From the NCBI GenBank assembly GCA_905147135.1, contig LR990067.1, forward strand, positions 10,602,001-10,666,000: a DNA stretch of 64,000 bases, written 5' to 3'. The notes under the pieces were generated by a model. It had not been told where the DNA came from, ran no database searches, and worked only from the letters and a program-made list of their open reading frames with translations. Below are positions 1 through 64,000 of the stretch, one piece after another. A program made the translations under genes and the position numbers. Numbering within the stretch: the stretch's first letter is position 1; each line of letters begins with the position of its first letter. Source of the DNA: Blastobasis lacticolella (lineage: Eukaryota > Arthropoda > Insecta > Lepidoptera > Blastobasidae).

Positions 1-1514
1 TTTATCGTTTTCCTTCTCTACTCGTGGTAGCACTTTGTCATTCTATTATGTCATAGTGTTTCGTAGCCATATTTTATTTGCTCTTTCTCTCCCTCAGTGC
101 TATTTTTATAAGCTCACACATCACATACATCTTTTTTTGTGGCACAAAGAACGATATGTTAAAATCTTGGGTAAATAAACGATATAACATTAAATATGTG
201 GCATGTGGTTCGTTTCGTGACTTATATTGTTCAACATAGTCTCTGTGAAGATCGATTTTAGCTTTGCTTCCATCGATATAATGTCTTTTTGAGTTAGCTC
301 TTGTATAGTGCGATTCAATTTTTGGTATATTATCTATAAATGTCTTTCGTACACGTTTAATGTTTTTAACCACTCTGTGTCGATTATGACTGCCTCGATT
401 ATTTTTATAAGCAGAAATATTATTCTCTAAGTTTTTTTCTTTAATGACGTATCTACAGGTCGGTTATTAACTACTAGTGCATTCTTGAAAAAAAATTTAC
501 ATAAGAAATGGTCAAATAGAATGAGTTGTTAGTGTCTCGTGTTGGTTTAATATTACCATATGAATCAATCCTCGTTGTTGGAATGTTTTGGAATGACTGT
601 GTCGATACTGTATGCTATGAACGACCACTGCTTTTTAATGTCAGCTAAATTCCAGCACTCTTAATATTTGCTGACGTGGCTCCCTGTGATATTTGAACGA
701 CATTTTAATACACATTTTTCTTTGCAAGGTTGTTTTAATTTACGCTCTGGAATGACTTTCTTCGTCTTTACTGATTAATAAAACAGTATTTTTCGCAGTC
801 GTTTTGATGTATCTTTTTTTCCAATTTCCTTGTAGTCTTCGTTTTTTCTTTCCTGTTGTTGCGCTGCAAAATGAGTTTGAAGGATCTTGTTGGCTTGAAC
901 ATTTTTGTTGAGTGTTGCTAATATTTACAACAGCAGATGGTCGATTTGGGTTAATCAGTAACAATTTTGGGCTGTTTGTGAAAACAATTACATCGGCTTC
1001 AGAATCTAAAGAACTTTGACTACCACATAATGGCTCCTTAACTTCATCATCGCTACCTGTATAGAAAATAATTCAAAATGGTAAGATACTATCAAAAGTA
1101 TATTAAAATACAAATTAGGCTCTTGATAAAACTAATGCCATCACTAAAGAAAGTTACCTTCAATGACATACGCACCACTACTTGATCCAATCTGGTCAGA
1201 ATCCCCTGGAAGCAGGGTCACGGAGGTCAGGTGGTAGTCGCTCCACTGTGGTTACCTGATCGCCAAATCCTGGATCATGGTCAAGGCGGACCCCGGGCCT
1301 TCGTTCTCGAGAGCACAACCGGGACATTAACGCTAAGATGATGATTTTTTATATACGCACCACTACTTGAGTCACTCGATGAAGAGCTGCTACTGCTGGA
1401 CGAGGAACTGCTGGAAGAAGTGGAGCTCTTCGAACCACGACGATGACAGTTAGCGACTGTTGAGCAAACTTGATTCTCTGTTGCGTCGTCTGCAGTTCCC
1501 TCTATATTTGACAT
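1..1514 (-). pseudogene. Broken transposon-like multi-exon gene of an insect multicopy family
   Basis: Reads right to left. The start is at 1514 (MSNIEGTADDATENQ), followed by a long serine run and SSGAYVIEG. A GT-AG intron at about 1066-1157 joins this to GSDDEVKEPLCGSQSSLDSE. The body, around 1065-740, has a basic stretch (KKKRRLQGNWKKRYIKT). The next part (CKEKCVLKC and on) is open only in pieces, with stops and frame changes between 740 and 380. The last part, 373-74, contains LHRDYVEQY and FNISFFVPQKK. I recall the pattern of W-K-N, CxxKC and FNISFF(V/I)PKKD from a widespread uncharacterised insect family that behaves like transposon cargo, but I cannot name its enzyme class. A SINE splits the first exon, so this copy is probably dead. 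Confidence 0.5.
1186..1352 (+). mobile_element. SINE 3' fragment inserted in a coding exon, 18-bp TSD
   Basis: The direct repeat ATACGCACCACTACTTGA lies at 1168-1185 and again at 1353-1370, bracketing a SINE body with the family's typical phrases (ccaatctggtcag, ggatcatggtcaaggcgg). The insertion interrupts the serine-rich exon of the surrounding gene fragment. The long target duplication shows LINE-driven retroposition. The tRNA-like head is missing, so this is a 5'-truncated copy. Confidence 0.8.
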
Positions 1515-1629
1515 TGCGTCCTATATGTTTGAAGTTGCATCCTCTATAATAAAAATTTTACAGTATGTCAATAGCTACCCTCTCGTAAGAGGCACGAGGT
1601 GAGAGTCAAAGCCAGGAGTAGGTATAATC

Positions 1630-1759
1630 ATCAGCCGAAAGACTCCCAGTGCTGGGCACGGGCCTCCCCCAGAGATCTCCACGGCGGCCGGTCCTGTGCC
1701 TTCCGTATCCAGCTGGTACCTGCGATCTTTACCAGGTCGTCGGTCCACCTTGTGGGAGG
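1630..1759 (-). mobile_element. RTE-type LINE 3' fragment
   Basis: The minus strand encodes a peptide like [18 protein letters not shown] followed by PPWRSLGEA, the C-terminal tail of the lepidopteran RTE-type endonuclease/reverse transcriptase. Only the last 40 or so codons remain. Six related fragments lie elsewhere in the window. Confidence 0.7.
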
Positions 1760-2177
1760 TGTACTGTAGCATGTGTGCTCGTGCAGGCCTTGAGGTAAGG
1801 ACGGGCTCTAAGACAGGTAGGCTTTGGAGGCCGTATGTTTGGACGGGCTCTAAGGTAGGTAGTTAGTATTGGCCTGCTGCTCCAGTAGGGTAACCGGGGC
1901 TTTAGTTGGTTAAGTAGGTTAGAGCAAGTAGGATGTAGGCTTGTAGGCTTAGATAGGTCGGAGCAAGCTTTTAGCCTGCGTCTATGAGCACACATAGCAC
2001 TGGCTAGGTAATAATTCAAATGCGTTCCATTTGAATTAGATGTAAGGTATCCTATGTATTTTGTATCATTCTTCTAGATACTTTCACGAATATAACTTCA
2101 ATTTAGGATTTGCATTTTTACTTTAAAATCAGTGTATCACTCAGTGCTACATAAAGTAGTAATAGTGTATATTTAAG
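1760..2177. other. No gene; low-complexity G-rich stretch
   Basis: Holds repeated short words such as gtaggct, taggtagg and gacgggctctaag, then AT-rich sequence from about 2020. No coding signal or recognised element. Confidence 0.4.
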
Positions 2178-2786
2178 TGTCGGTGCCCTAGTGGTTAAGG
2201 TATACGACTCGTAAGTGATAGGTGATTCTAATCCCTTCGCCCGCCATATATGTATACTAACCGATGCTCTTACGGAGAGGAAAAACATCGTGATGAAACC
2301 TGCACATTCAGGTAACTGAATGCATAACCATGATCCAATCTGGTAGCAGTGCCACGGAGGTCAGATGGCAGTCGCTCCACTTGTAATTGCCTGATCTGCC
2401 AAAACCTGGACCATGGTTAAGGAAGACTCGGGCCCTTGTCCGCGAGATCTAGGGCTTGCAATCGAATATTCGAATTATTCGAATATTCGCCTCATTTCAA
2501 TATTCGAATAGTAATTTATGTGAAATTCGAATATTTTTAAACAATCAGTATTTACGTACTCGTGTCTTAATTTTGTGGTATTTAATCATACGGATCGTGT
2601 AAACGCACCCACCGAATGCTCGGGGACTCGTGCCTGAGCTATGCGAGACGCATTCTGTCCGACATAATGTTTTAGTTTATATATAATTTTAATTTAATTT
2701 GTATCACTTATCTCATGATATGTTCTTTCCTTTTTCTTGTTAAGTCAAAAATCGTTTAGCGTACTAATTTCGTAAAATACCTAATC

Positions 2787-2962
2787 TTAGGACCTCGCCT
2801 CGCGAAGCACTCTCACGAGGGCTTCGCGAGGCGACCTCACGTGAGGTGACACGAGGCGAGGCGGGCCCTCTTCACTCTCGCGAGGCAGGCACTTTGTATT
2901 TTGCTGTGTTCGAGACTACACGGGAGGGAATCGCGAGGCAAGGAGACCGAATACACTTTCGC
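2787..2962. repeat. GC-rich block of CTCGCGAGGC words
   Basis: Many copies of the self-complementary words CTCGCGAGGC, GCCTCGCG and CACGTGAGG in both orientations, in sharp contrast to the AT-rich surroundings. It lies inside the hAT element. The origin is unknown. Confidence 0.6.
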
Positions 2963-3046
2963 TTCGCGAGAGTTAAGGGGATTCGATTTCCATACTAAAT
3001 AAAATTTTTGTTAATGTTTAGTAATTGAATTATGGTTTATACTATA

Positions 3047-3374
3047 TCTAATATATAAAATTCTCGTGTCACAGTTTTCGTTGCCATACTCCTCCGAAAC
3101 GGCTTGACCGATTTTGATGAAATTTTTTGTGCTTATCCGGTATCTATGAGAATCGGCCAACATCTATTTTTCATCCCCCTAAATGTTAGGGGTAGTCCAC
3201 CCCTAAATTTTATTTTTTATTTTTTAGACAAAATTTTTAATTTCTATTTTTTTATGATACAACATACAAAAATACATACAATCCTCAATTTTCACCTTTC
3301 TACGATCAACCCTTATTTTTTAATAGCCATTTTAGTTATTTATATGGCAAAACAACGTTTGCCGGGTCAGCTAG
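3047..3374 (+). mobile_element. Helitron-like non-autonomous element
   Basis: Starts TCTAATATATAAAATTCTCG, contains ccgaaacggcttgaccgatt, and ends GCCGGGTCAGCTAG followed by T. A TC start, CTAG end and T-side insertion fit Helitron rules, and the sequence type is common in insect genomes. The 93-aa ORF at 3104-3385 is chance coding in this element. Confidence 0.6.
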
Positions 3375-4098
3375 TAGGTTTATAGGTTTATATATACTAT
3401 TAATAAATTTATTTAAAGACGCGGCAAATCGCTTTCTATAGCTTAATGATAGAAAATAATGCAGTTAAATCATAAAATCTATATTTGATGCCAGGTGGCG
3501 TTGTTTTGTGATTTTGTGATTTTTATTTTTCATTGCTCTGTTTTATATTATTAACATGTAGAAATCCATTTCACGCTCATTTGGATACATTTACTAACGG
3601 TCAATTGCTCAAACTTATATTAAAAATGTAGTTAATACGCTGATTCCAGATTTCATAATATTTCGAATATTCGAATATCACCAGCAAAAATTTTCGAATA
3701 TTCGAATACTTAAATTTTCGAATATTTGCAAGCCCTAGCGAGATCACAACCGGGACATTAACGCCAAGATGATGTTAATGAGTAGTAGTAGCGTCTATCC
3801 ATAACGACAAAATGGAACCCTATAACATTGTACTAATAAAAATCTTACCTATTGTCTAGTAATGTGTTTTCAATTTTATATCAAAATAATTTTTATATCT
3901 AAAAAAGTTTTTATTTGATTGATTTTGATTATTGAAACTGACATTAGGTATACTTATTATTTTTACGTTATTAATGCGAATTAAATTATTATAAATTGTT
4001 GCATGCCAGATTCTGGCAAAGTGTGAAACCAACTGATAATACCTACTGGAAAACTGCACATTATGTTTATTCTTGATCCTAGCGTCCATTAAACGAAC

Positions 4099-4319
4099 TG
4101 ACCCAGTGAAATTGATGTTTTTTTTGTAATAATTTTTTAAAACCTCTAAAATTGTTGAAAGCTATCGATCGAGCTATATGATCCAGTACAACGTACCCAG
4201 TGTTTATATCCTCTTTGCTAAGTACATATTTCAATAGATCTTCATTTACCAAAATTGTTGGGGCGCCATCTAGCGCGTAATTAGGAACGCTTTAAATAAA
4301 TATTGGAAAACAGCTCATT
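4099..4319 (-). mobile_element. Fragment of the AATGAGGAG TIR element family
   Basis: Shares accctaaaattgttgaaa-type, tacaacgtacccagtgtttat and ggcgccatctag segments with the full copies at 15420, 34780 and 50146, and ends in ggaaaacagctcat. A stray piece of the opposite end lies at 4018-4058. Probably a rearranged copy. Confidence 0.55.
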
Positions 4320-4689
4320 AAGATCCACCACCACACAACCACATTTTACGCAATAAAAATATTATATTCTATCAACTTTTGCGTACGGGATATTATCCGT
4401 CTAGAGGAACATGACACCTCAGTTCAAAACAAAACAGACTGAATGCGACAATACTCATTTGTTTGCACTCAACAACGTTATATTTTGGAATGTTACGCAT
4501 TAGAACATGAATATTTTCTGGAAAAACAAAACGTCAGCAAGTAACATTTGATCATCTATAGGTGGAGCCATTGTAAAGCACACTGAAAAGTGTACATGAC
4601 CAAATGGTTATGCAAACCAAAGGTTTTATACCCCTGGATAGTCTCATTGACATTGACAGTTGTGTGTTTACATTTTTTATCTTTTATTC

Positions 4690-4985
4690 GATCTCATACT
4701 TTACAATGTTGCATCTGTTGCATCCTAATGCGTTGATTACATTTGACTAAATTCAGAAGCAAAAAGCGTTTATTGCATATAAAATAAGGGCCTTTTTTGT
4801 TTTTTGGATATTTGTAAAGCGGAGCGACGCGTGACAATATAAGTGATACAAAAATGGACCTTATTTTATGAGCAATAAATACATTCCACTTTGATTTGCT
4901 CTCACACTTTTTGTTTCCGAATTTAGTCAAAGGAGACTGTGTAAGTTTGCAGAGGAAGTGGACTGTGGCCAAATAACAACATCGG
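4690..4985. repeat. Dispersed repeat (tttgactaaattcag family)
   Basis: Contains ctaaattcagaagcaaaaagcg, aagcggagcgacgcg and attccactttgatttgctct. The same phrases recur near 29955-30060, 34725-34780 with 35215-35290, 58125-58265 and 60635-60690. Probably a DNA-element family; the ends were not defined. Confidence 0.45.
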
Positions 4986-5223
4986 TATAGTATTTACATT
5001 AAGCACCCTCAAATACATCCTTGTAGAGAAGAGCATCAAAATCAGAACGGCAATTCTTAAAAAAAAGAAAATTCACTTGGCACATTTTGTATGGGAAGTG
5101 CCCTTTGCTATGAACCGATGGAGTTATCGTTATAGTATATGGGTTGAACACCTTCAACTCTATTCTTATACTGCATGATATCAAAATCGGACGCGGCAGT
5201 TTCGAGAAAAAAGCATTCATTAG

Positions 5224-5571
5224 GTTAGGTAGGTTTTCTTGCGGCAGGCAAACAGGCAAGCGGGCCACCTGATGGAAAGTGATCACCACTGCCTATAGAC
5301 ATTAGCAACACCGAGAGTATCGCTAATGCGTTGCAGACCTCTATAACACGTTACTCTGGCAGCAAAAAGGCAAATGTCCCTCCACTGCCAAAAAAGGTTC
5401 CCCAAATTCCCACCCCATGGAGCACTGGAAACCTTACTCACCGGCAGAAACACAATACTATTTTAAAGAGTATTGTTTAGCTGCGGTATTCTGTAAGGTG
5501 GAGGTACTTCCCCAGTCGGGCGGCTCCAATCCGAACGGGATACCCCGCTATGCCCTACCTCTCTTACTTAT
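5224..5571 (-). mobile_element. LINE 3' tail
   Basis: Begins (plus strand) with caaacaggcaagcgggccac, the complement of the common LINE end. It is nearly the same over about 340 bp as 26262-26602. Only 3' untranslated sequence is present. Confidence 0.6.
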
Positions 5572-6219
5572 TTGACTGTGAAATTGAATTGAAGCAAAGA
5601 AGCGATGTATAGATGTCTTGAATTGTATCAGATACCTACACTTATAATGTAAATTTCAACAAATACTGTTGCAAGTTATCCATTTGAATACGTACGAAAT
5701 TTCACTGCAAATATAAATTTCACCCACAATACAAACAATTTTTTATCTATGATTTCACCATCACATACTGCCACAGATTTAAAAAATCATTGACATATTG
5801 GCATTCCGAAATCTATTGTCTAATGATTATTAGAGATGGGAACAGAAGAATCATAGAGAAAAATTATTATAGTAGAACATAGAGGAAACATTTTATCTAC
5901 AGAAGCAAAGAGACAAAATGTCACACATCTCTATAACACACACACTAATGCAAATGCAGGGACGGAACAAGGCAGCCCATCTGCAATGTTATATTTTGCT
6001 ACGAATTTCCACTCGTAACGAATATCAACAAATCTGACTTGTGAGTATATTTCGCACCGCATGATTTTGTCATTTTTTTAAACTTGTCCTTATAATTTTA
6101 TATTGACATTATAATAAAAGGTAAGGTGTCTAGTGAATCAAACCTACGCCCAAATACCTACCACCGTCTATTTGATCTCTTGATCCTACATACCGTGAAT
6201 TGGCACTGCTTGCTTTTGC
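5572..6219. other. AT-rich sequence without a recognisable gene
   Basis: No exon, RNA gene or clear repeat end seen. The stretch ends at the 5' edge of the non-LTR element at 6220, where the break looks like ordinary LINE 5' truncation. Confidence 0.4.
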
Positions 6220-8380
6220 ATGAAGGAGGGTTTTAATGATTTTGACCGGTATAAATGTTTATTTATACACGTATTGCAACATGCTGTGGGGGGCAGGGGC
6301 GAGCCGGGGCGACAGCGCTTAGCGAGTGCCCTAAACTCGTATTACGTTTCAGTAGTCCGAGACACGCCGCTACGGCCCAACGTCGCTGTTGCTATGCGAA
6401 TGTTGCGCGACAATGTACCATCTGTGCAACGTAATATGTTTTTTAAGCCATTCGCGGTTGATGAAATAGTTAAAATCATTAAGAAAATAAAACCAAAATG
6501 GACAAAAGATATTTACGATGTTCCCACGTACATTCTCCAGAGGTTGCCTCGGGAGTTTCTGGCTGTACTCTGTGAGGAATTTAATGAGGCTGTATGTAAT
6601 GGCAAATACCCGGACTACCTAAAAGTAGTAAAGGTAATCCCTGTCTATAAGGGGAAGGGTAGTAGGACCGAAATAAAAAACTATCGACCTATATCTTTAG
6701 TCCCGGCACTATCAAAGATTTTCGAAGTAGGTATCTGTTCACGACTCGCTGATTTCCTCTCGAGTAATAACTCGCTGTGTCCGCAGCAGCACGCCTACCA
6801 AGCGGGCCGCTCCACGGCGGGCGCGGCGCGGTTGCTGCAGCGCACCGTGCTGCACCATTTGGAGGCGAGGAAGCGCGTCGCTGCCGTATTCTTTGATTTA
6901 TCCCGCGCCTTCGATCTAGTCGACCATCAAGTCATCGTCTCGAAACTTAACCACTATGGCATTCGCGGTGTACCTCTCGAGCTCATTAAAACTTTCCTAT
7001 CGGACCGGACACAGGTGACCGATGTAGGCAGTAGCAGGCCCGAACCTGGCATGATCGGTGACAGATCAGTCCCTCAGGGCTCAAATGTCGGCAACAGTAT
7101 ATTTCTGTTAATGATGAATGACCTACCTTTTCAATCTTTGTTTGTCGAGTTTCTATTATATGCCGACGACATCTGCGCAATAGTGCACGCTGATGATGAC
7201 CAAGAACTGAGTCTCACTGTTCAATCGGTAACCCATTCAGTCGCGGCGTGGTCGCGTGCAAATGGAATGCAGTTAAATATTTCCAAAACCAACCTCATGG
7301 AGTTTTCGTTGAAGCGAGGTCCCGGCCCCACCATGTCTGTGCAGGTGGAGGATGTCCAAATTCCAAACGTTGACTCAGCTCGCTTTGTTGGTGTCGAGTT
7401 CGATCGCTACCTTCAGTGGCACGACCATATAGATAAACTATGCTCAAAATTAAACTCTGCGTTTTTCGCCATTGTCCGTCTGTCACATACGCTTTCGCAC
7501 AAGAATTTAATAATTGCCTACTATGCATATTTTCACTCCCATCTAACTTATGGCATGGATCTGTAGGGGCTGGCGGCAGACAGGAATAGGCCGTTTGTAG
7601 TTCAGAAGAAAGTAGTGCGTGTTCTATCACGTGTGCCGCTAGATACACCCGCGAGGCAATCGTTTATAGATTTGAACATCCTAACACTGCCTTCTCTCTA
7701 TATTTATGAGATGGCAAAATATGTGAGACGTAATATGAAGGAGTTTTCTAGCAACGCAACTCTTGGTCTTCGTTACTCCTCTAGAAGGAAGCATGACCTA
7801 CTAATACCGTCTCATCGATTAGAAAAAACCACTCGGTCGCTAAAAGTCATGGGTCCTCGTATCTACAACAAGCTAGATCTAGACATACGCGAGTGTAAGT
7901 CTGACTTTAGCTTTTGCAGGAAGTTAAAGTCAATATTGATAAAAAAAGCATACTACACGGTGAATGAGTATCTTGACGAGTGAAACCTTATATCCTCTCC
8001 GTTGTTATTATTATGTTCTATGTTAGATACATGACTTTTATTGTATACCTACTCAATTGACATTCTTTTTATATCTTTTATTGTACTTTAAGTATTGACA
8101 TACATATTGTATTATGTTAGTTTTCTCAATATTAAATTAATAGTGGGCATACCTACCCAATATATAGGTACATTTGTTTGACATTTTATTATTTATTTAT
8201 AATATTAATTTAAATTTGACATTATTATAAAGTAATATTGTTTTCATTTTGACATTTTGTATTCTGTGACATCATTTATATTATTTGCTTTTATAATTTA
8301 ATAATCATACATATTTTTGTATTATGATAAATGACGGTGTAATATTTTACTGAAATAAATGAATATGAATAATATGAATA
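6220..8380 (+). mobile_element. 5'-truncated non-LTR retrotransposon A with one nonsense codon
   Basis: A reading frame runs 6220-7566 and then, in the same frame, to 7983, interrupted only by a TAG at 7564-7566. The encoded protein is a reverse transcriptase: YRPISLVPALSKIFE near residue 155, FFDLSRAFDLVDH near 225, VPQGS near 285 and the catalytic YADD at about residue 314. The C-terminal part after the stop (PLDTPARQSFIDLNILTL and on) continues the family without loss. The endonuclease half is missing. The AT-rich 3' UTR reaches about 8380. A related 3' piece lies at 54195-54960 on the other strand. The layout is Jockey-like; I cannot assign a clade. Confidence 0.8.
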
Positions 8381-8626
8381 TTTGTTCTGTGACTTCACAA
8401 TAAGTTGAATGTGATACCCTCTAGAGGACATAGTTATGAAAAAAATAATAATAATGAAAAGGATAGGTACATTAATATATTAACAGGCAGCATATTATTT
8501 ATTTTGAGTAACAATTCATACATATAATGATGATACACCAGGACTAAAGGGACTTGCATTTAATTATTATCTTGTTCTTCAAAATGTTTACAACGCAACA
8601 CTTCCAATTTGCAAACCAGACATCGC

Positions 8627-10166
8627 CATGTCTGGTCTTTAGGAAACCTAGAAAATCACAGAGGATGTCAGGGAAGCCATGAAAAATACTAAACTAACTA
8701 TCATGATCCTAATCGATTTCTCTAACGCTTTTAACAATGTAGATCATAACATTTTACTGGCTATCCTGTCGCAGCTTGGGTTTTCATCCTCAGTGACTGG
8801 CTGGTTCTTGTCATATCTTCGTGGTCGGCAGCAGGCAGTTCGCACTGATGGAGTAGTGTCCAATTGGTGTGATCTTGTCGCTGGTGTTCCGCAAGGCGGC
8901 ATTTTATCCCCACTGCTATTTTCTCTATTTATAAATTATGTTAATAACAAACTTGAGTGCATCTTTATGCGGATGACTTGCAGCTGTATGCCAGTGCTGA
9001 TGCTGCGAACATTGTCGAGGCTGTTGATGCTCTAAATATTGACTTGATCCATATCTGTGACTGGTCTCGTAAGTTTGGTATTTCTGTAAATCCGTCGAAA
9101 TAGCACGCCATGGTCGTGGGCAGGTCTCGACTGGTTCCACCAGTCTATTTCAATCATGTTCCTATTCCGATTACCTCTTCTGTAAAGGATCTTGGTCTTG
9201 TTATCGACAGTACTTTGAGCTGGTCGGATCAGCTGACAGAGGTGAGCAGAAAGGTAACAGAGACATTACGGTGCCTTTATCGACTTAAATTTTTTCTTCC
9301 CTCTTCCACCAAACTTTTGCTCGTTCAATCGATTATCTTACCAATAATTGACTGATGTGTGTTGCTCTGGCGTCAATCAGGAACAACTGAAAAAATTGGA
9401 ACGTCTACTCAACAACTGTATCCGTTTTATTTATGGTTTACGCAAATACGACCACATTTCATCATTTCGTGAGAAGCCGAAGTGGCTTCCTATAAGGCAC
9501 CGCCGTAACTTGCGCGTCCTTTCTCTTCTTTTTTTCATACTGAAGGATCCAGCTGTACCGGAGTATTTGAAATATAAATTTCAATTCCTCTGCGATACTC
9601 ATAAGCGCAATCTTCGCTCTTCTGATACTCTCTGTTTAAATCTTCCACTTCACCGCACTGGTTTTCTCGCCAACTCTTTCTCTTTTATGGCAGCAAGGCT
9701 GTGGAATGATCGTCCGGTCGATATCAGACGAAGCTCCAACAAACCTTCCTTCAAAAAAGCTGTTCGAGGGCATTTTCTAAATTCTTTGTAATACCCGACT
9801 TTAACTTATTTCTTTTTTCATCTGTTACTTTAAGAGTGAGCTTGGTAGGTAGGCACTTGATAAAAAGTGGTATTCAAGTACGTTCTGCTATCTTGTTGTT
9901 GTTGGTTTTTAGTATTACACAAAAACATTGAGTTTCGGTATGTGAATAGGTACTAGTGGATAAAATTGTATTTTTAATAATATGTAAAAATTTTGTAAAA
10001 AAATTTTTGGATTGTATTTTTACGTGTAATGACTTGTTGTAAATTTTTATGCACCGCCTACAATTATTATTACCAATTTTCGGGGTAGACTGGTAGATAA
10101 AGCTACAAAGCTTTAAGTCCACCTTTGTACTATTTTGTGCATAAAGTATTAAATAAATGAATAAAC
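8627..10166 (+). mobile_element. Degenerate non-LTR retrotransposon B
   Basis: Coding starts in mid reverse transcriptase (KITEDVREAMKNTKLTIM). It then shows ILIDFSNAFNNVDHNIL and VPQGGILSPLLFSLFIN (8679-about 8955), a frameshift near 8960, the YADDLQLYASAD-type box in another frame near 8970, a stop at about 9101, and the C-terminal part (9110-9355, 9348-9791) with WNDRPVDIRRSSNKPSF. At least two frameshifts and one nonsense codon make it dead. A 3' UTR of about 370 bp ends in taaataaatgaataaac near 10166. It differs from the elements on either side. Confidence 0.75.
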
Positions 10167-10436
10167 TAAAGTTTATTGATTTTAAGTAAGGTTAAGTTGT
10201 TTAATAAAATGTCAGAACATTGAAAATGTCATTTAGGTACATTTTTGGTATGAAACCCTAATTTATACATATAAAATTGAGGACCGCTATTTACAAGATT
10301 TGGATATTAAAATGGTATACAATTAATACTAAATCCGACCCTGTTAGTATCAAAATATTTTCGATCACCGAAATGTTGCTCAATTTGCCAATAATTTTAA
10401 ATCTATCTTTAATGGCATGTTGTTTTAAGGTAAAAC
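10167..10436. other. Short AT-rich spacer
   Basis: No feature recognised between the 3' end of element B and the zinc-knuckle segment of element C. The apparent ORF running through it (from 10277) is only a chance extension of element C coding. Confidence 0.35.
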
Positions 10437-12823
10437 ATTTCAATTGGCCGCCGCGCTGTGTCAAGTGTGGCGAAGGCCACACTGCCAAGGAGTGCGCGCG
10501 TACGCGCGACTTCACCACCCCTCCCTTCTGCTGCAATTGTGGCCAATCTGGCCACACTGCATATTACAGGGGTTGCCCGCGCGCCCCTCGTCCCCGCACT
10601 TCCGCACCAAAGCCCACTAAGGGCAAAGGTGCGAACCCTTCTGCACCGAAGCCCGCTAAGGGCAAATGTGCAGGGCCGCCGCCGCCTTCAGCGACAGTGG
10701 CCCACCCCCCCCCCCTCAAGGCCAAAGCCCCCCCCCGAGCGCGGCTCCAGCCGCAGCTTGGGGTCCGCCCAAGGCCCCGGGGCCGAAGGCTCCCCCCACC
10801 ACCTCCCCCCCAAGGCCATCAGCCACCAGTCCCCGCCCTCTTCTTTGGCGGTGGATATGCGTTACATATCCTCCATTCTTGCGTCCGTCAACATTGACGA
10901 GATCCCCGTCCTGGCACGCAAACTGCGTACCGCCTCCACCCAGCTCGAGCGTTTAGACGCGCTTGCCGAGCATTACTCTCTCCTCCAGGCCCTTAAGTAA
11001 TGCCCCAGGCGCTTCACGCCACACCCCCCACTCCCGCCAGTGTCGGCACCGGTCGCATGAAGCCGAGTGGGGTTTCGCTTGTTTCGTTTAATGTGCGCAG
11101 TCTACGCACAAACATCCCCGAACTTAGAACGTTCGTTAAAAGCAGCTCGACCTACTTCTCCTTCAGGAGACTTGGCACAAGCCTTCGATCCAGAAGGGTA
11201 TTTCGATCCCCGGCTTCTCCCTTGTCAGGAATGACAGGACTGCCACCGCGTCAGGCGGCGGAACTGCGATTTACTACAAGAGATCGCGCCATTACTCCCC
11301 TCTTCCAACTCCAACTCTCTCGAGTATGGAGGCCTATGTAGTGCAGCTAGGCATGACAGGACATCCGTCCCTGATCATAGCCTCTGTCTACATCCCCTCC
11401 GGCTACCTGCCACTCAAAAGCGACTTCGAAGCGGTTCTCTCTCTAGGCGACTCTGTTATTATGTTCGGAGATTTCACCTCCTCCAACACGAGCGGTGTCC
11501 ACTTAATGGGCATCGTTGGGTCTCTCGACCTAGACGTGATTTGCCCCCTCTCCCCTACCCACTACCCCGACAGAGTGGATCACCGTCCCGATGTACTGGA
11601 CTTTGCGCTAGTGAAGGGCGTGTCACTTACCCTCCGGTCGATCGACACCCTCGACGACTTAGGCTCCGACCACCGTCCAGTCTCCCTAGTACTAGGCTCT
11701 CCCACCCCCTATCTCTCCCCCACTGCCGCGAACTTTCACGAAGTGTGAAGGATTCAAAGAGTCCATGGCGGCCGTCATGGACGCGCCCGACTCGCCGCTC
11801 GCTTTTTCATCCGACTACTTCGATAGTTCCGATAAAATCGACGCTGCGGTTGCCTCGTTAACGTCCCACATTCGGTCAGCGTTGAAAGACAACGAAGTGG
11901 TAGCCCCTGCCGATCGAAGTCCGAAACCTGATCAAAGCCAAAAACACAGCTCTCCGGAGGGCCGCTTTATCCGACCGCAGAGTACAGACGCACTGCGAAC
12001 CGACTTCAGCGGGCAGTGAGAGCACGTCTCGACGAAGTGAGGAACTCCCGCTAGGGAAACCTCATGCAGACGGTTTCCCCGTCCCATCAAGTGTACTTCA
12101 AAGTGGCGAAAGCCCTTCGTACAGACGCCAGAATCTCCATCCCTCCTCTTGTTCGCCCAGACGGCACAATTGCGTTTGCGGACATTGAGAAAGCCGAATG
12201 CTTTGCAGACAGCATTGCTTCACAATGCTCCCCTAGCACCATGGAGTGCGACCCCGTCCGTCAAAAGACCTCGCTCCCCCCACCACGGACCCTGTCACAG
12301 TTTCCCCCAACGAGATCCACTCCTTCATCAAGGGTCTCAAATCGAACAAAGCGCCGGGCGCGGATGGAATTTCCAACCAAGCGCTTAAGTACCTCCCCGA
12401 GCAGGTGCTTACTTTGTTAGCGATCATTTTTAAATACTTACTTTGACCATTGCCACTTTCCGACCGCGTGGAAAGAAGCCATAGTCATAGGCATTCCCAA
12501 ACCGGGAAAGCCGTTAAATGAAGCGTCATCCCACCATCCAATAAGCCTCCTCAAGGCACTAGGGAAATTATTCGAGAGAGTAGTGCTCTCTCGAATGAAA
12601 GAACATCTCTTCAAAGACGATGTTCTTATTCCCCATCAATTCGGCTTTCGTCCCAAACATAATTGCCCCAGACAAGTCCATCGTATAGTAGAATACATCC
12701 TCAATGGATTCTACCCAAAGAGAGAAAAGCCGGTCGCAGTCTTCTACGACGTCGCCAAGGCCTTCGATAAAGTCTGGCACGAAGGCCTTGTTTACAAGCT
12801 GTACAAGCTCGGTCTCTCGATAT
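10437..12823 (+). mobile_element. Degenerate Jockey-like retrotransposon C, cut short in its RT
   Basis: Carries, in order: an ORF1 end with two zinc knuckles (CVKCGEGHTAKEC, then CNCGQSGHTAYYRGC), a proline-rich tail to 11000, an endonuclease region spread over several frames (FNVRSLRTNIPEL near 11090, FGDFTSSNTSG near 11465, LGSDHRPVSLVLG near 11660), a linker, and the RT start (KSNKAPGADGISNQALKYL near 12340, HQFGFRPKHNC near 12640, VFYDVAKAFDKVWH near 12740). Coding stops at about 12823, before the YADD box. Several frameshifts are present. Codons are strongly GC-biased compared with the surroundings. Loss of the 3' half is unusual, since LINEs normally lose the 5' half, so a later deletion is likely. 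Confidence 0.75.
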
Positions 12824-13580
12824 AAAACTAAGACAAGTTGAAAATGAGACGAGTTAGGAAAGTGTCAAGAATGAAAAAGCAAAAAGGACAAGTTTAAGAA
12901 AATGACGAGCAGTAGCCATGAGTTCGTTTTATCAAAACGTATCTGAAATCGGTTATGACATTCATATCATAACATATCGATTTCCCGTATTCGGATATCG
13001 GTTTTGGCAAAAACGTAACAATCATGCGCGCGAAATCTCAATACAAGAAAAATCCGATCTCCAAACGATTTACTTCAACAAAACGAATGATTTGATAACG
13101 CGCCATGCGATATTCGCTCCTTCTCTTTCCTAACAATGCCAACCTTAGTGGAGTAAAAGGGACGGAGCGAATTTCTTGCGGCCGCCAATGCATGATTGGT
13201 TATTTATTGTTTTAAGGAGTTTTGATGTTAATGTGTACATCAATAAGGTTGAAATAATGTTACGTAATTTTTGTACAAGTTTTTGGGTTTGATTTGAATG
13301 CATTTGACCTTGATTTCGTTGGCGTTGGCGGTAGCGAAGGGTGTCGGCCACAAAAAAAAATAATAACAAAAACCATTACGAGTAAAAAATTATGCGCCAG
13401 AAAAGTTGAAAAAAAAAAGTATATTTTTCTACATTACTATAAATAGTTTTTCTGCTAGTCCTTAGCCTAGTAAAGCATGAAGGGAATTCGTTATATTTGA
13501 CGAATAAAAAGTTATAACAAAGTGTTATGTACAAAATACTATAATTCGCTAAAATGCGTAGCGCTTACGTTTGGAGATAG
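12824..13580. other. No gene recognised
   Basis: Mixed AT-rich DNA following the broken end of element C. Short ORFs here show no family resemblance. Confidence 0.35.
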
Positions 13581-13588
13581 TTTGGCAC

Positions 13589-13948
13589 CAGTGCTACCAG
13601 CAGTAGTTTCCAAAAAAGTACGTCCGGGCTCTTAAAATAGTACGAAAATGACTAAAAAGTTACGATTCACCTTATCTTTTCTGTATTTTACCTATATTTT
13701 ACCGGCCTTGGGGGGGGGAGACGATTTTTAGTCAATAAAATGGTGCCGGTGGCCAAAATCAACCCTTCCTTCCATTATTTTACGGTATTTCGCGGACAGG
13801 AAAGGCGAAGTGACCACCCCCCTCAGCTAAATTTAGCATTTTGTAAAAACGTACTAAGTAGTACGATGTGGAGCAAAGTACGCCAAAGGTACGACAGTCG
13901 GCCAAATAGTACGTAAATCGTACCAAAAGGTACGATCTGGCAACGCTG
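13589..13948. mobile_element. hAT MITE copy 1, TSD TTTGGCAC
   Basis: Begins CAGTGCTACCAG and ends CTGGCAACGCTG, imperfect inverted repeats. TTTGGCAC occurs directly on both sides (13581-13588, 13949-13956). The interior has repeated GTACG and TAGTACG words, a G-run and cccttccttccattatttta. 360 bp, non-coding. Confidence 0.9.
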
Positions 13949-14011
13949 TTTGGCACTTACACATCTTTGAAATCGATATCTGAAAACGGTTTTCGAAATC
14001 GATATGAAAAC

Positions 14012-15032
14012 CAGTGTTACCAGCAGTAGTTTCCAAAAAAGTACGTCCGGGCTCTTAAAACAGTACGAAAATGACTAAAAAGTTACGATTTACCTTATGG
14101 CGGATACTACACACACGATATTTATCGTTATTCACGCAGGATCACGATATTTATCGAGTGTGTAGCCTAGAGTATCGCGAATCGTGATACGGATCACAAG
14201 ATTTCCGAAAATCCAGAAATCTACGATCCGTATCAACTATCGTGCGATATATATCGAGCGTCTAGTATCTAGTCGATATTTATCACGACATTTCTGTCAA
14301 ACTGACAGATAAATAACGTAATTTCAAATTTATTTTCATAGTTTGTGTTTATTTTCAAGCCGCTGTGGCCACTATGGACCTGGACAGTTACTATAAAAGT
14401 ATAAAAAGTCAACAAGATCCTCATCCTCATAATTTTACCCATTTTTTTCTCATCACGCGTCTTTTCAATCCTAATGCTAATACTATAGCAACGCAAGCTT
14501 TATCAGTCATTTTGGTAAAAATACGTAAAAATCGTAAATATACACCAGCGACGCGTCAAAAATGCTTTTGTTAAGGCTTGGCATTGGCAACTTAGTCTAT
14601 TCAACCATCAAAATGAATGAAAGAATGTACAGACTAATGAAAATATCGACGATTCTTATCGTGTGTGTAGGGTCGACTTGCGATCCAAAATATTACTCGA
14701 TATGGATCACGATACGTATCACGATATATATCGTGTGTGTAGTATCCGCTTATCTTCTACATTTTACCAGTCTTGGGGGGGGGGGGGGGGGGGGGGCTGA
14801 TTTTTAGTCAATAAAATGGCGTTATTTTGGTGCCGGTGGCCAAAATCAACCCTTCCTTGCATTATTTTACTGTATTTTGCGGACAGGAAAGACGAAGTGA
14901 CCCCCCACAGCTAAATTTAGCATTTTATAAAAACGTACCAAATAGTACGATGTGGAGAAAAGTACGCCAAAAGTACGACATGCGGCCAAATAGTACGTAA
15001 ATCGTACCAAAAGGTACGATCTGGCAACGCTA
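14012..15032. mobile_element. hAT MITE copy 2, TSD ATGAAAAC, carrying an insertion
   Basis: Same family as 13589-13948. Flanked by ATGAAAAC at 14004-14011 and 15033-15040. Without the 652-bp insert at 14098-14749 it is about the same length as copy 1. A run of 22 G at 14775-14796 is an expansion of the shorter G tract in the other copies. Confidence 0.88.
14098..14749. mobile_element. TIR element with TTA TSD (PIF/Harbinger-like)
   Basis: Inverted ends GCGGATACTACACACACGAT and ATCGTGTGTGTAGTATCCGC; TTA on both sides (14095-14097, 14750-14752). The empty site in MITE copy 1 (accttatctt) confirms the insertion point. Sub-terminal DNA is full of cgatattatcg-type palindromic words. A short open stretch (MDLDSYYKSIKSQQD at 14392) may be a transposon ORF remnant. 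Confidence 0.75.
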
Positions 15033-15419
15033 ATGAAAACTTCGAAATCAGTTACGTATCGGTTTTTGTTAAAAACGGAAAACGCCCATGCCTAGCGAGC
15101 AGGTTTTGTTCCAATGCTTTTCCTCTACATGTTTTTTTTCTCCTTTTTTTCTGATTGCAGCTCGCAGTGTGGTGGTTGTAATAGGAGTGGACGATATACA
15201 TCGATGTATTAAAAACACTCGATGTATAGTAACGATGCATCGAATCAAACCGATATATTGTTAATTTTTCAACATCGACTGTACATCGATGTTTTTTATT
15301 TGATGCACCGATAATTTTTTTTTTATTATTATATTTAATAAGCACTCGCACGGTATTTCGTTACCTGTTTGAACATCGGCATGTCATTATGGAGTGATCA
15401 TTACAAACTGGTACATCGC

Positions 15420-15836
15420 AATGAGGAGTTTTCCAATAGGTATCTAAAGCATTCCTAACCACTCACTAGATGGCGCCCCGACAATTTTGGTAATTGATAA
15501 TCGCTTGAAATGGGTTCTTAGCAAACAGGATATAAACACTGGGTACGTTGTATTGGATAATATTGTATTTGTCAATAGTTTTCAACCATTTTAGAGGTTG
15601 TAATAATAATGGAACAAGTGCTAACTTCTATAAATATTTCTTTTTACACTTCGTTCAACCTTTAACAGTTATTTTTATATGAATAAACATTTTACTTTTA
15701 AGTTTAGTATTAGTTGGCTGCATAAAATCACTGCCACCATCATACAGATTATAAAAAGATTACCAAAATTGTAGGTGCGCCATCTATTGATGCTTTTTGA
15801 AACCAACTGTCTATACCTACTGGAAAACTCCTCATT
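15420..15836 (+). mobile_element. AATGAGGAG TIR element, copy 1
   Basis: Ends AATGAGGAGTTTTCC and GGAAAACTCCTCATT are perfect inverted repeats. Both sub-terminal regions carry agatggcgc-type words (15472 and 15778, opposite orientations). Full copies lie at 34780-35216 and 50146-50553. Non-coding; superfamily not determined because I see no clear target duplication. Confidence 0.75.
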
Positions 15837-15839
15837 GGA

Positions 15840-16141
15840 AGAGAAATAAATCTGAAGATAGCTTGTCTGACGAACTTTTAGTTTATCTGACGACCCCTGT
15901 CGGAAGACTTAATGATAATAATCCCTTGGAAATTTGGAAAGATTACAAAATACAGTTTCCAATATTGCATAAAATCGCATATAAATATCTAACAATGGTG
16001 GGCACATCGGTTCTATCGGAAAGACTGTTTTCGCAGGCAGCGCAGGTAATGACTCAACAAAGGAACAGATTGAAAGGCAAAAGATTGGGCAAACTTTTGA
16101 TTTACAAAGTATTGATCTTTAAATATCCCAATACTTCTTAG
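15840..16141 (+). pseudogene. hAT transposase C-terminal dimerisation domain fragment
   Basis: Open frame with DELLVYLTTPVGRLND, then PLEIWKDY, ILHKIAYKYLTMVGTS and LSERLFSQAAQVMTQQRNRL. This is the hAT C-terminal dimerisation region (zinc-finger BED/hAT proteins), where P-x-x-W and S-x-x-S-E-R-x-F-S are hallmark positions. Only about 95 codons remain, and the DNA-binding and catalytic parts are absent. The nominal ATG at 15797 lies in the adjacent TIR element, so it is not the original start. Confidence 0.8.
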
Positions 16142-16161
16142 TATTGGGATATTTAAAGATC
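16114..16161. repeat. Perfect 22-bp inverted repeat (hairpin, 4-base loop)
   Basis: Arms 16114-16135 (starting GATCTTTAAATATCCC) and 16140-16161 are exact reverse complements around TCTT. The hairpin spans the stop codon of the hAT fragment, and its left arm encodes the last residues. Confidence 0.9.
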
Positions 16162-16682
16162 TCATGATTTTATCGACTTTTTTTGTATTCAAATTTTTTG
16201 CCAGCTTTAAAAAAATTTAAACGTAATAAAGCTTTTTTTTTCTTCAGATACCTGTCTTTTTTTAATACCTATCTAAACCACATAACATATCTAACTTAAA
16301 GAACTAGTTTTTTCAAAGAACACGACTACCACCCTCAAAAAACAGCCTTTGTCACTTGGGTGATGTTAAGATTCTAACGATACCTAATTCATCCAAATCC
16401 GTTCAGCCATTTAGAAGATGGTGAGTCAAAGAAACTCAGATGAACTCTGTATGCATTATACACTGCTTTTTTTGTGCAATCGTGTATCTCTAAACACATT
16501 ACTCTCCTCTTTTGGGCAGTCGTGTAAAAACAATCGATGTTTGGAAAACATCGATGTATTTTTTGATATATCGATATTACATCGATACCACTATCCGATG
16601 CATTACATCGAAAAAACAATCGAATCGATGGTTGTTTTCTATGTCCATCATTAGGATGTAATATAATCAATAAAATTGTCTT

Positions 16683-16930
16683 CTTTATGCACCTCTTTCA
16701 CAGAGTGCAAAGCAGTGGTGCTTTACAAGGGAAACGTCGCTAATTTGCACTCTGTTAAAAAAGTGCACTAACAAGACGGGCGGGTGTTCGGGTAGTCATA
16801 AATCACGCGGGTACCATCGCTAGCGCGTTCTAATCGCCGCGCAGCGCCATCTATCGAGTAAGTAACGCAACACCGCCTACCTGTAGGCTAATTACGTAAC
16901 GCTGCTGCCGTCAATTCTCTGATTTCAATT
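16683..16930. repeat. Chimeric repeat shared with Vps53 intron 5
   Basis: Two joined blocks. The first is a small inverted repeat (tttatgcacctctttcacag ... ttgcactctgtt-aaaaaagtgcac). The second is a block containing catcgctagcgcgttctaat and cgccgcgcagcgccatcta. The same pair occurs at 39966-40165, and the second block alone at 37070-37140, where it is joined to decayed copies of Vps53 exon 5. Here the exon-like part is absent. Confidence 0.65.
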
Positions 16931-16962
16931 ATTGTAATTGTTACTTTTGCAATTCCATATCA

Positions 16963-17431
16963 TTGAATTCATGGGTTCAGTTGCTTACCAAGTTCCATTG
17001 CTATTTATTTATTTATTTCCATACTGTTTTACAGCAAAAATGTAGTTATAATCTTAATCATAAGTTAAATCTCTTTTTCTTAACTTCTTTTCTTTTCGGT
17101 GAAATGAGCAGATATTTATTGAAAGTTGATTGGTCATCTAAATTATTGAATTTAAATACAGAACAAGCTGTCTCATGCTTTTATAAAGGGTTACTTAACT
17201 TAATGGACATACACAAGAAAAAAGTCTCCCCTGACAATAAAAAATATCCTTCATATTACTCTCGGTCTCTTATTAAATTATCTTGCCAAAAGTTAAAAAT
17301 ACACATAAGATGGAAAAAGTATAACCGTTATTTGGACTACCAAGAATTCAAGCGCCCGAGATCCCGGGAAGCGAAGCTAGAAACTGAATGTTGAATTAGA
17401 TATGTAGACTTTGCAGAGGAGAAGATTAATA
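16963..17431 (+). mobile_element. Non-LTR element D, upstream half (linker before RT)
   Basis: Encodes KVDWSSKLLNLNTEQAVSCF, YYSRSLIKLSCQKLKIHIRW and LDYQEFKRPRSR, then after a stop YVDFAEEKINT. This is the endonuclease-RT linker of a Jockey-like family. It breaks at about 17431, where element E begins, and coding resumes at 20538 with IWSFIKSKHSDNG, which is the natural continuation. Confidence 0.7.
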
Positions 17432-20400
17432 CAGCACCCCTTTGTCCTGCCGGATACCAATGTTACAGCACTCCTTTTTTCACCCCTCTAATAATTCAAA
17501 TGGCAAAACGGAAAAAAAGAGTATGGTTTTTTCAGCGGCACCCCTTTCCACACTTCGAGTGGACTTTTGCAACATCAGGGGCCTCCACTCCAACCTGAAC
17601 GCCGTACATCACCACCTTGAGACGGCGAAGCCCGCCTTACTCTTCCTGACTGAAACGCAGATATCACCTCCGGCCGACACTTCGTATCTCCATTATCCTG
17701 GGTACAAGTTAGAGCACAGGTTTCTTCCTCGCGCTGGTGTGTGCTTATTCGTCAGAGGTGATATCTGCTGTCGGCGTCTTGCCATTGAACAAAGTGACGA
17801 ATCTGTTTTGTGGGTGTGCGTGGAACAGGGAGGCTCTTCCCGTGTCTACGCATGCCTATACAACAACCGTCACGGCGTAGGTGAGACAAATCGGTTTTTC
17901 GAGCACATTCAATGCGCTACCGACAAAGTTCTTGAGCGATGTCCTTCCGCTGAGTTGGTAGTCTTAGGAGACTTTAATGGTCACCACACTGAGTGGCTAG
18001 GGTCAAGCCGTCCTACCAACCCAGCCGGAAGATCCGCCCACGAATTTGCTCTGGCCAATGGTCTCACGCAACTGGTATTAGAACCCACCTACTTACCGGA
18101 TGTTGTGGGCCGTGATCTTTCTTTGTTAGACCTTCTGCTGACCTCCCACCCAGACGGTTATCGGGTGTCCGTCGATGCTCCTCTTGGGACATCTGACCAC
18201 TGCCTGGTCCGTTCTGAGGTGCCTCTTGCTACACCCGAACTGGCTCGCCCCAGTGGGTCACGCAAGGTATGGCACTATGGCTCAGCAGACTGGGATGGAT
18301 TGCGAGAATTCTTCGCGTCGTACCCGTGGATACAGCTTTGCTTTTCCTCAAATGACACCAACACCTGTGCTGCCGCTGTAGCTGATGTCGTACTGCAGGG
18401 AATGGAATGTTTTATCCCATCCTCTGTAGTCCGGCTCGGCGGCAAGTGCCAGCCCTGGTACGACAGGCCTAGTGCTGAGGCAACTCGCCTTAAGCAGGAT
18501 GCTTTTCGTGCCTGGACAATGGCTCAGGCCCACAAGGACCCTAACACCCACAATTTGAGGAAAAAGTATAGTGCTGTATCGAGGTCTACAAAGAGGATAA
18601 TGGCTGGAGTAAAATTCAAGTTCATTGGTGGAATTGGGGAGAGACTAATCAGCTACCCATCTGGGAGTCGTGCTTTTTGGTCTCTCTCCAAAGCTGTTGA
18701 GGGGAACTTTTGTCGGACTTCTTTTCCACCTTTGCGCAAGCCGGATGACCTATTGGCCCACACGGCAAAGGAGAAAGCCGATCTCTTGGGTAATCTCTTT
18801 GCCAAAAACTCAAACCTGGATGATGGGGGAGCTGCACCGCCTACCATCTCGCGGTGTGAGGGCAGCATGCCCGAAGTTCGTTTCACCCAAAAAATTATAA
18901 GACGTGTGCTTCTCTCCCTAGACATCCGGAAGTCCAGTGGGCCTGACAGCATTCCGGCTATTGTTCTAAAAAAATGTGCTCCCGAGTTGTCTCCCGTGCT
19001 AATGCGCTTATTCGAGCTTTCCTATACCTCTGGAACGGTGCCGTCTTCGTGGAAGCTAGCTCTTGTGCATCCGATTCCCAAGAAGGGTGATAATTCAGAC
19101 CCCTCAAATTACAGGCCTATAGCGGTAACCTCCTTGCTCTCTAAGGTCATTGAGCGGGTTATCAATATCCAGCTCCTCGGATACCTAGAGGACCACCAGC
19201 TGATCAGTGACCGTCAATATGGCTTTCGCCATGGTCGCTCAGCTGGTGACCTTCTGGTGTACCTAACGCACCGGTGGGCTGAGGCCGTCGAGAGCAAGGG
19301 GGAGGCTCTGGCTGTCAGTCTTGACATAGCCAAGGCATTTGATCGGGTCTGGCACAGGGCACTTCAATCAAAACTCCCGAAGTACGGTATCCCCGAGGGG
19401 CTCTGCAATTGGGTATCCAGCTTCCTGTCTGGACGGAGCATCAAAGTCGTTGTCGATGGATGCTGCTCCGATACCAAGACTATAAATGCTGGAGTACCCC
19501 AAGGTTCAGTACTATCTCCCACGCTATTTCTTCTGCATATCAATGATATGCTGAATATCCCCAGTATTCAATGTTATGCGGATGACAGTACGGGAGATGT
19601 TAGTTATACTGGCCGAGCGAATGTCCCTCGTTCCGAGGTGTCGGAGAGCCGAATTAGACTTGTGTCGAATATTGAACATTCCTTGGAGCAAGTTGCTCAG
19701 TGGGGCAGACTTAACCTAGTCCAATTCAACCCCTCGAAGACACAGGTCTGCGCATTTTCCGCCAAAAAAGATTCCTTTGACATAGTGCCGCAGTTTCAAG
19801 GAACACCCCTTTCCATCTCAAAAAGTATTGGGATCCTCGGTGTCGACATATCGGATAGCGTGCGATTCCGGAGTCACCTGGAAGGCAAGGCCAAACTGGC
19901 TTCGAAAAAGCTTGGAGTGCTTAACCGGTCCAAGCGATACTTCACCCCAGGGCAGCGCCTGCTGCTGTACAAGGCACAAGTGCGGCCGCATATGGAGTAT
20001 TGTTCCCATCTTTGGGCCGGCGAAACTGCCGACCTGCTTAATCCTCTGGACTCCGTACAGAGACGCGCCGTACGAATTGTCGATGATCCCATTCTAACAC
20101 GCAAGTTGGAACCACTGGCAAACCGAAGGGACTTTGGCTCCCTGTGTGTGTTCTATCGGCTGTATAATGGGGAGTGTGTTCCGAGGAACTTTTCGATCTG
20201 GTGCCCACAGCGCAATTCCGCCATCGCACCACCCGCCGTGGGCTGGGTACTCATCCTCACTATGTAGACCCTCTGTTGGTCACGACGCGAAGGTTCGAAA
20301 GAACGTTTCTCGCTCGTACGATTCGGATGTGGAATGAGCTCCCAGCCACAGTGTTTCCTTTGGACTATGACATGGGATCGTTCAAGAGGTATATTAGAGG

Positions 20401-20537
20401 TCTCTTCAGAGGCGGGCAACGCATCAGTGACTCCCCTGGTGTTGCTGATGTCCATAGGCGGCGGTGACCACTTTCCATCAGGTGGCCCGCTTGCCTGTTT
20501 GTCTGCCGTATAACATAAAAAAAAAAAAAAAAAAAAT
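17432..20537 (+). mobile_element. Non-LTR retrotransposon E, poly(A), nested in element D
   Basis: A 3.1-kb insertion with a complete ORF2 and a tail of about 20 A (20518-20537) after tgtctgccgtataacat. ORF1 and the 5' UTR are absent, so this copy is 5'-truncated near the start of ORF2. Near-identical 3' pieces lie at 51522-51768 (minus) and 53978-54117 (plus), which suggests recent activity. The tail ggtggcccgcttgcctgttt also ends many older fragments in the window. Confidence 0.85.
17442..20465 (+). CDS. Element E ORF2: endonuclease/reverse transcriptase with a 2-bp frameshift
   Basis: The main frame 17442-20267 encodes 941 residues. An APE-type endonuclease runs roughly from residue 30 to 260 (VDFCNIRGLHSNLN, LVVLGDFNGHHTEWLG, LGTSDHCLV). 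The reverse transcriptase follows, about 490-760 (NYRPIAVTSLLSKVIE, VSLDIAKAFDRVWH, GVPQGSVLSPTLFLL, YADD at about residue 712), then a C-terminal part with GQRLLLYKAQVRPHMEYCSHL. Near 20175 gtgtgtt replaces the expected gtgtt. This GT gain throws the last 100 codons into another frame, where they continue cleanly as EELFDLVPTAQF ... WNELPATVFPLDYDMGSFKR and stop at 20465. The protein copies its own RNA at a nicked target. This copy is probably inactive from that single slip. Confidence 0.85.
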
Positions 20538-21855
20538 TTGGTCGTTTATAAAATCTAAACATTCCGATAATGGCATACCTACGCATATGACATTCAAAGG
20601 CGAGTCCTCCTCTGATGGTGAGGTCATCAGCAATATGTTCAACTACTATTTTAATGTGTTCGTTGATCGTGGGGTAGGAAGTGATGGTGCAGTGTCTAAT
20701 TTGATCGAACACACAAATACTAGGTCTGAGGGAGTATCTACTGTTGATATAAACCAAAAATCAGTTTTAAAAACGTTAAAAAACATAAACGTTAATAAAG
20801 GTGCGGGTGCCGATGGTCCTTTCCTGATATCGAAACTTGCAACTGAACTCTCGCTACCATTAACGATAATTTAAGAAAAATCTCTTTGCGAAGGTGGTTT
20901 CCCTTCCATCTGAAAGGAGGCATTGATCACACCCATTCCGAAGGGAGGTGACAAACATAATATAACGCAGTATAGGCCTATATCAAAATTATGTATCTTC
21001 GGAAAAGTTTTTGAGGAGATTGTTACTAGTGCTCTGTTCACATGCCTTCGTCTTCATATTTCGGAGCATCAACATAGGTTTTTCCGGGGACGCAGTGTGG
21101 ACTCGAATATGATATTCTATACAGATTTCATTCTGAACGCACTGAATGCGGGTTATCAAGTGGATGCCGTGTATACCGACTTCTCGAAGGCATTTGATAA
21201 AATTAATCATAATACTCTTACTAACAAGCTTTTTGAGGTAGATATGCACGGAAACTTGCTTAGATGGTTACTTCATATATAAGTAATCGTAGCCAGGCGG
21301 TTGCTTTGAAAGGATTCCGATCAAGGTTTCTTAAAATCCCTTCTGGAATTCCCCAGGGCTCTCATTTGGGACTGTTCCTGTTCATGTTGTATATTAATGA
21401 CATGGGTACTTGCTTCCAGGAATCTCAAAAATGTTTAAAGTCATAAGAACTATAGAGGACTGTTATAGTATCCAAAGCGATTTGGTAAGAATTGAGAGTT
21501 ACTGCTCCTCGAATCAGTTATTTCTCAACCTCGATAAGTGTCACACAATTACTTTCACTCGGAAGCATCAAATATGACTATAATTTTTCCGGCAACCAAA
21601 TTAACCGTGTAGATGTTATTCGGGACCTTGGGATTGCTCTGGACTCGAAACTGCATTTCAATATTCATATAGATAATACATATAATCTCCAAAGCATTTA
21701 GAAAACTGGGATTAATCCTTCGATTAGGAAAACCTTTCAAAAAACTTGTTACCCTAAAAACGTTATATTATTCATATGTCCGGAGTAATCTAGAATTTGG
21801 AAGTGTTGTTTGGAGTCCACAGTATATCATTCATATATCAAGATTGGAAAAGGAA
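20538..21855 (+). mobile_element. Non-LTR element D, downstream half (RT), broken
   Basis: Continues element D: IWSFIKSKHSDNG, then NVNKGAGADGPFLISKL (to 20874), PIPKGGDKHNITQYRPISKL (20923 on), YTDFSKAFDKINH, a frame change, SGIPQGSHLGLFLFMLYIND (about 21340-21410), then DVIRDLGIALDSKLHFN and SYVRSNLEFGSVVWSP. Several frameshifts and stops are present, including loss of the YADD region near 21430. The coding trace ends at 21855, where an inverted RT fragment abuts. Confidence 0.7.
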
Positions 21856-22060
21856 ATACGCATATCGAAAACAAGACACATAATCAAATAAACAAATATT
21901 AAAAAGAAGTGGACCCAGATGGGAGCCCTGAGGTACCCCGGAAGGGATGGGCGCAACGTGAGTAATAACACCCCACTCGAACAGCCTGGCTCCTGTTCCG
22001 AAGGTATGACTCGAACCAACGAAGATCACCGTGAACACCGACCTGCTCCACACTCTACAT
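21856..22060 (-). mobile_element. Inverted RT fragment of a related LINE
   Basis: The minus strand encodes PIPSGVPQGSHLGPLLFNI, the RT motif containing the conserved PQG turn, preceded by FGTGARLFEWGV in a mixed frame. It lies head-on against the end of element D, so the pair may be a small rearrangement. Confidence 0.6.
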
Positions 22061-22129
22061 ACTCATGTATAACTATGGCTACGACATTTAAACCATCTAT
22101 CTAACCGCAAACATTGCGTTTCTATTGAG

Positions 22130-22400
22130 ACGACCTGAGTGGTGCAATGGTCAACATGCCGGTCTGCCACGCAAGAGGTCCCGAGTTCTATTCCCGGCCG
22201 GGCAGAAATTGAAATGATGAATTTTAATTTCTGTGACGGGTCTGGGTGTTCTATGTATAATAAGTACGTATTTAAAAAAAAAAGTATTTAATTAGTATAT
22301 CAGTTATCTAGCACCCATAGTACAAGCTTTGCTTAGATTGGGGCTAGATGGCGCTGTGTGAATTTGTCCACGAATATTTATTATTTATTATTATTTATTT
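22130..22400 (+). mobile_element. tRNA-Gly-derived SINE, copy 1
   Basis: Head cgacctgagtggtgcaatgg, tctgccacgcaagaggtccc and gagttctattcccggccggg resemble tRNA-Gly(GCC) with its anticodon loop and B box. Body ggtgttctatgtataataag, tagatggcgctgtgtgaatt, and a TTTATT-rich tail. Further copies: 53429 (+), 55487 (-), 33778 (+, no head) and 25331 (-, tail only). Confidence 0.85.
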
Positions 22401-22536
22401 ATTCAAGTCAATATCCAGCTAAAATCATCACAATATCGTACTCATCGTACATTTTATGTCTGCGTCGACAATTACCATTATCATCTTGGCGTTTTGTCCG
22501 GTTGCGGACATTATATTATATTAAAGTATTATAGTA

Positions 22537-22787
22537 GAGCTCGTCTAGTCTAAAATGACGCGCCCCACTACTTAGTTAGTTGATTTCGATGTGTGAGTGC
22601 AAATATTGATAACGACACTTCATCTGTGTGGGAGCCAATGAACGGCGCGTTCTCCCACGTTTGAATCTCACCGGCAACTGAATGACCAATTACAACGGCA
22701 TTTGTATATGTATTGCGTCCATATTTTAAACTTGCTTGTGTGCGGTAATGCGATAGTGGGGCGCGTCATTTTAGATTAGACGAGCTC
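22537..22787. mobile_element. 251-bp MITE, TA TSD, copy 1
   Basis: Ends GAGCTCGTCTAGTCTAAAAT and ATTTTAGATTAGACGAGCTC are inverted repeats, with TA on both sides (22535-22536, 22788-22789). A second copy of the same 251-bp length lies at 58666-58916 in the opposite orientation. The TA duplication suggests the Tc1/mariner group. Confidence 0.85.
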
Positions 22788-22884
22788 TACCTATGTATTT
22801 GTATTTTCTTAAATGAATCGAATCTGAATCTAAAATCTGAAATGTTCATAGTACATGTACATTTCTCCGTGCCTCGCTCAGCAG

Positions 22885-22970
22885 GTAGGGTAGCGGTACG
22901 GTAGTGGTAGGGTAGCGGTAGGGTAGGGTAGGACACAACGCGAACGAAGTCGCGTCGCGCCAGTTAGCAA
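22885..22970 (+). mobile_element. Helitron-like 3' fragment
   Basis: GGTAG-rich run (gtagggtagcggtagggtag) followed by acgcgaacgaagtcgcgtcg, matching the ends of the Helitron-like elements at 56402 and 57050. The final CTAG is not preserved. Confidence 0.45.
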
Positions 22971-23279
22971 AGAAAACTCATTTATTATATGCACAGTATT
23001 ATAATAATAAACAAGATCTTACAAAAGTTACACATTAATTTCATTATAATGGAATGTTATAATTTTTAATTTCAAGTATACAAATTACAATGGTTATCTA
23101 TATTTCACATCTGTCTATGTCTATCTTACAGCAGGAACATAATGCTTGATTATTTGCTTATTATAACTTCTTACAGAATAAAAAAGTACTTAAATTTCTT
23201 TGAATTAAATTGAAAATAACAAACATACCAACATAAACTATTTATGAGATTTTCACTCAAGTACATAGGCAATGCATGT

Positions 23280-23640
23280 TTCAATTAATAACCTAACCGA
23301 CAGAAAACTTTTACTTAAACTCAAATATTTCCTAAACTACTGAACCAATTTTAATGAAACAAAGCTATGAACCATCTCGATTAAATTGGCTTTCAAATAG
23401 AGAAAACCGCATCCAAATCCGTCCATCCGTTCGGGAGCTACGATGGCATAGACAGACATACAGATACACACAATACGTCAAACTTATAACACATCTTTTT
23501 CGGCGGTGGTTAGATATTACAAAATGAATGACCATGACCTTTACCAAAGTGTCACGCGACTTTGACAAGTTTGCATAGACAGTGGCGCCCTCATTTTTGT
23601 CTACATTTTTTTGTAGCACTGTAAATATATATTTTTATCT
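23280..23640. repeat. Dispersed repeat (accgcatccaaatccgtcca family)
   Basis: Shares ctaaactactgaaccaattt, aaaccgcatccaaatccgtc and acagatacacacaatacgtc with 60900-61250. Non-coding; the ORF at 23365-23619 is incidental. Confidence 0.5.
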
Positions 23641-23756
23641 ACACTAATATCATAATGTTCCAATTCCACTCGTATGTGTGTGTACATCGGGCATTACAAA
23701 CTGCGGTGACTGCTTACCATCAGGCGGGTCGTAAGCTTGTTTGCCACCTTAGTTGT

Positions 23757-24003
23757 ATCACATCACAGCCCATTACAGTCCACTGCAGGACTTAGGGCCT
23801 CTCCCACGAAAGGGAAAGTCATTGCCATAATCTCCACGCTCGGCAGGCGGGTTGGAGATCGCAGTGTTATAAATATAACAATGGAAAACGCTGTTGCCCA
23901 TTTTCCAACCTCTTTTGCCTCGAAAACATTAGTCGCCTTGTACGACACCCACGAGTGTAAGGGGTTAGTGCTATTCTACTCTGCCGGACACCACACAGCT
24001 TTG
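23757..24003 (-). mobile_element. SINE-like retroposon (gccgtgtggtgtccggcaga family), copy 1
   Basis: The minus strand runs from about gtgtggtgtccggcagagta, through gtcgccttgtacgacaccca (complement), to agtccactgcaggacttagg. It lies only about 45 bp past the Vps53 stop codon, so it may sit in or next to the gene's 3' UTR. Other copies: 25403-25659, 57437-57690, 58281-58550 and a part at 61610-61722. Confidence 0.7.
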
Positions 24004-24046
24004 TAATATATTAAAAGAAAACTACATCGGAATTTCGCCACCCCAT

Positions 24047-24655
24047 TCATTTAGCACCTTCACTTTTAACTCTAGTAGTCTCTTTAAACAGAGCATCCAA
24101 CCCCGACATTTGAGTCTTCGACATTTTAGCACCTTTCATATCTAGCACCTTATGGAACTCAGCCAAAGAACATTCTGGAAGCAGCTGAACGAATTGACCG
24201 ACAAAACCTTCTAAATTCCCTTCCAACGGTGCCATGACCAATTTCAGCACCATCTCTGCTTTAGTCATCAGTTTTATGACTACTTTAGTATATGTAGCCG
24301 GGGCTTGTCGTTTCACTTCCGACCCGATAGATGGCAGGTCGAGTAAAGCCGTCTTCAACATATGAGTATCTAGAAGCAGCTGTTCGGAACCTACCGTCGA
24401 AATTGGCTTACATTTATATATATTTTGTATAAACTTCGGTATGAAGGAATTCGCGAATCTTATACAGAATTGGGTGAAGTATTTTCTGGAGGAAGCTAAA
24501 TTGTTTCTTAGGTTTGGGACGGCGTTCTTAAGATGCATAATGATTTGGGTGACGTAGGAGCTCTGGTCGCCTACGTTCTCGAAGTTGAGCCAGGATATCT
24601 TGGCCATGGCGTTGAGGGCTGGTTCGCAGGCGATTTCTAAGTCTTGGACCAGCAT
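24047..24655 (-). CDS. Vps53: Vps53 exon 12, last coding exon (residues 593-794)
   Basis: Acceptor AAATCCACAG, then [58 protein letters not shown] and [16 protein letters not shown], ending [10 protein letters not shown] and a stop at 24049-24047. This is the conserved C-terminal helical domain (Vps53_C). The largest exon and the most conserved part. Confidence 0.96.
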
Positions 24656-27600
24656 CTGTGGATTTGGATTTGTTTGTTTTCACATTTTACAGCTGTAGGC
24701 GCAGTCCTAATTGGCATCGGTCGTGCGACCATGGTCGTATGATGGGCGTGCTCGACCAATAGGTGATCTCAAAACCGCCCGTCTACCGTTGTCAATTAGG
24801 ACACCGCCTTACATTAATTAAAATATAAAATATATAAGTCTTTATAAGAGATTGTCTATTTTTCTACACATGCATTCATCGTGGAAAAAGAATTAAAATA
24901 ATATACTAAAATAAAATATTTTGTATACACAATGGTTATTGGTAATGTCATTGTCAAGTCTTAAGTGTTTATATACATAAGTATACGGTATTATAACAAT
25001 GTAAAATATAAAAAAAAAATTTTTTTTTTCAAAAATAATAACCAAAATATCACCGTAGATAGATCAACAGGCATAAATAGATGTCAAACATAATATTCAA
25101 CTATAATTAAAATTGAAAACATGAAATCCTACGCTTACCTGTATACAGGAGCTGATGAGTTTGTGGAACAGATCCTGTTCCGGGGTCAGGTCTATCCTTT
25201 CCGCTAGACCTGGAGAGACCTTCTCCTTCAGTTTCTGTTCTAGATGTATGGTGGTTTCGAGACAGTATTCTGATGTCGTGATCACGCTGGTTATCTTGGC
25301 TATCTCTTGCTTCGTGTACCTGTGGTGGGCAAATAAATAAATATGATTGGACAAATTCACACAGCGCCATCTATCCCCAACGTAAGCAAAGCTTGTCAGA
25401 ATCATTATCACAGCCCGTAACAGTCCACTGCAGGACTTAGGGCCTCTCCCACGAAAGGGGAGGTTATTGCCATAATCTGCACGCTTGGCAGGCGGGTTGG
25501 AGATCGCAGTGTTTAAATATAACAATGGAAAACGCTGCTGCCCATTTTCCAGACTTCGGAGACTCTTGATCTTTTGCCTCGAAAACATTAGTCGCCTTGT
25601 ACGACACCCACGAGTGTAAGGGGTTGGTGCTATTCTACTCTGCCAGACACCACACGGCCAGCTTGTCAGAATGCTACTTCAAACAGTGTAGTTCGGCCGT
25701 GCCTCACTAGATGGCGCTGCTTAGACAGGATTCGGAAGTACTGAATTCGGTAACCGAAGTTACCCGGAGAGGTGTGTCGTGGAAACATACGAGTACTTAG
25801 TTGTAGTTCTTTTTCTGTAAAGAGCCAAAATTTGTATATTTCATCTGACGGTCTCATTTTGTTTTATTTTGAGAATCGTGTCTGATTAACGCCATCTATT
25901 GCAATTATTGGAACTATTTTTCACTTTTTTTTTATACCACTAATGTGGAAAACAAGCTTGCGGCCTGCCTAATGGTAAGCAGTCACCGCAGCCTATGGAC
26001 GTTTGCTATAGACTACAGTTACTATAACTAGAGCTATAGTTACAATAGACTACCAATTTACTGTCCTATAGTATAGTACGTGCTAAAGTACGTCATAAGA
26101 GCGTCGGTGGCTTAGTGGAGCACCGGTTTCGAGTCCCAGTGCCGTCATGCACCAATGACTCTTTTTTTTTGTTGAATAGACTATAACAGGTAACAGAAGG
26201 GCGCCGTAGGTTATCGAATACAAGAAAAATTCCACTTTGTAGAGATAGTAAATATGGTCTTTTTTTTATGACATACGATAGGCAAACAGGCAAGCGAGCC
26301 ACCTGATGGGAAGTACTCTCCACTGCCTATAGACATTAGCAACACCAAGACGTTAGCCAATGCGTTGCCCACCTCTGTAAAACGTTGCTCTGGCAGCAAA
26401 AAGGCAAATGCCCCTCCACTGCCAAAGCCACGGTTCCCCAAATCCCCACCCCATGGAGCACTGGAGACCTTACTCACCGGCAGAAACACAATACTATTTA
26501 AAAGAGTATTGTTTAGCTGCGGTATTCTGTAAGGTGGAGGTACATCCCCAGTCGGGCGGCTCCAATTCGAACGAGAAACCCCGCTATGCCCTACCTCTCT
26601 TATAATACAAGAAAAATTCCACTTTCTCGGTCTGCCCTAGATCTTAGACTAGTCTCACCTAGTAGTGGGCGCGCTGTCGTCCCTAAGCAGCGCCTGTAGG
26701 TTGGTGACGGCGAGCGCTCCCAAGGGCCCTATGGTCTCACCTAGTAGTGGGCGCGCTGTCGTCCCTAAGCAGCGCCTGTAGGTTGGTGACGGCGAGCGCT
26801 CCCAAGGGCCCTATGGTCTCACCTAGTAGTGGGCGCGCTGTCGTCCCTAAGCAGCGCCTGTAGGTTGGTGACGGCGAGCGCTCCCAAGGGCCCTATGGTC
26901 TCACCTAGTAGTGGGCGCGCTGTCGTCCCTAAGCAGCGCCTGTAGGTTGGTGACGGCGAGCGCTCCCAAGGGCCCTATGGTCTCACCTAGTAGTGGGCGC
27001 GCTGTCGTCCCTAAGCAGCGCCTGTAGGTTGGTGACGGCGAGCGCTCCCAAGGGCCCTATGGTCTCACCTAGTAGTGGGCGCGCTGTCGTCCCTAAGCAG
27101 CGCCTGTAGGTTGGTGACGGCGAGCGCTCCCAAGGGCCCTATGGTCTCACCTAGTAGTGGGCGCGCTGTCGTCCCTAAGCAGCGCCTGTAGGTTGGTGAC
27201 GGCGAGCGCTCCCAAGGGCCCTATGGTCTCACCTAGTAGTGGGCGCGCTGTCGTCCCTAAGCAGCGCCTGTAGGTTGGTGACGGCGAGCGCTCCCAAGGG
27301 CCCTATGGTCTCACCTAGTAGTGGGCGCGCTGTCGTCCCTAAGCAGCGCCTGTAGGTTGGTGACGGCGAGCGCTCCCAAGGGCCCTATGGTCTCACCTAG
27401 TAGTGGGCGCGCTGTCGTCCCTAAGCAGCGCCTGTAGGTTGGTGACGGCGAGCGCTCCCAAGGGCCCTATGGTCTCACCTAGTAGTGGGCGCGCTGTCGT
27501 CCCTAAGCAGCGCCTGTAGGTTGGTGACGGCGAGCGCTCCCAAGGGCCCTATGGTCTCACCTAGTAGTGGGCGCGCTGTCGTCCCTAAGCAGCGCCTGTA

Positions 27601-30600
27601 GGTTGGTGACGGCGAGCGCTCCCAAGGGCCCTATGGTCTCACCTAGTAGTGGGCGCGCTGTCGTCCCTAAGCAGCGCCTGTAGGTTGGTGACGGCGAGCG
27701 CTCCCAAGGGCCCTATGGTCTCACCTAGTAGTGGGCGCGCTGTCGTCCCTAAGCAGCGCCTGTAGGTTGGTGACGGCGAGCGCTCCCAAGGGCCCTATGG
27801 TCTCACCTAGTAGTGGGCGCGCTGTCGTCCCTAAGCAGCGCCTGTAGGTTGGTGACGGCGAGCGCTCCCAAGGGCCCTATGGTCTCACCTAGTAGTGGGC
27901 GCGCTGTCGTCCCTAAGCAGCGCCTGTAGGTTGGTGACGGCGAGCGCTCCCAAGGGCCCTATGGTCTCACCTAGTAGTGGGCGCGCTGTCGTCCCTAAGC
28001 AGCGCCTGTAGGTTGGTGACGGCGAGCGCTCCCAAGGGCCCTATGGTCTCACCTAGTAGTGGGCGCGCTGTCGTCCCTAAGCAGCGCCTGTAGGTTGGTG
28101 ACGGCGAGCGCTCCCAAGGGCCCTATGGTCTCACCTAGTAGTGGGCGCGCTGTCGTCCCTAAGCAGCGCCTGTAGGTTGGTGACGGCGAGCGCTCCCAAG
28201 GGCCCTATGGTCTCACCTAGTAGTGGGCGCGCTGTCGTCCCTAAGCAGCGCCTGTAGGTTGGTGACGGCGAGCGCTCCCAAGGGCCCTATGGTCTCACCT
28301 AGTAGTGGGCGCGCTGTCGTCCCTAAGCAGCGCCTGTAGGTTGGTGACGGCGAGCGCTCCCAAGGGCCCTATGGTCTCACCTAGTAGTGGGCGCGCTGTC
28401 GTCCCTAAGCAGCGCCTGTAGGTTGGTGACGGCGAGCGCTCCCAAGGGCCCTATGGTCTCACCTAGTAGTGGGCGCGCTGTCGTCCCTAAGCAGCGCCTG
28501 TAGGTTGGTGACGGCGAGCGCTCCCAAGGGCCCTATGGTCTCACCTAGTAGTGGGCGCGCTGTCGTCCCTAAGCAGCGCCTGTAGGTTGGTGACGGCGAG
28601 CGCTCCCAAGGGCCCTATGGTCTCACCTAGTAGTGGGCGCGCTGTCGTCCCTAAGCAGCGCCTGTAGGTTGGTGACGGCGAGCGCTCCCAAGGGCCCTAT
28701 GGTCTCACCTAGTAGTGGGCGCGCTGTCGTCCCTAAGCAGCGCCTGTAGGTTGGTGACGGCGAGCGCTCCCAAGGGCCCTATGGTCTCACCTAGTAGTGG
28801 GCGCGCTGTCGTCCCTAAGCAGCGCCTGTAGGTTGGTGACGGCGAGCGCTCCCAAGGGCCCTATGGTCTCACCTAGTAGTGGGCGCGCTGTCGTCCCTAA
28901 GCAGCGCCTGTAGGTTGGTGACGGCGAGCGCTCCCAAGGGCCCTATGGTCTCACCTAGTAGTGGGCGCGCTGTCGTCCCTAAGCAGCGCCTGTAGGTTGG
29001 TGACGGCGAGCGCTCCCAAGGGCCCTATGGTCTCACCTAGTAGTGGGCGCGCTGTCGTCCCTAAGCAGCGCCTGTAGGTTGGTGACGGCGAGCGCTCCCA
29101 AGGGCCCTATGGTCTCACCTAGTAGTGGGCGCGCTGTCGTCCCTAAGCAGCGCCTGTAGGTTGGTGACGGCGAGCGCTCCCAAGGGCCCTATGGTCTCAC
29201 CTAGTAGTGGGCGCGCTGTCGTCCCTAAGCAGCGCCTGTAGGTTGGTGACGGCGAGCGCTCCCAAGGGCCCTATGGTCTCACCTAGTAGTGGGCGCGCTG
29301 TCGTCCCTAAGCAGCGCCTGTAGGTTGGTGACGGCGAGCGCTCCCAAGGGCCCTATGGTCTCACCTAGTAGTGGGCGCGCTGTCGTCCCTAAGCAGCGCC
29401 TGTAGGTTGGTGACGGCGAGCGCTCCCAAGGGCCCTATGGTCTCACCTAGTAGTGGGCGCGCTGTCGTCCCTAAGCAGCGCCTGTAGGTTGGTGACGGCG
29501 AGCGCTCCCAAGGGCCCTATGGTCTCACCTAGTAGTGGGCGCGCTGTCGTCCCTAAGCAGCGCCTGTAGGTTGGTGACGGCGAGCGCTCCCAAGGGCCCT
29601 ATGGTCTCACCTAGTAGTGGGCGCGCTGTCGTCCCTAAGCAGCGCCTGTAGGTTGGTGACGGCGAGCGCTCCCAAGGGCCCTATGGTCTCACCTAGTAGT
29701 GGGCGCGCTGTCGTCCCTAAGCAGCGCCTGTAGGTTGGTGACGGCGAGCGCTCCCAAGGGCCCTATGGTCTCACCTAGTAGTGGGCGCGCTGTCGTCCCT
29801 AAGCAGCGCCTGTAGGTTGGTGACGGCGAGCGCTCCCAAGGGCCCGACGCTCGCGGACCCCGCGCGGGGTAAGGCTGCTTGAAGTACTACACTCGCGTAC
29901 TCGCGTAAGTACTTTTGGAATACGCCCGATAGCTCTGCGAGAAAAACATAAAACAATGGACTTTATTTCATTAGCAATACATTCCACTTTGATTTGCTCT
30001 CACGCTTTTGCTTCTGAAATTGGAGGACTGAATTTAGCCAAACGTAATAAGCGCAACGTAACGTAATGGCTGGTTTTCATTGGTCAAGGGCAGTGGCGTC
30101 TCGCCACTGACGAGAAACAGTGATATATGACGGCAGCTTGCAAGCCAAGTTGAGGCAAAGGCAAAACTGACAACAACCGAAAAGGGATGTTTTCAAACCC
30201 TTATAAAAATTAAGAAAATAATTTTCTTTTTAATTTTAGTGACTTAACGGCATTTAAACATACCCTTTTTTTGAAATCATGTCTAAAATTTTACATGTTA
30301 TGAGCAATTAAAAATATTTGAGCAAATAGGTTTACATATTTGCGAAAAAGACGCCAATTTCAAAGGTCATCGACGACAAGTCGGCCGCGAGTGGTCACAC
30401 TGGTCTGCTACGTTGGAAGCCGGAGTGAGGGTATTTATAAGCGTGCAAGAGAGAGAGGGCGACATCGCCCGTTTCATTTACTCCAACAGAGGCAGCAGTA
30501 TAGTGCCATTTCATATTTGGCGGTGAAGGGTCTAAGGTAAAGCTTAGATGGAGAAGGTGGAAAAGGGTAATTACCCACCTGGCCGGGGTTCGCGACCAGG

Positions 30601-33600
30601 GGACTAGGGGTCAGTTGATCATCGGAAGGATTATTTATGCCGCGGAAGTTGGCACACTTCTCTAGCGCGATGTAGGTCGATCAGAGCCATCTATGTGCGG
30701 ATGCTTGCCAACCTTGTGTTCGTGTACTCGTAATGTGAGTATTGTTGAGATTCCCTATTGGAGCGATAGATTTCGCTACACATAAAAACAATCGAGTTTC
30801 ACTACGCTTCTCCTAGTCTCAATATTAGAGTAGGATGGTGACATTATAGTAGAATCCATCATCATATCAGCTGAAAAACGCCCACTGCTGGGCATAGGTC
30901 TCCCCCAGAGATCTCCACGGCGCCGGCGGCGGCCGGTCCCGTGCTTTCCGCAACCAGCTGGTACCTGCCATCTTTACCAGGTTGTCGGTCCACCTTGCGG
31001 GAGGCCTACCCACTCCTTGTCTAGAATGGTGACATTAAATATGATAGTAAGATGGTAACTCACCCCGCATTGGCTCTCCCGTAGTCAGCCTCGCGCACTG
31101 CACCAGACACTTCTTATAGAACAGAAATAGATCAGCGCAGCTCGAGAGCACCGCGCCGCCACCGGAAGGGTCTGTGGGTTCTGATGACTTCGCTTCCTGT
31201 GGGCAAGAAGCAGTAATTTTTTTTATGTTACGCAGTGACAAACGAGTAGACAGCTCATTTGATGGTAAATGGTCACTGTCGCCCGTAACATCTACAATTC
31301 ATGCATTTAGGGCGCAGGTAACAAAAATGTAGAACCGCAGGAGCGTTGTCACTGTAAGGACTAATGAAATGTGTCATGCCTGTAATGCGCTGGCTACCTT
31401 ATCCTTCAAACCGGAACACAACAATGCAAGCATCGTTGGTTGGCGACAGAAATAGATAAGGCGGTGGTACTCACCCTGGCGGACTCCTCAGGCTTGACAG
31501 AGTCCTACCACTACCCTGTTCCTCCCATACCCCTACCCTACCGTACCCATTTTTGCATACAAGCTGCGGTCAAGCGGTTCTTGGCTTTTAGCGAGACTAC
31601 ACGAACAGCAATTGAATTATATATGATTATTTAGATGTTAAGTATCTCCCACGCACAGTAAGTTTTTCCCTGGAGAGTGCAACATGCCGCCAAACGACAA
31701 TGCTTGCATTTGTGCGTTCCGGTTTGAAGGACAAGGTAGCCAGCACAATTACAGGCATGAGGCATTTCATCTTAGTCCTCACTGAATGCATGAATCGTAG
31801 ATGTTATGGACGACAGTTACCGCTTACAATCAGGTGGGCTGTCTGCTTGTTCGTCACTGCGTAGTATATAAAAAAGTGGTAGGGTAGGGGTAGGCTTGGA
31901 GTAGAGTAGAGGTAAGGTTTTTTTTTTTTTTTTTAGTCATACGGTAGGCAAACAGGCAAACGGGCCACCTGATGGAAAGTGGTCACCACCGCCTATAGAC
32001 ATTGGCAAAACCAAGAGTACCACGGCGGCCTGTCCCGTGTCTTCAGCAACCAGCTGGCACCTGCGATCCTTACCAGGTCGTCGGTCCACCTTGCGGGAGG
32101 CCTACCCACGCTGCGTCTTTCGGTACGTGGTCGCCACTCGAGAACTTACTGCCCCATCGGCAATCTGTTCTTCGAGCTATGTGCCCTGCCCACTGCCACT
32201 TCAGTCTGGCAACAGTTACACTACACTTAGAATATCTATAGTAAGACATCTTCATCCATCCAACTAACCTGAACGAACCTATCCATCAAGGCTCTCAGGT
32301 TGGCGTCCAAGCTGGTGATGTACAGTCCCAGGTAGGGCTCGAAGCAGCGCCCCACCAGACCCACCCAGGGGGACGACACGTTCGCGGGATCCGAGGGGGT
32401 TGGCTGGGGATGTTTATTCATTTATTTATTTATTCAAGAAATTAACATGGTAAGTGTAAGTACAGTCTTAAAATATAAAACTAATTAGTACGGCTAAAAA
32501 TAGTTTTTTTTTATATACGGCAGACAAACAGTGGTAACCACTTTCCAACAGGATGCCCGCTGGCCTGTTTGGCTACCGAAAGACACAAAAAAACAACAAC
32601 AGGCAAGCGGGCCACCTGATGGTGCGTGGACATCAGTACCCCGAGTGTAAGTGTTCATTCGTAATAAACGTAGCTATTGCGTTTGCATTAAGTTTCAATT
32701 TTTAATGAAAATTTGAACAGCGCCTATAGCGAAGAGTGATAGAAAAAAAATAGTGTATCTGTGAGTGTATCTGCCAAAATGACATTCCACTGATATGTGC
32801 GTACGCTCACTTGGTCGAAAGTGTAGCAAAAATTACACGACTTAATCAAACGAAATTGTCAAAACAGCTTATTTTTACTTATTTGACTTACCTACACGTA
32901 CCTACCTACTTGTGTGTTTGTTATTACCCGCTTCAATGTGAGTTTGAACATCCATATCTCGCGAACCGATTTTCTTTTTCTTAATAAACTTTAGTTTATA
33001 CTTATTTGTGCTTACAATAAAAAACAGATTTATTAGAGTATTTACTATAATATTTTACAGAGTATTTGCTAATTTTAAAATTAAATTAAAAATTCGATAA
33101 ACAATTATTATCAACGTAAACTATATAAACACATGTCCAAACATCAAGTAAGTTACTTCACTGCATTTTGGTTGTGAAACTATTTTATCTGTGACATTTG
33201 TCAGTTACAATCGCACAACTTGACTTAGACTCAGAGAGAACGCAGTCGATACGTTCAGAACCTTATTATCAAAAGTAAAATTTAATTCAAATACTTTTCG
33301 CAAGGCGCTGTTCAAGTTTCCATACAAAATAGGAAAAAGCGGATCGAACATAGTAAGCTCGATTAACCTGATCAAGTATTATTCCAATTTTTGTGTAAAC
33401 AGTTACACTTGAAGTACAGCGACACCAATGCGTTGCCCCTCTCTAAGGACACCTCTTATATTCCTCTTGAAGGAAACAGCAGAGAGGATGAATAAGATTT
33501 ATCCTCTCTACATGACCAAACCAACTCAGCATTCCTTTTCCTATCCTGCACCTACTTTCAGTCCCCCCACTCCCATGGTGTTGCTGATGTCCATAGGCGG

Positions 33601-36600
33601 CGGTGACCACTTTCCATCAGGTGGCCCGCATGCCTGTTTGTATGACGTATAACAACGGCGTTGTAAGAGACTACAGTCCTGAATTCTTATAATAATGGGA
33701 CTTGAGTTCTCATTTATGACTTAGTTCCTTTTAAAGACTCGAGTCTGAGTCCAGTTGACTCTACCTTAATATGTCCAGAAATTGAAATGATGAATTTTAA
33801 TTTCTGTTACGGGTCCGGGTGTTCTATGTATAATAAGTATGTATTTAAAAGTATTTAAGTAGTATATCAGTTATCTAGCACTAGTTTGGGGCTAGATGGC
33901 GCTGTGTGAATTTGTCCACGAATATTTATTTATTTATTTTTGTGATGTCAAAACAAAGCATGTCTGTGTGTATGTCAATACAGACCTCTGCGTCCTCTTC
34001 CGCGTCGAAGTCGATCGGGCGGTCGGCCGGCCGGGGGGTCACGCCGCCGGCCTCCAAGTCCGTGCCTGTGGAACATCTTGTATTGTTAAAAGTAAATATT
34101 TAAAATTTGAACAATTCTCTTTGATATTAATAATGTAATTTAATTTGAAAAATGACATTTATACATACATAAAGCTCACGCCTGGGACACAGGTGGGGTA
34201 GGCAGAGACTATGACATTTACAAATTTGACATATTGTAATTATTTGGACTTTGTGCACAGCAAAAGTACAGTGGCGGACTTAAAGCTAAAATAGCCTTAT
34301 CTATTTTCTAATTTTCAATTTGCCAATTTTCTAAGAAATGAACTATTATATTGTATTGTATTGTCATACATATTCATGGGATAAAACTTACCAACAAACC
34401 GCTTATGCAGCAACAGCTCAAAGTTATAAGTCTTCTGGATAGCATACAACAGCAGCTTGACATCAATTTCGTTCTTCCGCGCGGCCATGATGGAAGTCAG
34501 CTGTTCGCGCGTGACGTCACAGAACTTGGCGGTGAGGCGTTCGCTGACCCTCCAGCTGGGAGGGAAGACCGAGCCCAGGGTCTCCTCGAAGGTCAGGAGG
34601 TGTTTCTTGAGCCACGCGTACCGACGCTCTATGTGAGCGAGCCAGGCGCATTCCTGGAACGGTGATAGTATGATAGTATAGTTAATAATTTTGTTAGTAG
34701 TAGACAGTGGAATGTATTGCTCATAAAAGTGGAGCGACGCGAAACATAATATGAGTAATACAAAAAATGGACATTATTTTATGAGCAGTTTTCCAATAGG
34801 TATCTAAAGCATTCCTAACCACTCACTTTACTGAGATGACTTTTTTTAGATGGCGCCCCGATAATTTTGGTAATTCATAAAGGTTAGCAAATAGGTTCTT
34901 AGCAAACAGGATATAAACTGGGTACGTTGTATTGGATAATATTGTATTTGCCAATATTTTTCAACCTTTTTAGAGGTTGTAATAATAATGGAACTTAGTG
35001 GTCACTTTAATAAATATATCTTTTTACACTTCGTTCAACCTTTAACAGTTATGTTTATATTAATAAACATTTTATTTTTAAGTTTAGTATTAGTTGGCTG
35101 CATGAAATCTCTGCCACCATCATACAGATTATAAAAAGATTACCAAAATTGTAGGAGCGCCATCTATTGATGCTCTTTGAAACTAACTATCAATACCTAC
35201 TGGAAAACTCCTCATTTGTTTGCTCTAACGATTTTTGCTTTTGAATTTAAGTGACTGAATTTAGTCCAATGTAATATGCGCAATAGTGGGGCATTGCGTC
35301 CGAATTGGAGATGCCAGACTAAGAAATTCCACCTCCACTTTAGAAAATACCGCAGACAAACAATACTATCTATATTACATCAAACTGTAGATAGAATCTA
35401 AGCGACAATGGAGATGCGAAACCGTTGGCTCCAGAAGCTTGAAAATTTGCACCAACGTTTATACATGACGTAGGTGAGTGCGTGCTAAGATGGGATTTTT
35501 GGAAATTCCCCCCCTAAAGAGGTGAATTGGGGGGTGGATATTTGTATGCAACTTATTTTTCCTTCAGTGGATTCACTTGGAACTTTGTACAAATATTCAG
35601 CAATATGAATATTTTTTTAATTGGTCTTGACCCTCCATGTGGGCGGGAAGATAGAGCCCAGGGTCTCTTCGAAGGTCAGGAGGTGTTTCTTGAGCCACGC
35701 GTACCGACGCTCTATGTGAGCCAGCCAGGCGCATTCCTGGATCGGTGATGGCGTGGTTAATAATGCAGATAGTAATAGACAGGTAGAGAGGTAGGGCATA
35801 TGCGCTTGGACATATAACATTTGACTAAATTCAGCCCACTGCTGGGCATAGGCCTCCCCCACAGATCTCCACGGCGGCCGGCCCCGTGCCTTCCGCATCC
35901 AGCTGGCACCTGCGATCTTTACCAGGTCGTCGGTCCACCTTGCGGGAGGCCTACCACACTGAATAGTGGTTGCCAAATCGCTCAAATAAGAGTCATGGAG
36001 GACAGATGGCAGTCGCTCCACTGTAATTATCTGATCTTCCAAATCCTGGATCGTGGTCAAGGCGGACCCCGGACCCACGTGCGCGAGAGCACAACCGGGA
36101 TATTAACGCCAACATGATTATTTTTTATTTATATGAACCAAATGCTATTTTTTTTCTTTTATTTTCAGCTCCTCAAAATGAATAGCCAGGCCAAGAACCC
36201 AGGCACCTAATCATTAGAGGTAGGACTCGGATCACATTTGATTCGAATGAGGTTTTATGTCGATTCGAATCATCGCTTGATTCAAATCCACGAGCTAATT
36301 TGAATCAATATATTTAATTCGACTTTTGCATTGCGCGGCAAACTTATCTTATAGATGAGACAAGAGTGATAACTTCAAATTTTTTCGTTTTAAACAAAGT
36401 TGTACTCGAATAAGTATTTATTTATAAGTATAGTATAAATAAATAAATTCACAATTAGATCTATCTATGTAAGCGAACGGCCACACAGAAAAGACGCACA
36501 CACGTCGCGGACAGAGCACAGACGGGACGCGGACACGACTTAAAACATACAGAAAAGACAGAGCACGGACGCGGCGCCGTCGCGGACCAGTCAAGAGCGT

Positions 36601-39600
36601 AGGCAAGACAAGGATAGCACGCGCTGCGGGCGAGGCCCGGCTCCCGCGCCCCGCCCGCACCCCCGCTCTCGCCAGCGGCGCGCCCGGGCCCCGTCCGCCC
36701 TGTATGTTTTAGGTCGTGTCTGCGACGCGTCTGCGCCCTGTCTTTTCTGTATGTTTTGCGTTGCGACGTTTGTATACATTTAGTATGAAAGTAAATTGAA
36801 CGGGCGCCGCGTCCGCGACGAGTCTACGTCTTACGTCTTTTCTGTGTGGCCGCTCGCTAAGTATTTTAATTTATTTATTTATATCTAGTCATATGATTCG
36901 AATCAAGGATTCATTCGAATCATGATTCGAACTTTTGCCGGAAGATCCGAATACAAATTTTTGCTTTGAGTATCACCATTAGCATCACCACACTAAGCGT
37001 AGTAGTGTGATGATGACAGTGAAGTGCTTGGACGCGCAGTTTCTGCACCGGACAGTCATAAAACGCGCCGGCACCATCGCTAGCGCGTTCTAATCGCCGC
37101 GCAGCGCCATCTACCGAGTACGTAACGCAACACCGCCCACCTGGTCCTCGGCGAACAGATGCCTATACTCCTGCAGCTGCAGCCGCTCAGAGCCGGTTCA
37201 TACGCAGTTCAATACACTGACCCGGTAGTCCTAGCAAGCGGCCACACAGAAAAGACGCAGACACGTTGCGGACAGGGCACGGGACGCGGACACGACTTAA
37301 AACACTAGTAATCACTATTGTCTCATCTATAAGATAAGTTTGCCGCGCAATGCAAAATTCTAATTAAATCAGCTCGTGGATTCGAATCAAGCGATGATTC
37401 GAATCATCATAAAATCTCATTTGAATCAAATGTGATCCGAGTCCCACCTCTAATGATGAGGTAGATAATTCCGCGCCGCGTCCGCGCCCTGTCTTGTCTG
37501 TATGTTTTGCGTCGCGACGTTTCTATACATTTATAGTAAACGCCAAATCTCGCTGCAGACTCGGTCATAAAACGTGGCAGCGGTGCCGCGAGAGCTTCGC
37601 TCCCTTTCGCACCCACGGGCCTTATGGAGTGACGTAGACGGCGCGTAGTGCTGTATATTATTGCTGTCGATGAGCGTTATCGATAGTGTATTTTTAAAGG
37701 TGGTTGACAGAAATTAAAAACATGTATAGTTCAATATTATGTTTATTACTAAAGTTAGTATAATTTATACAAAGAAATAAATAAATAAAAGAAATTATTA
37801 AAATAATATAAAATAAGGAATAAATAAAATCTTATTAATAATTCAACATAATAATTAACAGACTTTATATAAAACAAAACTTAAATTAATCATCAGGGTC
37901 ATCATCATCGTCGTCATCATCATCATCATCTACATGAATAATGAATTCTTCATTTAAATGGGCTTTTTTGAAGTCTTCGTCTTGGAGATTTTCTGCATGC
38001 TTCACACATTGTTGCCAGTTTTCAATGGTTACATTAGAAATGGCTTCGTGCAGTATTTTTTCAACATCAGCGATTTTAAAAGTGCTCTTCTTGGTGGCGA
38101 CTTCATTTTTTGATTTTGAGATAATGCTTAATTTATTTTTGTTTGCGGTTTATATACCTTATTTCCATAGCTCTAATTGAGGGAGGCATGTAGGGGCTGC
38201 AAACAGTTGCAATGAAAAACAAATGACTCATTAAAGCTCATTAGATAACGATAACGACACCTTTGTGTCGCTTGTCAATTTGTCTCATTTTTGTAATACA
38301 TGAAAACAAATTAACTAATGAGTTTGGAAAACACATTATTAGTACATTCCATTTCAGTTAGTCACTTGTTTACTTCTTTAGGCGGGCCCTTGATGACTCA
38401 CAGGTTTTTATCGATAACGGCCTTGCGCCCGCGCCGCTAACGCACAACCCTAGCCTGTTTATGATTTATGGCCCTCTCTGCAGCGAGATTTGGTATGTAA
38501 GTAAATTGAATAGGCGCCGCGTCCGCGACGTGTCTGCGACTTACGTCCTTTCTGTGTGGCCGCTCGCTAAGTATTTAATTTTTTTTTTTCATTCAGTCAT
38601 ATGATTCGAATCAAGGCTTCATTCGAATCATGATTCGAACTTTTGCCGGAAGATCCGTATATAAATTTTTGATTTGAGTGTCACCATTGGCATCACCACA
38701 CTTAAAGTAGTAGTGTGATGATGACAGTGATGTGCTTGGACGCAGGGATGTTAGATGCCAAGTCAGAAATTATGGCACAGGCCTGTCAAAATTCTGGTAC
38801 TTTAGAAAAAGTTATTGTACGCAGTGTTACCAGCAGTATAATAATAATAATAATAATGGAAGTACTATGGTACGATCACCTGGAAAATGGTACGTATAAC
38901 CAGTGTTACCAGCAATAGTTTCCAAAAAAGTACATCCGGGCTCCTAGAATAGTACGAAAATGGCTAAAAAGGTACGGTTTACCTTCTCTTATATTTTATC
39001 GGCCTTCGGGGGGGGGAGGGGGGGGGATAGTAACGGCGTTATTTTGACAAGACAAGACCTGATTTACTCGGTGGTGGTGCCAGTGAGCCAAAAACCGTCA
39101 AAATTAACCCTTCCTTCCATTATTTTAAGGTATTTTGCGGACAGAAAAGGCAAAGTGACCAACCCCCTCAACTAAATTAAGCATTTTGTAAAAACGTACT
39201 AAATAGTACGATGTGGACCAAAGTACGCAAAAGGTAGGAGTGGGCATTGAATCAACGAACGTGTTTTTTTAACTGCTTTTCTAATGTTAACTTAGTAACT
39301 GCTTTCTGTTAACTGAAAAACTAGTTGAATGCATCAACCTGTTTTTCGAAACGAGACGAATGAATAACGATTTGTGACGAAGTTTAACGAAGTCGGTTGA
39401 GCATTACGAGCGGGCGAATTTTATTCCATTAGCTAGATTCACTCTTATTTATTTATTTACAGAATTAATTACACGGGTAAACCTAATTACAGTAATTAAT
39501 ATCTATTAATTACTGTAATTAGGTAATAATACAATATTCTTATAAATAAAATTAATAGACACTATAAATTAAAATTAATAAGCACTGGTTCACGGGTACA

Positions 39601-42600
39601 GAAACGATGACAGTCAGATTTAATTTTGCTTAAATTTTATCAGCAAAGATTACATACTCAAACAAACAAAATCAATTTTTGAAACGAATAAATGACTACA
39701 TTAAAATTATTTAGCGGGTTGGCGTACCGTTAATCGACTACTTAGAATGGTACATTTCTATTAACTGCAATGTATGTATTCAGTTGAACCAACCAGTTAA
39801 TAACGTTAACTGCTTTTTCAACTAGTTGATCATTAATAATAATCGGTTAAATTTCGTTAACCTCAAAGCCGTCAATGACCCACCTCTAGCAAAAGGTACG
39901 ACAGTCGGCCAAATAGTACGTAAATCGTACCAAATGGTACGATCTGGCAACGCTGCGTATAACATCCCTGCTTTATGCACCTTTTCCACAGAGTACAAAG
40001 CGGTGCCCTTTTAAGAGGAAAACGTCACTGTTTTGTACTCGGTGGGAAAAGTGCACAAAGAAGACGGGTGTTCGGATAGTCGTAAATCACGCGGGCACCA
40101 TCGCTAGCGCGTTCTAATCGCCGCGCAGCGCCATCTACCGAGTACGAAACGCAACACCACCCACCTGGTTCTCGGCGAACAGCAGTTCGCGGCTTCGCAA
40201 ACGTAGGAGCGTAAGACAAAAAGCTTTGGCGCGTAGCTTCTGCTCGTTATTTTTTTTGTTTTTAAAAAAAATTAATTTCGTTGCTTACTGATTTTTTATT
40301 TGTTTGTTTCAGATAGTCCTAAGAGACGATATGCTTTGGCGCGTAGCCTCTGCAATTGTTGGTTGTCAAAACGCCACCTGCAGAGCTGTAAAGACGCCAC
40401 CCACCTTGTCGTCGGCGAACAGCTGCGCGCGTTTTAACCAGCGCAGCAGCTCGCGGCTTCGCTTCATACGCAATTCAAAACACTGACCCGGGAGGCCTAT
40501 GAGACGATGTTGTCTGCACAGTTTTTTGGTTTTATTTTCGTTCATATTTTTCTTTTTTTTACTTTTCTTTTGGATTTTTTTTTGTCTCTTAATAATTGTT
40601 TTTTTTTTCTGTTGCTTATTGATTTTTTTTGTATTTTTTTAGATAACTTTGGTTTTTTTTTAGATTGTCAAATGGTTTGTTCATGAATGCAGCCCGTTGG
40701 TTGTCAAAACGCCACCCAAAGCCCCGTAAGCGACACCAACGGTCCCAATCCAGCCCACCTGGTCGTCGGCGAACAGGTGGCGGTACTCCTGCAGCTGCGC
40801 GCGCTCGAACCAGCGCAGCAGGTCCCGCCGCACGCGCGGCTCCAGCGCGCCCGCCGCCACGCACGCCTCCGACAGCGTGCGCGACGATATCGTGGGCTTG
40901 CTGCCGCCTGGAAGCGGGTGGAAATGTATTTATTATTTATTTATTTAACACTTTATTGTACACTAGCTGCGAAACCCGGCGTTGCACGGGTTAAAATATT
41001 CACCGTTAGTGTAAAAAATACATGAATATACATTGATAATAACCGATATTATTAATTTCAGTACTATCTAGATCATTCTAGAAATTTTCAGAACTTTCCC
41101 GAAGTTCTAATGAGTTAGAAAAGGACAGATATATATCTTATATTACATTTTTGCCTCCCACAACCACCCACTTCCACCCACCGCGCCCAAACTCCCTTAC
41201 TTCCTTCTAGGACCCAAGGGGTGTCTACCACCCCAATGGGGTGTTGGTTGGAATTGGTGGTGATAAAGAAAACCGGTCACACACGTACCCACACAAGCAT
41301 TTTATATATATATTAAGATTAAGAAATTTAGATTAACAGTATAATTATCACAGATTCTGTAAGATTATGACAAGTACAAGGGCGGTCTTATCGCCAATGG
41401 CGATCTCTTCCAAGCAACCATTTACATGGATATAGTGGAGGTCGGAAAGCAAAAACTAGTAGGCAATGTACATTTGAGATTCCTTACAGAAGTTACAATC
41501 ACCATACAGTGAAGAAATGCAATATATATGTATACTATACAAAGAACAAAAAAAACAAATACAAATATATCAAACCAAACAAAAACAATACTAATTAAAA
41601 TACAAAAACCGCTATACAAGACACAGACGATAAAATCATGTGTTCAGGGTGAAAGAAGATGACCCTTCAATCTTCTTTTGAATATACTCAGCGAATCCGA
41701 ACATCTCACTTCACGGGGAAGCGCATTCTACAGGCGTACCGAATGTAATGCGGTCGTGGGTGGGAATGTAACTTATGGGGGATTTACAATGGTCAAGTGT
41801 TTAGAGAAGTTTACAAGTACAGTGAGTAAGTTGGGGTCGGCAACGCGTGGGTGATGCCACTGGTATTACAAACGTATATCTATATGGGCTGCGGTGACTG
41901 CAGCGAAATAATTCCTACTTTCCTATCCCCCACCTTTTTGACGATTGAAAGAGATATTTAGTGTATCAATAAAGAAATTTTGAACTTGAGTTTGAGTTTG
42001 AACTTACCAGTGAAAGCCTCCTTGAAGTCTTCAAGGATCTGCTGCCCCAGCTGGGTGCGGATGTCAGAGACGCGAGCGCGAAGGGCCGACAGTTCGGCGA
42101 TGTCTTTGTACTTCTCCAGCTGCTGTAGCACTTCCATTATTGCCTGGGAATGACCATTGTTGTTTTACTTAGAAGTTGTCAAGATATTGCCTCAAGAACA
42201 TTCGCACGCCATATAACTCGTTAGGAGTTTTACTTCCACCGGGTACGATGGTATACCATCGTGATAAATGTGCGGCAAGCCAGAATGAACTTTATGGTCT
42301 GCAACAAAAGGTCTATAGTTACTATACACACGACCGTCTCGAATATACCCAGACGTTACCGTGGCTATTCTCGAAAACGTTCGGACTAGTTCACTAGAAC
42401 ATTCCAGTATCGGGGCCGGGGTATCCTACATATACGAGTACAAGAACAATTCTACTTTGTAGCGATAGTAGAAGTTTAGAAGACCCACAAAGCGTCGGTC
42501 TGCCGTGCACAAACTGGCACATAAAATTTGCCTAGGTTAGCAATTGAACTCATGAAATTGATGATACGTAATCGCAAAACTGTCAATTTCAATCATTGAA

Positions 42601-44052
42601 TTCAGAGAATTGTTAGCTACAGAGTTACGTAGGTAATTAGCAGACACTTTAGAATAGAATTAGGTGTTAGACAGAATAGATCAATTATACATATACAGAA
42701 GGTAACATATATAGAACAATTATATAATAGATAGAATAGAATTAGGTGACAGACCAAGCGTGTAAGTCTGGGGTTGTCAAAACCTCACCTGTAAAGGCAA
42801 CACAATCTCCTTATACTGCCTATTAGCCGTCATATGCTGCAAGGAATCCACCCCACCAGCCAGCATGTGTAGGTGGTTCAAGGCGGTGATGGCAGCCGTC
42901 AGGTTGGATTTCGCGCAGTCCAGCTGTTTGATCTCAGCCGTGATGCCTCGCACCATGGTCTCACTGCGTTCTGCTGCTTTGTTTATGTCTGCCACCTGAG
43001 AGAAGAGTAAGCAGTTTTACAGATTATGGGGGATTTTCAGAGAGCTACTATGAAAAGTAAAAAGTGCAGCGTGTGTCACTAGATGGCGCTGCTTAGGCAG
43101 GATTCTCTAGTATCGAATTTGGTAACCGAAGTCGGAAAGGTGTTCTGTGAAAATATACTTTTGTTTATTTATTTAAAGCAGCCTGAATCATCACACTGCT
43201 GGGCAAAGACCTCCATCCTTCGATACTTTGCAATCGAAAATATACTTAGTTTGATGTATTGAATGGTCTTGTTTTTATTTATTTTTTGAGAATTGTGTGT
43301 AATCAACTCCGTCTACAATTATTTGAAAAAAGATGTAACATCTGTCTATACAAACCACCCATTTCCATATAGAAGTTCCCAAATACCTGTACAGCCAACT
43401 CAGCGATGCACTGTCTTGCTTCAACTAAGGCCTGGTGGCCCGCTTGACGTTGTTCGGCCTGAGCACGTACTAGCCTCCGAATGTCATGCTCTACTCCTTG
43501 TAAGCGGAACTCACACCTGGCCGCTGCTGATTCTACACCTGATAGTGACTGCTCCGTGGGAAATACGCGATTTATGTAGGACACAGCATCAAACTGGAAT
43601 AGATAATAAACGAATGGAGAATTAATAAAAGAAAGTAATAATAATATTGTTGTATATTGAGGTTCATTCGGTCCTTGTGATACTATAAAGTAGTAAATGT
43701 GTAAATTACTGATAAAAGAGGGACTGTAGCTAGTTTTTGAAAATAATGTTGTGCGTACTATGGCCTACTCATTTCTTATTAGAATCTTATTTACTATGAC
43801 AAGGGTTACAGGAAGACTCCTGAGATAATAGTCGTGATGTTAGAGAAGGTGTATGATAACTTAGCTACTGAATATATAGTTAGTTATCGCTGTAAAACGG
43901 TAAAATGTGCAAAATACGGAGCGTACTTCATCACTATCAAATTGTTCGGTTCCGCCCATTAGTTCCTCGATTTTGTTCATGACAGAGCTCGGGAAGTTGA
44001 GCTGCACCTCAGCCCCGCTATCCTTGTCGTCCAATAAATCCATTGAATCCAT
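24047..44052 (-). CDS. Vps53: Vps53, GARP/EARP tethering-complex subunit (12 coding exons)
   Basis: Vps53 is a shared subunit of GARP (trans-Golgi) and EARP (recycling endosome) complexes, which tether endosome-derived vesicles and help SNAREs fuse them. Coding exons in transcript order: 44052-43927, 43593-43387, 42995-42789, 42143-42008, 40907-40759, 34653-34392, 34065-33986, 32403-32269, 31196-31064, 29934-29775, 25319-25139, 24655-24047. Every intron is GT-AG, phases match at each junction, and the sum is 2,385 nt (794 residues plus stop). Landmarks typical of the family: [12 protein letters not shown] (about residue 47), [15 protein letters not shown] (about 147), [19 protein letters not shown] (about 283), [54 protein letters not shown]. 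The N-terminal part is predicted coiled and helical (Vps53_N); an acidic linker lies at about 365-395. The frame is intact, so the gene looks functional despite heavy repeat load in introns 5, 7 and 10. Confidence 0.96.
24697..24810. mobile_element. Small TIR element in Vps53 intron 11
   Basis: Inverted ends AGGCGCAGTCCTAATTG and CAATTAGGACACCGCCT with a GC-rich core, about 114 bp. Sits between exons 12 and 11. Superfamily uncertain. Confidence 0.5.
25139..25319 (-). CDS. Vps53: Vps53 exon 11 (residues 532-592)
   Basis: Acceptor GCCCACCACAG, then [38 protein letters not shown] and LISSCIQ; donor CAG/GTAAGC, phase 0 out. A SINE tail ends 11 bases upstream of the exon and supplies the pyrimidine-rich stretch. 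Confidence 0.95.
25331..25397 (-). mobile_element. tRNA-Gly SINE tail next to the exon 11 acceptor
   Basis: The minus strand reads agctttgcttacgttgggg, tagatggcgctgtgtgaatt and ends in ATTTATTTATTTG, matching the SINE at 22130. The tail stops 11 bases before exon 11. Confidence 0.75.
25403..25659 (-). mobile_element. SINE-like retroposon, copy 2, 13-bp TSD
   Basis: AGCTTGTCAGAAT lies on both sides (25390-25402, 25660-25672). Same family as 23757-24003. It landed in or beside the tRNA-Gly SINE remnant, within Vps53 intron 10. Confidence 0.85.
25673..25915. repeat. Dispersed repeat with agatggcgctgcttag
   Basis: Contains ctagatggcgctgcttagac, ggtaaccgaagt and gagaatcgtgt, shared with 43070-43320 in Vps53 intron 2. 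Non-coding. Confidence 0.5.
26262..26602 (-). mobile_element. LINE 3' tail in Vps53 intron 10
   Basis: Nearly the same as 5224-5571 (ggcaaacaggcaagcgagcc ... tgccctacctctctta). Ends about 50 bp before the tandem array. A short tRNA-Thr-like SINE piece lies just before it at 26100-26165. Confidence 0.6.
26652..29767 (-). repeat. 38-copy tandem array of the 82-bp exon 10/intron 10 boundary
   Basis: The spacing of the word gtctcacctag is exactly 82 bp, and (29768-26652)/82 = 38. With the real exon end (29768-29845) this makes 39 copies. In gene orientation each unit is the last 71 bases of exon 10, starting GGGCCCTTGGGAGCGC, then GTGAGACCATA, so each carries a consensus 5' splice site TAG/GTGAGA. 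I saw no difference between copies. GGGCCC occurs at both breakpoints, so microhomology may have started it. Each unit also has CCTACAG/GC, a possible acceptor 35 bases before the donor. At the far end the sequence leaves the unit after GTGAGAC and continues into TAGTCTAAGATC, the presumed original intron. Confidence 0.97.
29775..29934 (-). CDS. Vps53: Vps53 exon 10 (residues 479-532)
   Basis: Acceptor TTCTCGCAG, then [19 protein letters not shown], a GC-rich alanine/glycine stretch ([18 protein letters not shown]) and APTTR; donor TAG/GTGAGA, phase 2 out. The last 71 bases plus the first 11 of the intron are the unit of the tandem array that fills the start of intron 10. Reading past the donor gives an immediate TGA. 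Confidence 0.93.
29935..30854. other. Vps53 intron 9, distal part
   Basis: Holds a dispersed repeat near 29955-30060 (attccactttgatttgctct) and an unrecognised moderately GC-rich block at 30340-30720 with tatttataagcgtgcaagag. No exon seen. Confidence 0.4.
30855..31015 (-). mobile_element. RTE-type LINE 3' fragment in intron 9
   Basis: catcatatcagctgaaaaac, then the complement of the [11 protein letters not shown] / PPWRSLGE tail. Ends about 50 bp before exon 9. Confidence 0.65.
31064..31196 (-). CDS. Vps53: Vps53 exon 9 (residues 435-479)
   Basis: Acceptor TTGCCCACAG, then [37 protein letters not shown] and TTGEPMR; donor GGG/GTGAGT, phase 1 out. Confidence 0.95.
31215..31490 (-). mobile_element. 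Retroposon tail, left arm of an inverted pair
   Basis: Contains ttacgcagtgacaaacgagt, ccttatccttcaaaccgg and agataaggcggtggtactca. The same family appears inverted at 31640-31875 and again at 63490-63735. The pair lies in Vps53 intron 8. Confidence 0.55.
31640..31875 (+). mobile_element. Retroposon tail, right arm of an inverted pair
   Basis: gttccggtttgaaggacaag, ttacaggcatgaggcatttc and gcttgttcgtcactgcgtag mirror the arm at 31215-31490. Together they could fold into a long stem in the Vps53 pre-mRNA. Confidence 0.55.
31925..32255 (-). mobile_element. LINE tail plus RTE-type fragment
   Basis: A T-run and caaacaggcaaacgggccac, then about 230 bp whose minus strand encodes [13 protein letters not shown] and GGPTTW-like pieces of the RTE C-terminus (with frame breaks). 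Ends about 14 bp before the exon 8 donor. Confidence 0.6.
32269..32403 (-). CDS. Vps53: Vps53 exon 8 (residues 390-434)
   Basis: Acceptor CATCCCCAG, then [33 protein letters not shown] and LMDRFVQ; donor CAG/GTTAGT. 135 nt, phase 0. Confidence 0.95.
32404..33570. other. Vps53 intron 7, mostly AT-rich
   Basis: Short LINE-tail pieces in both orientations at 32515-32625. The rest (32640-33570) has no recognised element or exon. Confidence 0.4.
33575..33655 (+). mobile_element. LINE E-type 3' tail
   Basis: tggtgttgctgatgtccata and ggcggtgaccactttccatc, the terminal phrases of element E, here 5'-truncated to about 80 bp. Confidence 0.6.
33778..33940 (+). mobile_element. tRNA-Gly SINE without its head
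   Basis: Starts at ccagaaattgaaatgatgaa and continues through ggctagatggcgctgtgtga to a TTTATT tail. Lies in intron 7, about 45 bp downstream of the exon 7 donor in gene orientation. Confidence 0.7.
33986..34065 (-). CDS. Vps53: Vps53 exon 7 (residues 363-389), acidic linker
   Basis: Acceptor TTCCACAG, then [18 protein letters not shown] and DFDAEEDAE; donor GAG/GTCTGT, a weak but legal donor. Poorly conserved in sequence but matches the known acidic linker in position, length and phase (1 in, 0 out). Confidence 0.85.
34392..34653 (-). CDS. Vps53: Vps53 exon 6 (residues 276-363)
   Basis: Acceptor ACCGTTCCAG, then [33 protein letters not shown] and [20 protein letters not shown]; donor TTG/GTAAGT, phase 1 out. 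Its first 105 or so bases are duplicated about 1.1 kb upstream in the intron. Confidence 0.95.
34780..35216 (+). mobile_element. AATGAGGAG TIR element, copy 2
   Basis: From atgagcagttttccaatagg to ctactggaaaactcctcat, about 430 bp, close to the copy at 15420. Inserted in the tttgactaaattcag repeat, whose halves lie at 34725-34780 and 35217-35290. Within Vps53 intron 5. Confidence 0.7.
35617..35736 (-). pseudogene. Partial copy of Vps53 exon 6 with its acceptor
   Basis: Begins after ATCACCGATCCAG and encodes [20 protein letters not shown], then [15 protein letters not shown] as in exon 6, then KTN and a stop (35619-35617). About 45 bp of upstream intron is duplicated too. There is no donor. 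Because exon 5 ends and exon 6 starts in phase 0, splicing into this copy would give a truncated protein of 275 + 39 residues. Confidence 0.88.
35833..35957 (-). mobile_element. RTE-type LINE 3' fragment
   Basis: Complement encodes [18 protein letters not shown] and [14 protein letters not shown]. It happens to be open in the same frame as the exon 6 copy downstream, giving a chance 153-codon ORF (36078-35617). Confidence 0.7.
35980..36118 (+). mobile_element. tRNA-Thr-like SINE 3' fragment
   Basis: gacagatggcagtcgctcca, aaatcctggatcgtggtcaa and gcacaaccgggatattaacg match the 3' half of the family at 2178. Head missing. Confidence 0.65.
36468..36855. repeat. GC-rich inverted-repeat element (ggccacacagaaaagacg)
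   Basis: Left aacggccacacagaaaagac and right gtcttttctgtgtggccgct are complementary, with cgtcgcggac/gtccgcgacg inside. Partial copies: 37239-37310, 37470-37520 and 38510-38570. No coding potential that I trust. Confidence 0.55.
37141..37216 (-). pseudogene. Decayed Vps53 exon 5 copy c
   Basis: Encodes [16 protein letters not shown] and then a GTGGGC donor, against exon 5 [16 protein letters not shown]. Upstream it matches copy a (gggtcagtg-attgaactgcgtatgaa). Indels bring a TGA into the frame. The downstream flank is the chimeric repeat also seen at 40060-40165 and 16800-16870. Confidence 0.8.
37886..38114 (-). pseudogene. Transposase-like C-terminal fragment with an aspartate tail
   Basis: Encodes [38 protein letters not shown] and then ten Asp codons and a stop. 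The VEK-x-LHEAI / NW-x-x-CVKHAE pattern recalls C-terminal ends of Tc1/IS630-like transposases repeated in insect genomes, but I cannot confirm the family. Only about 75 codons are open. Confidence 0.4.
38560..38755. repeat. Direct duplicate of 36845-37040
   Basis: Both copies share catatgattcgaatcaagg, aacttttgccggaagatccg, ttgagtatcaccattagcat-type and gatgatgacagtga-gtgctt in the same order over about 190 bp. About 1.7 kb lies between them. Confidence 0.65.
38901..39955. mobile_element. hAT MITE copy 3, TSD CGTATAAC, carrying an insertion
   Basis: Starts CAGTGTTACCAG, ends CTGGCAACGCTG, flanked by CGTATAAC (38893-38900, 39956-39963). Same family as 13589 and 14012. A stub of another copy (cagtgttaccagcag) lies just before it at 38821. 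In Vps53 intron 5. Confidence 0.9.
39235..39888. mobile_element. Second hAT element, TSD GCAAAAGG, nested in MITE copy 3
   Basis: Ends TAGGAGTGGGCATTGA and TCAATGACCCACCTCTA are imperfect inverted repeats. GCAAAAGG flanks both sides (39227-39234, 39889-39896). 654 bp with aactagttga-type palindromic words; non-coding. Confidence 0.85.
39966..40164. repeat. Chimeric repeat, second full copy
   Basis: tttatgcaccttttccacag and ttttgtactcggtgggaaaa arms, then gcgggcaccatcgctagcgc and cgcgcagcgccatctaccga, matching 16683-16930. Here it runs directly into exon 5 copy b. Confidence 0.65.
40165..40202 (-). pseudogene. Decayed Vps53 exon 5 copy b
   Basis: Encodes [10 protein letters not shown] followed by GTGGGTGG. 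Compared with copy a ([18 protein letters not shown]) it has lost eight codons. Too short to be a credible exon. Confidence 0.7.
40405..40482 (-). pseudogene. Vps53 exon 5 copy a: open 78-nt cassette-like segment
   Basis: Follows GGGTCAG and precedes GTGGGTGG. The 26 codons are open: [15 protein letters not shown] then [11 protein letters not shown], against exon 5 [18 protein letters not shown]...LFADDQ. 78 nt keeps frame, and both neighbours meet at phase 0, so inclusion after exon 5 would add 26 residues. The downstream flank ggtggcgttttgacaaccaa is also shared with the flank of real exon 5. The pyrimidine tract is poor, so it may be dead. Confidence 0.75.
40759..40907 (-). CDS. Vps53: Vps53 exon 5 (residues 226-275)
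   Basis: Acceptor CTTCCAG, then [15 protein letters not shown] ... [19 protein letters not shown] and ADDQ; donor CAG/GTGGGC, phase 0 out. Very GC-rich and arginine-rich compared with its AT-rich introns. Three decayed copies follow within 3.8 kb in intron 5. Confidence 0.93.
40966..41310 (-). mobile_element. Helitron-like element in Vps53 intron 4
   Basis: The minus strand ends cccgtgcaacgccgggtttc, gcagctagtg; the other end is rich in atatatat with aatgcttgtgtgggtacgtg. The CCGGG-(C)TAG end fits insect Helitrons. Confidence 0.5.
41311..42007. other. Vps53 intron 4, proximal part
   Basis: AT-rich with no recognised element apart from a short cctttcaatcttcttttgaa-type stretch. Ends at the exon 4 donor at 42007. 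Confidence 0.35.
42008..42143 (-). CDS. Vps53: Vps53 exon 4 (residues 181-226)
   Basis: Acceptor CATTCCCAG, then [18 protein letters not shown] ... [15 protein letters not shown]; donor CTG/GTAAGT, ending one base into a codon. Confidence 0.95.
42144..42788. other. Vps53 intron 3
   Basis: No recognised element or exon. Chance ORF at 42176-42397 only. Confidence 0.35.
42789..42995 (-). CDS. Vps53: Vps53 exon 3 (residues 112-180)
   Basis: Acceptor TCTCTCAG, then [18 protein letters not shown] and [19 protein letters not shown]; donor CAG/GTGAGG. 207 nt, phase 0. One of the most conserved parts of the family. Confidence 0.96.
43070..43320. repeat. Dispersed repeat with agatggcgctgcttag, copy 2
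   Basis: Shared with 25673-25915 (cactagatggcgctgctta, ggtaaccgaagt, gagaattgtgtgtaat). A short RTE-like piece (cacactgctgggcaaagacc) interrupts it near 43195. In Vps53 intron 2. Confidence 0.5.
43387..43593 (-). CDS. Vps53: Vps53 exon 2 (residues 43-111)
   Basis: Acceptor TATTCCAG, then [19 protein letters not shown]; donor CAG/GTATTT. 207 nt, phase 0 at both ends. A helical region rich in A, R, E and Q suits the coiled-coil N-terminus through which the complex assembles. Confidence 0.95.
43927..44052 (-). CDS. Vps53: Vps53 exon 1 (residues 1-42)
   Basis: Start ATG at 44052 ([16 protein letters not shown] ... [14 protein letters not shown]), donor GTACGC, phase 0. The length before the conserved [12 protein letters not shown] fits known Vps53 starts. 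Confidence 0.9.
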
Positions 44053-45101
44053 TATTTCAGCGATTTTTGTTAAGAAAAAACATCAACACATATTGAGGTC
44101 GAGTTGACATGACACTTCATTGCCACAGACAGACCAATAACTTTATACCTTGTCTAAAATAGGATGATAATTTTGACAATTCACAGTAGGGATGGGGTAA
44201 TGTAAAATCGTTAATGAATCTATTCGATTATCGATTATCATTCTCATAGAACTTGGAATCGATAGTTGCATGGGTATTCAGTACATGTTATACAAAATAA
44301 ACTATTTATTTTCTTTTGAAATAATAATTTATTAATACGACATTAAAAACCCTTCCACAACGACGATTTCGACCCGTGCGTATCACTATTCGGTCAATCA
44401 TCCTATTACGTAGAATACGCGCGACTCGAATTCGTTGTTGTAACAGGTCTCTTAGGGTAAAATCCAAACAAGGAATAAGAGTTTAGTTACAAAAAATAAT
44501 AAGATTACCTAAATATTAATTTTAAATACTCGATTATATTATATCAATACCGATTTTCGATTGTCTGTTGTTATTCGTTATTCGTGACACTTCACTAAAG
44601 GGGCGGGGCCTGTCTATGAAGTACGACATTTTACGTAGTACATTTTACCGAAAAAAAAACACTAAACTTCATAGGCGTGCGCCAAAGACCAAGAATTTGT
44701 GAGCTGTCAAAATTATCATCCTATTTTAGACAAGGTATAGCTGTCAGATATTATCATAGACAAGAGACTGTGATTATGAAACAAAAATACCAGTAAATCT
44801 GAGATTTTTTTTCGATTTTGACGTTCTGTTTCTTTGACATGTGTCATGACAGCTGACCGAATGCGAATGACGTTCGCTGTCATGTCATCATTCCGCCAAA
44901 TCAAGCGGGCGGAGTCAGTTGTGTTGTTGGTGCCGCGTTTTCTAATTTCCTATTGTTCTTACCCAGTCTAGCGTTACGCTCCCCTCCGCCCTCATTCTAC
45001 GTGTGTCGCGATGTGGTTTGCCTTATCACCGCAAGCCCAGTGAAGTTTCTGTGTCGACCACAACATTCCGTCGTGAAGTGAAGTGAAGTGTTACCATTAC
45101 C
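44053..45101. promoter_or_regulatory. Head-to-head intergenic region of Vps53 and the CFAP410-like gene
   Basis: The two start codons face away from each other across 1,049 bp, so the promoters must lie here or be shared. No TATA box is convincing. 44830-45000 is the GC-richer part. A TIR element fills 44148-44735, leaving about 95 bp next to Vps53 and 366 bp next to the other gene. Confidence 0.6.
44148..44735. mobile_element. 588-bp TIR element in the shared promoter region
   Basis: Left CCTTGTCTAAAATAGGATGA and its inverted right end, about 36 bp of inverted repeat in all (to 44184 and from 44699). TATA flanks both sides, compatible with a TA or TATA duplication. Non-coding; family unknown to me. 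Confidence 0.8.
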
Positions 45102-45181
45102 ATGGCACGTCTTACAGAAGAGATGGTAATCGCCCGTTCCCGACAGTCTGATCTCTCCGCGATCAGGAAACTCAACTGCTG
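45102..45181 (+). CDS. CFAP410 (C21orf2)-like gene, first coding exon
   Basis: ATG at 45102 in a good context (ttaccattaccATGG), then MARLTEEMVIARSRQSDLSA and IRKLNCW, then donor TG/GTACGT with phase 2. CFAP410 proteins begin with the same K-M-V-L-x-R ... VRKLNCWG motif, just before their leucine-rich repeats, and act at the cilium base. The match covers only 27 residues but is specific. The next exon should begin with GG and encode S-x-L-T-D; I could not find it up to 64000, so the first intron may be over 18 kb or the gene may be incomplete. Confidence 0.75.
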
Positions 45182-46860
45182 GTACGTACCCAGGGCCTAT
45201 CTGAAGTTCTGGTGCATCTGTGCATAGTTTTTTAAGGTTGCACATTGCGCACTAGAATTTTACTCTGCGCAAATAGAATCTGCATCTATTCGGTCTAATT
45301 AGAGATTACTGACACAAGTTATGTTCTAAACTCTCACTAACTTTATTGTCCAGCGTAAGTTCACGTATTTGTGTCATTATAAAACCGTTTTAGTGAAGAT
45401 TAGCATTATAGAAGTTCGAAACTATCATATTCTGTTCAAATACATAATAATGTCGTAGAAAGCTAATTTAAAAGCTTGAAAAATATGTTATTAAAAGATT
45501 AAAATACTCTACTTAAGTCTGATTCCGAATGTAGTGTGAAAACTAGAAAAAAATGGTCTAGTTGTCATATACTTGAGCATTGAATTAATATTTCAGTAAA
45601 AATCATGGTTGCATTACATACAGCTGTGGTTTACAGTCCAGTGAACATAATTGGCTGCTCAATTGTCTCTGTAAAAAAGTTTTCTGTTTAGTTACTTATG
45701 TTTTGAGCATTTTTGAATGATATAGTTGTAATATTTTTGTCACATCACTTCCTTGAAGTGATTTCTGTAACCCTACTTTTAGGGAAGTATAACAGATTAT
45801 AATATTTTAAATTACATCATTGTAATGTTGTAAAAGAGCATCTCATATAAACTTGTTTGTTCTAATTTATATTGGTCTGTATTATCTTATTATGTAAAAA
45901 GTTATTCTCTCAGTCCAATTAGTAACAAAGTAATATTCAATTTAAAAATAACAGTCTTGTTAAACACACTGATACTTTTGTTCATTGAGTCATTCTATAG
46001 TTTTATTCCGTCTTTGTGCTAATATTGTCTTATAGGAATCCTATTGGTTGTTAAGGTTCTCAGTAAAATTAGTCATAGGTTCACAAATGCTATTTTGAAA
46101 TTGGAATGAGTGAAACAAAGACATACATGACATATAAAGCTCACTTCTTTGTTTCACAGGAGCAGTAGATGTAAACAAAGAATTGGAGAAATTATAATTT
46201 TGCTGTACTTTTATGGGCTTTCTTTTGTGAACTGATGAGATATTCATCTGTGATGTGTGAATAAATTTCATTTAAGACGGAGATGGTGTTAATATTTAGA
46301 TTGGAGTTGCAGATCTAAAAACAATCTAACAATCTAACAAAGAAAGGATAGTTGAAAAACAAATTATATCCGAATACATATCTAAAATAATGTTTTTGTA
46401 TAGGTAAAAAAGAACTACCCTATATAAATAAGGTTTAATCACTTAGATCTCAGGATTTAGAGAAACAACTACAATTTATTTTCTACAAATATGTAGCTAT
46501 CTATAACTTAACCAAAACTGTCTGCAAATAGAATTTTATTTTATTTGGAGATACAGAATTAACGCTTTTTCGCACTTACGCATCGCTTCCAAAATGTGTA
46601 ATACAACAATGACCCTTATTCTATGAGCGACGCGTTCGAGTTTGGTCTGTCAGTGCAAAACAAACAAAAGTTGTGAACGGTCATTTTATCTACCAAGAGT
46701 TCCTATTTGGCACTGAGTGATCTTCGCTGTGGAAATTTGACTGTTACAGGCTGTATTTGAAAGGCGTAACTTGACAGTCCTTCCACAGTAAAAAGTTTAT
46801 TGACTTCATAATCTAACCTCAGTGTCACCATGTACCATGTACCATGAACATTACTTGAAC
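45182..46860. other. Non-repetitive AT-rich sequence, likely CFAP410-like intron 1
   Basis: No repeat family or exon recognised. Unusually plain for this window. Confidence 0.4.
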
Positions 46861-46869
46861 ACTAACTTA

Positions 46870-47110
46870 AGCTCTTACGGTGTAACAACGTGATGAAACC
46901 GGTGCTTCCAATCTGGTCAGGTTCGTCTGTTAACAGAGTCACGAAGGTCAGATGGCAGGCGCTTCACTGTAATTCTCTTATCTGCCAAATCCTACATCAT
47001 GGCCAAGGTGGACACCGGCGGGATATTAACGCCAAGGTGACCGACGCCTGCTGTCATTCTCTGATCTGCCAAGTCCTGGATAATCGTCACGGTGACCTAC
47101 GTATGTCCGC
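46870..47110 (+). mobile_element. tRNA-Thr-like SINE 3' fragments
   Basis: cttacggtgtaacaacgtga, ccaatctggtcaggttcgtc and gggatattaacgccaaggtg belong to the family at 2178; diverged and partly duplicated. Another fragment is at 47428-47555. Confidence 0.6.
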
Positions 47111-47689
47111 TGTCAAATCTCGCTAACTGCTGTCGCTATAAGTGTCTACGTATCGACAATGAATTTATCACAGTACCACTAATTGAATTTCAATGCATGC
47201 AGCGACTACGCCGACGGCATGTTTATGACTCACACGTTCGCTAGCGCACCTAGTTTAGACACCGACTGACATGCCTAACATTGTATTATTGGATGGTAAT
47301 GACAGAACAGTTTAGGAATCTTAAAGTTTCCACTCCGCAACGGTTTGGTTTCGCTGGAATGTTGTGTTAAGAAAGAGTTACCCATTATATTTTGCCAGAA
47401 CAAGGGTTTTAGAGTACCTCTAGAGTACCATGATCCAATCTGGTTTGGTTCCCCTGGTAACAGGGTTACGGAGGTCAGATGACAGTCGCTCGACTGTAAT
47501 AATCTGATCAGCCAAATCCTGGATCATGGTTAAGGCGGACCCCGTGCCTTCCCGCATCGGCTCTTCTTATGTTGCAGATGTCCTGGACGAAGAGAGCCGC
47601 TTTTTATCAGGTGGACCGATCGTCCGTCTGCCTCGCTTGGCAATAAAACTATAAAAAGGCTAGTTGAGTATACTTTTTCCCGAAATGGA

Positions 47690-48005
47690 ATGTGGTTTCC
47701 ATAGGAACGTACGAAAGCGCGGTGTCCGCCTTGACCACGATTCTGAACTTGGCAGATCAGGTAATCACAGTGGAGCCTCTGCCATCTTACCTCCGTGATC
47801 CTGCTACCAGATCCGATTAGCTTGAATCATGGTTACACATTCAGTCGCCTGATTGTGCAGGTTTCATCACGATGTTTTCCCTCACCGTGAGAGCATCGGT
47901 TAGGATTCAACTAATGTGCATAACTCAGAAAATGGTCATTGGTACATGGCCGCCGCGGGATTCAAACCCGATACCTCTCTAAGATAGTTACCCATACCAT
48001 CACTG
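47690..48005 (-). mobile_element. tRNA-Thr-like SINE, reverse orientation
   Basis: On the minus strand: a tRNA-like head with gtatcgggtttgaatcccgc (B box), then ccaatgaccattttctgagt, aaacatcgtgatgaaacctg, atgtgtaaccatgattcaag and cttgaccacg-type 3' end. The most complete copy besides 59371. Confidence 0.7.
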
Positions 48006-48162
48006 ACGTGGTCCACCGAAGAAATCGAATCGCGTTATATCAGATGCGCAAGCGCAGTCAGTGAGAGCAACAATTATATCTAATTGGCACTGATTAACGA
48101 ACAGACGCGCCATCTCTGATGCACAGACGGACTTTTACTTTCATTTTTTATTATATTATGTT

Positions 48163-48775
48163 ACAAGTGGACCCGGCGCGAGTACGTTCGCGTGGCCTCT
48201 TTCCCCTACCTCCCCTACCACCCTACACCTACCCCGCATCTACCTTACACCTATCCTATATCTTCTCTACACCTACTTCACCCCTACCTACCCTTTTTCC
48301 TTGTAACAAACCTTCCTCTTAAATCACTCTATCTTTTGTTGAAAACTGCATTAAAATCCATTGCGCAGTTTAAAATACCTTTTGTTTTTTTTTTTTTAAC
48401 GCGGGGAATGCATTACGCACGATACCTTCCGTAGGGGGGACGGAAGGCCTGTGTGGGACTTCCGACAGTATCCGGTGTACCCACTAAACCCCGCGGCGCT
48501 CCTGCTTTGCGTCAAGGAGGTGTCATGAGAGTAGCCGAAGCCTTGTCACCCACGACACCTCCAGCGACCGCCCGCCTTACACGGCGGGCCCGCCATGCCC
48601 CCCTTGCGAGGGGCGGCTGGGAATAATCGGATGCGCCGAACTATTCCCACTCGACGGAGGTGGAGGCCTGTGCAATGCTGGCTGCCAGTTTAAAAGACCT
48701 AATCGTACCCAAACCTATAGAATACATAGGGACAGACGGCAGGAAGCGACCTTGATTTATACTATGTACGGATAT
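48163..48775 (-). mobile_element. Helitron-like element split by a LINE tail
   Basis: The minus strand ends gaacgtactcgcgccgggtc then cactt; the start is gtcgcttcctgccgtctgtc. It contains gttttcaacaaaagatagag-type DNA as in 53190 and 56402. A retroposed insert occupies 48380-48685. Confidence 0.65.
48380..48685 (-). mobile_element. LINE 3' end with poly(A), 14-bp TSD
   Basis: Minus strand ends in attccccgcgtt followed by a long A-run (T-run at 48384-48397). CAGTTTAAAATACC (48366-48379) and CAGTTTAAAAGACC (48686-48699) flank it, one mismatch. GC-rich 3' UTR, about 306 bp. Resembles R1-group tails, uncertain. Confidence 0.7.
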
Positions 48776-48797
48776 CCCTACTCTAATTTTGGCTAGT

Positions 48798-49124
48798 TTG
48801 TCCTACTAAATTTATAAATGCGAAAGTTTCGAAGGATGTATGTTTGGATGTTTGTTAGTTCTTCACGCAAAAACTACTGTACAGAATTTGATGAAATTTG
48901 GCAGCAATATACCTTATAGCCCAGAATAGCACATAGGCATAATGTATCACGAAATTCAATGTTGTTCCCGCGGTAACGGGTCTGAATCGCTTCGCAGTTT
49001 CCGAAATTTCTTTTTTTCCTCCGAAATTACTGCCAAATTTCCTCAAAATTTGTTCTGGAGTTTTAGCGTGAAGAAGTAACTAACATCCTTACAAATTTTC
49101 GCATCTTTAATATTAGTAGGATAG
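48798..49124. repeat. Long imperfect palindrome
   Basis: Left tcctactaaatttataaatg, cgaaagtttcgaaggatgta and cttcacgcaaaaactactgt; right acatccttacaaattttcgc and tttaatattagtagga with ggagttttagcgtgaag. The arms are about 150 bp. Common insect element type. Confidence 0.6.
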
Positions 49125-49589
49125 CTATCTTCTGTCTCTATTCTTTGTCCATCCCGCCCAGGGTCAAGATTATCACAATAAAAGACTGTGGGTTGAGCAC
49201 GTATTAATTTCCTTTGTCCAGAACTTCAGACATACACCCACACATCCATACCACACATTATGTAGGTATACAGCTATATGGCAATTAATTTATACGGACG
49301 CAACTGCGCGTCCTTGCTTCAGTTAGTTTTATTGTTTCCGAGAATGGTTACAGTCCAGTGTTTGCAATATTGAAATGTTGTGGAGTTAAACTTTAGTTAA
49401 AAACTATGGGGAAGGGATCGTTATGAAGCTAATTTGTTTGTGCTACGCAGAGACATACGCGCAGACAGCCCATTTGATCACACGGAACGGTACCGCCTAT
49501 CTCCAATCGCATGATACAACCACTCTGGAATGACGTCACAACATGCATTTCGGATATTCTGTGACGTCATCCCAGAGGGCGGAATTATG

Positions 49590-49855
49590 CGATTGGAGAT
49601 CGGCGGTGCCGCTGCTGGTCTTCGGCATCCTCGCGTCGTAAGCCGTTGGCTCTCGCATCCGACTCAGCGATGTCAATCCATCTTTTCTTGGGTCACCCAC
49701 GGGGCCTCCTCTTACCTGATACCGGCAGGTTCAGGCACCTATTTCCCACGTATCCCTGGGGCTTACGCAACACGTGCCTAAACCAGCGCAGGCGAGCCTC
49801 CTCGATCTTATTTGCGATATCCCTCACGCCAAGGCTGCCTCGGATGTATCTACTT
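49590..49855 (-). mobile_element. LINE RT C-terminal fragment (second RTE-like family)
   Basis: Minus strand encodes RGSLGVRDIANKIEEARLRW, FRHVLRKPQGYVG and RPRGRPKKRWIDIAESD: the C-terminal tail motif R-x-R-W-x-x-H-V-x-R / RGRPKKRW of insect endonuclease-RT elements. Confidence 0.75.
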
Positions 49856-49901
49856 ATTTAATTTCCTTTATTGCGTATCATAATTTTCAAAAAGATTCCA
49901 C

Positions 49902-50145
49902 GCGTCGAGGATATCAAGCGGCGGGAAATTCACTTCACTACTTTTACATTTATCTATTTATCTGTTTCAAACAACAAACAACATTCACGAACACAAATTA
50001 CAACAATTAGAATCAAATATTCTGTTTAGCGGGAGAATACATCCAAGCATACACGATCACAAATATAAACAGGAAAATTTGAAATTAAAATTTTATAGAC
50101 TGGCGTGATAAAAGTGTATCCTTATACGACTGTTTTCGAATATGC
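49902..50145 (+). repeat. Dispersed repeat (cgcgtcgaggatatcaagcg), copy 1
   Basis: Matches 61980-62380 over cgcgtcgaggatatcaagcg, ggcgggaaattcacttcact, atattctgtttagcgggaga and cgactgttttcgaatatg. A TIR element begins at its right edge. Confidence 0.6.
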
Positions 50146-50553
50146 AATGAGGAGTTTTCCAGTAGGTATTGTCAGTTGGTTTAAAAAAGCATCAATAGAT
50201 GGCGCTCGTACGATTTTGGAAATCTTTTTTATCTGTGGCAGTGTTTTCATGAAGCCAACTAATACTAAACTTAAAAATAAAACGTTTATTAATATAAACA
50301 TAACTGATAAAGGTTGAACGAAATGTACAAAGAAATATTTATATAAGTTGGCACTATGTTCCATTTTTATTACAACCTCTAAAATGGTTGAAAACTGTTG
50401 ACAAATACAATATTATCCAATACAACGTACCCAATGTTTATATCCTCTTTGCTAAGAACCTATTTCAAGCGATTATGAATTACCAAAATTGTCTTGGCGC
50501 CATCTAGTTAAAGGTTAGGAATGCTTTAGATACCTATTGGAAAACTGCTCATT
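50146..50553 (-). mobile_element. AATGAGGAG TIR element, copy 3
   Basis: aatgaggagttttccagtag to attggaaaactgctcatt, opposite orientation to 15420. Inserted in the repeat whose uninterrupted copy is at 61980. Confidence 0.75.
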
Positions 50554-50947
50554 GGAACATTACGCTATCAGTGTAGGTAAATAATATAATGAAATAGCTG
50601 TACTCGCGTTACGTACTCGCCGCTGCTATAATAACGTAATCATCACAAGTAAATATCTTTGCCATACCTCAAGGGCGTTCCCCGCCTCCGCTGTGCGCAG
50701 ACGCAGCCTTATACGGCAGCAGCCGTGGGCGTACGGCCGCTCTCTGTCACTTTGTTGGTCCAAACAAAACCATAACAACTTTACTGAGTATCGTAGCCAA
50801 ACAATATTGTTTTAAATACCGTTTTGTTGCAGTTAGTTAATTTTTTTTTACTTATCGTACCTACGTACGTTGCTTTATACGTCTATATTATAATTAATAA
50901 CTTTTTTATTATTGTCTTTATTATATTTTTATGTTATTTTCGTACTA

Positions 50948-51115
50948 GTGGACCCGGCGCGACTTCGTTTGCGTACACCTACGTTTACCCCTGCCTATCC
51001 TTTTTTTCTTGCTTATAAACGTTGCTCTTGAATCACTCTATCCATTGTTGAAAACCGCATTAACCGCAGCACATAATATGCATAGATACGTAGGGACAGA
51101 CGGCGGGAAGCGACA
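50948..51115 (-). mobile_element. Helitron-like element
   Basis: Minus strand: gtcgcttcccgccgtctgtc start, gcaaacgaagtcgcgccggg and tccactag end. Confidence 0.7.
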
Positions 51116-51521
51116 TAAAAAAAAAGTTTATTAAGTCTTGTGAAATACATTTCAATTTTAGATGTAAAAAAACACGTAAAAGGTAAAACAAAAAAACATA
51201 TTTTTTGCCTGAGCTAGGATAACATGATACCCTGTGTTTCAGGAGAGAAATTACAGATCTTAAATTAACAAAGAATGGTTTTCTATACATTATAGAGGAT
51301 AGAGGTATAGATTGTTGACAGTGCAGTGGTGGGAGATTACGGGGCCCACTGAAAACCAGCGTTGTGGTTCGCGGCAAGCGGCCACAGCATTATGCTGAGG
51401 AGGGTCCACTTACGCTGGATGCCCGCGAACAATGCCCCTGGGAACCTAATCATTGTCTGTGTTCTTTACTTTACTTTATTTTAGTTATTTTAAAATTACT
51501 GTGTCGTGGCGTCCACGTAAA

Positions 51522-51768
51522 ATTTTTTTTTTATGTTATACGGCAGACAAACAGGCAAGCGGGCCACCTGATGGAAAGTGGTCACCGCCGCCTATGGACA
51601 TCAGCAACACCAGGGGAGTCACTGATGCGTTGCCCGCCTCTGAAGAGACCTCTAATATACCTCTTGAACGATCCCATGTCATAGTCCAAAGGAAACACTG
51701 TGGCTGGGAGCTCATTCCACATCCGAATCGTACGCGCGAGAAACGTTCTTTCGAACCTTCGCGTTTCT
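51522..51768 (-). mobile_element. 5'-truncated copy of retrotransposon E
   Basis: T-run, then the complement of the last 220 bp of element E (20296-20520), with only one or two differences seen: WNELPATVFPLDYDMGSFKR and the stop are all kept. Poly(A) is present. Confidence 0.85.
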
Positions 51769-52218
51769 TTGCCTTTCTTTCTGTCCTACATACATATATG
51801 TACAAACTCACGTCTATGTCTTATTGGGGTAGGCAGAGACTGTCGATTGCCACAAGCAATACTGACACACCTCTTTTGTGGAGGAGGGGCCGTGGAGGGG
51901 CCTACCATTTGCCAATTTTGTCCCGGGAGCAACGTGTAGTTTTAAGAAGTAGGCAACGCATTGGTTGTGATGCTATGTCCATGGGCGGCGGTGACCACTT
52001 CCCATCAGGGGGCCCGCTTGCGTCTGTTTGTCTTTTGAAACAACAGCCACTTGATTAAATAGTACCTTTTGTAAAACTGGAAGCTGTAAATTTATATAGA
52101 TCAGATACCTAATTCAGTACGGTCAGGTAGTAGAACTATCAGGTGGATAGACTTAGTGTCAATATAGGTTTTAAGACTATCGTGGTTATTAACTGGATAA
52201 ATTGTCACTTAATTGACA

Positions 52219-52622
52219 AGGGGCCATCCATAAATTACGTCACACGAATTTTAGGACTTTTGAGCCCCTCCCCCCGTCCTTGTCACAGGTTGTCACAATT
52301 TTATAATCCCCCCCTCCTGATGTGACGTCACACATTTCTTAAATTTATCCATGTATTTTAGAATAATTGAAAGAAAACAGCTATCGTCATTTTTCATAGT
52401 GAGATAATTTCATAGTGAGAATGCGAAATTATTAATTAATATGGATCAAGTTCGTTAAATTTTAAGATTTTTTATTCACATCTAAACGTCGCGTTTGATT
52501 ATTAATTTTTAACATGTGATTTCACAAAATTTTTGACCCCCCCTGCCCCTCGTCACATTATGTCACATTTCAGTAATACCCTCCCTCCCTATTAAGGTGT
52601 GACGTAATTTATTGATGACCCC
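52219..52622. mobile_element. MITE with GGGCCATCCATAAATTACGT ends
   Basis: Left AGGGGCCATCCATAAATTAC and right GTAATTTATTGATGACCCCC are inverted repeats. The interior is rich in gtcacatt/aatgtgac words and C-runs. An insect-wide element type. Confidence 0.75.
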
Positions 52623-52867
52623 CAAACTTAAGTGACCCGATTTAAGTGACAAGCTAAATAAATGTGCAACTTACTATGGTGAGGTGACCACTAAAGTCCA
52701 ATTTGGCATTTAAGTGTCCGACGCATTGGCAGCCATATTGGGTAATCTCAAGTTGTTAACAGGACGTTTGCCTCGATTCCGGTCGTTTTAGGATGTTCCA
52801 CGAACTCTTGAGGTCGACCCACGCATTGTTAGATAGCCAGATTAGCTTCGGCCTATTTGGTCAAAAT

Positions 52868-53033
52868 ATAGGTTTTAAGACTTTCGTGGTTATTCACTAC
52901 ACTTTCACTACACATATTATCGGGTTTATTACCACGGTTAGTATTGTTTTTACCTCGATATTTCGACGCAGTTGCATGCGTCATGGTCACGAGTTAACCG
53001 TGGTAACAAACCCGATAATATGTGTAGTGAAAG
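52868..53033. mobile_element. Small palindromic element with 14-bp TSD
   Basis: TATTTGGTCAAAAT occurs at 52854-52867 and 53034-53047. Inside, 39-bp perfect or near-perfect arms (52902-52940, 52995-53033) face each other around tttcgacgcagttgcatgcg. A 5'-like stretch (taggttttaagactatcgtg) recurs alone at 52165. Confidence 0.75.
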
Positions 53034-53189
53034 TATTTGGTCAAAATTTTGTTGAGTTCTTTGGATAACAAACTTACAGTTCCTTCCAAGGAACATAGGC
53101 TATGCTTTGCCCAAATTTCAGTGGTTACCACAGGAACGGGTCCGGAACGAATTTTACGCGGGCCAAGTCACCGTTAAATAGCTTTATTT

Positions 53190-53405
53190 GTGGACCCGGC
53201 GCGACTTCGTTCGCGTGACGTCCTGCCCCTACTCCACACTACACCTACCCAACGCATACTACCCTTATTTTCTTGCTTACAAACCTTCCTCTTAAAGCAC
53301 TCTATCTATTGTTGAAAACCGCATTAAAATCCGTTGCGTACTTAGTAAGATCTAAGCGTAGGTACATAGATACATAGGGAAAGCCGGCGGGAAGAGACTT
53401 TGTTT
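53190..53405 (-). mobile_element. Helitron-like element
   Basis: Plus strand gtggacccggcgcgacttcg, ctctatctattgttgaaaac and aagccggcgggaagagactt: same family as 50948 and 56402. Confidence 0.7.
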
Positions 53406-53428
53406 TATACTTATCACATATAGATTAT

Positions 53429-53680
53429 CGACGACCTGAGTGGTTCAATGGTCAACATGCCGGTCTGCCACGCAAGAGGTCCCGGGTTCGATTCCCGGCC
53501 GGGCAGAAATTGAAATGATGAATTTTAATTTCTGTTACGGGTCTGGGTGTTCTATGTATAATAAGTATGTATTTAAGTAGTACATCAGTTATCTAGCACC
53601 CATAGTACAAGATTTGCTTAGTTTGGGGCTAAATGGCGCCATGTGAATTTGTCCACGAATATTTATTTATTTATTTATAG
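53429..53680 (+). mobile_element. tRNA-Gly-derived SINE, copy 2
   Basis: Head cgacctgagtggttcaatgg, ctgccacgcaagaggtcccg, ggttcgattcccggccgggc: a clean tRNA-Gly(GCC)-like B box and anticodon arm. Ends in TTTATTTATTTATT. Confidence 0.88.
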
Positions 53681-53977
53681 TCCACTCCATAGTCTCTCCC
53701 TGGTATCCCACCTGTGGGTGGTAGGTGGTGGGTATGTATGTATTGATTATGTATGTGTATGTATTATCACACTCCACCCACAGTGACATAATGCAGCCTC
53801 AAAGACGACCTTGCCTGATGACATCATACGTGGATAAGAGGAAATGAAGTAATCAGTCAACCGGCGTCTTGGGTAGGGTTGCTAAACAAATTCAAGAATA
53901 ATAAAGTACATGCCCATGTAAGGTAAAAAATAATTGGTATCCGAAAAGAAAATATAGTATCCTTTAAATAAATTTGG

Positions 53978-54120
53978 ACTATGACATGGGATCGTTCAAG
54001 ACGTATTTATATTAGAGGTCTCTCCAGAGGCGGGCAACGCATTGGTGACTCCCCTGGTGTTGCTGATGCCCATAGGCGGCACCATCAGGTGGCCCGCTTG
54101 CCTGTTTGTCTGCCGTATAA
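53978..54120 (+). mobile_element. Element E tail, disrupted by a Harbinger element
   Basis: tggactatgacatgggatcg through ttgcctgtttgtctgccgta, then the TSD TAA (54118-54120). The tail continues after 55453 with TAACATAAAA. Confidence 0.75.
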
Positions 54121-54194
54121 AGGCGGCCACACACGCTAGGTTATGCGTGACGTTTTTAACCTTACATGCATAACCTACAGGCATGCACAGATTC

Positions 54195-54960
54195 CAAATA
54201 TATATTTATATTTATATTTATTTATTTATAGTATTATACATACATCGTCATAACAATAAGTGATATAAAATTATCAACAGTTAATTTCAGCAATCAAAAT
54301 ACAATTGAAATAATTAGATTAGATGACGAATAACAATCATTGGCATGTCAAATTAAAACATTCAAGTAATTATAATATCAATGTCAAAATAATATATGTA
54401 TAGATAATAAAGTCAACTTAAAAATATTAAAATAATTATGAAATAAATGTATCTAATCAATTACAATAAAATGAAAAAAAAAAAAAACAACATAATAGAA
54501 CATAAAAAAAAAAGAATATGTCAAATAATATAATCGATTTCAATAGATGTCAACACAATCACAAAGCCATTACAGCGGAGGAGAATGAAGGGCATCACTC
54601 ATCAATGAACTCTTTTACAGAATAGTATGCTTTTTCAATTAACATCGTTTTTAATCTTTTGAGGAAGCCGTACTCAGTTTTGCTCCCGCGTATATCTATC
54701 GGTAGTTTATTAAAGACTCGCGGACCCATTATTTCTAACGATCGAGTAGTTTTATCAAGGCGGTGAGTCGGTATGGGCAGATCGTGTTGCCTCCTAGAGG
54801 AGCTTCGTAGTGCGATCGTTTGAAACTCCTTTAGATTCTGTCTCACATGTTTGGCTACCTGGTAAATGTACAGAGAAGATAGGGTGAGTATGTTTAAATT
54901 GATAAACAATTGTCTCGCGGGCGTGAGCACATACACGCTAAGTTTTGCATGCACAAAACC
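54195..54960 (-). mobile_element. 3' end of a retrotransposon related to element A
   Basis: Minus strand encodes PARQLFINLNILTLSSLYI, PIPTHRLDKTTRSLEIMGPR and KAYYSVKEFIDE to a stop at 54595-54597, the C-terminus of the family at 6220-7983, then an AT-rich 3' UTR with an A-rich end (54472-54530 as T-complement). Inserted into the Harbinger element. Confidence 0.75.
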
Positions 54961-55003
54961 TTTCAGTTGAAGATTTGGTGCGTGACGGACGTCGGGCTAC
55001 GTA

Positions 55004-55200
55004 CTATCTGCTGTGCACGGTATCACCGACAATGGACGACGACGATGCGATAGCCTTACTTGTCTTAATACTAATTATGAAGAGACACTTTACGCGCCAA
55101 AGACAGGGTTCGGATTTGTAAATATCAATGAATTCTTCCAGTATAGCGCAGCGCTTGCGACTCGGCATTTTGTTTTCGAAGAAATGGGGCGCGCAGCACG
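55004..55200 (-). pseudogene. MADF-like domain start of a Harbinger accessory protein
   Basis: Encodes MPSRKRCAILEEFIDIYKSE, PCLWRVKC and then loses similarity. The (F/L)I-x-x-Y-K-x-x-P-C-L-W motif is the opening of MADF domains, which occur in the DNA-binding partner protein of PIF/Harbinger transposons. Its position inside a Harbinger element supports this. Truncated by the LINE insertion side. Confidence 0.6.
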
Positions 55201-55486
55201 ACCTTTCGGCTTCGTAAACAATACAAAACTGAGGCCTGCCTGCGCAGGCATGCTCGCGAAGCGCTACACACGATAGGTTTTGCGTGCGCGCGAGCAAAAC
55301 CGAGCTGCAAAAATATCAATTTTGATATTTGTCAGATTGCATGTACAGGCGTAGATAACTGTACAGTTTTGTTATACAGACGCTAGGGTTTGCCTGTAGG
55401 TTATGCACGTAAGGTTAAAACCGTCATGCATAACCTAGCGTGTGTGGCCGCCTTAACATAAAACAAAATACGTTTGGAAAAATTTA

Positions 55487-55690
55487 CTCGGCGCCATCTA
55501 GCCCCAAAGTAAGCAAAGCTTCTGTTATGGCTGTTAGATAACTGAAAAACTACTTATATATACTTTATTTAAATACATATGTAAGTACTTATTTATTATA
55601 CCTACATATTACAGGCCTAACATTTTTTCAAAATTAATCATATTTTTATCTGCTCGACCGGGAGTCGAACCCGGCACCTCTGTATGGCAG
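55487..55690 (-). mobile_element. tRNA-Gly-derived SINE, diverged, reverse
   Basis: Minus strand: cggtctgccatacagaggtg, ccgggttcgactcccggtcg, then the body down to gctagatggcgccgagtaaa. Head and B box recognisable. Confidence 0.7.
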
Positions 55691-56034
55691 ACCGTTGATT
55701 AATAATTTTTAAGCAATTTTTTACCAATTTGTATGTCACCCTTGTCGAATGGGTTGGTGCTATTCTACCGGACACCACAAGATAAAATGGTTTAAAAATT
55801 TAAATTATGTAAGGCAGTCATACAAATTACATGACACACTTACTTAGGTACTTCTTATAGTTATAAGGAAAATGTGTATTTTTGACCAAATGGTTCATAA
55901 TGTACCCGAAAGAACTGATTCCGCTGTATTGCTTAAATATAGTAGATATATTTTTCAGAAAAACATTCACTGATCAGATCAGTAATATTCTCAAAAAAGC
56001 TGGGGTTCCGTAGTGGTAAGAATAAAAGGAGATG

Positions 56035-56160
56035 TATGAAAAGAGTTGTGGATATATGCGAGGCTAGGGAGTTGTGTCAGGACAGAGCAAAGTGGCGGTC
56101 CATAGTCTCTGCCTACCCCACCTGTGGGACACAGGCGTGAGCTTTATGTGTGTATGTATA
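56035..56160 (+). mobile_element. LINE C-terminal fragment
   Basis: Encodes RVVDICEARELCQDRAKWRS and [10 protein letters not shown] then a stop, the terminal peptide of an insect endonuclease-RT element. Shorter relics of the same tail lie at 34160-34215 and 51790-51845. Confidence 0.55.
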
Positions 56161-56401
56161 TATTTTTCCAACAGTATATAGAACGTTGACCCAAAATATA
56201 GTAGGATACTATATTACATAGTAAATTTGGCAACTCTGGTCTCGGGTCGTATGACTCATCATAACTTCACAATCGAAAAGATTGGAAAGTTAGCTGCCTT
56301 CATGGCTGAGACTGGCAAATTTTATTTTTGATCTGTATTCACAATCATTACGATCCACTGTTGAGCTTGAGCTTCCCCCCACGTTGCATATTAATCTAGA
56401 T

Positions 56402-56594
56402 ACTTAGTATAAAACAAAGTGGCTCCCGCCGTCTGTCCCTATGTACGCTGAGATCTTTTAAACTACGCAACGGATTTTAATGCGGTTTTCAACAATAGAT
56501 AGAGTGATTCAAGAGGAAGTTGTTTAAGCAAGAAAAAAAGGGTAGGCAGGGGTAAAATAGGTGTACGCGAACGAAGTCGCGCCGGGTCCACTAG
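56402..56594 (+). mobile_element. Helitron-like element, clean copy
   Basis: aaagtggctcccgccgtctg, caacaatagatagagtgatt, gcgaacgaagtcgcgccggg, ending TCCACTAG then T. Best defined copy of the family in the window. Confidence 0.75.
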
Positions 56595-56794
56595 TTCAAT
56601 ATTAAACTACATACTTGGTGATGCGTTTCAAATGGTTATTTGCTTACAAAACTAAAGCAAAATTAGTGACACACAATGTGAATTCACATCCGTTTTTTTA
56701 TTTCGGTGGTTTGACGAGATATGTAATAGTGGTTTGTTTATATCCATAGGAGATTTATCTGGGACAAAGTAATATATTGCTATATTTTTATCTT

Positions 56795-57165
56795 ATACTA
56801 ATATTATAAAGAGGAGAAATTGATTGTTTGTTGGTTTCTTTGTAATGGATAAATTCAAACACTACTTAACCGATTTTAAAAATTATTTAATCTATAGAAA
56901 GCTACATTATCAGCGAGTTGGTAATATAGGCTATATTTAAAAGTATGTATTTTATATTACAAACAATTTGTAATAATATAAGCCAAGTTATCAAAATGTT
57001 GCATGTTTTGTTTGGTTTTGTAATTTTCCGGACAAGGTTTGTATGCAAGAATAAAAAGGGTAGGGTAGGTGTTCGAGTAGGGCATAGTATGGTAGGTGTA
57101 GGGTAGGGTAGGGTAGCGGTAGGACGCCACGCGAACAAATTCGCGCCGGGCGCACTAATAGCATT
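56795..57165 (+). mobile_element. Second Helitron-like element
   Basis: Starts actaatattataaagaggag with aaccgattttaaaaattatt, has a long ggtagggtagggtag run, and ends cgcgaacaaattcgcgccgg then gcgcactaa. Confidence 0.55.
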
Positions 57166-57436
57166 ATACGTTGCTATATTTGACGTATAATGCTCTACCA
57201 GTTGCCACACGAAAGGGTCAATACCACCGCAGTTTCTCAAAGTACCAACCGATGGTAAACGGCCGATGGCAAATGGTAACCAAGCCGTGACGGGTTTCAA
57301 GTACCAAGGTACCGGTAAGGACCGACCGCGACTGTGTTTTTTGTCTCGGCCGTGACCAAGCATGGAAATATTGTCTCAAATGGGAAATATATTGAAATAT
57401 TTATATAGAATATTGTATAGCACCAATATTTATAGA

Positions 57437-57690
57437 GACCGTGTGGTGTTTGACAGAGTAGAATAGCACCAAGCCTTTACACTCGTGGGTGTCGTACAAG
57501 GCGACTAATGTTTTCGAGGGATAGATCTAGAGTCACCGTAGGCAGGAAAATGGGCAGCAGCGTTTTCCATTGTTATATTTACAACACTGCGATCTCCAAC
57601 TCGCCTGCCTAGCGTGGAGATTATGGCAATAGCCTCCCATTGGGAGTGAGAAGCCCTAAGTCCTGCAGTGGACTGTTATGAGCTGTGAAG
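57437..57690 (+). mobile_element. SINE-like retroposon, copy 3
   Basis: gaccgtgtggtgtttgacag to cctgcagtggactgttatga. More diverged than 58281. Confidence 0.65.
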
Positions 57691-58280
57691 TGTACTCAAT
57701 TTGACAGAAATTCATTTTTCCTAGAACACTAGTTCCTATACACTTTCTTGCCAGGCTGTACAGTCTATCACTGTCCAATCACTGTCCATAATTACGTGAG
57801 CATATCTGCATGAGCATATACCTATGCATGTTACGCCGGTTACGCATCGTTCGCGCATGCGTGTCTGACCAGCCACTGTGAACAGACCAGCGACTGTGAA
57901 ATTAAGGAAAATTAAGGGCGATGGAATCGGAGGGGTGCGTATGGTTGTACACTTACAAAAGATTCTAGTGATGATTATAATCTCTATTCTCTAGCCATTA
58001 TTAATAAAATCCCTGTAATATGCAGTGGAAATGAGAATGTTAGGAAGTATGGAAGGGTTTATCAGTTAGATAAAATAAGGAATCTATACATATCTACCAT
58101 ACCATCTTAATTTATATTGTTCTACGCGTCGCTCCGCTTTTAAAAAGGCGTGATACAAAATTGGACCTTATTGTATGAAAAATACAATCCACTTTGATTT
58201 GCTTTCAAGCTTTTTGCTTCTGAATTTAGACGACTGAATTTAGCCAAAAGCAATAAGCGCATAACAGACACTCGCCGTAA

Positions 58281-58550
58281 CGGCCGTGTGGTGTCCGGCA
58301 GAGTAGAATAGCACCAACCCCTTACACTCGTGGGTGTCGTACGAGGCGACTAATGTTTTCGAGGCAAAAGATCAAGAGTCTCCGCAGGCTGGTAAATGGG
58401 CAGCAGCGTTTTCCATTGCTATATTTATAGCACTGCGATCTCCAACCCGCCTGCCGAGCGAGAGAGATATTATGGTAATAACCTCCCCTTTACTAGGAGA
58501 GGCCCTAAGTCCTGCAGTGGACTGTTATGGGCTGTGATGTGATGATGAGG
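58281..58550 (+). mobile_element. SINE-like retroposon, copy 4
   Basis: ggccgtgtggtgtccggcag, actcgtgggtgtcgtacgag, ggccctaagtcctgcagtgg, ending in a gatgatgatga-like tail. That tail matches RTE ends, so RTE probably mobilised the family. Confidence 0.7.
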
Positions 58551-58559
58551 ACATTCGCA

Positions 58560-59080
58560 CTTCATCGTCATCATCATATCCGCCAGAAGACGCCCACTGC
58601 TAAGCATAGGCCTCTTCCCGAGATCTCCACAAATGCCGGTCTGTGCTTTCCGCATCTAGCTGGTAGAGCTCGTCTAATCTAAAATGCCGCGCCCCACTAT
58701 CGCATTAACGCACACAAGCAAGTTTAAAATATGGACGCAATACATATACAAATGCCGTTGTAATTGGTCATTCAGTTGCCGGTGAAATTCAAACGTAGGA
58801 CCACGCGTCGTTCATTGGCTCCCACACAGATGAAGTGTCATTATCAATATTTGCACTCACACATCGAAATCAACTAACTAAGTAGTGGGGCGCGTCATTT
58901 TAAACTAGACGAGCTCTACCTGCGATCTTTACCAGGTCCTCGGTCCACCTTGTGGGCCTACCCACGCTGCGTCTTCCGGTACGTGGTCGCCACTCGAGAA
59001 CTTCACTGCCCCATCGGCCATCTGTTCGAGCTATGTGCCCTGCCCACTGCCACTTCAGTCTGGCAATCCTTAGAGCTATA
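58560..59080 (-). mobile_element. RTE-type LINE fragment interrupted by a MITE
   Basis: The right part (58917-59080) encodes [37 protein letters not shown]; the left part (58560-58665) is the last stretch. The break agctgg-TA-cctgcg is where the 251-bp MITE sits. Confidence 0.75.
58666..58916. mobile_element. 251-bp MITE, TA TSD, copy 2
   Basis: GAGCTCGTCTAATCTAAAAT ... ATTTTAAACTAGACGAGCTC with TA at 58664-58665 and 58917-58918. The host RTE sequence rejoins cleanly when it is removed. Confidence 0.9.
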
Positions 59081-59370
59081 AATCGACTCGTACTTGCCCG
59101 CCATGAAATAGAGAAATCAAACAGCAAGCACGGTAAACACCGAGCATAATACTAAGACATTAAGGTCACAGCCGTCTCATGGATCCGGATCCCGGACGCA
59201 TTGAGAGCGATGAAATGAAAAGAAACATGATTAAAGATGATTCTCACGGTTTGCTATGAACCGTTATGTGCAGTTTTTTATACAACTAATGTGGCAAACA
59301 AGCCTGCCTGATGGTAAGCAGTCACCGCGGACGTTTGCAATACCGGGGGCATCACTCACGCATTGCCGAA

Positions 59371-59570
59371 GGAACGTCGGTGGCCGAATGGTTAAGGTAT
59401 CCGTATCTCGTAAGCGAGAGGTACCGAGTTCGAATCCCGCTGCGGCCATGTAGCAATGACTCTTTTCTGAGTTATGTAGGTACATTAGATGAATTCAAAG
59501 TGATGCTCTTACGGTGAGGAAAACATCGTGATGAAACCTGCACAATCAGGCGACTGAATGTGTAACCATG
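59371..59570 (+). mobile_element. tRNA-Thr-like SINE, best-preserved head
   Basis: cgtcggtggccgaatggtta, tatctcgtaagcgagaggta and gagttcgaatcccgctgcgg give a convincing tRNA-like A box, CGT anticodon arm and B box. An inverted partial copy abuts at 59570-59680. Confidence 0.82.
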
Positions 59571-59689
59571 GTCCAATGTGTAACTCAGAAAAGAGTCATT
59601 GGTACATGGCCGCAGTGGGATTCGAACCTCCTCTCGCTAACGAGTCGGATTCATCAACCACTCGTACACGACATTCGCCAGCATATATA

Positions 59690-60080
59690 TGTTGCAGCCG
59701 GATGGTTAAATTAGCCGGTTAATTAAATGGCTAGCTTTTTAAGCAATTATTTAATTGAATATTTGCCAAATTCATGAACTTTCAAAGTTACGTCTAACGA
59801 ACGATATTGCCCCGAGTTTACGGAGCTCCTCCATGCATTGTCACAACATTAACCTAACCCAACCGAATTAAAACGTAATGCAAACTATTATTATTGTTTG
59901 AGATTATTGTGATTAAATTAGCATTGTGACAATATTTTGAGGAGCTCCGTAAACACGGGTCAATTTTGTTCTTTAAACATTGCATTAAAAATTCTTGAAA
60001 TTAGCAAATTTTCTATTAAATAATAGCATAAGAAGCTAGCCGTTTAATTAACTGGCTAATTTAACCATCCGGCTGCGACA
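59690..60080. mobile_element. 391-bp TIR element with about 57-bp ends
   Basis: TGTTGCAGCCGGATGGTTAA and TTAACCATCCGGCTGCGACA, inverted, with further inner pairs (tttacggagctcctc / gaggagctccgtaaa). TATA on both sides. The whole element can fold back on itself. Confidence 0.85.
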
Positions 60081-60890
60081 TATAGATGGTATCATAAATG
60101 ATACCTCGAACTATACGCTCTGGTGGTAATGACTTGATGTCGCCGTAATACACCGATACGTTTAATGGTACCTGTGGTAACCGCACCGTTAGATGGTAGA
60201 TTGGCGGTAACCAGCGTGGAATAAAAAAGAGCTGCTGTAGTTTTGATGAGATATAAACATCCTCCTTCACGTAAGTGGGAGGGGTTTGCAGTAGTGTCTA
60301 CCACCTCACAGTAATAAACAATTACAATTCTACCTCTATCATTCCGGCAAATTCTTCTCACACGCCAACCTATACTGAAATATTAATCTTCTAAAGTACT
60401 ATTATGTTAGGTTATGGCTTCACAAGGGAAGTCGCATCCCATCTTAGTTGTTAAATGTGAAAACATATCATTGGCGTATTAGTTATTGACTTAGTTATTA
60501 ATTTATTGTCATATATGCTGTTTGTTTTCCAAATAAAATAAATAAAATATATTTCCGTAATGCTGCAATTTGTGTGAATCTGGATCTGGTGTGAAATTCA
60601 AAATTCCAGTTATGCACTTATTACCTACACCTGACTAAATTCAGTCGACTAAATTCACTAGCAAAAAGCGTGATAATGTGAAAAAAATGGGTCACGTTAG
60701 TATGGGTACATTCCCTTATCTTACTGATCTTTTTAATCGGTGCATTCGTCAGAGATATACACGTCAAATTTAATAAACATCCTTCGCTTTTAGCGATAAG
60801 GCCGCCTTTGCCCACAATGTTTGAAAAGACCTGATAAATTTTATTTTTTGTAAATTTGTGTGCAATAAAGAGTATATCTATCTATCTATC
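60081..60890. other. No gene; AT-rich with a small tetranucleotide repeat
   Basis: A tttgactaaattcag-family remnant at 60635-60690 and atctatctatctatctatc at 60876-60894. Nothing else recognised. Confidence 0.4.
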
Positions 60891-60899
60891 TATCCTTCT

Positions 60900-61250
60900 T
60901 ATTGCATCTACGGTTAATAACCTAATCGACCGAAAAAGTCGAATAACCCACGACTAAGTTTACTAAAACTTATCTAAACTACTGAAGCATTATAATGAAA
61001 CAAATCTAAGAAACGCGCGCGCGAGGATTTGTACGCGGCCACGAACAGCGCTGTATCAGTGGCGGAGTACTGGTCCTCGCAAATTGGACCCGCCACTAGT
61101 CGACACGCAAAGAAAAAGCTAAGAACCGTCTAGATTAAACTGGCTTACAAACAAAGAAACCGCATCCAAATCGGTCCATCCACAGACAGACACACAAAGC
61201 CACAGATACACACGTCAAAATTAGAACACCCCTCTTTTTCATCTGGGGTA
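60900..61250. repeat. Dispersed repeat (accgcatccaaatcggtcca), copy 2
   Basis: Matches 23280-23640; interrupted at about 61010-61105 by gcgcgcgcgaggatttgtac and neighbours. Confidence 0.5.
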
Positions 61251-61609
61251 CAAAAATACAGTAAATGGTAAAATGCAATACCCAGACTCACTGTAGCTCC
61301 CAGACAGACGCCGATCACTATCGATTGCCGTAAACCGAGCGCCGTGAGCACAGCCGGAGCGTTGCACCCATATATTCCATTTGGTAGCTTCCATATGGCA
61401 GTCTGGGTCGGCGAACCTGGATTTTAAGCTAGGGATGAGGGTAGCGTCGGTCATTTATAGTTTTGTACCTACACTAGCAGTCTTGCGCGGTTTTCGACCG
61501 CTCGCAGTTCGGATGTCTAAACATTCAATGGTCCCACGGGATACTATTATTTTGTCCGGGATGAAAAGAGCCTATGTCACTTGGGAATAATGTAGCTTCC
61601 TATTCATTA

Positions 61610-61722
61610 TCATCATCATCATCACAGCCCATAGCAGTCCACTGCAGGACTTAGGGCCTCTACCAGGAGAGGTTATTGCCATAATCTCCACGCTCGGCAG
61701 GCGGTATGGAGATCGCAGTGAT
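61610..61722 (-). mobile_element. SINE-like retroposon, partial copy
   Basis: catcatcatcatcacagccc, agtccactgcaggacttagg, ctcggcaggcggtatggaga: 3' half only, with its CATCATCAT tail. Confidence 0.65.
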
Positions 61723-61979
61723 GCCATATAAATATGAAAAACAATAAAAAATAGTAGTTTATGCAACTGTCATATAAAAGGGGGTATTAAAACATGAGTG
61801 TCTGTTTATCATACGAGGCGTAGCCGAGTATGATAATAGTTTGACACGAGTGTTTTACTACCTAATTATATGTAGTTGCATACACTACTTTATCTACACT
61901 CATATTTTTATGTTAAAATATCGTACCTATAATTTTCTCAACTTAGCTGGTAGTAAGCTGCGAGTCAGTTCTGTTGTAT

Positions 61980-62380
61980 CTACGCGTCGAGGATATCAAG
62001 CGGCGGGAAATTCACTTCACTACTTTCACATTCATCTATTTATTTGCTTGAAACAAGAACAAACATTCACAAACACAAATTTCAACAATTAGAAAAAATA
62101 TTCTGTTTAGCGGGAAAATAATTACACAGAATATAAAGAGGAAAATTTAAATTTTGAATTTGAATTTGGTAAAGACATCTAATTATTCAGCCTACATTAC
62201 GCCGTGTAAAATTGTGCGCCCGATAAAAAATAAAAGTGTTGCATAATGATTAAAAAGTTATTTTACGATACAGCTGTAATGAAAATAGTATGGGAAATGC
62301 TGTATAGAAAAGTAATTTTTTAAAATTTTATAGTCTGGTGTGAAAAAAGTGTACCCTTAAACGACTGTTTTCGAATATGT
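61980..62380 (+). repeat. Dispersed repeat (cgcgtcgaggatatcaagcg), copy 2
   Basis: Longer relative of 49902-50145, ending with cgactgttttcgaatatgta. No coding content. Confidence 0.6.
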
Positions 62381-62837
62381 AATTGGATGTTACGCGGAGA
62401 TAAACAATATTTTTGTTTAATGTTTTGCACGGGCGCGCGGGCGGTCCAAGTTTTATCTCCTATACGTCTACTATAGCTACAATGTAGAATTTTTTTTGTA
62501 CTCCTACATCATCATGCAGGATAACCTGCGGCCTCAGTCTATAATGTCTCGAATCGTAGATATCTGCTCACATTATTACCAACTGTGTCAAGTCAAGGTC
62601 TTGTACAATTTCCATTTCACGTACGCAATCCACTTTCTGACCTTGGCTCGCGTGAGAATGCAATCGTCACGAATCCGCGTGGATTTCATAACTTTATGTC
62701 TTGTTATGTCTAATGAGGATCTGTCACGATTTATTTTTGTGATATTATCGTTAGCTTATGATACCATATGTATGACTGTGAAGAATTTTTCACGTTTTCA
62801 GAAGATATATGAGCTAGACGTTGCCTGTTAGTGTTCC

Positions 62838-62965
62838 CTGATTATTATAATCTAGACACCTTCAAGGCTAGAGTGAATAGGCTGTTCCAAGACAGGCATG
62901 CTTCATCTCCGGCCGCATCGTCACTTACCACCCAGGTCAGATAGCGGTCAAGTGTCTGACTCGTT
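62838..62965 (+). mobile_element. LINE C-terminal fragment
   Basis: Encodes LDTFKARVNRLFQDRHASSP and AASSLTTQVR, a stop, then an A-rich end (aataaaaaaaaaga). Terminal peptide of an insect RT element. Confidence 0.6.
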
Positions 62966-63489
62966 TAATAAAAAAAAAGACTTCTTTAGGTAGTATTACG
63001 AAATATTAAGTCAGAACCTGAGATTAACATTATCCGCTTGGATAAGCAGGTACCTTACCAGGTGCCTTATTTATTTCTGCCGCTCTACTGTAGATACCTG
63101 ATCTCTCCAATTTTGGATCATGGTCAAGGCGAACCTCGGGCTGTCGCGCGCGATACCACAGATATTGACGCCAAGATGATTACTGCGACGACATTTATTC
63201 ATTTATTTGTATGGCAAAAATACAATATACGAGAAACTCGCAACTACACATTTAAATCACGCGAAGTCAGCCATTTAATTGCTTCTTCACTAAGGGTGAT
63301 CAGGTCCTCCGGTGGGCCAGGGTAGCTTGTGTTAGGGCATTCTGATAGTATGTGCGACGAAATAAAACTCATGGATCCTAATTAATCCTTACCAAAGATT
63401 TTGATATATACAATTATACATCCTACTACAAAAACGTCCCAACATTCCTCTACCGAGACGAGATCATAAAACGAATATCAAGTGAGAGG

Positions 63490-63735
63490 AGTACGCCTGG
63501 GTGAGTACCACCGCCTTATCTATTTCCGCCGCCAAGCGACAATGCCTACATTGTTGTGTTCTGGTTTGAAGGACAAGATAGCCAGCGCAATTACAGGCAT
63601 GAGGCGTTTCATCTTGGTCCTCACAGTGACAACGCACCTGCGGTTCCCCCATATTTTGTCTGTTGCCTGAAGGATATAGGCGACAGTCATCGCTTACCAT
63701 CAGGTGAGCTACCTGCTTGTTTGTCACTGCGTAGT
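63490..63735 (+). mobile_element. Retroposon tail (third copy of the 31215/31640 family)
   Basis: gagtaccaccgccttatcta, tctggtttgaaggacaagat, gcgacagtcatcgcttacca and gcttgtttgtcactgcgtag. Confidence 0.6.
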
Positions 63736-64000
63736 ATACACAAAAACCAGTAATCAGAGCTATTATCCAAATACGGAGCAACCCTTGGAAGGAAACCGGT
63801 CGATACTTGGAAAGATATTCATGTTCCAATACACACAGAGCTGTGAATATTTGATGAAAAACCGTCCGAATGAGGCTATTTCCAACGAGTCCGATCATTA
63901 TCAATCAAGGTGGAGTTTAACTGTAATTGAGGCGATATTGTGACATTTGTGAGCTGGCTGACCTTGATTGCTTCGTGAGTGATAACGGTGACTTATGCGG
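63736..64000. other. No recognised feature at the window end
   Basis: Mixed sequence with a chance ORF (63704-63943). No homology recognised. Confidence 0.3.

Follow-up and report, generated by a model that had tools for sequence, protein, structure and literature searches.

Why does an intron of a conserved trafficking gene open with dozens of identical copies of its own 5' splice site, and do these copies serve the gene? The question is raised by a stretch of 64,000 nucleotides from the moth Blastobasis lacticolella (the window), where a tandem array sits at the end of exon 10 of Vps53.

The gene is an intact Vps53, a GARP subunit, and is closest to lepidopteran Vps53. Its frame is open across all 12 coding exons and matches Vps53_N (E = 3.6e-121, 405.1 bits, cut-off 26) and, in the same open frame, VPS53_C (E = 1.3e-17, 64.6 bits, cut-off 24.7). 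Among 120 listed proteins, the best 35 share 64-75% identity with the Vps53 of this locus, and the 33 named among these 35 are all from Lepidoptera. Domain matches and exon model agree with the original prediction, which had named the gene and placed the array at the boundary of exon 10. A PDB search with Vps53 gave no match at E <= 0.001. A search with the single exon-2 frame returned four short proteins.

An 82-bp unit is repeated across the exon 10/intron 10 boundary

The array runs head to tail through 38.95 copies of an 82-bp unit without a single difference, as predicted from the sequence. TRF reported a period of 82, 39.0 copies, 100% match, 0% indel and a score of 6388, and its remaining 21 rows across the window scored at most 77; a direct count gave 38 full identical units and one of 78 bases. 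Each unit, which always contains CTAGGTGAG, is made of the final 71 bases of exon 10, the seven intron bases GTGAGAC and the four bases CATA. The original prediction had instead counted the first 11 bases of intron 10; GTGAGAC is indeed present in all copies, but CATA is confined to the 38 joints. Exact periodicity ends at both edges, the exon ahead of the first copy reading GAGCGTC-GGGCCC and the intron beyond the last copy GTGAGAC-TAGTC. The array thereby accounts for 3123 bp of intron 10 (29774-26652). The length of intron outside it (Table 1) suggests that the intron is older than the array.

Table 1. Features of the Vps53 locus (window coordinates) and further arrays in the genome sample
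Feature	Position	Strand	Description
Vps53 coding region	24047..44052	-	start codon 44052, stop 24047; 12 coding exons (model), 42 + 752 residues
Vps53 exon 10, 160 bp	29775..29934	-	acceptor CTCGCAG, donor TAG/GTGAGA (donor 1)
Vps53 intron 10, 4455 bp	25320..29774	-	1332 bp without array
Vps53 exon 11, 181 bp	25139..25319	-	
Tandem array	26652..29845	-	
First unit in transcription direction	29764..29845	-	its exon part is the true exon 10 end
38 further identical donors	26659..29693	-	last exon-like base 29775-82k, k = 1..38
Putative 35-nt micro-exon	29775..29809	-	acceptor CCTACAG, score 6.56; motif occurs 39 times
Copy of exon 6 start and acceptor (mirror case)	35628..35749	-	122 bp, 93% identical to 34545-34666; intron 5
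Copy of exon 5 end and donor CAG/GTGGGC	37128..37188	-	61 bp, 82% identical to 40746-40806; intron 5
Weaker second copy of exon 5 end	40400..40455	-	68% over 74 columns, E 2.9e-5; intron 5
Sample array L013			noncoding-looking (by eye)
Sample array L033			noncoding-looking (by eye)
Sample array L016			mariner-like (by eye)
Sample array L028			silk-like (by eye)
Sample array L010			exon-like, gene without name (by eye)

When the moth's own genome was searched with two units, all 20 matches fell inside the Vps53 array; such counts are lower bounds, as very common words were skipped. The search did not reveal a satellite DNA family, in which one unit occupies many loci. By unit length (roughly 10-100 bp), head-to-tail order and large copy number, the array is a minisatellite/VNTR, as represented in one assembly. 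Neither one unit folded as DNA nor two units folded as RNA stood out from shuffles (z = -0.66 and -0.86, with 41/200 and 42/200 shuffles folding at least as well), and therefore no structural cause for the expansion was found.

Arrays of this kind recur in the genome

In a genome sample of 25 stretches of 10 kb (250 kb in total), one stretch held a second array of like design, located in lgl. It consists of ten copies of a 113-bp unit, composed of an exon end, a donor and about 17 intron bases, so that ten donors CAA/GTGAGT lie 113 bp apart. The joint is a CGC common to exon and intron, TGA follows directly past the donor, and the last copy differs by a single base. The gene was identified by a PDB match to LLGL1 (E = 1.2e-20); among 120 listed relatives of the lgl piece, three carry the name lethal(2) giant larvae protein and a fourth is called LLGL2-like, and a Pfam search with the piece gave no recognition. 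The sample contained six near-perfect arrays (unit over 100 bp, at least 98% identity) including that of lgl; judged by eye, the other five are unlike the Vps53 and lgl design (Table 1).

We also searched for stray copies of the boundaries of all 12 coding exons of Vps53. Two exons besides exon 10 have such copies, and 20 block-shuffled controls gave 0 matches. Those of exon 5 lie near an interspersed repeat and may therefore have travelled with it. Taken with the lgl array, these related cases contradict the initial treatment of the Vps53 array as a single case, and we conclude that arrays of this kind recur in this genome.

Only the first donor gives full-length Vps53

A script check confirmed the 38 extra identical 5' splice sites that had been predicted: all 39 donors read CTAG/GTGAGAC at 29775-82k (k = 0..38). 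The same 71 bases lie upstream of 39/39 donors and the same 11 bases downstream of 38/39, so what decides their use can only be their order and how far they lie from neighbouring splice sites. Splice sites were scored with rough matrices built from 11 acceptor and 10 donor sites of the gene itself. As also predicted, full-length protein results from donor 1 only, and reading on past it meets an immediate TGA. Exon 10 is 160 nt long via donor 1 and would be 242 to 3276 nt via the later donors; with the extra units retained, use of donors 2 to 39 would leave the stop codon upstream of the exon 10/11 junction by 81 to 3115 nt, and such RNA should go to nonsense-mediated decay. Under exon definition an acceptor pairs with the nearest donor, from which we infer that splicing most likely uses donor 1.

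The array donors score 6.21, and the gene's own donors span 1.78 to 10.93. Identical donors of this strength, 38 of which lead to a premature stop, are consistent with a functional decoy, in which 38 extra candidate U1 sites would tune Vps53 output with copy number as the dial, by slowing splicing, by sending mis-spliced RNA to decay or by guarding against early polyadenylation. However, the stop arises without selection, because the exon ends two bases into a codon and GTGA comes next, and we regard such tuning as improbable.

The original prediction had further considered recursive or micro-exon splicing within the array. What supports it is the acceptor CCTACAG, whose score of 6.56 falls within that of the gene's own acceptors (-1.04 to 10.19; rough matrix, 11 sites) and is reached by only 1.6% of the AGs elsewhere in the window, so that cryptic 35-nt micro-exons running from CCTACAG to the donor are conceivable and might be spliced in to yield regulatory, non-productive isoforms. 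Yet adding 1, 2, 3, 4, 5 or 6 micro-exons led to an early stop each time, so none of these products would be full-length Vps53, and we rejected micro-exons as a source of protein. The distance from a donor to the next CCTACAG acceptor is only 47 nt, and units would therefore have to be skipped. We consider micro-exon regulation very improbable.

The recursive part of the prediction fared no better. At every unit boundary AG and GT are juxtaposed, as at the ratchet points of recursive splicing, in which a strong acceptor is joined to a strong donor; here, the donor scores 6.21 but the acceptor TAG/GT -5.21, a value attained by 60% of the AGs in the rest of the window. We rejected a ratchet (zero-length exon) on this ground and because the lgl boundary cannot support one. 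The same sites bear on a stepwise removal, in which TAG/GTGAG would serve as both acceptor and donor and 82-nt mini-introns would be excised singly, leaving the mRNA unchanged. AGGT does stand at the unit boundary, excision of whole units restores an identical sequence, and two papers on the AGGT model offer a precedent (PMC3443670, PMC4974935); nevertheless, with so weak an acceptor, and with an lgl exon ending in CAA that makes the scheme impossible there, we think this highly improbable.

Origin, age and tolerance of the array

We therefore favor, at a probability of roughly 0.7, a GC-rich minisatellite that was born by a single duplication of the exon 10/intron 10 boundary, expanded and was tolerated, with no function shown. 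The unit, the joint, the identity of the copies and the intact frame are observed directly. At its birth, one tandem duplication would have run from intron base +7 to the point 71 bases before the exon 10 end, with four filler bases, CATA, added at the founding joint; slippage or unequal exchange would then have multiplied the single unit to 39 copies. With genomic G+C at about 40%, GC-rich exon ends are the likely seeds: the G+C content is 0.65 in both the Vps53 and the lgl array, compared with 0.423 over the full window and 0.395 across the 250-kb genome sample. A duplication that straddles the donor would spare the upstream exon and the first donor and place the extra copies in the intron, and the array is probably tolerated because donor 1 stays beside an intact exon 10; an 82-bp duplication wholly inside coding sequence would, in contrast, shift the frame. 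The analysis turned up no evidence for a function of the array, the micro-exon products stopping early and the mini-intron acceptor being weak.

At a mutation rate of 2.9e-9 per site per generation, zero differences over 3194 bases do no more than date the last growth to less than about 3.2e5 generations ago. The perfect identity had been taken to mean very recent expansion, active homogenisation or an assembly effect, a choice that is too narrow given so loose a bound. An assembly effect, with few true copies or with real copy differences erased by polishing, would explain the zero differences across 39 copies. Against this, the array ends are sharp, CATA stands at every joint, and the lgl array, which comes from the same assembly, retains its single-base difference, indicating that copies were not always smoothed; at 3 kb, the array is also within the usual length of long reads. 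We consider an assembly effect unlikely.

Comparison with known systems and wider occurrence

The Vps53 array resembles a minisatellite/VNTR in its head-to-tail GC-rich 82-bp unit, its 39 copies and the one locus found, but its unit straddles an exon/intron boundary, so that a donor and 71 bases derived from the exon are present in each copy. Judged by titles and the starts of abstracts, searches of the open-licence literature yielded no boundary-straddling donor array. Splicing studies of the 1980s used test genes with duplicated splice sites, where, as here, a single transcript holds several competing donors that are identical; the Vps53 array, in contrast, is natural, 39-fold and situated in a conserved trafficking gene. 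Such arrays are a natural test of the choice among identical splice sites, and because the donor surroundings are identical, one RNA-seq experiment would separate position from sequence in donor choice.

Intron gain by AGGT tandem duplication, in which the extra copies are spliced out and the protein is unchanged, is described in PMC3443670 and PMC4974935. Fission-yeast genes in which a 24-bp segment with AGGT recurs several times are also described. The Vps53 duplication likewise holds AGGT and differs in that an existing intron was lengthened, in its 39 copies and in the weak TAG/GT acceptor.

More tentatively, and with considerable doubt, we suggest that exon-end/donor arrays form a recurrent class in some Lepidoptera, perhaps with hundreds to thousands per genome. 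A mutational process favoring transcribed GC-rich exon ends might repeatedly strike genes like Vps53 and lgl and make their introns longer by dozens of identical donors, which would either do no harm, under a strict first-donor rule, or shift output with copy number. If common, the class would offer a route for intron growth from exon ends, and annotators should be warned that gene models may take copies for exons. Cases in Cydia and Operophtera, known from annotated proteins alone, may be such gene-model errors. Copies of the exon-6 end are absent from three other Cydia proteins, whereas the annotated Vps53 of Cydia amplana (P0005) contains seven copies of a stretch matching that end, and there the gene model may have read array copies as exons.

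Structure of the array in Vps53 intron 10

Exons of Vps53 were placed from open frames and splice signals, giving a coding region of 12 exons (see table) that encodes 42 residues in exon 1 and 752 in exons 2 to 12. Pfam analysis recognised Vps53_N (405.1 bits) and VPS53_C (64.6 bits). The best 35 of 1462 relatives (120 listed) share 64-75% identity with this protein; 33/35 were named, and 33/33 of these belong to Lepidoptera. Intron 10 is 4455 bp long, or 1332 bp if the array is subtracted.

The original prediction had described 39 tandem copies without differences at the exon 10 donor, and for this assembly both the count (38 full units plus one of 78 bases) and the description of the structure proved correct. 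A two-unit query against the organism's own genome (577 Mb, 45 contigs) returned at least 20 matches, and 20/20 were located inside this array. In sense direction, the unit consists of 71 exon bases (GGGCCC...CCACTACTAG), seven intron bases (GTGAGAC) and the tetranucleotide CATA. The first copy is the real end of exon 10, and its peptide runs the conserved protein on into exon 11. Since the last copy passes from GTGAGAC directly into TAGTCTAAG and exon 10 reads GAGCGTC ahead of the first copy, CATA is found in neither flank; it is present at 38/38 joints. We read CATA as filler from the first joint of the array, and because all 38 joints have it in common, the array would most simply derive from a single duplication.

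An interspersed repeat at 26280-26602 of the window shares 92% identity with 5246-5566 across 324 bp and comes to within about 50 bp of the array's far end. Open frames on the plus strand at 6199-9788 and 10262-12822 resemble, by eye, non-LTR retrotransposon fragments with broken reverse-transcriptase and zinc-knuckle parts.

Features in the window and in sampled stretches of the same genome
Feature	Position	Strand and placement	Description
Vps53 coding region	start codon 44052 to stop 24047	minus	open frame, 12 coding exons
Vps53 exon 10	29934-29775	minus	160 bp
Vps53 tandem array	26652-29845	minus	82-bp unit, zero differences; exact periodicity stops at both positions
Copy of exon 5 end and donor	37188-37128	minus, downstream in intron 5	61 bp, 82%, donor intact-looking
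Weaker copy of exon 5 end	40455-40400	minus, downstream in intron 5	68%, E 2.9e-5
Copy of exon 6 start and acceptor	35749-35628	minus, upstream of exon 6, in intron 5	122 bp, 93%, acceptor intact-looking
L017 array	G000:C9:5000001-5010000, 4391-5523	minus	ten 113-bp units spanning an lgl exon donor
L010 array	G000:C2:5000001-5010000, 7416-8316		5.2 x 173-bp unit, 77% G+C; resembles a small exon bounded by acceptor and donor sites
L028 array	G000:C20:5000001-5010000, 8181-10000		at least 3.8 x 480-bp coding repeat, reaching the stretch end; silk-like by eye

Donor choice and probable tolerance of the array

A position check of 39/39 donors bore out the claim that full-length Vps53 is obtained from the first donor only. 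Donor 1 restores the full frame, and donors 2 to 39 all lead to a stop after 490 residues in exon 2-12 numbering (532 including exon 1). Among the donors listed, this stop lies upstream of the exon 10/11 junction by distances that range from 81 nt for donor 2 to 3115 nt for donor 39. Splicing through 35-nt micro-exons or recursive splicing had also been considered conceivable. With scores of 6.21 for the array donor and 6.56 for the CCTACAG acceptor, both fall within the range of real sites, using matrices built on 10 and 11 of Vps53's own sites that are rough and indicative only, and to this extent the idea stands. Inclusion of one to six micro-exons led to an early stop each time, which speaks against their use in making full-length Vps53, and TAG/GT had a weak score of -5.21 as an acceptor on the same rough matrix.

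In exon definition, an acceptor pairs with the nearest donor where the intron is long. Because intron 10 is long, we infer that the exon 10 acceptor would pair with donor 1, and the copies past it would then behave as ordinary intron. A tandem duplication across a donor would thus be nearly harmless, while one inside coding sequence usually would not be. Surviving duplications should cross exon/intron boundaries, with the additional copies falling within the intron. The array is most likely a selectively tolerated minisatellite.

The identity of the copies had been attributed to very recent growth, active homogenisation or an assembly effect. Butterflies mutate at a rate of 2.9e-9 per site per generation, at which zero differences over 3194 bases place the last growth of the array less than about 3.2e5 generations ago. 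On this bound, the identity requires no special force.

Stray copies of exon boundaries within Vps53

Each of the 12 coding exons, together with 30 flanking bases per side, was searched against the remainder of Vps53. Copies were found for the end of exon 5 and the start of exon 6 (see table), each on the side predicted for surviving duplications; no stray copies of the other coding exons were found elsewhere in the gene, and 20 block-shuffled Vps53 genes used as a control gave 0 matches. Judged from sequence, the copies support the reading of the array as a tolerated duplication. A mobile repeat may instead have carried the exon 5 copies, since they adjoin sequence that, by eye, recurs elsewhere in the window.

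Comparable arrays in the genome

We ran TRF (periods up to 500) on 25 sampled 10-kb stretches; contigs 1 to 20 contributed one each, always from the same position, and contig 28, which carries the window, contributed five. Units longer than 100 bp at a match of at least 98% were present in six arrays (L017, L010, L028, L016, L013 and L033); less perfect longer rows were excluded, such as L029 (3.0 copies of a 138-bp unit, 87%). Exon-like arrays were found in 0/5 of the contig 28 stretches. By eye, L013 and L033 appear noncoding, and L016 resembles the beginning of a mariner transposase.

A donor-crossing array of the Vps53 design was detected in 1/25 stretches (L017). Its unit represents an lgl exon end, and the joined peptide of two exons matches LLGL1 in PDB (E 1.2e-20). 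The ten donors lie 113 bp apart, and two distinct copies occur among the ten, the last one differing by one base in the intron part. CGC at the joint is common to exon and intron and, as in Vps53, reading past the donor meets TGA at once. Scaled by hand, 1/25 corresponds to about 2300 such arrays per genome, with one event allowing roughly 60 to 13,000 (Poisson).

The arrays in Vps53 (65% G+C), lgl (65%), L010 (77%) and L028 (58%) lie in sequence of lower G+C content (39-42% outside the arrays in the three sampled stretches, 42% for the window including its array), and the three arrays in which no host exon was seen have 29-37%. It is plausible, with few arrays behind these figures, that GC-rich exon ends seed such arrays.

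No report of a minisatellite crossing a donor was found by title or abstract start in the open-licence literature. The closest idea, in PMC3443670 and PMC4974935, is intron gain through tandem duplication of a segment containing AGGT, with a fission-yeast example of a 24-bp unit in several repeats. For the study of donor choice, the Vps53 array offers a natural experiment, and it may be a striking member of a recurrent class.

Repeats in Vps53 of other Lepidoptera

When 124 retrieved proteins were screened for 12-residue words in exact repetition, two contained such words, the Vps53 proteins of Operophtera brumata (P0058) and Cydia amplana (P0005). Each is known from a gene model of an assembly other than this one, and details of these models may be in error. 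In O. brumata, a stretch matching the end of exon 3 and the start of exon 4 occurs twice, not quite identically, at residues ~127-183, which could be a gene-model error. The C. amplana protein (1089 residues) contains seven copies of a stretch matching the end of Blastobasis exon 6 at residues ~325-650, and no repeated words were found in Vps53 of C. splendana, C. strobilella and C. pomonella. The C. amplana copies carry a short added piece, GADNDLQVAR, and are spaced 50 residues apart, except for one at 36.
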